Part shown: positions 1 to 64,000 of the stretch, piece by piece
Layout: each line of letters opens with the position of its first letter
Position numbering within the stretch: position 1 is the first letter of the stretch
From: Lichenostomus cassidix
Taxonomy: Eukaryota; Chordata; Aves; Passeriformes; Meliphagidae
Direction of reading: 5' to 3'
Length of the DNA stretch: 64,000 bases
Assembly: GCA_008360975.2 (NCBI GenBank)
Contig: VLJF02000864.1
Location: 56,607-120,606 of the forward strand
Translations under genes and position numbers: made by a program
Notes under the pieces: generated by a model
Database searches by the model: none
What the model was told of the DNA's origin: nothing
Seen by the model: the letters and a program-made list of their open reading frames with translations, nothing else

Positions 1-470
1 AAAACCCGACGAGAAATCGCCGAAATTCCAGGAAAAAACCCAAAAAAAATCCCAGGAGAAATTCCCGATATTCCAGGAAAAAAAACCCCAAAAATCGCCG
101 AAATTCCAGGGAAAAAAAACCCAAAGAAATCACCGAAATTCCAGGAATTAAACCCAAAAAAACCAAAGAAAAATCGCGGATATTCCAGGAATTAAACCCA
201 AAAAATCCCAGGTGAAATCGCCGAAATTCCAGGAATTTAACCTCCAAAAAATCACCGAAATTCCAGGAAAAAAACCCCAAAAAATCACCGAAATTCCAGG
301 AAAAAAACCCCAAAAAATCACCGAAATTCCAGGAAAAAAACCCCAAAATAACCCGAAGAGAAATCGCCGAAATTCCAGGAATTAAACCCAAAAAAACCCC
401 AAAAATCCCGAGGAGAAATCACCATAAAACCCCCAAAAAACCCCAAAATTCCTCCCTAAAATCACCGAAA
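1..470. repeat. Tandem repeat, about 35-bp unit
   Basis: The stretch is a degenerate tandem array whose core alternates CACCGAAATTCCAGGAA with a run of A and CCCCAAAAA. Spacing varies between about 33 and 45 bp. No coding signal is seen. Similar CACCGAAATTCC words recur in the arrays at 14.3-19.4 kb, so the families may be related. Confidence 0.8.
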
Positions 471-484
471 AATCACCGCGGAAC

Positions 485-885
485 GGAGAGGGAAAAACCA
501 ACCAAATAAATAAAAATAAATGGAAAATAAATGGAAATAAATACAGAAATAAATGGAAATAAATACAGAAATAAATGGAAATAAATGGAAATAATTACAG
601 AAATAAATGGAAATAAATGGAAATAATTACAGAAATAAATCGAAATTAATGGAAATAAAATGGAAATAATTACAGAAATAAATGGAAATGAATCGAAATA
701 AATACAGAAATAAATGGAAATAAATGGAAATAAATCGAAATAAATGGAAATAAAATGGAAATAATTACAGAAATAAATGGAAATAATTACAGAAATAAAT
801 GGAAATAAATCGAAATAAATACAGAAATAAATGGAAATAATTAGAGAAATAAATCGAAATAAATGGAAATAAATCCCAATCAATC
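485..885. repeat. GGAAATAAAT simple tandem repeat
   Basis: Runs of GGAAATAAAT and ACAGAAATAAAT, about 10-12 bp each, fill this stretch. An open frame on the minus strand here encodes only Phe/Ile/Tyr-rich low complexity and is not a gene. Confidence 0.85.
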
Positions 886-889
886 CCAA

Positions 890-1055
890 TAACCAGCCAG
901 AGGTTTTCCTGGGAAAATTCATCTTTTTCCATAAAAAACCTGGAAAATCCCAAACCATCAATTCCAACAGTTTGAACATCAGAATTGAAAAGCAGAGAGG
1001 AGAATTTCCCTTTTTACTGCATCGCTGGCTTTGAACTTTCAGCCTTTCTTTTAGT
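890..1055. other. Short unique island between arrays
   Basis: This stretch of about 160 bases is not tandemly repeated. It includes CTGCATCGCTGGCTTTGAAC near 1017-1036. No open frame, splice pair or RNA fold was recognised. It may be a remnant of ancestral single-copy intergenic sequence between HOXC10 and HOXC9. Confidence 0.35.
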
Positions 1056-2085
1056 GAGTTTTATTTGCTATTTTATTGTGTTTTATTTGCTATTTTATTG
1101 TATTTCCTATTTTATTTTATTTGCTATTTTATTGCTATTTTATTTGCTATTTTATTGTATTTTAGTTCCTATTTTATTGTATTTTCTATTTTATTTTATT
1201 TGCTATTTTATTTTATTTGCTATTTTATTGCTATTTTATTTGCTATTTTATTTTATTTTATTCCCTATTTTATCATATTTTATTTGCTATTTTATTTTAT
1301 TTTATTTCGTATTTTATTTTCTATCCTATTTTATTTTATTTTATTTGTATTTTATTTTATTTGCTATTTTATTTTATTTCTATTTTATTTTATTTTCTAT
1401 TTTATTTTATTTCCTATTTTATTTTATTTGCTATTTTATTTTATTTGCTATTTTATTTTATTTCCTATTTTATTTTATTTGCTATTTTATTTTATTTCAT
1501 TTGCTCTTTTACTTTATTTTGTTTCCTATTTTGTTTTATTTCTTATTTTATTTTATTTTATTTTCTATTTTATTATATTTTCTATTTTATTTTCTTTCCT
1601 ATTTTATTTTATTTTCTCTTTTATTTGATTTTATTTTCTATTCTATTTTATTTTATTTCCTATTTTATTTCCCATTTTATTTTCCGATATTTCTCTCTCC
1701 AGGGTTCCTCACAAATATTTTATTTTATTTCCTATTTTATTTTATTTTCTTCTATTCCCTATTTTATCTTATTTTATTTTCTATTTTATTTGGTATTTTA
1801 TTTTATTTTATTTGCTATTTTATTTTATTTCCATTTTATTTTATTTTCCGATTTCTCTCCAGGGTTCCTCACAAATATTTTATTTTATTTTCTATTTTAT
1901 TTTATTTGATATTTTATTTTATTTCCCATTTTATTTTATTTGATTTTCTTTTATTTCCCATTTTATTTTCCGATTTCTCTCTCCAGGGTTCCTCACAAAT
2001 ATTTTATTTTATTTTCTATTTTATTTTATTTGATTTTATTTCCCATTTTATTTTCCGATTTCTCTCTCCAGGTTTCCTCACAAAT
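1056..2085. repeat. TATTTTATTT array with four acceptor-like inserts
   Basis: The array is built of TATTTTATTT and TTTGCTATTTTATT words. Near 1690, 1853, 1977 and 2059 it carries four copies of a block beginning TTTCTCTCTCCAGG followed by TTCCTCACAAAT. Read on the plus strand, each looks like a pyrimidine tract with an AG acceptor. The long plus-strand open frames are Phe/Leu/Tyr low complexity and are not proteins. Confidence 0.85.
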
Positions 2086-2400
2086 AAAAACCAATTTCAA
2101 TCCTCTTTGAGTAAAAAAATCGCTTTTTTCGTCTCTTTCCTGCTGTTTTGGGCTTTTGGGGAGAAAATAAAAAATGAGGAAAAAAAAGAGAATTTTCGGG
2201 TTGTTAATTCCTAAAGGAGGAAATTTCTATAAAACGAATAAATCCTTTCAATCCATTAATTAATTATTGCCTCGTTAATAGTGATTCGTTAATTAATTAA
2301 AGCTCAACCTACCGGTAAAGTGATTTTTTCTGCTGAAATCTTCATTTCCGGCAGAGCTGATTGAGGTTTGGGAGGTTTTGCTGCTTTAAATCAATTTTTC
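2086..2400. promoter_or_regulatory. Unique island rich in TTAATTAA homeodomain-type cores
   Basis: This stretch is not tandemly repeated. Between about 2255 and 2305 it carries several TTAATTAATTA-type cores, a TTAATAGTGATTC word and CAACCTACCGGTAAAG, followed by more unique sequence to about 2390. Homeodomain proteins bind TAAT cores, and conserved elements between Hox genes often look like this. Regulatory function is inferred from motif density and uniqueness only. Confidence 0.35.
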
Positions 2401-4060
2401 GTCTTTAATTTGGATTTTTCTTAATTAATTAATTTATTTTCTTCATTAATTGGCTTTTTTGGCTGCTTTAATTTATTTTTTTCTTCTTTAATTTGGTTTT
2501 TTCTTAATTATTTTGGGTTTTTTCTGCATTAATTTATTTTTTTTTCTTCGTTAATTTGGATTTTTCCTTCATTAATTTGGATTTTTCTTCGTTAATTTGG
2601 TTTTTCCTTCATTAATTTGGATTTTTCTTCATTAATTTGGATTTTTCCTTCATTAATTTGGTTTTTTTTTTTGCTTTTTTAATTAATTTTTTGCTTCATT
2701 AATTTGGTTTTTTCTTCATTAATTTATTTTTTCCTTCTTTAATTTGGATTTTTTCCTTCATTAATTTGGATTTTTCCTTCATTAATTTGGTTTTTTTCTT
2801 CATTAATTTGTTTTTTTGGCTTCTTTAATTAATTTTTTTCTTCTTTAATTTGGTTTTCTTCCTTCTTTTATTTTGCTTTTTTTGCTTTTTTAATTAATTT
2901 TTTGCTTCTTTAATTTGGTTTTTTCTTAATTATTTTGGGTTTTTTTTTGCATTAATTTATTTTTTTCTTCATTAATTTGGATTTTTTCTTCTTTATTTAA
3001 TTTTTTCCTTTTTATTTGGTTTTTTTTTCCTTCTTTAATTTGGATTTTTTTCTTCATTAATTTGGGATTTTTCCTTCTTAATTAATTTTTTCTTCTTTAA
3101 TTTGGTTTTTTTCCTTCTTTAATTTTGGTTTTTTTTTGCTTTTTAATTATTTTTGCTTCTTTAATTTGGTTTTTTTGCTCCTTTAGTTTTTTCTTCTTTA
3201 ATTTGATTTTTTTCTTCATTAATTTGATTTTTCCTTCATTAATTTGGTTTTTTCCTTCATTAATTTATTTTTTCTTCTTTAATTTATTTTTTTCCTTCTT
3301 TAATTTGGTTTTTTTGTTTATATAATTTTTTTGCTTCTTTAATTTGGGTTTTTTCCTCCTTTAATTTATTTTTTTCTTTAATTTGGATTTTTCCTTCATT
3401 AATTTGGTTTTTTTTCCTTCTTTAATTTGTTTTTTTTTCCTTCTTTAATTGGTTTTTTTTCTTCTCTAATTTGGTTTTTTTTCTTCTCTAATTTCTTTTT
3501 TTTCCTTCTTTAGTTTAGTTTTTTGCTTCTTTAATTGTTTTTTTTTCTTCTTTAATTTATTTTTCCTTCTTAAATTTTTTTTTTCATTAATTTATTTTTC
3601 TTCATTAATTTATTTTTTCATTAATTAATTTTTTTCTTCTGTAATTTAATTTTTTCTTCTTTAATTTGGTTTTTTCTTCATTAATTTGGATTTTTCTTCT
3701 TTTTAATTTTTTTCTTCTTTTTTTTTGTTTCTTTTTAACTAATTTTTGCTTCTTAATTTGGTTTTTTTCTTCAATTTGGGTTTTTTCCTTAATTTGTTTT
3801 TTTCTTTAATTATTTAGGTTTTTTTCTTCTTTAATTTGGGTTTTTTCCTTCTTTAATTTGTTTTTTTTTTCTTAATTAGTTGTTTTTCTTCCTTAATTAA
3901 TTTTTTCCTTCTTTAATTTGTTTTTTTTCTTCTTTAATTTGGATTTTTTCTTCTCCAATTTGGTTTTTTTTGCTTCTTTAATTTGTTTTTTTCCTCTTTA
4001 TTTTTTCCTTCATTAATTAATTTTTTCCTTCTTCTATAATTGTTTTTTTTCCTCTATTTT
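2400..4060. repeat. TTCATTAATTTGG array
   Basis: Units of TTCWTTAATTTGG followed by a T run repeat about every 20-24 bp for 1.6 kb. Each unit holds a TTAATT core. The region has no credible gene. Confidence 0.85.
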
Positions 4061-4274
4061 TCACCCTTTTTTATCAATTTTTCAATTCCCATAAAAACCC
4101 CAAAAAAGCACAATTTCCACCCAAAAACGACAACAAAACACATCAAAACCACAACATTTTCCCACCAAAAAAACATCCAAAAATCAGATTTTAAATCGTT
4201 AATTCACTTTATTCCCATTTTTCTCACAATTCCCAACCTCAGCAGCATTTTGGGGAGAAAAATCCACATTTTCG

Positions 4275-5195
4275 TCATTTAAATCAACTCCTGAAAAACC
4301 AAAATTTGGGATAAAAAACCCAAAAAATCACAAAAACCAACAGAAAAAATTCACATTTTCTCCACTTAAATCAACTCCTAAAATTTGGGGAAAAAACCCC
4401 AAAAAATCACCAAAACTGACCGAAAAAATCCACATTTTCTCCACTCAAATCAACTCCTGAAAAACCAAAATTTGGGAGAAAAAATCCCAAAAAAATCACC
4501 AAAACCAACAGAAAAAATTCACATTTTCGCCACTTAAATCAACTCCTGGAAAACCAAAATTTGGGATAAAAATCCCAAAAAATCACCAAAACCAACAGAA
4601 AAAATTCACATTTTCTCCACTTAAATCAACTCCTAAAATTTGGGGAAAAAACCCCAAAAAAATCACCAAAACTAAGAAAAAAATTCACATTTTTTCCACT
4701 CAAATCAACTCCTGGAAAACCAAAATTTGGGAGAAAAAACCCCAAAAAATCACCAAAACCAACCGAAAAAATCCACATTTTCTCCACTTAAATCAACTCC
4801 TAAAATTTGGGGAAAAAACCCCAAAAATCACCAAAACCAACAGAAAAAATTCACATTTTTTCCACTTAAATCAACTCCTGGAAAACCAAAATTTGGGAGA
4901 AAAAACCCAAAAAATCACCAAAACTAACAAAAAAATTCACATTTTTTCCACTCAAATCAACTCCTGGAAAACCAAAATTTGGGAGAAAAAATCCCAAAAA
5001 ATCACCAAAACCAACAGAAAAAATTCACATTTTCTCCACTTAAATCAACTCCTAAAATTTGGGATAAAAAACCCCAAAAATCACCAAAACTAACAGAAAA
5101 AATTCACATTTTCTCCACTCAAATCAACTCCTAAAATTTGGGGAAAAAACCCCAAAAAATCACCAAAACCAACCGAAAAAAATCACAATTTTCAC
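4275..5195. repeat. About 85-bp tandem repeat, about 11 copies
   Basis: The block AAATCAACTCCT recurs about every 80-90 bp (for example near 4283, 4368, 4448, 4537, 4620, 4789, 4868, 4955, 5040 and 5120). It alternates with AAATTTGGG, CCCCAAAAAATCACC and CACATTTTCTCCACT. Copies are highly similar, which suggests recent amplification. Confidence 0.85.
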
Positions 5196-5319
5196 CAAAT
5201 CTCAACCAAACCAGCAGCGAAAATCCCCAAAATTCCCCAAATATTCCCAATTTTTGGGGTTTTTTTCCTCCTCAGCCACAATTCAGATTTTTCGGGATTT
5301 CGGGATTTTAAATCCAGGA

Positions 5320-5860
5320 AAAAACAACAGAAATTCCCTTTTTTTCCCCTAAAATTCCATTTTTTTCCCCTAAAATTCCCATTTTTTTCCCCTAAAATTC
5401 CCATTTTTTCCCAAAATCCCCTTTTTTCCCTAAAATTCCCTTTTTTCCACCAAAAATTCCCTTTTTTTCCCCTAAAATTCCCTTTTTTCCCCTAAAATTC
5501 CCAAATTTTTCCCCTAAAATTCCCATTTTTTCCCCTAAAATTCCCATTTTTTTCCCAAAAATTCCCATTTTTCCCTAAAATTCCCATTTTCCCCTAAAAA
5601 TTCCCATTTTTTCCCCTAAAATTCCCATTTTTTCCCCTAAAATTCCCATTTTTTCCCCTAAAATTCCCTTTTTTTTCCCCAAAATTCCCATTTTTTCCCC
5701 TAAAATTCCCAAATTTTTCCCCTAAAATTCCCATTTTTTTCCCTAAAATTCCCTTTTTTTTCCCCAAAAAATTCCCATTTTTTCCCTAAAATTCCCAAAT
5801 TTTTCCCTAAAATTCCCATTTTTTCCCCAAAATTCAAATTTCAACTCCCTAAAAGCACCA
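5320..5860. repeat. TTTTTCCCCTAAAATTCCC array
   Basis: A unit of about 20 bp, TTTTTCCCCTAAAATTCCC with small variants, repeats in near-perfect tandem. Minus-strand open frames of the GKNGNFREK type are its translation and are not genes. Confidence 0.85.
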
Positions 5861-5879
5861 AAAAAAATCCCAAATCTCT

Positions 5880-6010
5880 TTCCCATTTGAAAAAAAAATG
5901 AAATTAAAAAATAAAAATGAATCATTAAAGTGATTTGTTGTTAATTATTGTTAATTTTGATTTCCAAACTGCGTTTTTTGAAAGGAGATTTGGGGTGGAA
6001 AATCCCAAAA
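5880..6010. promoter_or_regulatory. Small unique island with TTAATTATTGTTAAT core
   Basis: About 100 bases of non-repeated, AT-rich sequence lie between two arrays. They contain ATTAAAGTG, TTAATTATTGTTAAT and CCAAACTGCG. The clustered TAAT-type cores are compatible with homeodomain binding. Function is a guess from composition. Confidence 0.25.
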
Positions 6011-6039
6011 TTAGCGACGAAAAGAGGAAATTGGGGAAG

Positions 6040-7290
6040 AAAAAATCAGAGGAAAAAGGGAAAAATCAGAGGGAAAGGAAAAAATAGAATTTAAAAGGAA
6101 AAAATAGAATTTAAAAGGAAAAAATAGAATTTAAAAGGAAAAAAATCAAATTATAAAAGGAAAAAATCAAATTATAAAAGGAAAAAAATCAAATTATAAA
6201 AGGAAAAAATCAAATTATAAAAGGAAAAAATCAAATTATGAAAGGAAAAAAATCAAATTGTAAAAGGAAAAAATCAAATTATAAAAGGAAAAAAATCAAA
6301 TTATAAAAGGAAAAAATCAAATTGTAAAAGGAAAAAATCAAATTAAAATTGGGAAAATTAAACCTAAAAGGGAAAAAAAATCAAATGAAAATGGGGAAAA
6401 TTAAACTAAAAGGGAAAAAGTCAAATTAAAGGAAAAAAATCAAATGAAAATGGGGAAAAAATCAAAGGGAAAAATCAAATTAAAAGGAAAAAAGTCAAAT
6501 TAAAATGGGGGAAAATCAAAATAAAAGGGAAAAAATCAAATTATAAAAGGGAAAATCAAATTATAAAAGGCAAAAATCAAATTAAAAAGGGGAAAATCAA
6601 ATTAAAAAGGGGAAAAAATCAAATTAAAAAGGGGAAAATCAAATTTAAATGGGGAAAATCAAATTAAAAAGGGGAAAAATCAAATTAAAATGGGGAAAAT
6701 CAAATTAAAATGGGGAAAATCATTAAAAGGGAAAAAATCAAATTAAAAGGGAAAATCAAATTAAAAGTGGGAAAATCAAATTAAAAAGGGGAAAATCAAA
6801 TTAAAAAGGGGAAAATCAAATTAAAAGTGGGAAAAAATCAAATTAAAAGGGAAAAAATCAAATTAAAAGGAAAAAAATCGAATTAAAATGGGAAAAATAT
6901 CAAACAAATGGGAAAAAAAATCAGAGGAAAAGGAGGGAAGTGAAATTATTAAATGGGCAAAAAAATCAAATTAAATGGAGAAAAAATCAATTTAAATGGG
7001 AAAATCAAATTAAATGGGAAAAAATCAAATTAAATGGGAAAAAAACCAAATCAAAGGATGAAGGTGAAAATCGAATTAAAAGAGCAAAAATAAAATGAAA
7101 AAAAATGGGCGAAAAATCAGATTAAAAGGGAAAAAAAGTCAGAGAAGATGGGAAAATATGGAAGAAAAAAGGGGAAAAATCAAATAAAAAGGGGGAAAAC
7201 AAATTGAAGGGGAAATGATCAAATTAAAGGGAAAAAATGGAAAATAAAGGGGAAAAAGATGAAATTAAAGGGGAAAAAATGAAATTAAAG
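6040..7290. repeat. AAAGGAAAAAATCAAATTA array
   Basis: Tandem units of about 18-20 bp, made of AAAAGGGGAAAATCAAATTA and variants, run for 1.2 kb. The strand is strongly purine-rich. No other content is seen. Confidence 0.85.
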
Positions 7291-8495
7291 GGGAAAAAAT
7301 TCAAAATAAAATGGGGCAAAAATTGAAATAAAGGGGAAAAAAAATCAAAATAAAATGGGCCAAAAATTCAAATTAGAAGGGGGAAAAAATTTGAAATTAA
7401 AGAGGCAAGAAATCGAAATAAAATGGGCAAAAATTCCAAATAAAATGAGCAAAAATTCAAAATAAAATGGGCAAAAATTGAAATTAAAATGGGCAAAATT
7501 CCAAATAAAATGAGCAAAAATACAAATTAAAATGGGCAAAAAATCGAAAAAAATGGACAAAAATCAAAATAAAATGGGGCAAAAAAATCAAAATAAAATG
7601 GGGCAAAAATCCAAATTAAAATGGGCAAAAATTCCAAATAAAATAGGCCAAAAATTCAAATTAAAAGGGGCAAAAAACTGAAATTAAAGGGGCAAAAAAT
7701 TCAAATTAAAATGGGCAAAAATCCAAATTAAATGAGCAAAAAATCGAAATAAAATGGGCAAAAATTCCAAATAAAATGGGGCAAAAATTCAAATAAAATT
7801 GGCAAAAATCCAAAATAAAATTGGCAAAAAAAGGAAATAAAATGGGCAAAAAATCCAAAATAAAAATGGCAAAAAAATGGAAATAAAATGGGCAAAAAAT
7901 CGAAATAAAATGGGTAAAAAATGGAAATAAAATGTGCAAAAAATCGAAATAAAATGGGCAAAAAATGGAAATAAAATGGGCAAAAATCCAAAATAAAAAT
8001 GGCAAAAAAAAGGAAATAAAATGGGCAAAAAATCCAAATAAAACGGGGCAAAAAATCGAAATAAAATGGGCAAAAATCCAAATAAAATGGGCAAAAAAAT
8101 GGAAATAAAATGGGCAAAAATCCAAAATAAAAGAGGCAAAAAGAAAATAAAAGGGGGAAAAATAAAAATTAAAGGGGCAAAAATTCAAATAAAATGGGCA
8201 AAAAAATCCAAATTAAAAATGGCAAAAAAATGGAAATAAAATGGGCAAAAATCGAAATAAAATGGGGCAAAATCCAAATAAAATTGGCAAAAATCCAAAT
8301 AAAATGGGAAAAAATCCAAATAAAATTGGCAAAAATCGAAATAAAATGGAAAAAATCCAAATAAAATGGGAAAAAATCCAAATTAAATTGACAAAAATCG
8401 AAATAAAGTGGGCAAAAATCCAAATTAAATTGACAAAAAAATGGAATTAAAATGGGCAAAAATCCAAATAAAAATTGGCAAAAAAAGGAACTAAA
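7290..8495. repeat. AAATAAAATGGGCAAAAATCC array
   Basis: Near-regular units of about 21 bp with the core AAATAAAATGGGCAAAAA fill this stretch. The 21-bp period keeps frames open on both strands, so several apparent proteins of 60-170 residues appear (Phe/Pro/Ile-rich or Asn/Lys-rich). They have no domain and are artefacts of the repeat. Confidence 0.9.
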
Positions 8496-8635
8496 AAGGG
8501 CAAAAGTTGAGCATGGCAGGCAGAGGCAGCAGGATTTTCTGCGGGGGGATTTGGGTTTTTCCCTCTCTCTCCCCGCAGTATTCGGGTGATTTTTGGGGTG
8601 AATTTTGGGGATTTTGGGGGATTTTGGCTGCCGTG

Positions 8636-8733
8636 GCTCGGAGCTGACGTGACTCAGGCAGTTTCGGGTTGTGGAGCTAAAAAAGTTCATCCCAACAACA
8701 TGAAACTACCTAAACCACAGAGCAGCTGCGCGG
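8636..8733 (-). ncRNA. MIR196A2: miR-196a precursor hairpin (miR-196a-2)
   Basis: On the minus strand 8712-8691 reads a 22-nt sequence beginning TAGGTAGTTTCATG and ending GTTGTTGGG, identical to mature miR-196a-5p as I know it; the CATG in the middle separates it from miR-196b, which has CCTG. The opposite arm at 8674-8653 ends AAACTGCCTGAG, as in the known 3p strand, and pairs with the 5p arm. The stem extends through AGCTG on the 5' side and CAGCT on the 3' side, with a loop of about 20 nt between the arms. miR-196a-2 lies between HOXC10 and HOXC9, and here it lies downstream of HOXC10 on the same strand. The mature RNA acts in Argonaute to repress Hox mRNAs such as HOXB8 and HOXC8. The 3p arm differs from human at its 5' end (CCACAACCCG instead of CGGCAACAAG, from memory). 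Precursor ends are approximate. Confidence 0.96.
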
Positions 8734-8930
8734 GACTGCGGGCTCCTGGGGGATTTGAATAAAAATATAAATAAAAATATAAAATATAAAATAAAAATAA
8801 TAAAAATTAAAATAAATGTATTTATCTATATTTATCTACAGAGCAGCTGCGCGGGACTGCGGGGGTCCTGGGGAATTGAAATAAAAATAAAAATAAAAAT
8901 AATAAAAATAAAAATAAATGTATTTATCTA

Positions 8931-8965
8931 TAACAACATGAAACTACCTAAACCACAGAGCAGCT
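8931..8965 (-). pseudogene. Partial miR-196a duplicate, 5' arm only
   Basis: The minus strand carries the first 19 nt of mature miR-196a, TAGGTAGTTTCATGTTGTT, preceded by the same flank as the true precursor (CTCTGTGGTT). The sequence then passes straight into the TAGATAAATACA block of the array. There is no 3p arm to pair with, so it should not form the normal Drosha substrate. Confidence 0.85.
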
Positions 8966-9750
8966 GCGCGGGACTGCGGGGGTCCTGGGGAATTTGAATA
9001 TAAATAATAAAAAAAAAAATAAAAATAAAAATAAAAATAAAAATAAAAATAAAAATAAAAATAAAAATAAAAATAAAAATTAAAAAAAAATAAATGTATT
9101 TATCTATGGGGAGATCCTGGGGAATTTAAATAAAAATATAAATATAAATATAAATAAAAATAAATGTATTTATCTATATTTATCTACAGAGCAGCTGCGC
9201 GGGACTGCGGGGTCCTGGGGGAAAATAAATAAAAATAAAAATATAAAATATAAAATATAAAATATAAAATATAAAATATAAAATATAAAATATAAAATAT
9301 AAAATATAAAATATAAAATATAAAATAAAAATAAAAATAAAAATAAATGTATTTATCTAGATTTATCTACAGAGCAGCTGCGGGAGTGCGGAGGGTCCTG
9401 GGGATTGAAAAAAATAAAAATATAAATAAAAATAAAAATTAAAATTACAATTAAAAATAAAAATAAAAATAAAAATAAAAATAAATGTATTTATCTAGAT
9501 TTATCTACAGAGCAGCTGCGCGGAGGCTGGGGTCCTGGGGATTAAATAAAAATAAAATATAAAATATAAAATATAAAATATAAAATATAAAATATAAAAT
9601 ATAAAATATAAAATATAAAATATAAAATAAATGTATTTATCTAGATTTATCTACAGAGCAGCTTGCGGGACTGCGGGGTCCTGGGGATTAAATATAAATA
9701 ATAAAAATAAAAATAAAAATTAAAAATAAAAATAAATGTATTTATCTATA

Positions 9751-9783
9751 TCAACATGAAACTACCTAAACCACAGAGCAGCT
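9751..9783 (-). pseudogene. Second partial miR-196a duplicate, 5' arm only
   Basis: The minus strand carries TAGGTAGTTTCATGTTG with the same 5' flank, truncated two bases earlier than the copy at 8931. It again runs into the TATAGATAAATACA block with no complementary arm. The intact seed shows that the copy is recent or has little time to decay. Confidence 0.8.
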
Positions 9784-11699
9784 GCGCGGGACTGCGGGGG
9801 TCCTGGGGAAAAATATAAATAATAAAAATAAAAATAAAAATTAAAAATAAAAATAAATGTATTTATCTATGGGGACGTCCTGGGGGTTAAATATAAATAA
9901 AATAAAAATTAAAAATAAAATAAAAATAAAAATAAAATAAAAATTAAAATTAAAATTAAAAATAAAAATAAAAATAAAAATTAAAAATAAAAATAAAAAT
10001 GAAAATAAAAATAAATGTATTTATCTATATTTATCTACAGAGCAGCTGCGCGGAGGCGCGGGGTCCTGGGGGAAATAAATAAATAAAAATATAAAAATAA
10101 AAATATAAAAATAAATATAAATGTATTTATCTATGGGGGACATCCTGGGGGAAATAAAAATATAAATAAAAATATAAAAATAAATAAAAATAAAAATAAA
10201 AATAAAAATAAAAATAAAAATAAAAATTAAAAATAAAAATAAAAATAAAAATAAAAATAAATGTATTTATCTATGGGGGAGATCCTGGGGGGAATTAAAT
10301 AAAAATAAAATAAAATTAAAAATAAATAAATGTATTTATCTGCGGGAGGCGCTGGGAGATCCTGCGGGAATTAAATAAATAAAAATAATTTTAAAAATTA
10401 AAATAAATGTATTTATCTATGGGGGAGATCCTGGGGGAATTAAATAAAAATAAAAATAAAAATAAAAATAAAAATAAAAATAAAAATAAAAATAAAAATA
10501 AAAATAAAAATGTTTATTCATAGGGGAGGCGCAGAGCTCCTGCGGGGGGGAAGAAATAATAAAAATAAAATAAAATAAAAATAAAAATAAATGTATTTAT
10601 CTGTAGGGGAGGCGCGGAGCTCCTGCGGGGGGGAAATAAAATAAAAATAAAATAAAAAATAAAAATAAATAAATGTACTTATCTATGGGGGAGATCCTGC
10701 GGGGGGAGAAATCAAATAAAACCAGTAAAAAAATAATAAAAATAATAAAAATACTACAAATAAATATATGTATCTATGGGGGAGGTCCTGCGGGGCGAGG
10801 AATTACATAAAATAATAAAAATAAAATTTTAAAAAATTAAAATAAATGTATTTATCTATGGGGCAGGCGCGGAGCTCCTGCGGGGGGAAAAATTCATAAA
10901 AATAAAATAATAAAAATAGAAATAAATGTATTTATTTATCTATAGGGGAGGCGCGGAGCTCCTGCGGGGCGAGGAGTTAAATAAAAATTAAAATTAAAAT
11001 TAAAATAAATATATTTATCTAGAGGGGAGGCCCGGAGCTCCTGCGGGGCACAGAGTTAAATAAAAATAAAATAGGAAAAAAATCATAAAAATAAAAATTA
11101 AAATAAATATATAGATCTATGGAGGAGGCGCGGAGCTCCTGCTGGGGGAGGAAATAATAAAAATTAAAATAAAAATAAAAATAAATATATTTATCTCTAG
11201 GGGAGGCGCGGAGCTCCTGCGGGGTGAGGAAATAATAAAAATTAAAATAAAAATTAAAATTAAAATAAATGTATTTATTTATCTATAGGAGAGGCGCAGA
11301 GCTCCTGCGGGGGGAGGAGATAATAAAAATAATAATTAAAATTAAATTAATAAAAAAATTAACAATTAAAATAATAACTAAAATAATATAAAAAATAATA
11401 CAAAAAAATATATAAAAATATATATATATCCACACAGGAGGCAGGAGGTCCTGCTGGGCGAGGAATTAAATAAAAATAAAATTTAAATAAAAATGAAAAT
11501 TCAAAAAGGCGCGGAGCCCAGGAGCCAGGAATTCAATAAAAATAATCAGAATTAAAATAAAATTAAAATAAATATATATATATATATATACAGGGGAGGC
11601 GAGGAGGTTCTGCGGGGCGAGGAATTAATAAAAATCAAAATAAAAATAATCAAAATAAAAATAAAAATGTATATCTGTAGGGGAGGTGGGGAGAGGGGA

Positions 11700-12970
11700 G
11701 AGGAGGGAAGTTAAAATTAAATTAAAATACAACAGGCAGAGGAGGGAAAATGAAATTAAATGAAAACACAAGGAGAGGAGGAACAATAAAATTAAAATGA
11801 TATGTATTTATAAATAAAATTGCAATTATTTATATGTATGGGAGGTGGGGAGAGGAGAGAAATTAAAATTAAATTAAAATAGAGTGGGGAGAGGAGAAGT
11901 AAAATTAAATAAAAATATAGGGAGAGGAGGAAAAATAAAATTAAATAAAAATCTAGAGGGAGAAGAGGAAAAAAAGAAATAAGAATATAAGGAGAAGGAG
12001 GAAGAGGTGAGAGGGAGAGGAGGGAAATAAAATAAAATGAAATGATATAAAATAAAATAAAATAAAGTAAAATAAAATAAAATAGAAATAAAATAAAATA
12101 AAATAAAATAAAAATAAAATAAAATGGAAATACAGAGGGAGAGGAGGGAAAAAAGTGAAATAAAAATCGAAGGAGAGGAGAAAAAGAGAATTAAATAGAA
12201 ATACAAAGAGAGGAGGAAAAAATAAAATAAAAATATCAGGAGAAGGAGGAAGAAGGAGAGGAGGAGAGGAAAGAAGGATTGGGGAAAAATGAGGAAAAAG
12301 GGAAAAAATGAGGAAAAAAGGAGGAAAAGGGAAAATAAAGGGAAAATTAAGGGAAAATAAAGGGAAAATAAAGGGAAAAAAGGGGAAAAATAAAGGGAAA
12401 AAAAGCAGGAAAAAGGGGAAAAAAGGAGAAAAAAAGTAGGAAAAAGGGAAAATAATAAAAGGAAAAAAAGCAGGAAAAAGGGATAAAGGGAAAATAAAGG
12501 GAAAAAGCAGAAAAATGGGAAAATAAAAGGAAAATAAAAGGAAAATAAAAGGAAAATAAAAGGAAAATTAAGGGAAAATTAAGGGAAAATAAAGGGGAAA
12601 AAAAGGGAAAATAAAGGGAAAATAAAGGGAAAAAAGCAGGAAAAAGGGGAAAAAAGGAGAAAAAAAGCAGGAAAAAGGGAAAATAATAAAAGGAAAAAAG
12701 CAGGAAAAAGGGATAAAGGGAAAATAAAGGGAAAAAAGCAGGAAAATGGGAAAATAAGGGAAAATAAAGGGAAAAAAGGGGGAAAATAAAGGGAAAAAAA
12801 GGGAAAATAAAGGGAAAATAAAGGGAAAATAAAGGGAAAATAAAGGGAAAAAAGCAGAAAAATGGGAAAATGGGAAAATAAAGGGAAAATAAAGGGAAAA
12901 AAGCAGGAAAATGGAAAATAAAAGAGAAAAAAAGGAGGAAAAAGGGAAATAAAAGGGAAAAAAGCCGAAA
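11700..12970. repeat. Purine-rich GGAGAGGAGG / AAAGGGAAAATAAAGGG arrays
   Basis: From 11.7 to about 12.3 kb the units contain GGAGAGGAGG separated by AAATTAAAATAAAA. From 12.3 to 12.97 kb they contain GGGAAAATAAAGGG with AAAAGCAGGAAAAAGG. Nearly the whole plus strand is A and G. Minus-strand open frames are Phe/Ser/Pro-rich translations of this repeat. Confidence 0.85.
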
Positions 12971-12974
12971 AAGG

Positions 12975-13330
12975 GGAAGGAAAAGCAAATTCTCCCTTTG
13001 TTATTTCTCCTCTTTCTCATCCCGAAATTCGCAGCTGCGCCGGAAAATGCGTTGGGAAAGGCAGGAAAAGACCTAAAATATCCCAAAAAAACCCCAAAAA
13101 AATCCAAAAAAACCCCAAAAAAACCCAAAAAAATCCCCAAAAGCCGCGCGGATCCAATGCTGGAATCGGCGGAGATTTTTGGGGTAAAAAGCTCCAAAAA
13201 TGGGTTCGAAATTCGACTCGGAAATCGCAAATTTCCGCCGCTCGTCGCTCCCGAAATCCCGAATTTTCTCGGCTGATCGTCGCCGAGATTTTCCCCGCGG
13301 AAGTTGCGCAGCCGCGCAGCCAAAATCCCC
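12975..13330. other. CpG-rich unique island
   Basis: About 350 bases are mostly unique and much richer in CpG than the neighbours. They include GCAGCTGCGCCGG, CGCGCGGATCC, CGGCTGATCGTCGCCGAG and GAAGTTGCGCAGCCGCGC. A short internal run of CCCCAAAAAA interrupts them near 13085-13140. Both strands keep open frames of about 100 codons here, but none has a recognisable domain or splice pair. It could be a remnant CpG island or promoter between HOXC10 and miR-196a. Confidence 0.4.
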
Positions 13331-13334
13331 CCAA

Positions 13335-14130
13335 AATCGCCGAATATTCCGGTTTTCACCCGAAAAATAAATCCCAAATCCCCCAAAATCTCCAAATTCT
13401 CCTTTTTTCACCCCAAAAAAAAAACCCCAAATCGCTCAAATTCTCCAAATTCTCCTTTTTTCACCCCAAAAAAAATCCCAAATCCCTCCCGAGGTTCTCT
13501 AAATTCTCCTTTTTTCACCCCAAAAAAATCCCCAAATCCCTCAAAATCTCCAAATATTCCTTTTTTCACCCCAAAAAATAAATCCCAAATCTCTCCCGAG
13601 GTTCTCCAAATTTTCCTTTTTCACCCCAAAAAAATCCCCAAATCCCTCAAAATCTCTAAATATTCCTTTTTTCAACCCAAAAAATAAATCCCCAAATCCC
13701 TCAAAACCTCCAAATATTCCTTTTTTCACCTCCAAAAAAAAATCCCCAAATCCTTCAAAATCTCTAAATATTCCTTTTATCACCCCCCAAAAAAATCCCC
13801 AAATCCCTCAAAATCTCCAAATATTCCTTTTTTCACCCCAAAAAATAAATCCCAAATCCCTCAAAATCTCCGAATATTCCTTTTTTCACCCCAAAAAATA
13901 AATCCCAAATTCCTTCCAGGGTTTTCCAAATATTCCTTTTTTCACCCCCAAAAAAAAACCCCCAAATCCCTCAAAATCTCCAAATATTCCTTTTTTCACC
14001 CCAAAAAAATTCCCCAAATCGCTCCCGAGGTTCTCCAAATTCCCCTTTTTTCACCCCAAAAAAATCCCCAAATCCCTTCCGGGGTTTTCTCCAAATATTC
14101 CTTTTTTTCAACCCAAAAAAAAAAATCCCA
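13335..14130. repeat. About 70-bp tandem repeat
   Basis: Units contain CCAAATATTCC or CCAAATTCTCC, a TTTTTTCACCCC block, an A run and CCCCAAATCCCTCAAAATCT. The period is about 60-75 bp with roughly a dozen copies. No gene is seen. Confidence 0.85.
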
Positions 14131-14184
14131 AATCTGCCAAAAAATCCCAAATCTTCCCCGCCGAGGCGAAGCGGCAAAGGAAGT

Positions 14185-14300
14185 TGGGAGGGAAATGGGA
14201 ATTTCGGGTTTTTTGGGAGGAAAATGGGAATTTCGGGGATTTGGGGAGGAAAATGGGAATTTCGGGGATTTGGGGAGGAAAATGGGAATTTCGGGGTTTA
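14185..14300. repeat. 30-bp tandem repeat, four copies
   Basis: GGGAATTTCGGGGATTTGGG followed by GAGGAAAAT repeats four times with few differences. It is a young, small minisatellite sitting between larger arrays. Confidence 0.85.
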
Positions 14301-16560
14301 GCTCTGGCCGGAAATCCGCTGGGAAAATCCCTAAAAATCCCCAAAAATCACCGAAATTCCCCCAAAATCCCCCAAATCCAGGAAAGCCGCGGCGCATCCG
14401 GTAACCAAACGCAGACAGAGAGATAAAAAGAGGATAAAAAATGGAAATAAAATTTAAAAAAATCACAAAAAAATCCCCCAAAACCCCCAAATCCAGGAAA
14501 CCCGCAGCGCATCCGGTAACCAAACACAGACAGAGAGATAAAAAGAGGATAAAAAATGGAAATAAAAACCAAAAAAATCACCAAAAATTCCCTAAAATCC
14601 CGAAAATCCAGCAAACCCGCAGCGCATCCGGTAACCAAACGCAGACAGAGAGAGAAAAGAGAATAAAAAATGAAAATAAAAACCCCAAAAATCACCGAAA
14701 TTCCCCCAAATCCAGGAAATCCGGTAACCAAAGGCAGACAGAGACATAAAAGAGAATAAAAAATGAAAATAAAAACCCAAAAAATCACAGAAATTCCCCC
14801 AAATCCAGGAAACCGGCGGCGGATCCCCGAAATCCAGGAAATCCGGTAACCAACCGCGGAGAGAGAGATAAAAAGAGGATAAAAAATGGAAATAAAATTT
14901 TAAAAAAATCACCAAAAATTCCCTAAAAACCCCAAATCCAGCAAACCCGCGGCGCATCCGGTAACCAAACGCAGACAGAGACATAAAAGAGAATAAAAAA
15001 TGAAAATAAAACCAAAAAAATTACAGAAATTCCCCCAAATCCAGCAAAGCCGCGGCGCACTCCCCAAATCCAGGAAATCCGGTAACCAACCGCAGACAGG
15101 GAGATAAAAAGAGGATAAAAAATGGAAATAAAATTTAGAAAAATCACCGAAAATTCCCTAAAATCCCGAAAATCCAGCAAACCCGCAGCGCATCCGGTAA
15201 CCAAACGCAGACAGAGAGAGAAAAAGAGGATAAAAAATGGAAATAAAATCCCAAAAAATCACAGAAATTCCCCCAAATCCAGGAAATCCGGTAACCAACC
15301 GCGGACAGAGAGGTAAAAAGAGGATAAAAAATGGAAATAAAAACCCAAAAAATCACTGAAATTCCCCCAAATCCAGCAAAGCCGCGGCGCATCTCCCAAA
15401 TCCAGGAAATCCGGTAACCAAACACAGACAGAGAGAGAAAAAGAGGATAAAAAATGGAAATAAAATTTTTAAAAATCACCGAAATTCCCCCAAATCCAGC
15501 AAACCCGCAGCGCATCCGGTAACCAAACGCAGACAGAGAGATAAAAGAGGAAAAAAAATGAAAATAAAAACCCAAAAAATCACAGAAATTCCCCCAAATC
15601 CAGCAAACCCGGTAACCAACCGCAGACAGAGAGATAAAAGAGGCTAAAAAATGGAAATAAAATCCCAAAAAATCACAGAAATCCCCCAAATCCAGCAAAG
15701 CCGCAGCGCATCCGGTAACCAACCGCAGACAGAGAGAAAAATAGGATAAAAAATGGAAATAAAAACCCAAAAATCCCCGAAATTCCCCCAAATCCAGCAA
15801 ACCCGCGGCGCATCCCCGAAATCCAGGAAATCCGGTAACCAACCGCGGAGAGAGAGATAAACAGAGGATAAAAAATGGAAATAAAATTAAAAAAAAATCA
15901 CCAAAAATTCCCTAAAATCCCGAAAATCCAGGAAAGCCGCGACGCATCCGGTAACCAAACGCAGACAGAGAGGTAAAAAGAGGATAAAAATGGAAATAAA
16001 AACCCAAAAAATCACCGAAATTCCCCCAAATCCAGCAAACCCGCGGCGCATCCCCCAAATCCAGGAAATCCGGTAACCAAAGGCAGACAGAGAGATAAAA
16101 AGAGGATAAAAAATGAAAATAAAATTTAAAAAAAATCACTGAAATTCCCCCAAAAAATCCCCCAAATCCAGCAAACCGGCGGCGCATCCCCGAAATCCAG
16201 GAAATCCGGTAACCAAACGCAGACAGAGACATAAAAAGAGGATAAAAAATTAAAATAAAAACCCCAAAAATCACAGAAATTCCCCCAAATCCAGCAAACC
16301 CGCAGCGCATCCGGTAACCAACGGCGGACAGAGAGAAAAAAGAGAATAAAAAATGGAAATAAAATCCCAAAAATCACAGAAATTCCCCCAAATCCAGGAA
16401 ATCCGGTAACCAAACACAGACAGACGGAAAAAAGATGATAAAAAATGAAAATAAAATCCAAAAAAATCGCCGAAATTCCCCCAAATCCAGCAAACCCGCG
16501 GCGCATCCCCGAAATCCAGGAAATCCGGTAACCAAACGCGGACAGAGAGATAAAACAGAT
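14300..16560. repeat. GGTAACC tandem array, about 20 copies of 95-135 bp
   Basis: The core AATCCGGTAACCAAACGCAG followed by ACAGAGAGATAAAAAGAGGA recurs at about 14399, 14515, 14632, 14725, 14844, 14961, 15080 and onward to 16527. Between cores lie AAATGGAAATAAAA, an A/C block and CCCAAATCCAGCAAACCCGC. Each core holds the palindrome GGTAACC. Copies share most bases, so amplification looks recent. Open frames here are repeat translations. Confidence 0.9.
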
Positions 16561-19500
16561 TAAAAAATCCGAAAATAAATGGAAATAAATCCCCGCGGAG
16601 AGCAAATCTCCACTCCTACCTTGCGGCGCCTTCCCGAACCTCGCGGATTTCCCAAAATGCTCCAAAATCCCAAAAATCCGCTGGGAAAATCCCCCGAAAA
16701 CCCCCAAAAAATCCCAAAAAATCACCGAAATTCACCCAATCCAGCAAAGCCGCGGCGCATCCCCCAAACCCAGGAAATCCGGTAACCGAAGGCGGACAGA
16801 GAGACAGAAAATCCGATTAAAAATGGAAATAAATCCCAAAAAACCCGCTGGGAAAATGCCCCAAAACCCCCAAAAAATCACAGAAAATCACCGAAATTCC
16901 CCCAAATCCAGGAAATCCGGTAACCAAACCGGACAGACAGACAGAAAATCCGAAAATAAATGGAAATAAATCGTCGCGGAGAGCAAATCTCCATTCCTAC
17001 CTTGCGGCGCCTTCGGCAAACCCGCCGATTTCTCCTTGCCGAATTCCCAAAAAGCTCCAAAATCCCAAAAATCCGCTGGGAAAAATCCCCCGAAAACGCC
17101 CAAAAAATCCCCAAAAATCACCGAAATTCACCCAATCCAGCAAAGCCGCGGCGCATCCCCGAAACCCAGGAAATCCGGTAACCAAAGGCGGACAGACAGA
17201 CAGAAAATCCGATGAAAAATGGAAATAAATCCCAAAAAACCCGCTGGGAAAATCCCCCCAAAACCCCCAAAAAATCACAGAAAATCACCGAAATTCCCCA
17301 AAATCCCCCAAATCCAGGAAATCCGGTAACCAAACCGGACAGACAGACAGAAAATCCGAAAATAAATGGAAATAAATCCCAAAAAACCCCCAAAAAATCA
17401 CAGAAAATCACCGAAATTCTCCAAAATCCAGGAAATCCGGTAACCAAACCGGACAGACAGACAGAAAATCCGAAAATAAATCAAAATAAATCGTCGCGGA
17501 GAGGAAATCTCCATTCCTACCTTGCGGCGCCTTCGGCAAACCCGCGGATTTCTTCTTGCCGAATTCCCAAAATGCTCCGAAATCCCAAAAATCCGCTGGG
17601 AAAATCCCCCAAAAACCCCAAAAAATCCCAAAAAATCACCAAAAATTCACCGAAAATTCCCCAAAATCCCCCAAATCCAGGAAATCCGGTAACCAAACGC
17701 AGACAGACACATAAAACAAGATAAAAAATCCGATTAAAAATGAAAATAAATCCTCGCGGAGAGCAAATCTCCACTCGTACCTTGCGGCGCCTTCCCGAAT
17801 CTCGTGGATTTCTGCGCGCTGGATTCCAAAAATGGGCGAAAAAGCCCAAAAATCCTTCCCAAATCGGCCGGGAAAATCCCCAAAAAAATCCCAAAAAAAT
17901 CACCGAAATTCCCCCCAAATCCAGCAAAGCCGCGGCGCATCCCAAATGCTCCGAAATCCCCCAAATTCTCCCCAAACCCGCTGGGAAATCCGCTCAGAAA
18001 ATCCAAAAATAATCCCAAAAAATCACAGAAAATCACCGAAATTCACCAAATCCAGCAAAGCCGCGGCGCATCCGGTAACCAAACGCAGACAGGGAGATAA
18101 AACAGATTTAAAAATCCAAGAAAAATGGAAAATAAATGAAAATAAATCGTCGCGGAGAGCAAATCTCCACTCCTACCTTGCGGCGCCTTCGGCAAACCCG
18201 CGGATTTCTTCTTGCCGAATTCCCAAAATGCTCCAAAATCCCAAAAATCTTCTCCAAACCCGCTGGGAAAATCCCCCAAAAACCCCAAAAAATGCTAAAA
18301 AATCACCGAAAAATCCCCGAAAATTCCCCAAAATCCCCCAAATCCAGGAAATCCGGTCACCAAACGCAGACAGACAGACAAAACACATTAAAAAAATCGA
18401 GAAAAATTGAAATAAATCGTCGCGGAGAGCAACTCTCCACTCCTACCTTGCGGCGCCTTCCCAAAACCCGCCGATTCCTTCGCGCCGAATCCCCAAAAAG
18501 CTCCAAAATCCCCAAATTTCTCCCCAAACCCGCTGGGAAATCACCCCAAAAACCCCAAAAAATGCCAAAAAATCACCGAAAATTCACGGAAAATTCCCCA
18601 AAATCCCCCAAACCCAGGAAATCCGGTAACCAAACACAGACAGACAGATAAAACAGCATAAAAAATCAGATTAAAATTGAAAATAAATCGTCGCGGAGAG
18701 CAAATCTCCACTCCTACCTTGCGGCGCCTTCCCAAAACCCGCCGATTCCTTCGCGCCGAATCCCCAAAATGCTCCAAAATCCCCAAATTTCTCCCCAAAC
18801 CCGCTGGAAATCACCCCAAAAATGCCAAAAAATCCCCGAAAATTCACCGAAAATTCCCCAAAATCCCCCAAATCCAGGAAATCCGGTCACCAAACGCGGA
18901 CAGACACATAAAACAGCATAAAAAATAGAGAAAAAAAGAAAATAAATCGTCGCGGAGAGCAAATCTCCACTCCTACCTTGCGGCGCCTTCCCGACCCTCG
19001 CGGATTTCTTCGCGCCGAATCCCCAAAAAGCTCCAAAATCCCCCAAATTTCTCCCCCAACCCACGGGAAATCCACTGGGAAAATCCCAAAAAATCACCGA
19101 AAATTCACCGAAAATTCCCCAAAATCCCCCAAATCCAGGAAATCCGGTCACCAAACGCGGACAGACAAATAGAAAAACCGAAAATAAATGGAAATAAATG
19201 GTCGCGGAGAGCAAATCTCCACTCCTACCTTGCGGCGCCTTCCCAAAACCCGCCGATTCCTTCGCTCCGAATCCCCAAAAAGCTCCAAAATCCCAAAATT
19301 TCCCCCCAAGCCCGCGGGAAATCCGCTGGGAAAATCCCAAAAAATCACCGAAAATTAAAAAAAAATTCACGGAAAATTCCCCAAAATCCCCCAAATCCAG
19401 GAAATCCGGTCACCAAACGCAGACAGACACATAAAACAGCATAAAAAATAGAGAAAAAAAGAAAATAAATCATCGCGGAGAGCAAATCTCCACTCCTACC

Positions 19501-19600
19501 TTGCGGCGCCTTCGCCAAACCCGCCGATTCCTTCGCGCCGAATCCCCAAAAAGCTCCAAAATCCCCCAAATTCCTCCCCAAACCCGCGGGAAATCCGCGC
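16560..19600. repeat. Composite array with ten copies of a donor-like block
   Basis: A second unit of about 250-400 bp joins the GGTAACC core of the preceding array to a new block, GAGCAAATCTCCACTCC followed by TACCTTGCGGCGCCTTC. The block occurs near 16600, 16983, 17503, 17763, 18158, 18425, 18698, 18957, 19210 and 19483. On the minus strand it reads GGCGCCGCAAG then GTAGGAGTGGAG, which has the form of a splice donor. It also contains a small inverted repeat, GGAGA and TCTCC around GCAAA. The parent single-copy element was not found in the window. Confidence 0.85.
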
Positions 19601-19800
19601 GAGTTGCGCATCGCGGCGCGGCTTCGGCACTCTGCGTGCTGCGCTCCTCCTCGGTCACCTTTAAATGCATTTTTTACTGCGGCGGCGGATTTTATTTGCA
19701 GATCATAAAATGCACCTCGGAGCTGCTGCCACGGCTGCTTTATGACCTTGACGGATGGTGGTCACCTGGAGGAGGTTTAAATCTGCCCGGCGAGGAGAGG
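19600..19800. promoter_or_regulatory. Unique island with TTTAT cores, candidate conserved element
   Basis: About 200 bases are single copy and not low complexity. They contain TTTTACTGC, GATTTTATTTGC, GATCATAAAATG and TTTATGACC, which are posterior-Hox or Cdx type cores, a TGACCTTGA nuclear-receptor half-site at 19743-19751 and a CACCTG E-box at 19763-19768. It lies downstream of HOXC10 and upstream of miR-196a, where an element controlling either would be expected. No coding frame is convincing. Confidence 0.5.
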
Positions 19801-20880
19801 AAATGGCCGAAAATTGGGGGGAAATGGGGGGTTTGGGGGTTTGGGGGATTGGTTTTGGGGGTTTTGGGGGATTTGGGGGTTTGGGGGAGAGAAATGGGGA
19901 GAAAATGGGGAGAAAATGGAGAAATTGGGGAAATTGGGGGAAAAATAGGGAAAAAATGGGGGAAAAATGGGAAAAATGGGAGAAAAATGGGGGAAAAATG
20001 GGGAAATTGGGAAAATTGGGGTTGGGGATTTGGGGGATTGGGGAGAGAAGTGGGAGAAAATGGGAGAAAATGGGGAGAAAATGGGGAGAAAATGGGGGAA
20101 ATAATGGGGGAAAATGGGGAGAAAATGGGGAGAAAATGGGGGAAAATGGGAAAAAATGGGGAAAAATGGGAAGAAATTGGGAGAAATATGGGGAAAAGGG
20201 AAGAAATGGGGACAAAATGGGGAAAATGTGGGGGAAAATGGGGGAAGGGGGAAATGGGGAAATAATGGGGAGAAATGGGGAAATTGGGGAAATTTGGGAG
20301 AAATTGGGGGGATTTGGGAATTAATGGGGAAAATGGGGGCAATTGGGAGAGAAATGGGGGAAAAAATGGGAAAATAGGGAAAAAATGGGAAAAATGGGAG
20401 AAAATGGGGAGAAAATGGAGAAATTGGGGAAAATGGGGGAATTTGGGAGAAATGGGGAGAAAATAGGGAAAAATGGGGAGAAAATGGGGAAAATGGGGAA
20501 TTGGGGAAATTTGGGGGAAATGGGGAAAAATGGGGAGAAATGGGGAGAATTGGGGGGAAATGGGAAGAAAATGGGGAGAAAAGGGGAGAAATGGGGAGAA
20601 AGTGGGACAAAATGGGGAAAAAATAGGGAAAAAATAGGGAAAAAATGGGGAGAAATGGGGAAAAATGGGGATTTTTGGAAGGGAAAAGGGTGGAGAGGAT
20701 GAGATTTGGGGAGAAAATTGGGGAAAATGGGGAAAATAATGGGGGAAATTGGGGAAAATAATGGGGAAAAAGGGGAAAAAGGGAGAAAATGGGGAAAATG
20801 GGGGAAAATGGGGAAAATAATGGGGAGAAATGGGGGGAAATGGGCAAAAAAAAGGGGATTTTTGGAAGGGAAAAGGGTTG
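19800..20880. repeat. Polypurine GGGGAAAAT tract
   Basis: About 1.1 kb of plus strand is almost only G, A and T, in words such as TGGGGAGAAAATGGGG. It can form mirror-symmetric purine/pyrimidine structures. The long open frames on both strands (Gly/Lys/Trp-rich on plus, Pro/Phe/Ser-rich on minus) are repeat translations. Confidence 0.9.
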
Positions 20881-21930
20881 GGAGGATGAGATTTGGGGGA
20901 AAAAATATATATATATTGGGGGAGAGTGTGGGAAAAAATATCTTCTATAGGGTGGGAATGAAAAAAAAGTGATTTTTTGTGGGGAAAAATGGTTGAGAGG
21001 ATGAGATTTGGGGAGAAAAATGGAAATATCTTATAGATGGGGGGAGAGGGTGGGAATAAAATATTTTATATGGGGTGGGAATGAAAAAAAAAGTGATTTT
21101 TTGGAAGGAAAAAAGGGTTGAGAGGATGAGATTTGGGGGAAAAATAATACGAAATAATCCTAAAATGAATATTAAATGTTAAATACTAATGAAATATTAA
21201 ATAAAAATAAAATAATGTGGGGAAGATTATAAAAGGTGGGATGGGAATGAAAAAAAAGTGATTTTTTTGGAAGGAAAAAAGGGTTGAGAGGATGAGATTT
21301 GGGGGGAAAATAATATGAAATAATCCTAAAATGAATATTAAATATTAAATGATGATAAAATGTTAAATTGAAATAAAATAATATGGTGGAAGATTATAAA
21401 AGGTGGGGTGGGAATGAAAAAAAAGTGATTTTTTTTGGAAGGAAAAAGGGTTGAGAGGATGAGATTTTGGGGAAATAAACATAAAAATATCTATAAATAT
21501 ATCTATATAAATATATCTATAAATATATATATAAACATATAAAACATATAAAAATATATAAAAATATATAAATATATAAATATATAAATATATAAATATA
21601 AAATATATATAAATATATAAAATATATAAAAATAAATATAAAAATATATAAATATATAAAAATAAATATAAAACTATAAAAATATATAAAATATATTTAT
21701 ATATAGGAGAGAATGTGGGAAAATATCTATATATAAACAAAATAATATTAAAAAATATATATAGGGTGGGAATGAAAAAAAAATGGAAATTCGAGGAAAA
21801 AAACCCTTTAAAACGTTAAGATTTTGGGGGAAAAAAAAATCTTATTAATGGGAAATAAATCCTGTTAGGGTGAGAATGTAAAAAACAGAAAAAAAACATT
21901 TTTTGGCACCAAAAAGAACATTTTTGCAAG
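20660..21930. repeat. GATTTTTTGGAAGG array with ATATAA microsatellite
   Basis: The block GATTTTTTGGAAGGAAAA, GGGTTGAGAGGATGAGATTT recurs near 20670, 20855, 20985, 21095, 21262 and 21430. Between copies are GGTGGGAATGAAAAAAAAG and AT-rich segments. From about 21480 to 21710 the sequence is an ATATAAATAT microsatellite. Confidence 0.85.
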
Positions 21931-21934
21931 AAGC

Positions 21935-22300
21935 CACTCGGCCAGAGTTGGAGGAAATTTATTTTCGATCCATGCAGAGAAACCACAGTACAGGAGAATG
22001 AAAGAACACAGAAAATGGACTTTTTGGGTTTTTTTTTCCTTTTTCTCCCGTTCTGATCATCCCCATAATGTTCGAATTTTAAATTTATTTTTCCTTTTTT
22101 TTTCCTTCCTTTCTTTCGTCTTTATTTCCCTTTTTTTTTCTTTACCTCTATTTCCTTTTCAGTATTTCTTTTTATATTTTTATTTTATTTCATTTCCTTT
22201 TATATTTTATATTTTATTTTATTGTCAATGACATCACTTCGCCCAGGCAGAAATTCAGATTTCCTCACCACAATCCCGATTTACAGACATTTCCACAAAA
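21935..22300 (-). promoter_or_regulatory. Unique islands with poly(A) signals, possible HOXC10 3' end
   Basis: Two non-repeated stretches, 21935-22070 and 22220-22300, flank T-rich sequence. On the minus strand they contain AATAAA at about 21958-21963, 22213-22218 and 22218-22223, the last following GTCATTGAC. They are the first non-repeat sequence downstream of the HOXC10 stop codon. They could therefore mark the ancient end of the HOXC10 3' UTR. That would give a 3' UTR of about 3 kb made mainly of repeat. This is inference; AATAAA is common in AT-rich DNA. Confidence 0.3.
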
Positions 22301-23020
22301 TCCGTATTTTTCCCCTTTTTTCCCCATTTTTCCATCATTTTTCCCAATTTTTCCCCATTTCTTCCCCCATTTTTTCCATCATTTTTACCCCATTTTTCCC
22401 ATTTTTTCCATATTTTTCCCCATTATTTCCATGTTTTTTCCCATTTTTTCCCATTTTTCCATATCTTTCCCCATTTTTTCCATATTTTTTCCCATTTTTC
22501 ACCATAATTTTTCCCTTTTTTTCCCCATATTTTTTCCATATTTTTCCATATTTTTCCCTTTTTTTCATCATTTTTTCCCATTTTTCCCCATTTTTTTCAT
22601 AATTTTTCCCATTTTTCCATATCTTTCCCCATTTTTTCCATATTTTTTCCCATTTTTTCCCATCATTTTTCCCCCTATTTTTTCCCATTTTTCCCATATT
22701 TTTCCCATTTTTTCCCCCATTTTCCCATCATTTTCCCTATTTTTTCCCTATTTTTTCCATTTTTTCCCATTTTTTCCCATCAATTTTCCCTAATTTTTCT
22801 ATCATTTTTCCCATTTTTCCATCATTTTTTCCCATTTTTTCCCCATTTTTTCCGTCATTTTTCCCCATTTTTTTCCATATTTTTCCCCATTTTTCCCGTT
22901 TTTTCCATCATTTTTCCCCATTTTTTCCCATATTTTCCCATATTTTCCCCATATTTTCCCCATTTTTCCATCTTTTCCCCAATTTTTCCCATTTTTCCAT
23001 CATTTTCCTCCTCCAACACT
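22300..23020. repeat. Polypyrimidine TTTTTCCCCATTTT tract
   Basis: Near-pure T and C with regular A: words TTTTTCCCATTTTTCC and TTTCCATATTTTTCC repeat for 700 bases. The minus strand is polypurine. If transcribed with HOXC10, it would be GGGGAAAAAT-type RNA. No gene is present. Confidence 0.9.
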
Positions 23021-23330
23021 CCCATGAGCCGAAAAACCCAACAAAAACAAAACAAATTTTCCAATCCAAAACCACAACAAACGGGATGAAAAATTAAAAA
23101 AAAAACCCAAATAAAAATCCATTTTTTCCCTTTTCGCTGCTCGGAAATAACTTAAACCATTTTATAACAATAATAATTTTTTTTTTCCCTTTTCAATCCA
23201 AGTCTCTCTTTTTTATTTTTTAATTTTTTTTCTTTTTTTCTCCCACGGAGAAATTAAAAAAAAACCAAAAATTCAAATTTCTTCTCCTCTCGCGGCGGAA
23301 AAACCTCTCGAGTTCCTCGGATTGGATTTA
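23020..23330. other. Semi-unique AT-rich stretch
   Basis: About 300 bases are mixed rather than tandem, including GCTGCTCGGAAATAACTT, ATTTTATAACAATAATAAT and CTCTCGCGGCGGAAAAACC. It probably belongs to the HOXC10 downstream or 3' UTR region. No motif decides its role. Confidence 0.3.
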
Positions 23331-24660
23331 TTTCATTTTATTTCATTTTATTTCATTTTATTTCATTTTATTTCAGTTTTTTCGTTCATTTCTCGCGGCT
23401 TTGGGTGGCGAAGGAGGGAGGAGTTTGGGGTTGATTTTATCCGGTTTTTTCCCTTTTTTTGGGTTGGTTTTTTGTGGGTTTTTCGGGTTTTTTGCGGTTT
23501 TTTTCCGGTGGTTTTTTCGGGTTTTTTTCGGGCTTTTTTCGGGGGTTTTTGGGTTTTTTTCGCCGTTTCTTTGCGGCTTTTTTCTGGGTTTTTTGGGAGT
23601 TTTTTTCGGGTTTTTTTCCTGATTTTTCCCATTTTTTTCTGTGTTTTTGAGAGTTTTTTGCGGGTTTTTCGCGGTTTCTTTGAGGGTTTTTGTCTGGTTT
23701 TTTTGCGAGTTTTTTTCTGGGTTTTTCCCTGATTTTTTGTCGGTTTTTTGCGGGGGTTTTTCGAGTTTTTTTCGCCCTTTCTTTGCGGGTTTTCTTCTGG
23801 TTTTTTTGCGAGTTTTTTGCTGGTTAATTCCTGATTTGTTGCCTGTTTTTTGCGGGGGTTTTGCGAGTTTTTTGCCAGTTTTTTTGCGGTTTTTTTGCAG
23901 CTTTTTTCTGGGTTTTTTGCGAGTTTTTTGCGGGTTTTTTCCTGATTTGTTGCCAGTTTTTTGCGGGGATTTTGCGAGTTTTTTGCAGGATTTTTCGCCG
24001 GTTTTTTGCGAGTTGTTTTGCGGGTTTTTTTTCCTGATTTTTTGCGGGTTTTTTCCTGATTTTTTCCCAGTTTTCTCTGGGGTTTTGCGAGTTTTTTGCG
24101 GGTTTTTGCTGGTTTTTTGCCTCTTTTTTTCCTGATTTTTTTTGCCGCTTTTTTGCGGGCTTTTTCCAGTTTCTTTGCAGGTTTTTGTGCGAGTTTTTTG
24201 CGGTTTTGTCCTGATTTATTGCCTGGGTTTTTCTGGTTTTTAGCGACTTTTTTTGCTGTTTTTTTCGTTGGTTTTTTGCCGGCTTTTTCCGGATTTTTTG
24301 TCGGGTTTTGCGGGTTTTTTCCTGATTTTTTGCCAGTTTCTTTGTGGGTTTTTTGCCAGTTTTTTGCTGATTTTTTGCCAGTTATTTGCGGGTTTTTTTC
24401 CAGTTTCATTGCGGGTTTTTTCCTGATTTTTTGCCGGGTTTTTTGCGGGTTTTTGCGGGTTTTTTCCAGTTTTTGCTGGTTTTTTTCGCGGGTTTTTTGC
24501 CGGGTTTTTTCCGGGTTTTTTGCCGTTTTTTGCCGGGGTTTTTGCGAGTTTTTCCTGACTTTTTTGCCATTTTTTGCAGGGTTTTTTTGCCAGGTTTTTT
24601 CCAGTTTCTTTACCGGTTTTTTCCTGATATTTTGCCTGTTTTTTGCCAGTTTTCTGCATC
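23330..24660. repeat. TTTTTTGCGGGTTTTTTCCTG array
   Basis: After a short (TTTATTTCAT)n run come 1.3 kb of units containing TTTTTTGCGGG, TTTTTTCCTGAT and TTTTGCCAG, about 25-35 bp each. Minus-strand open frames of several hundred codons are Lys/Asn/Gln-rich repeat translation. Confidence 0.9.
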
Positions 24661-25300
24661 TTTTTTCCCCTTTTTCCCCTTTTTTCCCGCATTTTCTGCC
24701 CCTCGGCGACAAAAACCAAACCAACCCTCCGACAACCAAAACAACCCAACAAAAAACCCCCAAAAAACCCAAAATCTCTTCCAACCAACCAACCACCAAA
24801 ACCAACCCCAAACCCCAAATCACAACCAAAACCACCAAACTCATTTTTCCTCTCCATTTTCCCACCATTTTCCCACCTTTTCCCCCATTTTCCCACCATT
24901 TTTCCGCTTTTTCCCACCGTTTCTCCAGTTTTTTCACCGTTTTTCCACAGTTTTTTCACCGTTTTTCCACCCTTTTTTCCACAGTTTTTCCACCCTTTTT
25001 TCCACAGTTTTTCCACCCTTTTTCATCGTTTTCCACTGTTTTTCCACAGTTTTTTCACAGTTTTTTCACCTTTTCTCACCGTTTTTTCACAGTTTTTCCA
25101 CCGTTTTTCCACCGTTTTTCACCGTTTTTTCACAGTTTTTCCACCGTTTTTCACCGTTTTTCCACCGTTTTCCACCGTTTTTCACCGTTTTTCCACCGTT
25201 TTCCACCGTTTTTCCACCGTTTCCCTCCATTTCCCCCCACTTTCCCCCCAAACCACCTCTCCAAACACCCTTCCAACATCAAAAAAAACCCCATTTTCAT
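24660..25300. repeat. CCACCGTTTTT array next to the HOXC10 stop
   Basis: An A/C-rich block (24700-24840, CAACCAACCACCAAAACC type) precedes tandem units of TTTTCCACCGTTTTTC, about 11-14 bp, to about 25225. Only a few dozen ordinary bases separate the array from the HOXC10 stop codon at 25302-25304. The proximal 3' UTR is therefore itself a minisatellite. Confidence 0.85.
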
Positions 25301-25301
25301 C

Positions 25302-25582
25302 TCAAGTAAAACTAAAACTCGACGTCAGCTCTCGGATCCGGTTCTCCCTGTTCATCTTCTTGAGCTTCATGCGGCGGTTTTGGAACCAGATCTTGACCTG
25401 GCGGTCGGTGAGGTTGATGCTGCGGCTGATCTCCAGGCGGCGCTCGCGGGTCAGGTACATGTTGAACAGGAACTCCTTCTCCAACTCCAGCGTTTGGTGT
25501 TTGCTGTAAGGGCAGCGCTTCTTGCGGCCGCTGCGCGCCGTCAGCCACGTGCCCGGCGGGCTGCCGCCGGCCCGAGCGTCCT
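25302..25582 (-). CDS. HOXC10: HOXC10 exon 2 (homeodomain)
   Basis: This exon encodes the last 92 residues of a Hox10 transcription factor after a split Glu codon. The stop TGA is at 25304-25302. In order it shows a linker (DARAGG...[10 protein letters not shown]), the 60-residue homeodomain starting [20 protein letters not shown], with helix 3 containing [13 protein letters not shown], and a 15-residue tail ending [10 protein letters not shown]. The WFQNRR residues are the DNA-contacting recognition helix. The tail ending in T and the SINLTDRQ sequence fit HOXC10 better than HOXA10 or HOXD10. The acceptor is minus-strand TTTCCCCGCAG before AGGACGCT; joining it to exon 1 restores codon phase (phase-1 intron). 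The protein acts in the nucleus in lumbar and hindlimb patterning. Sequence is intact, with no frameshift. Confidence 0.97.
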
Positions 25583-27545
25583 CTGCGGGGAAACAGCCGA
25601 GGTCAGGAGAGCTAAAAATCGGGGTTTTTTAGCCCAAAAAATGGGGTTAAATGGCTTTTTTCCCGTTAAAATTGCACTTTAAATGAAGATAATTGCACTT
25701 TAAATGAAGATAATTGCACTTAAAATGAAGATAATTGCATTTAAAATGAAGATATTTGTGGAGCCTCCTCTGCGGGGAAACAGCCGAGGTCAGAGGGACC
25801 GAAAATGGGGCTTTTTTAGCCCAAAAAAATTGGGGTTTTCCCCGAAAAAATTGCTTTTTTCCTGGAAAGTAAAGGGTTAGAAATAAAGCTATTTGTGTTT
25901 TCCACGTGCCCGAGGAGCTGCCGGCCCGAGCGTCCTCTGCGGGGAAACAGCCGAGGTCAGAGGGACCGAAAATGGGGCTTTTTTAGCCCAAAAAAATTGG
26001 GGTTTTCCCTGAAAAAATTGCTTTTTTTCCGGAAAGTAAAGGGTTAAAAATGAAGATATTTATGTTTTCCACGTGCCCGAGGAGCTGCCGGCCAGAGCGT
26101 CCTCTGCGGGGAAACAGCCGAGGTCAGAGGGACCAAAAATGGGTTTTTTTAGCCCAAAAAATTTGGGTTAAATGGTGTTTTTCCCCCTAAAAAATGGGTT
26201 AAATTGCTTTTTTTCCGGAAAGTAAAGGGTTAAGAATGAAGGTATTTGTGTTTTTCTGGAGCTCTCCGCCGGAGCGTCCTCTGCGGGGAAACAGCCGAGG
26301 TCAGGAGAGCTAAAAATGGGGTTTTTTACCCCCCAAAAAAATTGGGGTTTTCCCCGAAAAAATGGGTTAAATGGCTTTTTATCCGGCAAGAAAAGGGTTA
26401 AAAATGAAGATATTTATGTTTTCCAGGTTCCCGAGATGCTCTCGGCCGGAGCCTCCTCTGCAGGGAAACAGCCGAGGTCAGGAGAGCTAAAAATGGGGTT
26501 TTTTTACCCGAAAAAATGGAGTTAAATGGTGTTTTTCCCCCTAAAAAATGGGTTAAATGGCTCTTTTTCCGGAAAGAAAAGGGTTAAAAATGAAGGTATT
26601 TGTGCTTTTCTGGAGCTGTCAGCCGGAGCTTCCTCTGCGGGGAAACAGCCGAGGTCAGCACAGCCGAAAATGAGGTTTTTTACCCCAAAAATTTGGGTTA
26701 AATCGTGTTTTTTCCCCTAAAAAATTGGCTAAATTGCATTATTTTCCGGAAATAAAAGGGTGAAGAATGAAGGTATTTGTGTTTTTCTGATGCTCCCGGC
26801 CGGAGCGTCCTCTGCGGGGAAACAGCCGAGGTCAGAGGGACCAAAAATGGGGTTTTTCACCCCAAAAAATTTGGTTAAATGGTGTTTTTTTCCCCTAAAA
26901 AATTGGCTAAATTGCATTATTTTCCGGCAAGAAAAGGGTTAAAAATTGAGGTATTTGCGTTTTTCCCATGCTCCCGGCCGGAGCGTCCTCTGCGGGGAAA
27001 CAGCCGCGGTCAGCACAGCCGAAAATGGATTTTTTTAGCCCAAAAAATGGGTTTAAATGGTTTTGTTTCGCGAAAAATTTGTGTTAAATGGCTTTTTTCC
27101 CGTTAAAATTGCACTTAAAATGAAGGTATTTGTGTTTTTCTGATGCTCCCGGCCGGAGCCTCCTCTGCGGGGAAACAGCCGAGTTCAGCAGAGCCGAAAA
27201 TGGGGATTTTTCCCCAAAAAATTTGGGTTAAATGGCTTTTTTCGTGAGAAAATTGGGTTAAATGGGATTTTTCCGGAAAGAAAAGGGTTAAAAATGAAGC
27301 TATTTGTGTTTTTTTGGAGCTCTCGGGTTTCGTCTCCTCTGCGGGGAAACAGCCGAGGTCAGGAGAGCCGAAAATGGGGTTTTTTACCCAAAAAAATTGG
27401 GTTAAATGGCTTTTTTTCCGTGACAAAATTAAGTTTAAATGGCTTTTTTTCGTGGGGGAAAAAAAAGGGTTAAATGCCATTTTTTCCAGCAAGAAAAGGG
27501 TTAAAAATAAAGATATTTTTTGTGGTTTTTCCAGGCGGAGGTGAC
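25583..27545 (-). repeat. Tandem array of the exon 2 splice acceptor, ten copies
   Basis: A unit of about 167-178 bp repeats the region around the true acceptor. CAG positions on the minus strand fall at about 25770, 25937, 26104, 26281, 26458, 26635, 26812, 26990, 27165 and 27339. Each copy keeps TTTCCCCGCAG or a close variant followed by AGGACGCTC or AGGAGGCTC. The copies at 25937 and 26104 also keep about 35 bases of exon 2 coding sequence, through GGCACGTGG. The rest of the unit is CCCATTTAACCC- and CTTTCCGGAAAA-type filler. Copies nearest the exon resemble it most. Confidence 0.93.
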
Positions 27546-30500
27546 GGGAGGAGAAAGGAGAGACACGACTGGGGCTTTGGGGTGGAAACGCCTTTTTTCC
27601 CCAAAAAATGGGTGAAAAATAAAGATATTTGTGTTTTCCTGATGCTCTCGGCCTTTTCCCGGCAAGAAAAGGGTTAAAAATAAAGCCATTTTTGTGGGTT
27701 TTATGACGTTTTTCCAGGTGGAGATGATGGGAGGATAAAGGAGAGACACGACTGGGGAGGGAAATGGCTTTTTTCCCCCAAAAAATCTGGGTTAAAATAA
27801 AGAAATTTGTGTTTTTCTGATGCTCTCGGCCGGAGCCTCCTCTGCGGAGAAACAGCCGCGGTCAGCAGAGCCAAAAACTGCTTTTTTTCCCCCAAAAAAA
27901 TTGGGTTAAAGGGCTTTTTTTTCGTGAAAAAATTGGATTAAATGGCTGTTTTTCCTGAAAAAATTGGGTTAAATGGATTTTTTTCGTGAAAAAATTGGGT
28001 TAAATGCCATTTTTTTTCCGGCAAGAAATGGGTTAAAAATAAAGCTATTTTTTGTGTATTTTTTGTGGTTTTTCCTGGCGGAGGTGACGGGAGGAGAAAG
28101 GACAGACACGTTTGGGAGGGAAATGGCTTTTTCCCCAAAAAATTTGGGTGAAAATAAATATATTTGTGTTTTTCTGGAGCTCTCGGCCTTCACCTCCTCT
28201 GCACAGCTGAAATCGGCGGGTTTTACCCCAAAAAAATTGGGTTAAATAGCTTTTTTTTGGGTGAAAAATTTCAGGTAAATAGCTTTTTTTTCGGGGAAAA
28301 AAAATGGGTTAAATGGCTTTTTTTTACTCCCCAAAAATAGGTTAAATGGCATTTTTTTCCCCAAAACTGGGTTAAATGGCATTTTTTATCCCAAAAATGG
28401 GTTAAACGGCGATTTTTACCCCAAAAAATGGATTAAATGGCTTTTTTTACCCCAAATAATGGGTTAAATGGCTTTTTTTTCCCCAAAAAAAAGAGTTAAA
28501 TTGCATTTTTTACCCCAAAAAAATGGATTAAATGGCATTTTTTACCCCAAATAATGGGTAAAATGGCTTTTTTTTACCCCCAAAAAATGGATTAAATGGC
28601 ATTTTTTACCCCAAAAACTGGATTAAATGCCTTTTTTCCCCCCCAAAAAATGGGTTAAATGGCTTTTTTTTGGTGAAAAATTTGAGGGAAATGGCTTTTT
28701 TTTTTCGTGAAAAAAAAAAAAAAAAGGGTTAAACCGCCTTTTCCGGCAAGAAAAGGGTTAAAAATAAAGCAATTTTTTTTGTTTTTCTGACTTTTTTTCG
28801 AGGCGGAGGTGATGGGAGGATAAAGGAGAGAAACGGTTTGCGGGTTTGGGGATGGAAATGGCTTTTTTACCCCAAAAAATTGGGTTAAAAATAAATATAT
28901 TTTGATTTTTCTGATGCTCTCGACCTTCGTCTCCTCTGCGGGAAACAGCCGCTGTCAGCAGAGCCAAAAATGGCTTTTTTTTACCCCAAAAAATGGAATA
29001 AATGGCTTTTTTTCCCCCCAAAAAATGGAATAAATGGCATTTCTCCCCGAAAAAAAATGGGTTAAATGGCATTTTTTACCCCAAAACAATCGATTAAATG
29101 GCATTTTTTACCCCAAAAAACGGATTAAATGGCATTTTTTATCCCAAAGAAATTGATTAAATGACATTTTTTACCCCAAAAAATTGATTAAATGGCATTT
29201 TTTACCCCAAAAAAGGGTTAAATGGCATTTCTCCCCGAAAAAAATGGGTTAAAATGGCATTTTTCCCGTAAAAATTGCGCTAAAAATAAAGATTTTTGGT
29301 GGTTTTTGTGACGTTTTTTCGAGGTGGAGGTGATGGGAGGATAAAGGAGAGAAACGGTTTGGGAGTTTGGGGATGGAAATGGCTTTTATTTCCGGAAAAA
29401 AATGGGTTAAAATTAAATATATTTTGATTTTTTTCTGATGCTCTCGACCTTCGCCTCCTGTGCGGGAAACAGCCGCGGTCAGGAGAGCCAAAAATGGCTT
29501 TTTTTACCCCAAAAAATGGAATAAATGGCATTTTTTACCCCCAAAAAATTGATTAAATGGCATTTTTTACCCCAAAAAATGGGTTAAACGGCATTTTTTA
29601 CCCCTAAAAAATTTATTAAGTGGCTTTTTTTACCCCAAAAAATCAATTAAACGGCATTTTTTACCCCCAAAAAATTGATTAAATGGCATTTTTTACACCA
29701 AAAAATGGGTTAAATGGCGTTTTTTACCCCAAAAAATTGATTAAATGGCATTTTTTACCCCAAAAAATCGATTAAATGGCATTTTTTACCCCAAAAATGA
29801 GTTAAACGGCGATTTTTACCCCAAAAAAATGGATTAAATGGCATTTTTTACCCCAAATAATGGGTAAAATGGCTTTTTTTTACCCAAAAAAAGAGTTAAA
29901 TTGCATTTTTTACCCCAAAAAAATTGATTAAATGGCTTTTTTACCCCCAAAAGGGTTAATTTTTTTACCCCAAAATGGGTAAAATGGCTATTTTTTTACT
30001 CCCCAAAATAGGTTAAATGGCATTTTTACCCCAAAAAATGGGTTAAATGGCTTTTTTACCCAAAAATGGATTAAATTTTTTTACCCCAAAAATTGGTTAA
30101 ATGCTTTTTTTTCCCCAAAAAAAAGAGTTAAATCATTTTTTACCCCAAAAAAATGAGCGGCCGGAGGATTAAATCCCTTTTTCCCCCCAAAAAAAGGTTC
30201 AAAATTCAGATTTTTGTGGTTTTCTGACATTTTTTCCAGTCGGAGATGGTGGGAGGATAAAGGAGAGACACGACTGGGGAGGGAAATGGCTTTTTTCCCC
30301 AAAAAATTTGGGTGAAAATAAAGATTTTTGGGTATTTTCTGGAATTCTTGACCTTCCCCTCCTGTGCTGGAAACAGCCGCTTTCAGCAGAGCCAAAAATG
30401 GCATTTTTTACCCCAAAAAAATCGGGAAAAATGGCATTTTTGACCCCAAAAAATGGGTTAAATGGCATTTTTTACCCCAAAAAATGGATTAAACGGCGAT

Positions 30501-30960
30501 TTTTACCCCAAAAAAATGGATTAAACGGCGATTTTTACCCCAAAAAAATGGATTAAATGGCTTTTTTTTACCCCAAATAATGGGTTAAATGGCATTTTTT
30601 TCCCCAAAAAAATGAGTTAAATTGCATTTTTTACCCCAAAAAAATGAGCGGCCGGAGGATCAAATCCCTTTCTTTCCCCCCAAAAAAGGTTCAAAATTCA
30701 GATTTTTGTGGTTTTCTGACATTTTTTCCTGTCGGAGATAACGGGAGAGGAAAGGAGAGAAGCGATTTGGAGGTTTGGGGAGAAAAATGGTTTTTTTACC
30801 CCAAAAAACGGATTGAAAATGAGGCGAAAATAAAGATTTTTTGGGGTTTTTTTGGTGGTTTTTCCAAGCGGAGGAGGTTTGGGGAGAAAAATCGGGAAAA
30901 TGGGTTTTTTTCCTCCCTAAAAAATGGGTTGAAATTCAAAATATTTTGATTTTTTGTGGT
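27500..30960. repeat. Decayed acceptor copies and AAATGGCATTTTTTACCCC array
   Basis: Five more degenerate acceptor copies occur near 27843, 28199, 28936, 29458 and 30362. Interleaved is a second block, GGCGGAGGTGATGGGAGGAT followed by AAAGGAGAGA, near 27535, 27718, 28078, 28803, 29322, 30240 and 30732. Between them the filler TTAAATGGCATTTTTTACCC has expanded into its own 30-bp array. Open frames here are chance or repeat translations. Confidence 0.85.
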
Positions 30961-30984
30961 TTTTTTTTTCGATGGGGGATAAAG

Positions 30985-31335
30985 GAGAGATGAGGTTGAG
31001 ATTCCATTTTCTGCTCCCCGGAGGAGCAAAATTTGGGCTGAAAATGAGATTTTTTGGGGAAAATAAATCCATTTTCTGCACCCAGGAGGAGCAAAATTTG
31101 GGTTGAAATTCAGATTTTTTTAGGGATTTTTTTGGGGGGAAAATAAATCCATTTTCTGCTCCCCGGAGGAGCAAAATTTGGGCTGAAAATGAGATTTTTG
31201 GGGGATTTTTTGGGGGAAATAATTCCATTTTCTTCACCCAGGAGGAGCAAAATTTGGGCTGAAATTCAAATTTTTGGGGATTTTTTTGGGAAATAAATCC
31301 ATTTTCAGCTCCCTGGAGGAGCAAAATTGAGGCAA
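30985..31335. repeat. About 75-bp repeat with GGAGGAGC palindrome
   Basis: Five units contain ATTTTCTGCTCCCCGGAGG AGCAAAATTTGGG (split here for length), near 31010, 31075, 31157, 31231 and 31307. CTCCCCGGAGGAG can form a short hairpin. Between units lie AAATAAATCC and TTTTTTGGGG. Confidence 0.8.
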
Positions 31336-31489
31336 TTCAGGGGAATTTTGGGCAAAATCAAAAAAAAACCAAAAAATCGACATCAAACTCATCTTTGCTC
31401 TTCGAATTTTGCTTAATTTTTGGAAAAAAAAGTTGATTTTTTTCGAATTTTGGGGGAAAAAAATTAACTTTTCGAGGCTCGCGAGGGAT

Positions 31490-32030
31490 TTGGGATTTGA
31501 TTTCCTGGATTTTCCACCCCGAAATTCCCCAAAATTCCCCCAAATTTCCCCAAATCACCCCAAATTCTCCAAAATTCCCCCAAAATTTCCCAAAATTTCC
31601 CCAAAATTCTCCCAAAATCCCCCAAAATTCCCCCAAATACTCCCAAAATTCCCAAAATTTCCCCAAAATTCCCCCAAATTCTCCTCTGACCCCAAAATTC
31701 CCCCAAAATTCCCAAAATTCCTCCTCCCAAACCAAAAACTTCCCAAATTCCTCCAATCTCGGAAATTCCCCAAAATTCCTGACCCTTAAACCCCAAATTC
31801 CCCCAAAATTCTCCCAAATTTCCCCAAAATTCCCCCAAATCCCCCCAAAATTCCCCCAAAATTTCCTCAAATTCTCAAATAATTCCCCAAATTCCCCAAA
31901 TTTCCCAAATTCCTCAAACTCCCAAATTCCCCCAAAAGTCCCCAAATTTCCCCGAAACCCCCCAAAATTCCCAAAATCCTCAAAATAACCCAAAATCTCC
32001 CAAAATTCGGGTTTTTTCCCTCTCAGGTTC
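31490..32030. repeat. AATTCCCCCAAAATT array
   Basis: Words AATTCCCCCAAAATTCCC and CCAAATTTCCCC of about 10-20 bp repeat throughout. Both strands carry long open frames, which are artefacts. Confidence 0.85.
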
Positions 32031-32369
32031 AACCTCAGGAACTTGAATTTCCATAAAAACCTTGAAAATCCACTTGGAATTCTCTTTCCGCCCAAAATTC
32101 CACCAGAAATCCCGATTTTTTACCCCAAAAAAACCCCAAAATTTGGGTTTTTCACCCCAAAAATCTCAACTCGGCGAATTTTCCCTTCAAAGCCCAAAAC
32201 CCCAAAAGCGGCAAAATTCACCCCAAATCACCACGAAGCACAAAAACCTCCAAAAAAAATCCCAAAAATCCTATTTTTCACCCCAAATCCAACAAGATTT
32301 GAAAACAAAAATAAATCTAAATTTCTCTATTTCTTTATTTCCTCCCTCAGTGCAAATTCAACTCCAAAA

Positions 32370-33110
32370 ATCACATTTTTTGGGGTTTTTTGGGGTTTTT
32401 TTGGGTTTTTTTTCCCAGCAAAATCTCTCCCGGCGACGCCTTGGGAATTTTGGGGGTTTTTTTAGGGTTTTGATAACCTTGACTTTGATTTTTTGGGTTT
32501 TTTGGGGTTTTTTGGGGGTTTGTTTTGGGATTTTTTTGGGGTTTGTTTTGGTTTGTTTGGGGTTTTTTGGGTTTTTTGGGGTTTTTTGGGGTTGTTTGGG
32601 GTTTTGGGGTTTTTTTTTTATTTTTTGGGGGTTTTTTTGGTTTGTTTTGGGTTTTTGGGTTTTTGTTTGTTTGTTTTGGGGTTTCTTTGGGGTTTGTTTT
32701 GGGGTTTGTTTTGGGGTTTTTTTGTTTGTTTTGGGGGTTTTTTTGGGTTTTGGTTTGTTTTGGGGTTTTTTGGGGTTTTTTGGGGGTTTATTTTGGGTTT
32801 TTGGGGTTTTTGTTTTGTTTTGGGGTTTTTTGGGTTTTTTTGGGGTTTTCTTTGGTTTGTTTTGGGTTTTTTGGGTTTTTGGTTTGTTTTGGGGTTTTTT
32901 TGGGGGTTTTTGGGTTTTTTTGGGTTTGTTTAGGGTATTTTCTTTGGTTTGGGGGTTTTTTGGGGTTGTTTTGGGGGTTTTTTTGTTTGTTTTGGGGGTT
33001 TTGGGGGTTTTTTGGTTTTTTTTTTTTTGTTTTTGGGTTTTTTGGTTGTTTTGGGGTTTTTCAGGGTTTTTTCGGTTTGTTTTGGGTTTTTTTGGGGTTT
33101 TTTTGGGGTG
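32370..33110. repeat. GGGGTTTTTT array (G-quadruplex-prone)
   Basis: About 740 bases of plus strand are almost only G and T, with dozens of GGGG or GGG runs 4-8 bases apart (TTTTGGGGTTTTTTGGGG and similar). This spacing is that of G-quadruplex DNA. The G-rich strand is the template strand for HOXC10. Open frames (Phe/Gly/Leu-rich) are repeat translations. Confidence 0.9.
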
Positions 33111-33174
33111 GAATCGAAGCTCAGCCGGCAGAGGAAATCATTTCCCCTCTGGATGGAGAAAAAAATTCCGGAGG

Positions 33175-33520
33175 GAAATGTTAATTAGTTGATAAAATCA
33201 ATAGAAAAATGTTAATTATCTGATAAAATCAATGGGAAAATGCGAATTATGAAAAAAAATCAAGAAGTAAATGTGAATTATTGGACAAAATCGAGGGAAA
33301 AATGCGAATTTTTTGACAAAAATCGAGGGGAAAATGTGAATTATTCAATAAAATCAATAGGAAAATGCGAATTATTGGACAAAATCGAGGGAAAAATGCG
33401 AATTTTTGGACAAAAATCGAGGGAAAAATGCGAATTTTTGGACAAAACGCCAATTATTGAACTCAAGAGGGAAATGCGAATTATTCAACAAAATCAGGGA
33501 GGAAAAAAAGGGAATTTTGG
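33175..33520. repeat. AAATGCGAATTATTGGAC array
   Basis: About nine units of 35-40 bp contain AAATGCGAATTATT, GGACAAAATCGAGGG or GATAAAATCAATGGG. Each has TTAATTA or GAATTATT. Confidence 0.8.
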
Positions 33521-33619
33521 GGGTTTTGGAGAGGTTTTGTCGGAGCTCCAGGAATTTTGGATAATCCCAAATTTCACCCCAATTTTGGGATATTTTAATC
33601 CATAAAGTTCAGGATGAGA

Positions 33620-34555
33620 TTCGAGAGGAATTTCCCTCATTTTTTTCAACTTTATTTCCATTTATTTCCATTTTTTTCAACTTTATTTCCATTTATTTCC
33701 AATTTTTAATGTTTATTTCAATTTATTTCCTTTTTTTCAACGTTTATTTCAACTTAATCCCATTTTTTCAACGTTTATTTCAATTTATTCCCATTTTTTA
33801 ACGTTTATTTCAACTTATTCCCATTTTTTCAACTTTTATTTCAATTTATTCCCATTTTTTTAAGGTTTATTTCACTTTATTCCCATTTTTTCAACGTTTA
33901 TTTCCATTTATTTCCATTTTTCCCCCAAAATCCAACTCCATCCTCCACCTCCGGCTTTCCCCAGCTGGGAATTCCCAAAAAAACCCCAAATTTTGGGATA
34001 TTTTAACCTCCAAATCTCAGGCTGAGATCCGAGCTGAATTTCCCTCATTTTTTTAAACTTTATTTCAACTTATTTCCATTTTTTCAACGTTTATTTCAAT
34101 TTATTCCCAATTTTTTCAACGTTTATTTCACTTTATTCCCATTTTTTTTACGTTTATTTCACTTTATTCCCATTTCTCAACGTTTATTTCAACTTATTCC
34201 CATTTTTTCAACGTTTATTTCACTTTATTCCCATTTTTTAACGTTTATTTCACTTTATTCCCAATTTTTTCAACGTTTATTTCAACTTATTCCCACTTTT
34301 TCAACGTTTATTTCACTTTATTCCCATTTTTTAACGTTTATTTCAATTTATTCCCATTTTTTAAAGGTTTATTTCAACTTATTCCCATTTTTTTAATGTT
34401 TATTTCAATTTATTCCCATTTTTAAACGTTTATTTCAATTTATTTCCATTTTTTTAACGTTTATTTTCATTTTTCCCCCAAAATCCAACTCCATCCTCCA
34501 CCTCCGGCTTTCCCCAGCTGGGAATTCCCAAAAAAAACCCCAAAAAAACCCCAAA
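33620..34555. repeat. CAACGTTTATTTCAACTTATTCC array with duplicated flank
   Basis: A 31-bp unit, CAACGTTTATTTCAACTTA plus TTCCCATTTTTT, repeats about 25 times in two blocks. Each block ends in the same stretch of about 70 bases, CCAACTCCATCCTCCACCTC then CGGCTTTCCCCAGCTGGGAA (near 33940 and 34483). The whole block is therefore a segmental duplication that includes its unique edge. Confidence 0.85.
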
Positions 34556-34559
34556 AATT

Positions 34560-34775
34560 CCCCAATTTCGCCACCCGGAGCTCTTTCCGTGCGAATTTCA
34601 GCTGCGGAAAATCGAAATAATTCAAACCATCTGCGCAGCTCAACTCAAAGCTTTTCCTCCTCCGCAAACTCGAGTTTCATTCATCCCAAAAAACCGCAAA
34701 ATTCAATTTAGAAAGAGATTTTTTTCCATCTTTGTCACGACCGGAATTCCCTCCCGGAGCTGCGAATTCCACTTT
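34560..34775. promoter_or_regulatory. Unique island inside the HOXC10 intron
   Basis: About 210 non-repeated bases include CACCCGGAGCTC, GAAATAATTCAAACCATCTG, CTCAACTCAAAGC and GTCACGACCGGAATTCC. It is the longest non-repeat stretch of the intron away from the exons and is a candidate remnant of a conserved intronic element. No splice sites or coding frame stand out. Confidence 0.35.
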
Positions 34776-36110
34776 TTCCATTTTTTTGGGATTAATTTGT
34801 ATTTTTTAAGGTTTTTTTCCCTTTTTGGGTTTAATTTGCATTTTTTCAGGTTTTTTCCATTTTTTGGGTTTAATTGTACCTTTTAAGTTTTTTTCCATTT
34901 TTGGGGTTTAATTTGGTTTTTTAAGGTTTTTATCCATTTTGGGTTAATTGTATTTTTTAGTTTTTTTCCCATTATTTTCATTTGAATTTGTATCTTTTAA
35001 GTTTTTTTCATTCTTTTCATTTGAATTTGTATTTTTTAAGGTTTTTCCCCATTTTTTGGGTTTAATTTGTATTTTTAAAGGTTTTTTTTCAATCTTTTCA
35101 TTAATTTGTATTTTAAGGTTTTTCCCCATTTTTTGGGTTTAATTTGTATTTTTTAGGGTTTTTTTCTCATTCTTTTCACTTTAATTTGTATTTTTTAAGG
35201 TTTTTTTCCATTTTTTGGGTTTAATTTGTATTTTTTAAGGTTTTTTCCATTTTTTAAAAATCTTTTTTCCATTTTTTGGGTTTAATTTGCATTTTTTAAG
35301 GTTCCAAACAAAAACCAAACAAACCAAAAAAACAAAACCAAAATTTTTTTCCATTTTTTGGGGTTTAATTTGTATTTTTTAAGGATTTTTTCCTTTTTTT
35401 TGGGTTTAATTTGGGTTTTTTAAGGTTTTTATCCATTTTTTTGGGTTTAATTTGTATTTTTTTAGGTTTTTTTCCCATTATTTTCATTTGAATTTGTATT
35501 TTTTAAGTTTTTTTTTTCATTCTTTTCATTTGAATTTGTATTTTTTAAGGTTTTTTCCCCATTTTTTTGGGTTTAATTTGTATTTTTAAAGGTTTTTTTT
35601 TCAATTTTTTGGGTTTAATTTGTATTTTTTAAGGTTTTTTTTCCATTTTTTGGGTTTAATTTGTATTTTTTAGGGTTTTTTTCTCATTTTTTTGGGTTTA
35701 ATTTGTATTTTTTAAGGTTTTTTTTCCATTTTTTGGGGTTTAATTTGTATTTTTTCAGGTTTTTTTTTCCATTTTTTGGGGTTTAATTTGTATTTTTTAA
35801 GGTTTTTTTCCATTTTTTTGGGTTTAATTTGTATTTTTTAAGGGGTTTTTTCCATTTTTTGGGTTTAATTGCATATTTTTCAGGTTTTTTTCCATTTTTT
35901 GGGTTTAATTTGTATTTTTAAGGTTTTTTCCCATTTTTGGGGTTTAATTTGCATTTTTTAAGGAGTTTTTTTCCATTTTTTTGGGTTTAATTCGTATTTT
36001 TTCAGGTTTTATTTTCCATTTTTTGGGGTTTAATTTGTATTTTTTTAGGGGGTTTTTTCCATTCTTTTCATTTGAATTTGTATTTTTAAGGGTTTTTTTG
36101 AACCCAGAAG
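34775..36110. repeat. TTTGGGTTTAATTTGTATTTT array
   Basis: About 30 units of roughly 43 bp contain GGGTTTAATTTGTATTTTTT, AAGGTTTTTTTCCATTTT. A unit variant has TCATTTGAATTTG. Copies are very similar. Confidence 0.88.
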
Positions 36111-36179
36111 GAGCGAAATTCGCAAGGAAATGGATGGGAAAAATCAGAATTTATGGACCTCAAAAAGGGTAAAAATCTC

Positions 36180-36835
36180 TCAAAAATATCACTAATATCT
36201 CACTAAAATCTCACTAAAACATCTCTAAAATATCACCAATATATCACCTAAAGATCACCAAAATATCACCAAAATCTCACCTAAATCTCACCAAAGTCTC
36301 ACCTAAATATCACCAAATTATCACCAAATTGTCATCAAAACATCACAAAAATATCACCAAAAACTCACCAAAATATCACCAAATTATCACCAAATTATCA
36401 CCAAAATATCACCTAAATCTCACCTAAATATCACCAAATTATCACCAAAATCTCACCAAAAAATCACCAAAACATCACCTAAATATCACTAAAACATCAC
36501 CAAAACATCACCAAAACATCACAAAAATATCACTAAAATATCACCAAAAACTCACCAAAATATCACCAAATTATCACCAAAGTATCACCTAAATATCACC
36601 TAAATATTACCAAAATCTCACCAAAATCTCACCAAAAAGTCACCAAAACATCACTAAAACATCACAAAAATATCACTAAAATATCACTAAAATATCACCA
36701 AATACTCACCAAAATATCACTAAAAACTCACCAAAAAATCACCAAAAAAATCACCAAAATATCACCAAAATATTACCAAAATATAATAAAAATATCCCCA
36801 AAATATCACCAAATTATCACCAAATTATCACCAGA
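36180..36835. repeat. ATATCACCAAA 11-bp array
   Basis: About 60 copies of ATATCACCAAA, with ATCTCACC, ACATCACC and ATTATCACC variants, run for 650 bases. The strict short period and few other bases make it a microsatellite-like array. Confidence 0.9.
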
Positions 36836-36839
36836 ATTT

Positions 36840-36995
36840 CCGCCCAGAAACCCCCAAATCTCCTCGATTTCCACCCAAAATTCTCCCCAAAAATCCGAAT
36901 TTCCATCATTTATTTTCCAATAAAACAGATTTTCCTCCTCACGGGGAAAACTCGCTGCTGCCTTTGCTCCTCAAGGAGATTGAAATATGGAAATA
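36840..36995. other. Short unique island in the intron
   Basis: Non-repeated sequence includes CCTCGATTTCCACCC, TTTATTTTCCAATAAAACAG and CTCGCTGCTGCCTTTGCTCC. It borders the next array, whose first unit starts inside it. No function is evident. Confidence 0.25.
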
Positions 36996-38775
36996 AATCC
37001 TAAAAATAACAGGATTTGGGGCAAAAAATCTCGTTTTCGGGGTTTTTTTTCCATAGAAATATAGAAATAAATCCTAAAATAACAGGATTTGGGAAAAAAA
37101 TCTGATTTTTGGGTTTTTTCCCATAGAAATATGTCAATAAATCCTAAAAATAACAGGATTTGGGGCAAAAAATCTCATTTTTGGGTTTTTTTTTCCATAG
37201 AAATATAGAAATACATCTTCAAAATAACAGGACTTGGGGAAAAAAATCTGATTTGGGGGTTTTTTTCCATAGAAATATGGAAATATATCTCCAAACCAAC
37301 TGGATTTGGGGCTCAAGATCTGATTTTTGGGTTTTTCCATAGAAATATGGGGAAAATATAAAAGATATAATAAATCTTCAAAACAACCGGATTTGGTGCA
37401 GAATATCTGATTTTGGGGGTTCCTATAAATATATTTTCAAACCAACTGGATTTGGGGCAAAAATCTCATTTTGGGGTTTTTTTCCATAGAAATATAGAAA
37501 TATATCTTCAAAATAACAGGATTTGGGGTAAAAACTCATTTTGGGGTTTTTTTTCCATAGAAATATAGAAATATATCTTCAAAATAACAGGATTTGGGTA
37601 AAAAATCTCATTTTTGGGGTTTTTTCCCATAGAAATATAGAAATATATCTTCAAACCATCAGATTTGGGGTAAAAATCTGATTTTGGGGTTTTTTCCATA
37701 GAATATATAAATATATCTTCAAAATAACTGACTTGGGGAAAAAAATCTGATTTTGGGGTTTTTTCGCATAAAATATGTAAATATCTTTTCAAACCAACCG
37801 GATTTGGGGCTCAAGATCTGATTTTTGGGGTTTTTATTCCATAGAAATATAGAAATAAATCTTCAACCATCAGGATTTGATGCAGAACATCTGATTTTTG
37901 AGGTTTTTTTCCCATAAAAACATAAAACCACATTCCCAGCCCAGCAGGATTTGCTCCAGAATATCCAATTTTGGGCTTTTCCCATCAAAATACAAAAATA
38001 TGTCTTCAAAACTGCAGGATTTGGGACAGAATATCTGATTTTTGGGTTTTTCCCCATCAAAATACATAAATATATTTTCAATACAACCGGATTTGGTTCA
38101 GAAAATCCAATTTTTGGGGTTTTTTCCCATAAAAACATAAAACCACATTCCCAGCCCAGCCGGATTTGGGGCAGAATATCTCATTTTGGGTTTTTTTCCC
38201 ATAAAAATATGTAAATACATCTTCAAACCAACCGGATTTGGTTCAGAACATCCAATTTTTGGGGTTTTTTCCCATAAAAATACATAAATATCTTTCCAAC
38301 CTAACCGGATTTGGTGCAGAATATCCAATTTTGGGTTTTTTTCCCCATAAATATCTTTCCAACCCAGTAGGATTTGGGGCAGAATATCCAATTTTGGGGT
38401 TTTTTTCCCATAAAAACATAAAACCACATTCCCAGCCCAGCCGGATTTGGTTCAGAATATCTAATTTTTGGGTTTTTTTCCCATAGAAATATAGAGATAA
38501 ATCTTCAAAACAAACGGATTTGGGGCAGGATATCTCATTTTGGTTTTTTTTTCCCATAAAAATATAAAAACACATTTCCAACCAGCAGGATTTGGGGATC
38601 AATATCCAATTTCTGGGTTTTTTTTCTTATAAAAATAGGTAAATATATTTTCAAACCAGCAGGATTTGGTGCAGAATATCTCATTTTTGGGGTTTTTCCC
38701 ATAAAAATATGTCAATACATCTTCAAACCAGCCGGATTTGGCTCAGAAAATCCAATTTTTGGGGTATTTTTCCCC
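36995..38775. repeat. About 64-bp tandem repeat, about 26 copies
   Basis: Each unit contains CCATAGAAATATAGAAATA, a CTTCAAAATAACAGGATTTG block, GGGCAAAAAATCTGATTTT and a TTTTGGGGTTTTT tail. The second half of the array (37900-38770) uses variant blocks with CCCAGCCCAGCCGG. Two sub-families have evidently been amplified separately. Confidence 0.9.
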
Positions 38776-38779
38776 AATT

Positions 38780-38890
38780 TCCCGAAGGCAGCAGCAGGAG
38801 CAGCAGCGAGCTCCCCATTAACCATTCCCCAATTAATTAAACCATTCAACCCCAATTAATTAATTAACGAATTAATTAATTAACCAATTC
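38780..38890. promoter_or_regulatory. TTAATTAA cluster just inside the intron
   Basis: Immediately 3' of the exon 1 donor, 38836-38885 holds a run of AATTAATTAA cores, then CCATTAACC and a GCAGCAGCAGG block. Six or more overlapping TAATTA-type sites lie in 50 bases. Homeodomain proteins, including Hox factors themselves, bind such cores, so auto- or cross-regulation is possible. An AT microsatellite by chance is the alternative. Confidence 0.35.
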
Positions 38891-38895
38891 CCTAC

Positions 38896-40405
38896 CTTTG
38901 CCCTCGCAGTCCGAGTTGTCGCTGCCGCTTCCCTCCGCGGAGCTCCTCCCGCGCTCCTTCCCCGCGGAGCTCCTCCGCGCCGCGCCGCGCAGCTCCTCCC
39001 GCTTCACCTCCGCGCCGCGCAGCTCCCGCGGAGCTCCGGCCGCGCCCGCGGAGCCGGGACCAGGAGGAGGAGGAGGAGGAGGAGGAAGAGGAGGAGGAAG
39101 AGGAGAGACCTCGAGCCTCTCGCTCCTCCCCTCCGCGAACCTTCCCGCGTGGAAATCCGCGGAGCTCCGCGGTTTGTCTAACTCTAACCCCGCGTGGAAA
39201 TCCGCGGAGCTCCGCGGTTTGTCTAACTCTAACCCCGCGTGGAAATCCGCGGAGCTCCGCTGTTTGTCTAACTCCAACCCCGCGTGGAAATCCGCGGAGC
39301 TCCGCGGTTTGTCTAACTCCAACCCCGCGTGGAAATCTGCGGAGCTCCGCGTTTTATCGAGCTCCAACCCCGCGTGGAATTCCGCGGAGCTCCGCGGCTT
39401 GTCTAACTCCAATCCCGCGTGGAAATCCGCGGAGCTCCGCCGTTTATCGAGCTCCAGCCCAGAGTGGAATTCTGCGGAGCTCCGCGCTTTATCTAACCCC
39501 GCGTGGAAATCCGCGGAGCTCCGCGCCTTGTCTAACTCCAACCCGGAGTGGAAATCCGCGGAGCTCCGCGGCTTGTCTAACCCCGCGTGGAATTCCGCGG
39601 AGCTCTGCCGTTTATCGAGCTCCAGCCCAGAGTGGAACTCCGCGGAGCTCCGCGTTTTGTCTAACTCTAACCCGGAGTGGAAATCCGCGGAGCTCCGCGT
39701 TTTATCGAGCTCCAGCCCCGCGTGGAATTCCGCGGAGCTCCGCGTTTTCTCTAACCCCGCGTGGAACTCACTCCGCGCTTTCTCCAACTCCAACCCCGCG
39801 TGGAAATCCGCGGAGCTCCGCGCCTTCTCCAGCTCCAACCCCGCGTGGAACTCACTCCTCCCCTTCTCCAGCGCCGCGTAACCCGCGCGGAAGTACACCG
39901 CGGCTGCGGCTGCGGGCAGCTCGGGCTCGGGCAGGCAGGGCTGGGCGAGCGGCGCGGGGAAGAGCGCGGAAGGTCCCTCGGGATGTCCCTGCTGGTGTCC
40001 CTGCTGGTGTCCCTCGGGGTGTCCCTGCTGGTGTCCCTCCGGGGGTCTCCGCTCGGCTCTCCCCGCGGCTCTCCCCGCGGCTCGGGGCGCTTTTTCCGCG
40101 GCGAACATGCAGCAAACATTCTCCTCCTTCACCGGGAAGGAGCAGGCGGGCAGCTGCTGGCCGCGGAATGTCCCCTTGGGGTCACCCCAGGCGTCCAGCT
40201 GCGCCACGCAGGGCTGGTAGGAGCCCAAAGCCACCTCGGAGCCCTTGGCGACGAGCGCGGAGCAGCCGCGCATCGCCGCGCACGGGCTGAAGTCGCCCGG
40301 CTGGGCGAACATGGCCAGCGGCTCGCTGCGCGGGGCGCGGAGGAAGGGCGACGAGGAGGAGGAGGAGGAGGAGGAAGATGTCACTCGCTCCTCACATGAT
40401 GACAT
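38896..40405 (-). CDS. HOXC10: HOXC10 exon 1 with in-frame 45-bp repeat expansion
   Basis: The exon encodes residues 1-503 from an ATG at 40405 and ends at a phase-1 donor, AAAG before GTAGGG. The start is supported by alignment of the first residues (C..RVT) with human HOXC10. In order: poly-Ser 10-19; MFAQPGDFSPCAAMRGC at 32-48; QLDAWGDPK at 69-77; VKEENVCCM at 92-100, a Hox10 hallmark; a GHQQGHPEG repeat at 123-144; ELPAAAAAVYFRAGYAALEK around 162-181; sixteen tandem units of the FHAGLELDKxRSSAD type at 186-417; a proline tract at about 436-448; an acidic/Ser end SGSDNSDCEGK. Units are 15 residues (45 bp) or 13 (39 bp), always in frame. The recalled human protein has 342 residues in all, so this one is greatly enlarged. 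The region is intact, CpG-rich and unlike its AT-rich neighbours. Confidence 0.95.
39155..39850 (-). repeat. 45-bp coding minisatellite in HOXC10 exon 1
   Basis: Sixteen units, twelve of 45 bp and four of 39 bp, are followed by a seventeenth partial copy (FHAGRF). On the plus strand each unit reads GTGGAAATCCGCGGAGCTCC, then GCGGTTTGTCTAACTCTAAC and CCCGC. Variation is at few positions: A/S after FH, D/E at the unit end, and P, T, A, Q or R after DK. The 39-bp units lack two residues of LELDK. All length steps are multiples of three. Confidence 0.95.
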
Positions 40406-40640
40406 TTCGGCCCCGCGGAGGGGAGAAGAAGAGCTCCGCGCGGCGTTTGGACATCTTTTTTTGGAGAGGAGGAGAGGAGGAGAGAGAGAGGGAGGAAGAG
40501 GAGAGGAGGAGGAGGAGGAAGGAAAATGAGAAGGAAAAAAAAAATTGGGAGAGGGAGGAAAAAAATTGGGAAAAAAAATGGGAAAAAAATGGGAAAAAAT
40601 GGGAGAAAAAAAGCGGAAAAAAGGGAAGAAGAAGAAAAAA
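40406..40640 (-). other. HOXC10 5' UTR and purine-rich leader
   Basis: Upstream of the ATG the minus strand is pyrimidine-rich, with CTCTCTCTCCTCCTCTCCTC near 40470-40500 and TTCCCATTTTTTCCC near 40560-40610. No upstream splice pair is evident, so the 5' UTR is probably short and continuous with exon 1. The transcription start is not determinable from sequence alone. Confidence 0.5.
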
Positions 40641-40885
40641 ATCGCGCGGAGTAATTAGCGCGTTGCGAGCCAAACCCCTCCCCGATCTTTGGGGGTTTTT
40701 TTTGGGGATTTTTTGGGTATGTTTTTTGGGGTTTTTTTTGGTCGCAGCGAGCCCACGTGAGGCTGAAGCCAATGGGGATTGGAAATGGCCTTGAATGCTG
40801 CGGGCGAAGCGCGAAACGTCACCGCGGTCAATGTTGTCACCCGGAGAGGCTGCGTGGAGCAACAGCGACATCTGGCCGAGGGACC
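40640..40885 (-). promoter_or_regulatory. HOXC10 promoter
   Basis: This unique GC-rich block starts about 235 bases before the ATG. It contains a TAATTA core at 40652-40657, a GGGGAGGGG box (minus strand) near 40674, a CACGTG E-box at 40754-40759, CCAAT on the plus strand at 40769-40773 and on the minus strand at 40778-40782, and TGACGTTTC-type and GGTGAC words near 40817-40850. No TATA box is visible. Its position before an intact first exon and the paired CCAAT boxes make it the best promoter candidate. The outer edge, ATCTGGCCGAGGGACCGAGG, is shared with the next array. Confidence 0.65.
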
Positions 40886-43800
40886 GAGGGGGGAAAATCC
40901 CAAAAAAAACCCCAAAATCCTAAAAAATAAAAAAAAATCTGACAGAATCCCACGGTCTCGGCGGTTTTCCCATCGTTTTTTAGCGCGTGGGAAGAAAAAA
41001 ATCGGATTTTTCACCCCAAATCTGGCCGAAGGATGGAGGGAAAACCCCCAAAAAATCCCCGAAATCCCAAAAAATCCCGAAATCCTAAAAAATCCCAAAA
41101 AAATCCCACAATCTCGGCGCTTTCCCCATCGTTTTTTAGCGCGTGGGAAGAAAAAAATCGGATTTTTCACCCCAAATCTGGCCGAGGGATGGAGGGAAAA
41201 CCCCCAAAAAATCCCCGAAATCCCAAAAAATCCCGAAATCCTAAAAAATCCCAAAAAATCCCACAATCTCAGCGCTTTCCCCATCGTTTTTTAGCGCGTG
41301 GGAAGAAAAAAAATCGGATTTTTCACCCCAAATCTGGTTGAGGGATGGAAGGAAAAAACGCGAAATGCCCCAAAAACCCCAAAAAAAACCCGAAATCCCA
41401 ACAAATCCCAAACAATCCCACAGCCTCAGAGCTTTCCCCATCGGTTGTTTATGGAAATAGCCGCGCTTGGGGGAAAAAATGTGATTTTTCACCCCAAATC
41501 TGGCTGAGGGACCGAGGGGGAAAATCCCAAAAAAAACCCAAAATCCTAAAAAATAAAAAAATTCGACAGAATCCCACGGTCTCGGCGCTTTCCCCATTGA
41601 TTGTTTGCCAAAAATAATGGCTAGTGGGGGAAAAAATCGAATTTTTCACCCTAAGGACAAAGGGAAAAAAGCCCAAAATCCTAAGAAAAACCCCAAAAAA
41701 CCCCAAATCCTAAAAAATAAAAAAAAATTTCCAAAAAATCCTACAGTCTCGGCGCTTTCCCCATTGATTGTTTCCCAAAAATAATGGCTAGTGGAGGAGA
41801 AAATGTGATTTTTCACCCCAAATCTGGCTGAGGGATGGAGGGGAAAAAACCCTGAAATCCCCCAAAAAACCCCAAATACCCCAAAATCCAAAAAAATCCG
41901 ACAGAATCCCAGAGTCTCGGCGCTTTCCCCATTGATTGTTTGCCAAAAATAACAGCTCGTGGGGGAGAAAAATCGGATTTTTCACCCCAAATCTGGCCGA
42001 GGGACCGAGAGGAAAATCCCCAAAAAACCCCAAATCCTAAAAAATCCCAAAAAAGTCCAAAAAATCCTACAGTCTGGGCACTTTCCCCATCGGTTGTTTA
42101 GCGAAATCATGGCTCTTGAGGAAATAAACCGGATTTTTCACCCCAAGGACAGAGGGAAAAACCCCCAAAATCCTAAAAAAAACCCCAAATACCCCGAAAT
42201 CCCAAAAAATCCGACAGGATCCCAAAAAATCCCACAGTCTCGGCGCCTTTCAGATCGGCTGTTTGCTAAAAATAACAGTTCGTGGGGGAGAAAATGTGAT
42301 TTTTCACCCCAATCTCAGCGCCTTCCCCATCGATTGTTTACAGAAATAACAGCGCGTGGGGAAAAAAATCGGATTTTTCACCCCAAATCTGGCTGAGAGA
42401 TGGAGGGAAAACCCCCAAAAAATCCCGAAATCCAAAAAAATCCCCCAAAATCCCACAATCTCAGCGCCTTTCAGATCGATTGTTTATCGCGTGGGAACAA
42501 AAAAATGTGATTTTTCACTCCAATCTCAGCTCCTTCCCCATGGTTTGTTTACAGAAATAACAACTCGTGGGGAAAAATCGGATTTTTCACCCCAAATCTG
42601 GCTGAGGGATGGAGGGGAAAACCACAAAATCCTAAAAAAAAACCCCTAAATACCCCAAAATGCCCAAAAATCCGACAGAATCCCACAGTCTCGGCGCCTT
42701 TCAGATCGGTTGTTTGCCAAAAATAATGGCTCGTGGGGAAAAAATGTGATTTTTCACCCCAAATCTGGCCGAGGGACGGAGGGGAAAACCCCAAAAAAAC
42801 CCCAAAATCCTAAAAAATCCGACAGGATCCCAAACAATCCCAAACAATCCCACAGTCTCAGCGCCTTTCCCATCGTTTTTTAGCGCGTGGGAAGAAAAAA
42901 ATCGGATTTTTCACCCCAAATTTGGCTGAGGGATGGAGGGAAAACCCCAAAAAATCCCGAAATCCCAAAAAAATCCCCCAAAATCCCCCAATTTCAGCGT
43001 CTTCCAGCCCGTTTGTTTATCGGGTGGGAAAAAAAATGGGATTTTTCACCCCAAATCTGGCTGAGAGACAGAGGGAAAACCCCAAAAAACCCCGAAATCC
43101 CAAAAAATCCCGAAATCCTAAAAAATCCCCCAAAATCCCACAATCTCAGCGCCTTTCCCATCGTTTTTTAGCGCGTGGGAAGAAAAAAATCGGATTTTTT
43201 ATCCCAAATCTGGCCGAGGGATGGAAGGAAAAAAAACCCAAATAAAAAAAAAAAACCCCAAATCCCAAAAAATCCCAAAAAATCCCAAAAAATCCCAAAA
43301 AATCCCAAAAAATCCCAAAAAATCCCCCAAAATCCACAATCTCAGCGCCTTCCCGATCGATTTTTTATCGAAATAACCTCTCGTGGGAAGAAAAAAATGG
43401 GATTTTTCACCCCAAATCTGGCCGAGGGATGGAAGGAAAAAAAACCCAAATCCAAAAAAAAAAACCAAATCCTAAAAAATCCCAAAAAATCCCAAAAAAT
43501 CCTCCAAAATCCCCCAAAATCCCCAATCTCAGCGCCTTCCCTGTCGATTTTTTATCGAAATAACATCTCGTGGGAAGAAAAAAATGTGATTTTTTATCCC
43601 AAATCTGGCCGAGGGATGGAAGGAAAAAAAACCCAAAATCCAAAAAAAAACCCCAAATCCTAAAAAATCCCAAAAAATCCTCCAAAATCCTCCAAAATCC
43701 CCCAAAATCCCCCAATCTCAGCGCCTTCCCGATCGATTTTTTATCGAAATAACCTCTCGTGGGAAGAAAAAAATGTGATTTTTCACCCCAAATCTGGCCG

Positions 43801-43970
43801 AGGGATGGAAGGAAAAAAACCCCAAAATCCAAAAAAAACCCCAAATCCTAAAAAATCCCAAAAAATGCCAAAAAATCCCCCAAAATCCACAATCTCAGCG
43901 CCTTCCCTGTCGATTTTTTATCGAAATAACCTCTCGTGGGAAGAAAAAAATCGGATTTTTCGCCCCAAAT
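40870..43970. repeat. Array seeded from the HOXC10 promoter edge, about 17 copies
   Basis: Units of about 150-200 bp contain CCCCAAATCTGGCCGAGGG (near 41014, 41171, 41327, 41502, 41817, 41986, 42388, 42587, 42757, 43056, 43202, 43416, 43596 and 43786), an A/C block, CACAGTCTCGGCGCCTTTCC and TTTTTTAGCGCGTGGGAAG. The first copy is continuous with the promoter's ATCTGGCCGAGGGACCGAGG. Open frames on both strands are repeat translations. Confidence 0.88.
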
Positions 43971-44100
43971 CCGAGCGCGGGTTGAGTTTGGGATGTGATG
44001 GGAAACGAGAGGAAATTCGATTTATTAATAAATCATTTCTGCTTTTTATTTGATGTTTTCTGTGTGATTTTTTTACATTCTGCCCTTGGCGGGTCGCTCC
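43970..44100. promoter_or_regulatory. Unique island with TTTATTAATAAAT
   Basis: About 130 non-repeated bases include GATTTATTAATAAATC, TTTTTATTTGATG and ACATTCTGCCCTTGGCGG. TTTATTAATAAA is a palindrome of two TTTAT cores, the kind bound by posterior Hox or Cdx proteins. Function is inferred. Confidence 0.35.
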
Positions 44101-44104
44101 GGAA

Positions 44105-44930
44105 ATCCTCTTTTTCTGCCCAAAAAATCCTCTTTTTCTGTCCCAAAAATCCTCTTTTTGTGCTCCAAAAATCCTGGTTTTGTGCTGCAAAAATCCTCTT
44201 CTTGTGCTCAAAAAAATCCTCTTTTTCTGTCCCCAAAATCGTCTTTTTCTACCCTAAAAATCCTCTTTTTCTGCCCCTAAAAATCCTCTTTTTCTGCCCC
44301 AAAAATCCTCTTTTTGTGCCCCAAAAATCCCCTTTTTGTGCTCCAAAAATCCTCTTTTTGTGTCCTAAAAATCCTGTTATTTTGTCCCAAAAATCTTGTT
44401 ATTCTACTCCCAAAATCCTCTTTTTCTTTCCCCAAAATCCTCTTTTCCTGCCCGTAAAAATCCTCTTTTTCTGCCCCAAAAATCCTCTTTTTCTGCCCTC
44501 GAAATCCTCTTTTTCTGTCCCAAAAATTCTATTTTTCTGCCCTGAAAAATCCTCTTTTTCTGTCCCAAAAATCCTCTTTTTGTGCTCCAAAAATCCTCTT
44601 TCTGTGCCATAAAAATCCTGTTATTTTGTCCCAAAAATCCTCTTTTTCTACCCCAAAAATCCTCTTTTTCTACCCCAAAAATCCTCTTTTTCTACCCCAA
44701 AAATCCTCTTTTTCTACCCCAAAAATCCTCTTTTTCTACCCCAAAAATCCTCTTTTTCTGCCCCTAAAATCCTCTTTTTCTGCCCTAAAATCCTCTTTTT
44801 CTGTCCTAAAAATACTCTCTTTCTGTCCCCAAAAAATCCTCTTGTTTTGTCCCAAAAATCCTCCTTTTCTGCCCCAAAAATCCTCTTTTTCTATCCCAAA
44901 AATCCTCTTTTTCTGTCCCTCTTGGGAGAA
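44105..44930. repeat. AAAAATCCTCTTTTTCTGCCC 22-bp array
   Basis: About 37 copies of AAAAATCCTCTTTTTCTGCC, with TGTCCC, TACCCC and TGTGCTCC variants, form a regular array. The period keeps frames open, giving false proteins on both strands. Confidence 0.92.
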
Positions 44931-45054
44931 AAAATTTGGAGCCAAAAATTGAGGAAAAAATTCCCAAAATTCTCATCCAGGCTTTTCCCGAAACTCCCTT
45001 TTTTTTTTCTATTTCCTAACCAAGAAAAAGACAATAAAATCTGATTTTTTTTTT

Positions 45055-45785
45055 TTAGAAATTATTTTATTTTATTGGGTTTTTCAATGTAATTTTATTT
45101 TATTTTTATTTTATTTTATATTTTATTTTATTATTTTTATTTTATTTATTCTATTTTATTTATTTTATTTTTATTTTGTTTCGTTTTATTTATTTTATTT
45201 TATATTTTATTTTCTTTTATTTAAATATAAATTTTATTTTTTCTAATTTTATTTTATATTTTATCTTTAACTCTATTTTATTTATTTTGTTTATTTTATT
45301 TTATTTTATTTTGTTTTATTTTACTTTATTTTGTTTTGTTTTGTTTTAAATTATTTTATTTTATATTTTATATTTTATATTTTATATTTTATATTTTATT
45401 TTATTTGTTTTGTTTTCTTTTATTTATTTTATTTTTTATTTCATATTTTGTATTTTATTTTATTTGCTTTGTTTTATTTTATTTATTTTATTTTATTTTT
45501 TATTTCATATTTTGTATTTTATTTTATTTGCTTTGTTTTCTTTTATTTATTTTATTTTATTTTATATTTTATATTTTATATTTTGCATTTTATTTTATTT
45601 GCTTTGTTTTATTTTATTTATTTTATTTTGTATTTTATATTTTGTATTTTATTTTATTTTATTTATTTTATTTTTATTTTATATTTTGAATTTTATTTTA
45701 TTTACTTTGTTTTATTTTATTTAATTTTATTTTTTATTTTATATTTTGTATTTTATTTTATTTTATTTATTTATTTTATTTTATT
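45055..45785. repeat. TTTTATTTTATATTTTATTT array
   Basis: AT-only words TTTATTTTATTT, TATTTTATATTTTG and TTTGCTTTGTTTTATTT repeat for 730 bases. The long plus-strand open frames are Phe/Ile/Tyr low complexity. Confidence 0.9.
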
Positions 45786-45935
45786 TCATATGTTTCCAGG
45801 TTTCCCAGCTGCTCGGCAGTTGCTCCTCTCCTTCCCCCTCCCGAAAAAACAGATTTTTCCAATTATCCACAGAAATTCCCGAAACATCTCAGATTTCTGG
45901 GATGGAAAACATCTGCGGAGAGAGAGAGAGAGAAA
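45785..45935. other. Short unique island
   Basis: Non-repeated sequence includes TTTCCAGGTTTCCCAGCTGC, CTCGGCAGTTGCTCC, CCAATTATCCACAG and GGAAAACATCTGCGG. CAGCTG and CATCTG E-box words and an AATTA core occur. It is a candidate relic of ancestral intergenic DNA, without a proven role. Confidence 0.3.
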
Positions 45936-46650
45936 AATAAAATGGGGAAAAATGGGGAAAAATGGGGAAAAAATTGGGGAAAAAAAATGGGAAAAAATTG
46001 GGGAAAAATGGGGAAAAATGGGGAAAAAAGGAGAAAAAAAATGGGGGAAAAAAGGGGAAAAAATGAGGAAAACTGGGGGAAAAATAGGGGGAAAAAAAAG
46101 GGGAAGAAATGGGGAAAAATGGGGGAAAAGAGAAGGAAAAAAAAGGAAAAAAATCCAGCGGAGAGTGGAGAAAAAAAGGAGAAAAAAGGGGAAAAAATAG
46201 GGAAAAAATGGGGGGAAAAATGGAAAAAAATCCAGCGGAGAGTGGAGAAAAAAAGGAGAAAAAAAGGGGAAAAAAGGAGGAGGGAAAAAATAGGGAAAAA
46301 AGGAGAAAAAAAGGGAAAAATTCCAGCGGAGAGTGGAGAAAAAAAGGAGGAAAAAAGGACTAAAACAAGGGAGAAAAAAGGAGAAAAAAGGAGGAAAAAA
46401 AGGAGGAAAAAAGGGAGAAAAAAGGGAGAAAAAAGTAGAAAAAATGGAGAAAAAAAGGAGGAAAAATGGAGGAAAAATGGAGGAAAAAAAATGGAGAAAA
46501 AAAGGAGAAAAAAGAAGGGAAAAAAGTGGAAAAAATGGAGAAAAAATGGAGAAAAAAGGAGGTAAAAAAGGAGAAAAAAGGGAAAAAAAGGAGAAAAAAG
46601 GGGAAAAAAAGGGGAAAAAAAGGGAAAAAATCCAGCGGAAAGTGAAGAAA
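45935..46650. repeat. Polypurine AAAAAAGGAGAAAAA tract
   Basis: About 700 bases of nearly pure A and G on the plus strand hold five copies of a unique insert, AATCCAGCGGAGAGTGGAG (near 46150, 46230, 46322 and, diverged, 46629). Open frames on both strands are repeat translations. Confidence 0.9.
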
Positions 46651-47755
46651 AAAAATCTCCGTTTTGGGGCAAAAAGGAGCAAATTTGAGATTCTAACCGG
46701 TGAGTTTTTCTCTCCTTCTTTTCCCACTTTATTTGGATTTTTTTCGGGAATTTTCCCATCCGGCGGCGGGAAAAATCAACTTTCAATGGAAACTCTCAGA
46801 ATCCGGATGGATTTTATTGGAATTTATTTTATTTCAGTTTATTTTATTTGAATTTATTTTATTTGAATTTGTTCTATTTCAATTTATTTTATTGGAATTT
46901 CCATTTTTTCCCGGCGGATTTTAATGGAATTTTCATTATTTCCTCACAGATTTTATGGAGAAAATTCACTTTTTTTCCCTCTTTGATTTTTTTTCTTCTT
47001 TCCCCTTTTTTTGTTGGAGAAATTCCCATTTTTTGGGTGAATTTTTTAGGAATTTTTTAATCTCCCAGCGAGAATTTTTTTGCCTAAAATCGGCGAAATT
47101 TGAGTTTTTCGCGGTTTTTCCATCTCGATTTATTCCCTTTTTTATTCCCGAATACAAGAATTGGGATCGAAGAGGTTTTTCTGTATTTTTTGGGGGAAAA
47201 AAGAGGAGGAAATGGGAAAAAAAAAAAAAGGGGAAAATCGGCTGGAATTTCAAGATCACGACTCGTTCAGAGTCATTTTCAAGGGAAAGAAAAAGGAAAT
47301 ATTTTTGGGGGAAAAAAGGGAAAAAATGGTTAAAAAACCGAAAGGAGAATTAGGGAAAAATGAGGAAAAAATGGGAAAAAATGGGGAAAAATGGGAAAAT
47401 TAAAATATAGGAGAAAAAAAGGGAAAATAAATGGAAAAAAAAGGAAAAATTTGAGAGAAAAAAAGGGAAAAAAAAGGAAAACAAAAGTGGAACTTGACCG
47501 TTTGGGGTGATTTGTACCGGATGAGGGAAATCCTCCCAGAAATTCCCAAAAATATCCCAAAAATTAGATTTTTCCCAAAGATTTTCAAGCCCAAAAAAAT
47601 TCCCGAAGGATTTCCCTTTGTGGATTTATTTCCAGGCGTGAAATGAGAGGAAAAAAATCTGATTTTTTGGGGTTTTTTTAGGGTTAAAATCTTCGATCCG
47701 AAATCGAAACCGGATGAGATTTGCGGCGCCGTTTGGTTCTTTGGGAAAAAAGAAA
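46650..47755. other. Mixed semi-unique sequence
   Basis: This 1.1-kb stretch mixes single-copy segments with short repeats (TTTTATTTGAAT near 46815-46890; GGGAAAAAATGGG near 47340-47400). Segments near 46660-46800, 47090-47180, 47240-47280 and 47690-47745 are unique and have some CpG, such as CCGGCGGCGGG and TTGCGGCGCCG. No coding frame with a recognisable domain or RNA gene was found. Confidence 0.4.
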
Positions 47756-48835
47756 AAAACCTAAAAAAACCCTTAAAAAATCCTAAAAAAACCCCTAAAA
47801 AAAACCCTAAAAAACCCTAAAAAAACCTGAAAAATGAGCTTAAAGAAAACTCAAAAAAAACTCTTTAAAAAACCCTTAAGAAACACCCTAAAAACCCCTA
47901 AAAAAACCCCCTAAAAAACCTAAAAAAACCCTGAAAAACAAACTCTAAAAAAACTCTAAAAACCCCAAAAAACCCTAAAAAAACCCCTAAGAAAACCTAA
48001 AAAACCCCAAAAAAACCCTAAAAACCTTAAAAACCTAAAAAACCCTAAAAAATCCTTTAAAAAACCTAAATAAACCTCTAAAAATACCCTTTAAAAAAAC
48101 CCTAAAAAACCTAAAACCCCCTAAAAAAAAACCCTAAAAAACCAAAACAAACCCTAAAAAAACCCTTAGAAAGAACTTTAAAAATCCTTAGAAAATCCCT
48201 AAAAAATCCCTTAAAAAACCCTAAAAAACCTAAAACCTTAAACCCTAAAACACTTTAAAAACCTTAAAAAACCCTAAAAATCCTTAAAAACCCTAAAAAA
48301 ACCATAAATCCTTAAAAAACTAAAAACCCTTAAAAAACCCTTAAAAAAACCCTTAAAAAACCCTTAAAAAAACCCTAAAAAAACCCTTAAAAAACCCTTA
48401 AAAAACAAAAAAAAACCCTTAAAAAACCCTAAAAAAACCTTAAAAAACCCTTAAAAAAACCCTTTAAAAACCCCTAAAAACCTTAAAAAACCCTAAAAAA
48501 CCCCTTAAAAAATCCCTTTAAAAACCCAAAAAACCCCTTAAAAAACCCTAAAAAAAACCCTAAAAAAACCCTTAAAAAACCCTTAAAAAACCCTTAAAAA
48601 ACCCTAAAAAAAACCTAAAAAAACCTTAAAAAACCCTTTAAAAACCCTTAAAAAAACCCTTTAAAAAACCCTAAAAAAACCCTTTAAAAACCCTTAAAAA
48701 CCCTTAAAAAAACCCTAAAAAAACCCTTAAAAAAACCCTTAAAAACCCTAAAAAATCCCTTAAAAACCCTTAAAAACCCTAAAAAAAACCCTAAAAAAAC
48801 CTCCAAAAAACCCTAAAAACAAAACCCCTAAAAGC
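47755..48835. repeat. CCCTAAAAAA / CCCTTAAAAA array, telomere-like
   Basis: More than 90 units of 9-12 bp read AAAAACCCTAAAAA or AAAAACCCTTAAAA. CCCTAA is the vertebrate telomere word, but here the A run is longer and variable and no perfect CCCTAA tandem exists. It is best described as an expanded C3TA-type satellite. Confidence 0.88.
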
Positions 48836-49490
48836 AGCGATTTGGGTTTTCTGCCTCAGTCTGGAGGATTTGAGGAGTTCAGGAGAAACTTCGTTAGGAA
48901 TTTTTGGGGTTTTGGGATTTTGGGGAAATTCCTGCTGCGTTTAGCTGAAATCCAAATTTGTGCTGGCAGGATTGATTTGGGTTTTGGGAAATTCACAATA
49001 ATTCCGTTTTTGGGTTTTTTGTTGGGATTTTGGTGAAATTCCTGCTGCATTTGGCTGAAATCCAAATTTGTGCTTCGACAGGATTGATTTGGGTTTTTGA
49101 ATTCCAATAATTCCGTTTTTGGGGTTTTTTGGGATTTTGGTGAAATTCCTGCTGCATTTGGCTGAAATCCAAATTTGTGCTTCGACAGGATTGATTTGGG
49201 TTTTTGGGAAATTCACAATAATTCCGTTTTTTGGGGTTTTTTTTTGGGATTTTGGTGAAATTCCTGCTGCATTTGGCTGAAATCCAAATTTGTGCTTCGA
49301 CAGGATTGATTTGGGTTTTGGGAAATTCACAATAATTCCGTTTTTTGGGGTTTTTTTGGGATTTTGGTGAAATTCCTGCTGCATTTGGCTGAAATCCAAA
49401 TTTGTGCTTCGGCAGGATTGATTTGGGGTTTTGGGAAATTCACAATAATTCCGTTTTTGGGTTTTTATTGGGATTTTTCCATCCTCGGGG
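48835..49490. repeat. About 110-bp tandem repeat, five copies
   Basis: CCTGCTGCATTTGGCTGAAA, TCCAAATTTGTGCTTCGAC and AGGATTGATTTGGG recur at about 48931, 49041, 49148, 49262 and 49376, with GAAATTCACAATAATTCC between. The copies differ at few positions. The first is the most diverged and may be closest to the parent sequence. Confidence 0.9.
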
Positions 49491-49499
49491 GATTGAATG

Positions 49500-49900
49500 G
49501 GGTTTGGTTTATTTGGGTTTATTTTATTTTATTTGGGTTTATTTTATTTTATTTTCTATTTTGTTTTCTATTTTATTTTCTATTTTATTTTCTATTTTAT
49601 TTTCCATTTTATTTTCCATTTTATTTTCTATTTTATTTTCTATTTTCTTTTCTTATTTTCTTTTATTATTTTCTGGTTTATTTTCTATTCCATTTTTTGT
49701 TTTGTTTTCTTTCTTTTCTATTTTGTTTTCTATTTAATTTATTTTATTTCTATTTTCTATTTTGTTTTCTATTTTATTTTATTATTTTAATTTTATTTTT
49801 TATATTTTATTTTATTTTCTGGTTTATTTTCTGTTCCATTTTTTGTTTTATTTTATTTTCTTTTCTATTTTATTTTCTATTTTATTTTTTATTTTAATAA
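49500..49900. repeat. TATTTTATTTTC array
   Basis: AT-rich words TATTTTATTTTCTATTTTG repeat for 400 bases. Open frames are low complexity. Confidence 0.88.
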
Positions 49901-50049
49901 ACCCTAAAAAATTGGGATTTTTGGAGCCAATTTTTTTATCCAACAAACCCTAAAAAAATTGAATCTTTTTCTCCATCCAAACCCTAAAAAAAAAAAAAAG
50001 GGATTTTTTGGGTCATTTCGGAGCATTTTTTTCCCCAACAAACACTAAA

Positions 50050-50700
50050 AAATTTCCCTTTTTAAAACCAAATTTTCCCCTTTTATTTGGATTATTTTTT
50101 CCTCTTTTTATTCCCTTTTTTAACCCATTTTTCCCCTTTTATTCGGTTTTTTTCCTTTTTATTCCCTTTTAACCCAATTTTATTTGGATTTTTCTCCTAT
50201 TTATTTCCCTTTTAATTCCTTTTTACCCCAATTTTATTTCCATTTTCCCCTATTTATTTCCTTTTTCCCCTTTTTCCCCCAATTTTATTTGGATTTTTCC
50301 CCTTTTAACCTAATTTTATTTGGATTTTTCCCCTATTTTTCCCCTTTTTTTCCTTTTACCCCAATTTTATTTCCATTTTCCCCCTATTTATTTCCCTTTT
50401 TTCCCCCTTTTTCCCCCCAATTTTATTTGGATTTTTTCCCCTTTTTAACCCAATTTTATTTGGATTTTTTCCCCTTTTTAACCCAATTTTATTTGGATTT
50501 TTTCCCCTTTTTAACCCAATTTCATTTCTATTTTTTCCTCTTTTTAACCCAATTTTATTTGGATTTTTTCCCCTTTTTAACCCAATTTTATTTGGATTTT
50601 TTCCCCTTTTTAACCCAATTTTATTTGAATTTTTTCCCCCATTTTTTCCCCTTTTTTTCCCCTTTTTCCCCCCTTTTTTCCCCAATTTATTTCTATTTAT
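50050..50700. repeat. TTTTATTTGGATTTTTCCCC array
   Basis: Units of about 30-40 bp contain CCAATTTTATTTGGATTTTT, CCCCTTTTTAACC. The cluster at 50420-50630 is nearly perfect, with a 36-bp period. Confidence 0.88.
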
Positions 50701-51095
50701 TTCCTCCTCTCCTCCTCTCGGAAGTCGTTGGGAATTTAACGATTTCCCTCCAATTTCTCCCATTTTATTCCATTTTATTCCCATTTTTATGATTTTTCTC
50801 CTCTTTTCCAACTCCGGAAATAATTCAGATTTATCACCTCGGAGATCCCAAAGAACAATCGACGCCAAAAAAAAAAGGAAAATAAAATAAAATCAAATCC
50901 AAAACGAGTTTTTTTTGGGGTTTTTTTTTGTCCTTTTTTGGCTCAGGAATTGTAAACTGCAGGAAATCATCAAATTTTACAATCTTTGCTCTTTTTTCTC
51001 GCCGGGAAAACCCAAATCCGGGAATTATGAGGATTTTTAAAGAGGTTTTTTTGGGGTTTTTTGGGACCTCCCGGCTGGTTGTGGTGCTGGGAAAA
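50700..51095. promoter_or_regulatory. Unique island, partly duplicated downstream
   Basis: The stretch includes GGAAGTCGTTGGGAATTTAA, GAAATAATTCAGATTTATC and, at 50940-51090, GGAATTGTAAACTGCAGG and ATCAAATTTTACAATCTTTG. The TTTTAC and TTTATC words resemble posterior-Hox sites. About 125 bases of it (50965-51085) recur at 51455-51575. Confidence 0.35.
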
Positions 51096-52090
51096 AATCC
51101 TAAAAAAATGGCGAAAAAATCCTAAAAAATGGCAAAAAAATCCTTAAAAAATCCTAAAAAAATGGCGAAAAAATCCTAAAAAAATCCTTTAAAAATCCTA
51201 AAAAATTGGCAAAAAAATGGCAAAAAAAAATCCACCAAAAATCCCAAAAATATCGGAAAAATCTAAAAAATAGCAAAAAAATTTTTAAAATCCTTAAAAA
51301 TTGGCAAAAAAATGGCAAAAAAATCCTTTAAAAATCCCACAAAAATATAAAAATATCGGAAAAAATCATTTAAAATCCCAAAAATCCCAAAATATCCCAA
51401 AATCCCCCAAAAAGGGGAATTATTCCCCTCAAAAAATAAATTAAGAAATCGCAAAAAAATCCATCAAATTTTACAATCTTTGCTCTTTTTTCTCGCCGGG
51501 AAAAGCCAAATCCGGGAATTATGAGGATTTTTAAAGAGGTTTTTTTGGGGTTTTTTGGGACCTCCCGGCTTGTTGGGGAAAATCCTAAAAAATGGCAAAA
51601 AAAAGGCAAAAAAAAGGTTAAAAATTGGCTAAAAAATGGCAAAAAAAGACAAAAAAATCCTTTAAAAATCCCCCCAAAAAAATCAAAAATATCGGGAAAA
51701 AAATCCTAAAAAAATCGCAAAAAAATTAAAAAAAAATCCTAAAAAATTGGCAGAAAAATGTCAAAATATCCTAAAAAAATCCCCCAAAAATATCGGAAAA
51801 AAATCCTAAAAAAAAAAGAGGAAAAATGGCAAAAAAAGACAAAAAAATCCTAAAATAATCCATCCCAAAAGATGACAAAAAATCCCAAAAGAATCCCCCA
51901 AGAAATCCCCAAAAATCGCAGAAAGATCCCCAAAAAATCCCAAAAATATTTTAAAAACCCCCAAAAAATCGCCAAAAATCCCCCAAAAATCTCTACAAAG
52001 TCCCAAAAAAATCCCCAAAAAAATCCCCAAAAAAGTCACTAAAAAAATCGCCAAAAATCCCAAAAAAAAGAAGAAAGAAATCCCCAAAAA
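51090..52090. repeat. AAAAATCCTAAAAAATGGC array
   Basis: Words AAAAAATCCTAAAAAA, ATGGCAAAAAAAT and ATATCGGAAAAAATC repeat irregularly. Embedded at 51455-51575 is a near-perfect copy of 50965-51085, from ATCAAATTTTACAATC to GACCTCCCGGCT. Confidence 0.85.
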
Positions 52091-52850
52091 TAGAATATTT
52101 ACACTTTCAGCGAGGAGAAAAAAACATTTCCCATTGTGGGTTTGAATTTAATGCAAATAAATGGAAAATAAATGGAAAATAAATGGAATTTCCGCCTCGA
52201 AAACAGAGAAAAATCTGGAGAAAAACACAATAAATGGAATTTTCCCCTTTAAAACAAAGAAAAATCAGGAGGAAAACACAATAAATTTAAATTTAGGCCT
52301 TTTGAATGCAGGAAAAATCAGAAAAAACCCAAAATAAATTCAGTTTTTCCCTTTAAAACACAACAAAAATCAGGAGAAAAATCCAATTGAGACTCAGGAA
52401 AAATCAGGAAAAAAACACAATAAATTGAATTTTCCCCTCGAAAACCGAGAAAAATAAAGCGGAAAAAATCCGATTTAAAGGCGAGAATTGAATTTATTTT
52501 ACATTATTTTTTAAAATATATTAATTTTTTTTAATATATTAATTTTTTTTACACCTTAATTATTTTTATTTTAATTTTCAGATTTTTTTTTCCCACCCGG
52601 CTTGAATTCTCTTCTCTCCCTCCTTCCCAAGGATTTATTTTTATTTTTTATTCCCATTTTTTTTCCCCATCCGGTTCCAATCCAAAACCACATCTTGGCA
52701 ACAGAAAAAACCGCAGAGAGAAGAACAAAAAAAACCCAAAAAAAATCTCCTTTTGATCCCCAAAAATCCCCAATTTTTCCGCTTTTTTCTCCCAAAAAAA
52801 TTCCCAATTCTTTCGGGGAATAATTTGATTTTTTCCGCAGCGAAAATGAG
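52090..52850. other. Semi-unique AT-rich stretch with octamer
   Basis: The stretch holds a perfect ATGCAAAT octamer (POU-factor type site) at 52151-52158, followed by AAATGGAAAATAAATGG units. Diverged repeats of about 90 bp, AACACAATAAATGGAATTTT and AAATCAGGAGGAAAA, continue to 52460. Near 52600-52700 it is unique and T/C-rich. No gene is recognised. Confidence 0.35.
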
Positions 52851-53115
52851 GATTTTGGGGGATTTTTGGGGGATTTTTTTGGGGTTTTTTGGGGTTTTTT
52901 TGGGGTTTTTTTGGGTTTTTTTTGTGGGTTTTTTGTGGTTTTTTTATGGGATTTTTATGGGATTTTCTTTCGCTGTGAACTTGAGGAGCTGCAGAGGAAT
53001 TGCGGAGACATTCCGGAGGCTTTTTTTGGGATTTATCAAAGGAGGGAAATTTGGATTTCATTGTCTCTCTTCGCATCTGCTGAGCAGCTGAGCGCCGCCG
53101 GGAAATTCCCTTTTT
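52850..53115. promoter_or_regulatory. G/T repeat followed by a unique island
   Basis: A short TTTTTTGGGG run (52855-52950) precedes about 150 unique bases with CTGTGAACTTGAGGAGCTGC, GGATTTATCAAAGGAGGG and CTTCGCATCTGCTGAGCAGC. ATCAAAG is a TCF/LEF-type core and CAGCTG an E-box. A conserved enhancer is possible but unproven. Confidence 0.35.
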
Positions 53116-54960
53116 TTTAACCGGTTTGGGGCCAAAATTCGGATTTTTTTAACCATTTGGGGGGAAAATCGGATTTTTTAAACCATTTAGAGCGAAAATT
53201 CGGATTTTTTGAGCCATTTTAGAGCGAAAATTTGGAATTTTTTAGTCATTTTAGGGGAAAAATTCGGATTTTTTTAACCATTTTGGGGGAAAAATCTGAA
53301 TTTTTTAGCTGTTTCAGGGCAAAAATTCCCATTTTTTGAGCCATTTTGGAGCAAATTCGGAGTTTTTGAGCCATTTTAGAGCGAAAATTTGGAATTTTTG
53401 AGTCATTTTAGGGCAAAAATTCCCTTTTTTTTAGCCATTTTGGGGCCAAAATACGGATTTTTTTAACCATTTGGGGGGAAAATTCGGATTTTTTTAACCA
53501 TTTTGGGGGAAAATTCGGAGGTTTTGAGCCATTTTAGAGCGAAAATTTGGAATTTTTTAGTCATTTTAGGGGAAAAATTCCCTTTTTTTTAGCCATTTTG
53601 GGGCCAAAATTCGGATTTTTTAAACTATTTTAGGGCCAAAATTCGGATTTTTAAACTATTTTAGGGCGAAAATTCGGATTTTTTTAGCTATTTTGGGGGA
53701 AAATTCTGATTTTTTTAGTCATTTTAGGGCAAAAATTCCCCTTTTTTAAGCCGTTTTGGGGCGAAATTTGGGATTTTTTGAGCCATTTTGGGGCAAAAAT
53801 TCTGAATTTTTTAGCCATTTTAGGGGAAAAATTCCCTTTTTTTACCCGTTTTGGGGAGAAAATTCTGATTTTTTAAATCATTTTAGGGCAAAAATTCGGA
53901 TTTTTTTAGCCATTTAGGGAAAAAATTCCCATTTTTTTAGCCATTTTGGGGCGAAAATTCCCCTTTTTTTAGCCATTTTGGGGCCAAAATTCGGATTTTT
54001 AAACTATTTTAGGGCCAAAATTCGGATTTTTTTAGCTATTTTGGGGGAAAATTCGGATTTTTTTAGCCTTTTTGGGGAAATTCGGATTTTTTGAGCCATT
54101 TTGGAGCAAATTCGGATTTTTTAAACCATTTTGGGGGAAAAAATCTGAATTTTTTAGCTGTTTCAGGGCAAAAATTCCCATTTTTTGAGCCATTTTGGAG
54201 CAAATTCGGATTTTTTGAGCCATTTTAGAGCGAAAATTTGGAATTTTTTAGTCATTTTAGGGGAAAAATTCCCTTTTTTTAGCCATTTTGGGGCGAAAAT
54301 TCCCCTTTTTTTAACCATTTTGGGGCCAAAATTCGGATTTTTAAACTATTTTAGGGCCAAAATTCGGATTTTTTTAGCTATTTTGGGGGAAAATTCGGAT
54401 TTTTTGAGACTTTTTGGAGCAAATTCGGATTTTTTGAGCCTTTTTGGGGCGAAAATTCGGATTTTTTTAAACCATTTCGGGGGAAAAATTTGACTTTTTT
54501 AGCCATTTTAGGGGAAAAAATCCCTTTTTTTTAGCCGTTTTGGGGCGAAATTTCGGATTTTTTGAGCCATTTTGGGGCAAAAGTTCTGAATTTTTTAGTC
54601 ATTTTAGGGGAAAATTCCCTTTTTTTTAGTAATTTTAGGGGGAAAAATTCCCATTTTTTGAGCCACTCTAGGGGGAAATTGGGATTTTTGAGCCATTTTA
54701 GGGTGAAAATTTGGAATATTTTAGCGATTTTTGGTCAAAAATTCGGTTTTTTTTTGTCATTTTAGGGCAAAAATTCCCTTTTTTTTAGCCATTTTGGGGA
54801 AAATTTCCCTTTTTTTTAGCCATTTTAGTGTGAAAATTCCCCTTTTTTAGCCATTTTGGGGCCAAAATTCGGATTTTTTAGCCATTTTTGGTCCAAAATT
54901 CAGATTTTTTAGTCATTTTGGGGCGAAAATTCCTTTTTTTTTACCCATTTTGGGCTCCAA
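53115..54960. repeat. TTTTTTAGCCATTTTGGGGC array
   Basis: About 60 units of roughly 30 bp, GAAAATTCGGATTTTTTTAG followed by CCATTTTGGGGC, form a long regular array. Higher-order repeats of several units are visible; for example 53290-53400 resembles 54130-54240. Confidence 0.92.
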
Positions 54961-55029
54961 AACCCCAAAACCATCGAATTTTCCACCCAAAACCCCAAAA
55001 ACCTTCAGAATTTCCCCATTTTTGGCTCC

Positions 55030-55140
55030 AAAAATCCTCAATTTCCGCGGGGGGGGAGGGGCGGAAGTGCCGCGGCGCCGAAAGGGTTAACCGCGATGGC
55101 CTTGACTCCCCGAAGGTCAAAGACACCAAAAATCGCCTTT
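55030..55140. other. GC-rich unique island
   Basis: About 110 bases contain CGCGGGGGGGGAGGGGCGG, AAGTGCCGCGGCGCCG, AAGGGTTAACCGCGATGGCC and CCCCGAAGGTCAAAGACACC. GGTCAAAG and CCTTGACT are nuclear-receptor or TCF-like words. It stands out from AT-rich arrays on both sides, with part copied into neither. Confidence 0.35.
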
Positions 55141-55860
55141 TTTTGCCCATTTTTGGGGCGGAAAATGAGAATATTTTGAATTTTTTTAGTCGTTTTTGGG
55201 GTTTTTTGTTTTCTCCCGAAGATATTCTTAGTTTTAGCCCCAAAATTCATCCCAAAATTTGATTTTTTTCCCGTTTTTTCCCTTTTTTTGGGGTTTTTTT
55301 AAGGATTTTTCTCTCCTTCCGCTGATTCTGTTTCTCTCCAATTCTCTTCGCTCCCGAATTTCTCGTTTTTAGCCCCAAAATTCATCCCAAAGTTTCCTTT
55401 TTTCCCCTTTTTTTGGGGCTGAAAATGAGAATATTTTGATTTTTTTTAGTCGTTTTTAGGGTTTTTTGTTTTCTCCCGAAGAAATTCTTAGTTTTAGCCC
55501 CAAAATTCATCCCAAAATTTGATTTTTTTCCATTTTTTTCCCATTTTTTTCCCATTTTTTTGGTTTTTTTAAGGATTTTTCTCTCCTTCCGCTGATTCTG
55601 TTTCTCTCCAGTTCTCGTCGCTCCCGAATTTGTTGTTTTTAGCCCCAAAATTCATCCCAAAGTTTGATTTTTTTCCCGTTTTTTCCCCTTTTTTCCCTTT
55701 TTTTCCCCTTTTTTGGGACGGAAAATAAGAATATTTTGATTTTTTTCCCCATTTTTTGGGGTTTTTTAAAGGATTTTTTCTCTCCACTTCTCTTCGCTCC
55801 CGAATTTCTCGTTTTTAGCCCCAAAATTCATCCCAAAGTTTGCTTTTTTCCCCATTTTTT
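55140..55860. repeat. About 150-bp tandem repeat, five copies
   Basis: CCCCAAAATTCATCCCAAA recurs near 55238, 55373, 55498, 55642 and 55819. It alternates with GAAAATGAGAATATTTTGA, TTTTGTTTTCTCCCGAAG and TCCGCTGATTCTGTTTCTC. Minus-strand frames with KMGKK are repeat translations. Confidence 0.88.
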
Positions 55861-55980
55861 CCCATTTTTTGGGTTTTATTTCCTGAATGACCTTTGGCCA
55901 TAAACTCCTCACGCTCCATAAAATTCGCTTTTTTAACCCAAATTTTCTGTTCTTTTCGCCCCTCGAGGTGGGAGGAGGAA
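55860..55980. promoter_or_regulatory. Unique island with DR1-like and ATAAA sites
   Basis: The island reads TTTTATTTCCTGAATGACC, then TTTGGCCATAAACTCC and CTCCATAAAATTCGC. TGACCTTTGGCC approximates a direct repeat of nuclear-receptor half-sites. GGCCATAAA and CCATAAAAT fit the TTTATGG core of Hox9/Hox10-type proteins. This compact, unique set is a plausible conserved element between HOXC10 and HOXC11. Confidence 0.4.
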
Positions 55981-56225
55981 AAACACCCAAAATCAGCCGA
56001 AATAAACCCAAAAATACCCAAAATAAACCCAAAAATAGCGAAAATAAACCCAAAAATAGCGAAAATAAACCCAAAAATACCCAAAATAAACCCAAAAATA
56101 GCGAAAATAAACCCAAAAATAGCGAAAATAAACCCAAAAATACCCAAAATAAACCCAAAAATAGCCAAAATAAACGCAAAAATAGCCAAAATAAACCCAA
56201 AAAAAAGCCAAAATAAACTGAAAAA
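55980..56225. repeat. AAACCCAAAAATAGCGAAAAT array
   Basis: About eleven units of 21 bp, AAACCCAAAAATAGCGAAAAT or with ACCC in place of AGCG, run in register with a higher-order alternation of the two forms. It ends sharply near 56220. Confidence 0.92.
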
Positions 56226-56239
56226 ATGAGTTTGGGTTG

Positions 56240-57265
56240 GGCGAGAGATTTTGTTGGGGAAAATGAGGAAAAATGGGGAAATAAAGGGAAAAAATGGGAA
56301 AAAAGTGGGTAAAAATGGGGGGAAAGGGCGAAAATAAGGGGGAAAATGCGAGAAACATGGGAAAAAATGGGGAAAAAATGGGAAAAATGGGAAAAATGTG
56401 GGAAAAAGGGGGAGAAATCGGGAAAAATGGGGTAAAAATGGGGAAAAAGTGGGAAAAAATGGAAAAAAATGGAAAAAAGGGAAAAAAATGGGAAAAAATG
56501 GGAAAAAAATGGGAAAAATGGGAAAAATGGGAAAAATGGGAAAAAAAAGGGGAAAAAAGGGAAAAATTGGGAAAAATGGGGGGAAAAATGGGGGAAAAAA
56601 TGGGGAAGAATTGGAAAAAATGGGAAAAAGGAAAAATGTGGGAAATGGGGGAAAAGGGAAAAAATGGGGGAAAAATTGGAAAAAATTGGAAAAAAGTGGG
56701 AAAAAATGAGGAAAAATGCCAAAAATTGGGAAAAATGTAGAAAAAATAGGAAAAAAATGGGAAAAAATTGGGAAAAATGGGAAAAATTGGGAAAAATTGG
56801 GGAAAAATGGGAAAAAATAAGTGAAAAATTGGGAAAAATGGGGAAAAATGGGAAAAAATTGGCAAAATTGGCAAAAATTGGAAAAAATGGGAAAAAATGG
56901 GAAAAAATTGGGAAAAATTGGGAAAAAATGGGAAAAAATGGGAAAAATTGGCAAAAATAGGAAAAAAATGGGAAAAAAAATGGGAAAAAATGGGAAAAAA
57001 TTGGCGAAAAATAGGAAAAAAATGGGAAAAAATGGGAAAAAATTGGGAAAAAATTGGGAAAACCTGGGAAAAAATGGAAAAAAAGGGGAAAAAATGGGGA
57101 AAAAATGGGAAAAAATGGGAAAAATGGAAAAAAAAAGGGGAAAAAATGGGGAAAAATGGGGAAAAAATGGGAAAATTGGCAAAAAATAGGAAAAAAATGG
57201 GAAAAAATAGGAAAAAAATGGGAAAAAATGGGAAAAAATGGGAAAACCTGGGAAAACCTGGGAAT
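56240..57265. repeat. Polypurine GGGAAAAAATGGG tract
   Basis: One kilobase of plus strand is almost pure A, G and T in words AATGGGAAAAAATGGGG and AATTGGCAAAAATAGG. Very long frames on both strands (Lys/Asn/Gly on plus; Phe/Pro/Ile on minus, up to 455 codons) come from the repeat. Confidence 0.92.
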
Positions 57266-57440
57266 AACAGAGAAATTCCCCGGGGAGGCGAGGTGGGTTG
57301 TTGTTGTCTCGGCGCGGGAAGCTCCTTGGCCAGACGGAGCTAATTATCGCTAATTGAGTTTATTGCTCTGTCTAGACTGCCGGCGGCGCTTTGTGCTCAA
57401 CTTCCGCCGCCGCTGCTGCTGCTGCTGCTGAGAGCCAAAA
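57265..57440. promoter_or_regulatory. Best candidate conserved noncoding element
   Basis: A unique, balanced-composition block holds CTCCTTGGCCAGACGGAGC, then TAATTA at 57341-57346, TAATTG at 57351-57356 and TTTATTGC at 57359-57366. It continues CTGTCTAGACTGCCGGCGGC, CTTTGTGCTCAACTTCCGCC, and ends in (CTG)n near 57410-57432. Three homeodomain-type cores lie within 26 bases. It lies between HOXC10 and where HOXC11 should be. Enhancer function is inferred from motifs and uniqueness. Confidence 0.5.
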
Positions 57441-58075
57441 ATACCCCAAAATACACCCCAAAATAGCCCAAATTCACCCCAAAATAGCCCAAAAAACACC
57501 CCAAAATAGCCCAAATTCACCCCAAAATTGCCTCCCCGGAGTCGAGAATAGTTAATGATTTTTTGGGGTTTTTTTGGGGAGTTTTTGGGGATTTTTGGGG
57601 ATTTTTTTGGGATTTTTTGGGGATTTTTGGGGTTTTTTTGGGGGTTTTTTGAGAGTTTTTTGGGGGATTTTTGGGATTCTTTTCGGATTCTTTTCGGATT
57701 CTTTTGGGATTTTTTATTTTGGGAGTTTTGGGGATTTTTTGGGGATTTTTGGGGTTTTGGGGATTTTGGGGATTTTTGGGGTTTTTGGGGAGTTTTGGGG
57801 GTTTTGGGAGTTTTGGGGGTTTTAAGGGGGTTTTGGATTTTGGGGGTTTTAGGGGTTTCGGGGATTTTTGGGATTTTGGGGGATTTTGGGGATTTTGGGT
57901 GATTTTGGGGGGAATTTTGGGGGTTTTGGGGATTTTGGGGTTTTTGGGGATTATTTGGGGATTTTGGAGGTTTTGGGGTTTTTGGGTATTTTGGATTTTG
58001 GGATTTTGGGGGTTTGAGATTTTTGGGGTTTTTGGGGATTTTAGGATTTTTGGGTTTTTGAGCTTTTAATTTGGT
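57440..58075. repeat. CACCCCAAAATAGCCC and TTTTGGGGATTTTT arrays
   Basis: A short array of CACCCCAAAATAGCCCAAA units (57440-57530) is followed by 520 bases of G/T words such as TTTTTGGGGATTTTTGGGG. Many G runs 4-6 bases apart again give G-quadruplex potential. Confidence 0.88.
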
Positions 58076-58930
58076 TTTTGAGCTTTTATTTCGGTTTTTG
58101 ACCTTTTATTTTGGTTTGGTTGTTTTGGCCTTTTTATGGGGTTTTTTTTGGCTTTTCGAAAATTCTTTTTCTCCTTTTATTTTCTCTCTTTTCCCCTTAT
58201 TTTTCGCCTTTTTCAAATATTTTTTATCCTTTTTTCACCTTTTTTTGGCTTTTGAAAATTCTTTTTCTCTTTTTTTTCTCTCTTTTTCCCTCCTTTTTTT
58301 CGCCTTTTTCTAATATTTTTTGGCCTTTTTTCGGCTTTTTTTTATTTTTTTGTTTTTTTTTTTTTTGCTTTTAAAATTCTTTTCCTTTTTTCTCTCTTTT
58401 TTCCTTTTACTTTTCGCCTCTTTTTTTGGCTTTTTTTTTGGCTTTTTTTTTACATTTTAAAATCCTTTTTCTCCTTTTTTTCTCTCTTTTTTCCTCTCTT
58501 TTTTTCCCCTTTACTTTTCTCCTCCTTCAAAAAACTTTTTCCAACCTTTTTAAAACTTTTTATTTCCTTTTTTTCCTTTTCTTTTCCTTTTTTAAATTTT
58601 TTTTCGACCTTCCTTCCCTCCTCTCCCTTCCAAAAATTTTAATTTTTTCCCCTTTTTTGCCATTTTTTCCCCTTTTATTTTTCTCTATTTTCTTTTTCTT
58701 TCCTCCCAATTTCTTTATCTTTTTGGGATTTTTTTCCTTGATTTTTTAAATGATTTTTTCAGCTCCTTTTTCCCTTTTTCCCCCTTTTTTCCCCTTTTTT
58801 TCCCTTTATTTCGATTTTTCCCCACAGCAAAACTCACCTTTTCCAAATCCTTTCCAAATCCTCTCCAAATTCCCATTTTTCCCCCCAAAAAAATTCCCTA
58901 AAAATTCCATTTATTTCCCATTTCAGGCCC
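58075..58930. repeat. Pyrimidine-rich TTTTCTCTCTTTTTCC tract
   Basis: T/C-rich sequence with diverged units TTTTGGCTTTTGAAAATTC and TTTTTCTCCTTTTTTTCTC. It grades into less repetitive C/T sequence near 58740-58930. No gene is seen. Confidence 0.8.
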
Positions 58931-58939
58931 GAGCCCAGC

Positions 58940-59880
58940 GGCGAAAATAAATAGAAATGGAAATAAATAGAAATGAAAATAAATAGAAATGAAAAGAAAT
59001 AGAAATGAAAATAAATAGAAATTAAAATAAATGGAAATGAAAATAAATAGAAATGAAATTTAAATAAATAGAAATTAAATTAAATAAAAATTAAAAGAAA
59101 TAGAAATGAAAATAAATAATAGAAATGAAAATAAATAGAAATGAAAATAAATAATAGAAATGAAAATAAATAGAAATGAAAATAAATAATAGAAATGAAA
59201 ATAAATAATAGAAATGAAAAGAAATAGAAATTTAAATAAATGAAAAGAAATAGAAATTTAAATAAATGAAAAAGAAATAGAAATGAAAAGAAATAGAAAT
59301 GAAAAGAAATAGAAATGAAAAGAAATAGAAATGAAAAGAAATAGAAATGAAAAGAAATAGAAATGAAAAGAAATAGAAATGAAAAGAAATAGAAATGAAA
59401 AGAAATAGAAATGAAAAGAAATAGAAATGAAAAGAAATAGAAATGAAAAGAAATATAGAAATGAAAAGAAATAGAAATGAAAAGAAATAGAAATGAAAAG
59501 AAATATAGAAATGAAAAGAAATGGAAATGAAAATAAATGGAAATGAAAATAATAAATAGAAATGAAAATAAATGGAAATGAAAATAATAAATAGAAATGA
59601 AAATAAATGGAAATGAAAATAATAAATGGAAATGAAAATAAATGGAAATGAAAATAATAAATAGAAATGAAAATAAATAATAAAAACGAAAATAAATAAT
59701 AGAAACGAAAAGAAATAGAAATGAAAATAAATAGAAATTTAAATAGAAATGAAAATAAATAAAAATTAAAATAAAAATTAAAATAAATAAAAATTAAAAA
59801 AAAAAATTAAAATAAATAAAAATTAAAATAAAAATCAAAATAAATAGAAATTAAATTAAATAAAAATACAAATAAATGAC
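58940..59880. repeat. AAATAGAAATGAAAAGAAAT array
   Basis: Units of about 17 bp, GAAATAGAAATGAAAA or AAATAAATAGAAATGAA, run for 940 bases. The middle (59280-59440) is a nearly perfect array. Confidence 0.92.
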
Positions 59881-60010
59881 TCCAGCAGCTCTTCTCCCTC
59901 AATCCCATTTTTGCCCAATTTTCCATCACTTTTTCCCAATTTTTTAAATCAAAAAAATTCGTTTTTTTAATCAGATTTCACCGGCAAAGAGATTTTGGAG
60001 ATTTTTTATG
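59880..60010. other. Short non-repeat junction
   Basis: About 120 bases include CTCCAGCAGCTCTTCTCCC, CATTTTTGCCCAATTTTCC and CAGATTTCACCGGCAAAGAG. It separates two arrays; nothing functional was recognised. Confidence 0.25.
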
Positions 60011-62150
60011 ATTTTTGGGGGAATTTTGGGGAATTTTTGGGGTTTTTTTGTGGGTTTTTTTTAGGATTTTTTTGGGTTTTTTTGTAGTTTTTTTGGTCAT
60101 TTCACAGAATCGCATTTAAAGGGAAAATGAGAATTTTGCAGCATAAAAATAAATGAAATAAATTGGATTTTTAGGAGGATTTATGGAGTTTTTTGTTGAT
60201 TTTTTGGTCATTTCACAGCGTCGCGTTTGAAAGAAAAATGAGGATTTTTCCAACGTGTGAATAAATGGAATAAATTGAATTTTTGGGGTTTTTTGGGTTT
60301 TTTGTTGTTTTTTTTTTGACATTTCACAACTTTGCCTTTAAAGGGAAAATGGGAATTTCAAAGCACCGCATGAATTAAATAGAATAAATTGAATTTTGGG
60401 GTTTTTTGGGTTGGTTTTTGTCGTTTTAACACATCGTGTTTAAAGGGAAAACGAGAATTTCAAAGCACTGCGTGAATAAAATGGAATAAATTGAATTTTT
60501 TGGTGGTTTTTTCGGGTGATTTTTGGTTTTTTAGTCATTCCACAGCTTCGCCTTTAAAGGGAAAATGAGAATTTCAAAGCACTGCGTGAATTAAATGGAA
60601 TAAATTGAATTTTTTGGGGTTTTTTGGGGTTGATTTTTGGGTTTTTTATCATTCCAAAGCGTTGCATTCAAAGGGAAAATGAGGATTTTGCAACATCACG
60701 TGAATTAAATGGAATAAATTGAATTTTTGAGGGGTTTTTGGGTTGATTTTTGGGGTTTTTTTGTCATTTCACAACCTCGCCTTTAAAGGGAAAATTATGA
60801 TTTTGCAACATCTCGGGAATTAAACGGAATAAATTGAATTTTTGGGATTTTTTTTCGGTTTTTTATCATTCCAAATCGTCGCCTTTAAAGGGAAAATGAG
60901 AATTTCAAATCACAGCGTGAATTAAACAGAATAAATTGAATTTTTTGGGGTTTTTTGGGTTGATTTTTTGGGTTTTTTATCATTTCACAGCATTGCTTTT
61001 AAAGGGAAAAATGAGGATTTTCCAACATCGCCTGAATTAAATAGAATAAATTGAATTTTGGGGTATTTTGGGGAGATTTTTGGGGTTTTTTGTCATTTTA
61101 CAACATCGTGTTTAAATGGAAAATGAGGATTTTGCAACACCGAGCGAATTAAACAGAATAAATTGAATTTTTTGGGTTTTTTTGGGTTTTTTATCGTTTC
61201 ACAACTTTGCTTTTAAAGGGAAAATGAGGATTTTGCAACACCGCCTGAATTAAATAGAATAAATTGAATTTTTGGGGGTTTTTTTGGGGTTTTTTATCAT
61301 TTCAAAGCGTCGCCTTTAAAGGGAAAATGAGAATTCCAAATCGCCGCCTGAATTAAATGGAATAAATTGAATTTTTTGGGATTTTTTGGGAATTTTTTGG
61401 GGGGTTTTTTTGGGGTTTTTTTTAGGTTTTTATCATTTCACAGCAGCCTTTAAACAGAAAATGAGAATTTCAAATCACCGCGTGAATTAAATGAAATAAA
61501 TTGAATTTTTTGGGATTTTGGGGTTTTTGGGGATTTTGGGGGGTTTTGGGGTTTTTATCATTCCAAATCATCCCCTTTTAAAAGGAAAATGCGAATTTCA
61601 AATCACCACGCGAATTAAATAGAATAAATTGAATTTTTGGGATTTTGGGGATTTTGGGGGTTTTTGTGGTTTTTGGTTTTTTATCATTTCACAACTTCGC
61701 CTTTAAAGAGAAAATGAGATTTTGAAATCAACTCGTGAATTAAACAGAATAAATTGAATTTTTTGGGGTTTTTTGGGGTTTTTTGGGGGATTTTTAGGGT
61801 TTTTTAGGTTTTTTTATAATTCCAAATCATCCCCTTTTAAAAGGAAAATGAGAATTTCAAATTAACTCGTGAATTAAATGGAATAAATTGAATTTTTGGG
61901 GGTTTTTTTGGGTTTTTGGGGGTTTTTTTAGGTTTTTTATCATTTCACAACTTCGCCTTTAAAGAGAAAATGAGATTTTTGAAATCAACTCGTGAATTAA
62001 ATGGAATAAATTGAATTTTTTGGGATTTTTTGGGGTTTTTTGGGGGTTTTTTAGGGTTTTTTAGGTTTTTTTATAATTCCAAATCATCGCTTTTAAAAGG
62101 AAAATGAGAATTTGAAATCAACTCGTGAATTAAACGGAATAAATTGAATT
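60010..62150. repeat. About 120-bp tandem repeat, about 17 copies
   Basis: Each unit has CATTTCACAACTTCGCCTTT, AAAGGGAAAATGAGAATTTC, a CACCGCGTGAATTAAATGG block, AATAAATTGAATTTTT and a G/T spacer. CCTTTAAAGG is palindromic and mostly kept. Copies of the core lie near 60118, 60226, 60335, 60553, 60781, 60890, 61214, 61316, 61451, 61700, 61960 and 62093. Short minus-strand frames are repeat translations. Confidence 0.9.
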
Positions 62151-62179
62151 TTTGGATTTTGGATTTTTTTGGGTTTTTT

Positions 62180-62475
62180 TTTTGTTTTTCTCCACCCCTC
62201 CCTCCCTCCCTCCCCCTCATCCCAAACCCCATAAAATCCCCAAAAAAAACCGGAATTTCCCCCAAATCTCCTCCTCCTCCCCAAATTTCCGGAACTGAAG
62301 TTTTTCACACCAAATTCCTTTTGTTCTTCACAGAAAAACAACAAAAAACCAACAAAAAACCTCAAAAAAAACCCAAAAAATGGGAAAAAGTGACTTTGGG
62401 GTTTCCTGGGAGTTGAACTTGTTTTGGGTTTTTTTTTTAGGTTTTATTTCTGGACTTGACTTTGTATTTGGGGTT
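62180..62475. other. Semi-unique C/A-rich stretch
   Basis: About 300 bases include a CCCTCCCTCCCTCC run, CCCAAATCTCCTCCTCC and CCTTTTGTTCTTCACAG. The last has acceptor form on the plus strand but no exon follows. GTGACTTTGGGG and ACTTGACTTTGTATTTGG words follow. No gene is recognised. Confidence 0.3.
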
Positions 62476-64000
62476 TGAATTATCCTTGACTGTGAGGAGA
62501 GAGTTTGGGGTTTTTTGGGATTTTGGGGATTTTTGGAGGTTTTTTTAATGGGATTTGAGGGTTTTTTGGGGGAATTTTTAATGGGATTTAAGGTTTTTTT
62601 GGGTTTTTTAAAATGGGGTTTTTGGGTTTTTTTAAATGGGTTTTTTGGGATTTTTAATGGGTTTTTTGGGATTTTTTAATGGGTTTTTTGGGGTTTTTTT
62701 CAATGAGATTTGAGGTTTTGGGGAATTTAATGTGATTTAAGAGTTTTAGAAATTTTAATGGGATTTAAAAGTTTTCAAATTTAATGGTTTTGGGTTTTTA
62801 ATGAGATTTGGGTTTTTGGGATTTTTAATGGGATTTGAGGGTTTTTGGGATTTTTTAATGGGATTTAAGGGGTTTTAATGGTTTTTTTAAATGGGTCTTT
62901 TGGGTTTTTTAAAAATAGGGTTTTTGGGATTTTTAAATGGGATTTGAGGTTTTTTAATGGGGTTTTTGGGGACTATTTAATGGGATTGAGGGTTTTAGGA
63001 TTTTCTTAATGGTTTTTAGGGGATTTTTAACGGGATTTTGGGGTTTTTGGGATTTTTTTAATGGGATTTGAGGATTTTTTGGGGATTTTTTTAATGGGTT
63101 TTTTGGGGATTTTTTTTAACGGGATTTTGGGGATTTTTTTAATGGGTTTGTTGGGATTTTTTTAATGGGATTTAAGGGTTTTTTGGGTTTTTTAAAATGG
63201 TTTTTTTGGGATTTTTTAATGGGATTTGAGGGTTTTTTGGGATTTTCTTAATGGGTTTTTTGAGGATTTTTTTAATGAGATTTGAGGATTTTTTGGGGAT
63301 TTTTTAATGGGATTTGAGGGTTTTTTGGGGTTTTCTTAATGGGTTTTTTGGGGATTTTTTTAATGAGATTTGAGGGGTTTTTGGGGATTTTTTAAATGGG
63401 ATTTTTGGGGTTTTTTAATGGGTTTGATTTTTTAATGGGATTTTGGGGTTTTTGGGATTTTTTTAATGGGATTTGAGAGATTTTTTTTGGGATTTTTTAA
63501 TGGGGTTTGAGGGGTTTTTTGGGGATTTTTTTAATGGGATTTGGGGTTTTTGGGGTTTTTTAATGGGATTTGAGGGTTTTTGGATCCTTGACTGTGAGGA
63601 GAGGATTTGGGGTTTTTTGGGGATTTTTTTAACGGGATTTTGGGGTTTTTGGGATTTTTTTAATGGGATTTTAGGATTTTTGGGGGTTTTTTAATGGGTT
63701 TTTTGGGATTTTTTTAATGGGATTTGAGAGGTTTTTTGGGGGATTTTTTAATGGGATTTGAGGGTTTTAGGGATTTTTTAATGGGATTGGGGGTTTTGGG
63801 GTTTTTAATCAGATTGAGGGTTTTTTTGGATATTTTAATGGGATTTCAGGTTTTTTTGGGGATTTTGGGGTTTTTGGGGGATATTTTAATGGGATTTGAG
63901 GTTTTTTGGGATTTTTTATGGGATTTGAGGGTTTTTGGGGTTTTTTAAATGGTTTTTTTGGGTTTTCTTTAATGGGTTTTTTGGGTTTTTTAATGGGATT
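62475..64000. repeat. TTTTTTAATGGGATTTGAGGG array to the window end
   Basis: About 45 units of 25-35 bp contain AATGGGATTTGAGGGTTTTT and TGGGGATTTTTTTAATGGG. A unique tag, CCTTGACTGTGAGGAGAG, occurs at 62485 and again at 63585, showing that about 1.1 kb was duplicated as a block. The array continues past the window. Confidence 0.9.

Follow-up and report, generated by a model that had tools for sequence, protein, structure and literature searches.

The closest described system is exon stuttering, reported in chicken by Hron et al. (2026, PMC12954441), whose main text gives 115 genes and 236 introns, 190 of these introns on dot chromosomes. There, exon parts with a median of 36 bp at the exon border are present in 1-44 copies over a median span of 1,751 bp; donor or acceptor sites are copied, and both 'potential alternatively spliced transcripts' and length variation between alleles are mentioned (PMC12954441). 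Dot chromosomes are a strong preference of stuttering and no strict rule, the intact coding regions are the authors' observation and no screening criterion, and on the molecular cause the authors themselves only speculate (PMC12954441). Two other systems come near. In chicken Crest, a 195 bp tandem duplication in the HOXC10 intron is reported to cause ectopic HOXC expression (PMC8022956; corrigendum PMC8824791), showing that a tandem duplication in this intron can change chicken HOXC expression. Moreover, OGT is reported to be among the genes whose introns are retained under the influence of decoy exons, and the OGT decoy needs a 5' splice site (PMC12017769).

Here we describe an array of splice acceptor copies in the HOXC10 intron of a songbird, Lichenostomus cassidix. 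Our analysis suggests that this array is, very probably, exon stuttering on a repeat-choked bird microchromosome: a neutral, fast-turning expansion that leaves behind usable, mostly outcompeted acceptors. Exon stuttering would then reach beyond the chicken cases, into a songbird and into Hox genes. The first-pass annotation of this DNA knew of no described Hox gene with such an array. Stuttering itself had been published in chicken, although the word HOX is absent from the main text of PMC12954441. No report of a Hox acceptor array was found among the matches listed in the literature, judged by titles and abstract openings, and no match was found there for decoy arrays either.

The HOXC10 locus and its acceptor copies

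The window, the whole 64-kb stretch of DNA that was analysed, carries HOXC10 on its minus strand. The coding part of exon 2, with the homeodomain and including the stop codon, lies at 25302..25582 (translation EDARAGG...SFSFT, then the stop), the intron of 13,313 bp at 25583..38895 (donor AAG/GTAGGG at 38895), and the coding part of exon 1, 503 codons plus one base, at 38896..40405. Using a protein query from which most of the internal repeat was left out, the seven best matches were all bird HOXC10, the top one from the shrike Lanius ludovicianus (51% identity over 85%). Downstream of the gene, also on the minus strand, is a mir-196 precursor at 8646..8721 (Rfam RF00256, 76 bits), which folds (z -4.9). 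Two partial copies of its 5' arm, at 8934..8966 and 9752..9784 on the same strand, belong to a tandem array next to the genuine precursor; a miRNA function of these copies was rejected because they form no hairpin (z +0.5 and +0.7, respectively). None was found in the 70 kb searched (25001-95000) of C472, a second contig carrying HOXC10.

The true acceptor of exon 2 (25583..25606, minus strand) consists of a CTGAC branch-point-like site, a pyrimidine tract and CAG. As the first-pass annotation had claimed, it is followed into the intron by an array of acceptor copies on the minus strand. The array stood, and two of its stated properties had to be corrected: there are 11 copies instead of ten, and the first step is 187 bp, outside the claimed period of 167-178 bp. 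A search of the 64 kb with a 33-base motif, allowing up to 9 mismatches, gave 12 matches on the minus strand, which are the true site and the 11 copies, and none on the plus strand. From the true site outward to the last copy the spacings are 187, 167, 167, 177, 177, 177, 177, 178, 175, 174 and 503 bp, and the four successive steps of 177 bp were thus correctly described.

Over 20 intron and 3 exon bases, seven of the 11 copies are identical to the true site, three differ by one base and one by two. The identical ones are copies 1 (25766..25793, AG ending at 25770), 2 (25933..25960, AG at 25937), 3 (26100..26127, AG at 26104), 4 (26277..26304, AG at 26281), 6 (26631..26658, AG at 26635), 7 (26808..26835, AG at 26812) and 10 (27335..27362, AG at 27339). 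One mismatch is found in copies 5 (26454..26481, AG at 26458), 8 (26986..27013, AG at 26990) and 9 (27161..27188, AG at 27165), and two in copy 11 (27838..27865, AG at 27842), which is missing from the earlier list; all of these lie on the minus strand. In every copy a branch-point-like CTGA(C) is followed by a spacer, then by a pyrimidine tract with CAG and by the opening bases of exon 2. The AG is present in all 11, in agreement with the claim that most copies keep the pyrimidine tract and AG. The copied block, of about 170 bp, straddles the border of intron and exon 2, with about 140 bp of intron and up to 38 bp of exon; the roughly 35 bases of exon 2 described in the copies ending at 25937 and 26104 are indeed there, and a diverged exon remnant is additionally present at 26458. 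Exon 2 itself is not altered by the array.

The acceptor array is one among very many, as 81% of the window lies inside Tandem Repeats Finder arrays. Tandem repeats cover 75% of the intron (25583-38891). Note that large arrays with units of about 93-271 bp occupy 14343-19596, with cores such as ATCCGGTAACCAAAC and TCGCGGAGAGCAAATCTCCACTCC; the TCGCGGAGAGCAAATCTCCACTCC core is very well conserved (ratio 0.09, core against rest of the unit) and has no known function.

Splice site strength and reading frame

Are the copies usable acceptors? The first-pass annotation had proposed that the spliceosome faces decoy acceptors upstream of the real one, and had named near-zero acceptor scores in all copies as the observation that would make the array inert. 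Since seven copies share the 23-mer of the true site, any splice model limited to these positions scores them exactly as it scores the true acceptor, so near-zero scores throughout would require a near-zero true site too; this statement of relative strength is model-free, and locally these copies are as strong as the real site. The proposed search for branch points gave a CTGAC-like site, with its A 21 bases 5' of the exon, in 10 of the 11 window copies. Absolute scores depend on the frequency tables that were used. With 4.7 the true acceptor is only moderate on this scale, at the 92.7th percentile of the 2,133 AGs on the minus strand. Leaving the copies aside, 7 of 400 AGs in the intron score above it, two of them inside the array region (25862 and 27787). 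Scoring of splice donors in the array gave no good one (best 1.2; the true donor reaches 4.9), which makes cassette exons formed from the copies unlikely, and this candidate was rejected. Stepwise (recursive) splicing was also rejected, the copies reading CAG/AGG and not CAG/GT.

One alternative is that the array generates isoforms, its copies acting as alternative acceptors that alter the linker before the homeodomain. A message spliced from exon 1 to a copy would retain the whole sequence between that copy and exon 2, barring a further splice. Read in this way, all 11 window copies run into a stop in the HOXC10 frame after 9 to 96 codons, before exon 2 is reached, and on C472 the same happens in 12 of 13 copies. 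The remaining C472 copy, at 60880, is the nearest to exon 2 (168 bp upstream) and is open; it would add 56 residues before the homeodomain, as the isoform reading requires. With 1 of 24 copies open overall, none of them in the window, neither the claim that the reading frame is often kept across units nor the idea of isoforms with altered linkers is supported for the window. The spacings in the intron ignore frame, whereas the repeat in exon 1, described below, holds one frame over 17 and 18 units. We therefore regard an isoform generator as very improbable.

Under the preferred reading, exon stuttering without a selected function, the copies remain complete acceptors locally, so that splicing may reach them in a small part of the transcripts. 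Such transcripts would end in intron sequence and encode a HOXC10 without homeodomain. Exon 2 is the last exon, so these truncated messages might escape the decay that is triggered by downstream junctions. When acceptors of equal strength compete, the upstream one is favoured under intron definition, a preference that is significantly weaker when the flanking introns are long; both results, as reported, refer to internal exons (PMC9225289). We expect the true exon 2 site to win mostly, with some leakage to the copies, because exon 2 is terminal, follows a 13-kb intron and has the only site with the body of the homeobox exon and the regular 3' end behind it. The locus could serve as a natural experiment on how the spliceosome picks one acceptor when a dozen almost equal ones are on offer.

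A second contig, turnover and core conservation

The HOXC10 locus occurs twice in the same genome (1.10 Gb, 514 contigs), on C473, which is the contig of the window, and on C472. On the latter, the array has 13 copies in a different arrangement, the AG being kept in 12 and lost in one, and the intron measures 12,199 bp compared to 13,313 bp in the window. Outside the array, a comparison of the two contigs shows one difference in 278 bases of exon 2, none in 119 aligned bases of the mir-196 stretch and 11 in 430 bases of the 5' portion of exon 1. Across 42 repeat-free segments of at least 120 bases, 263 of 9,310 aligned bases differ when pooled, with a wide scatter from 0 to 16%. By their homeodomains, eight HOXC-like genes lie on C31 and C470-C473; five have a counterpart on another contig with the same or almost the same score, and three, located on C31, occur once. 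In the best aligned pieces of the paired loci, substitutions range from 0/2,227 (HOXC8-like) to 360/3,030 (HOXC10 region). Judged from these comparisons, C472 is most likely the other haplotype, in a partly resolved pair with C473; the two loci might also represent a recent duplication.

When units were compared between the contigs (12 x 14), the best partners were just 88-97% alike. Because exon 2 differs at a single base, yet the copies number 13 against 11 and their best partners are this diverged, the acceptor array appears from these alignments to be turning over much faster than the exons. In the window, copies farther from the exon differ more from the true site (Spearman 0.69, p 0.019, 11 copies) and neighbouring units are more alike (Mantel rho 0.56, p 0.0002), p-values that are indicative only, since the units of an array are related. 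Moreover, the opening 38 bases of exon 2 are present without any change in the C472 copies at 60880 and 59832. These trends, together with the exact exon edges on C472, fit repeated copying at the exon edge followed by outward drift: new copies would arise near the exon by slippage, unequal exchange or conversion, and would then drift away from it.

Such regions are hard to assemble, and both C472 (141,073 bp) and C473 (120,606 bp) are short contigs, as would be expected of an assembly or sequencing artefact. However, the two contigs share the unit and differ in the number and order of copies, and a differently arranged array on C472 argues against a one-off assembly error. In addition, all 12 HOXA/HOXD-like loci of the same assembly are free of copies, and like arrays in chicken PHF8 are reported as confirmed by raw nanopore reads (PMC12954441). 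An artefact is thus extremely unlikely.

Could the array instead be maintained as a functional decoy? In this scenario U2AF and U2 snRNP would bind to the copies, the intron would be removed more slowly or not at all and so be retained, and copy number would set the HOXC10 dose. In its favour, the 24 copies on the two contigs hardly differ in the acceptor core (AG in 23) while the flanks of the core vary, and decoy exons are reported to drive intron retention in OGT and other genes (PMC12017769). When 26 acceptors from the two contigs are taken together, minority bases make up 1.5% of the 28-base core CTGAC..AGGA, compared to 32% in the 7 columns on its 5' side and 18% in the 11 columns on its 3' side; within the core, the spacer is most variable. 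Within the window, variation affects 4 of the 28 columns of the core and 23 of 41 ungapped columns in the adjacent intron (Fisher p 0.0005, again to be taken as indicative in view of the relatedness of the units). The core is far better kept than its immediate flanks, a contrast not expected from plain neutral decay.

As a control, we compared the best 28 bases with the rest of the unit in 21 repeat arrays of the window (period 70-300, at least 3.5 copies, overlaps removed). The acceptor array ranks fifth of 21 by this ratio (0.12; range 0 to 0.61). Of the four arrays below it, two have 3.7 and 3.9 copies and one a low-complexity core, leaving the array at 17944-19596 (ratio 0.09) as the sole fair match. 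Sharp cores thus occur in this window without known function, and the control weakens, and does not remove, the case for selection on the copies; selection as read from core conservation was downgraded, not discarded. Against the decoy reading also stand the unequal copy number and order on the two contigs, and the need of the OGT decoy for a 5' splice site (PMC12017769), when the best donor in the array scores 1.2 compared to 4.9. OGT-type decoys resemble the copies in being intronic splice sites able to engage the spliceosome without being used, and they have, in the reported cases, acceptors and donors (PMC12017769); here it is acceptors that are copied, and the search for a donor gave no good one. 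We consider a functional decoy array improbable.

In a further reading, to which we also give little probability, the copies would have kept branch point, pyrimidine tract and AG in full because they work. They would form a polymorphic series of live acceptors, longer on some alleles than on others, that pushes HOXC10 towards intron-terminated, homeodomain-less products or a retained intron. If this were true, posterior Hox dose would vary with repeat number between individuals.

Other Hox loci, exon 1 and comparison with known systems

To place HOXC10 among its paralogues, the best 30 of 88 homeodomain matches in the genome were checked over about 1.4 kb upstream for copies of the exon edge, counting as a copy any presumed acceptor with AG and at most 7 mismatches of 26 and with the acceptors picked automatically. 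From homeodomain similarity and grouping we take C29, C31, C470, C472 and C473 to carry HOXB/HOXC, and C4 and C10 to carry HOXA/HOXD. Copies with AG were present at 10 of the 18 loci taken as HOXB/HOXC-like, which becomes 6 of 12 once duplicate or haplotype pairs are merged, and at 0 of 12 HOXA/HOXD-like loci in the 1.4 kb upstream. A border-spanning query at 42.1 bits gave 11 of 18 against 0 of 12, the two screens disagreeing on one locus, L040. Median repeat coverage is 0.725 at the HOXB/HOXC-like and 0.02 at the HOXA/HOXD-like loci. Besides HOXC10, the loci with copies are L024, L022/L023, L026/L027, L029/L030 and L045, with up to 9 copies with AG. These 9 are at the HOXB9-like L024 and are mostly poorer than those of HOXC10; the acceptor picked there may be a copy itself. 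Several weaker upstream copies sit in T-rich sequence. HOXC10 has the cleanest copies within 1.4 kb, 8 per contig with 0-2 mismatches. The genome thereby offers an internal control, with four paralogous Hox clusters of which two are stuttered and two are clean, and it places key developmental genes inside hypermutable repeat DNA.

Repetition has also entered the coding sequence. In exon 1, a repeat of the type FHAGLELDKPRSSAD (39144..39850, minus strand) has 17 units in the window, spaced 15 or 13 residues, and 18 on C472 (within 47277-48849), the spacings over both contigs being 15, 13 or 11 residues. On each contig the units share a single open frame, which has 503 codons in the window and 524 on C472. 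In the 12 full 15-residue units of the window, 25 synonymous and 21 non-synonymous differences from the consensus were counted, compared to 30 synonymous and 105 non-synonymous single changes that are possible (ratio 0.24); the 12 units of C472 gave 24 and 16. Given this excess of synonymous differences, the repeat is most likely translated and under constraint. The motif FH[AS]G was found in none of 120 listed homologues (the best 120 of 2,003). A second coding repeat of exon 1, of the GH[QP][QE] type, lies around the RRPPEGHQQGHPEG stretch, and its length differs between the contigs.

How does the locus compare with the known systems? It shares with Crest a tandem duplication in the intron of HOXC10; however, Crest as reported is a single duplication that overlaps a conserved element (PMC8022956), and here there are many acceptor copies. 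A link to the Crest element was rejected after a search of the window gave no convincing primer match (F1 none with up to 5 mismatches, R1 best 4), and nothing ties Crest to the array.

With exon stuttering the likeness goes much further. As in the chicken cases described in PMC12954441, the edge of an exon, with about 36 bp of exon and the splice site, is repeated in tandem through the neighbouring intron, and there too simple repeats fill the introns, length varies strongly between alleles and paralogues on larger chromosomes are free of stuttering. At HOXC10 the copied block includes the exon border and the splice site, with AG in 11/11 copies in the window and 12/13 on C472, and the intron is heavily covered by simple repeats, at the 75% given above. 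Provided that C472 is the other haplotype, there are length alleles of 13,313 and 12,199 bp with 11 and 13 copies. A border-spanning query at a threshold of at least 42.1 bits finds 7 copies in 1.4 kb on each contig. The published screen asks for an exon-only match in the intron of at least 20 bases and at least 42.1 bits (PMC12954441). With such a query the window intron gives 0 matches (best 34.2 bits, 17 bases) and C472 two of 75.8 bits, so the window haplotype alone would escape that screen, and the assignment to exon stuttering owes itself to the border-spanning test and the second contig. As for chromosomal setting, the contig C473 measures 120,606 bp, and C31, where other HOXC-like genes are found, 3.58 Mb. 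In chicken, HOXC10 maps to chr33, which has some features of a dot chromosome, yet is not classed as one.

The differences lie in the genes and in what is repeated. The chicken cases in PMC12954441 are PHF8 and others; here the affected genes are a songbird HOXC10 and other HOXB/HOXC-like genes. Coding regions are described there as intact (PMC12954441), whereas the coding exons here are not unaltered, exon 1 carrying an in-frame repeat, and partial copies of a microRNA precursor are found downstream. Since Hron et al. report intact coding regions (PMC12954441), this Hox coding exon, which a repeat has entered in frame and with a unit number that differs between two contigs, is the most surprising item of the locus and goes beyond stuttering as published.
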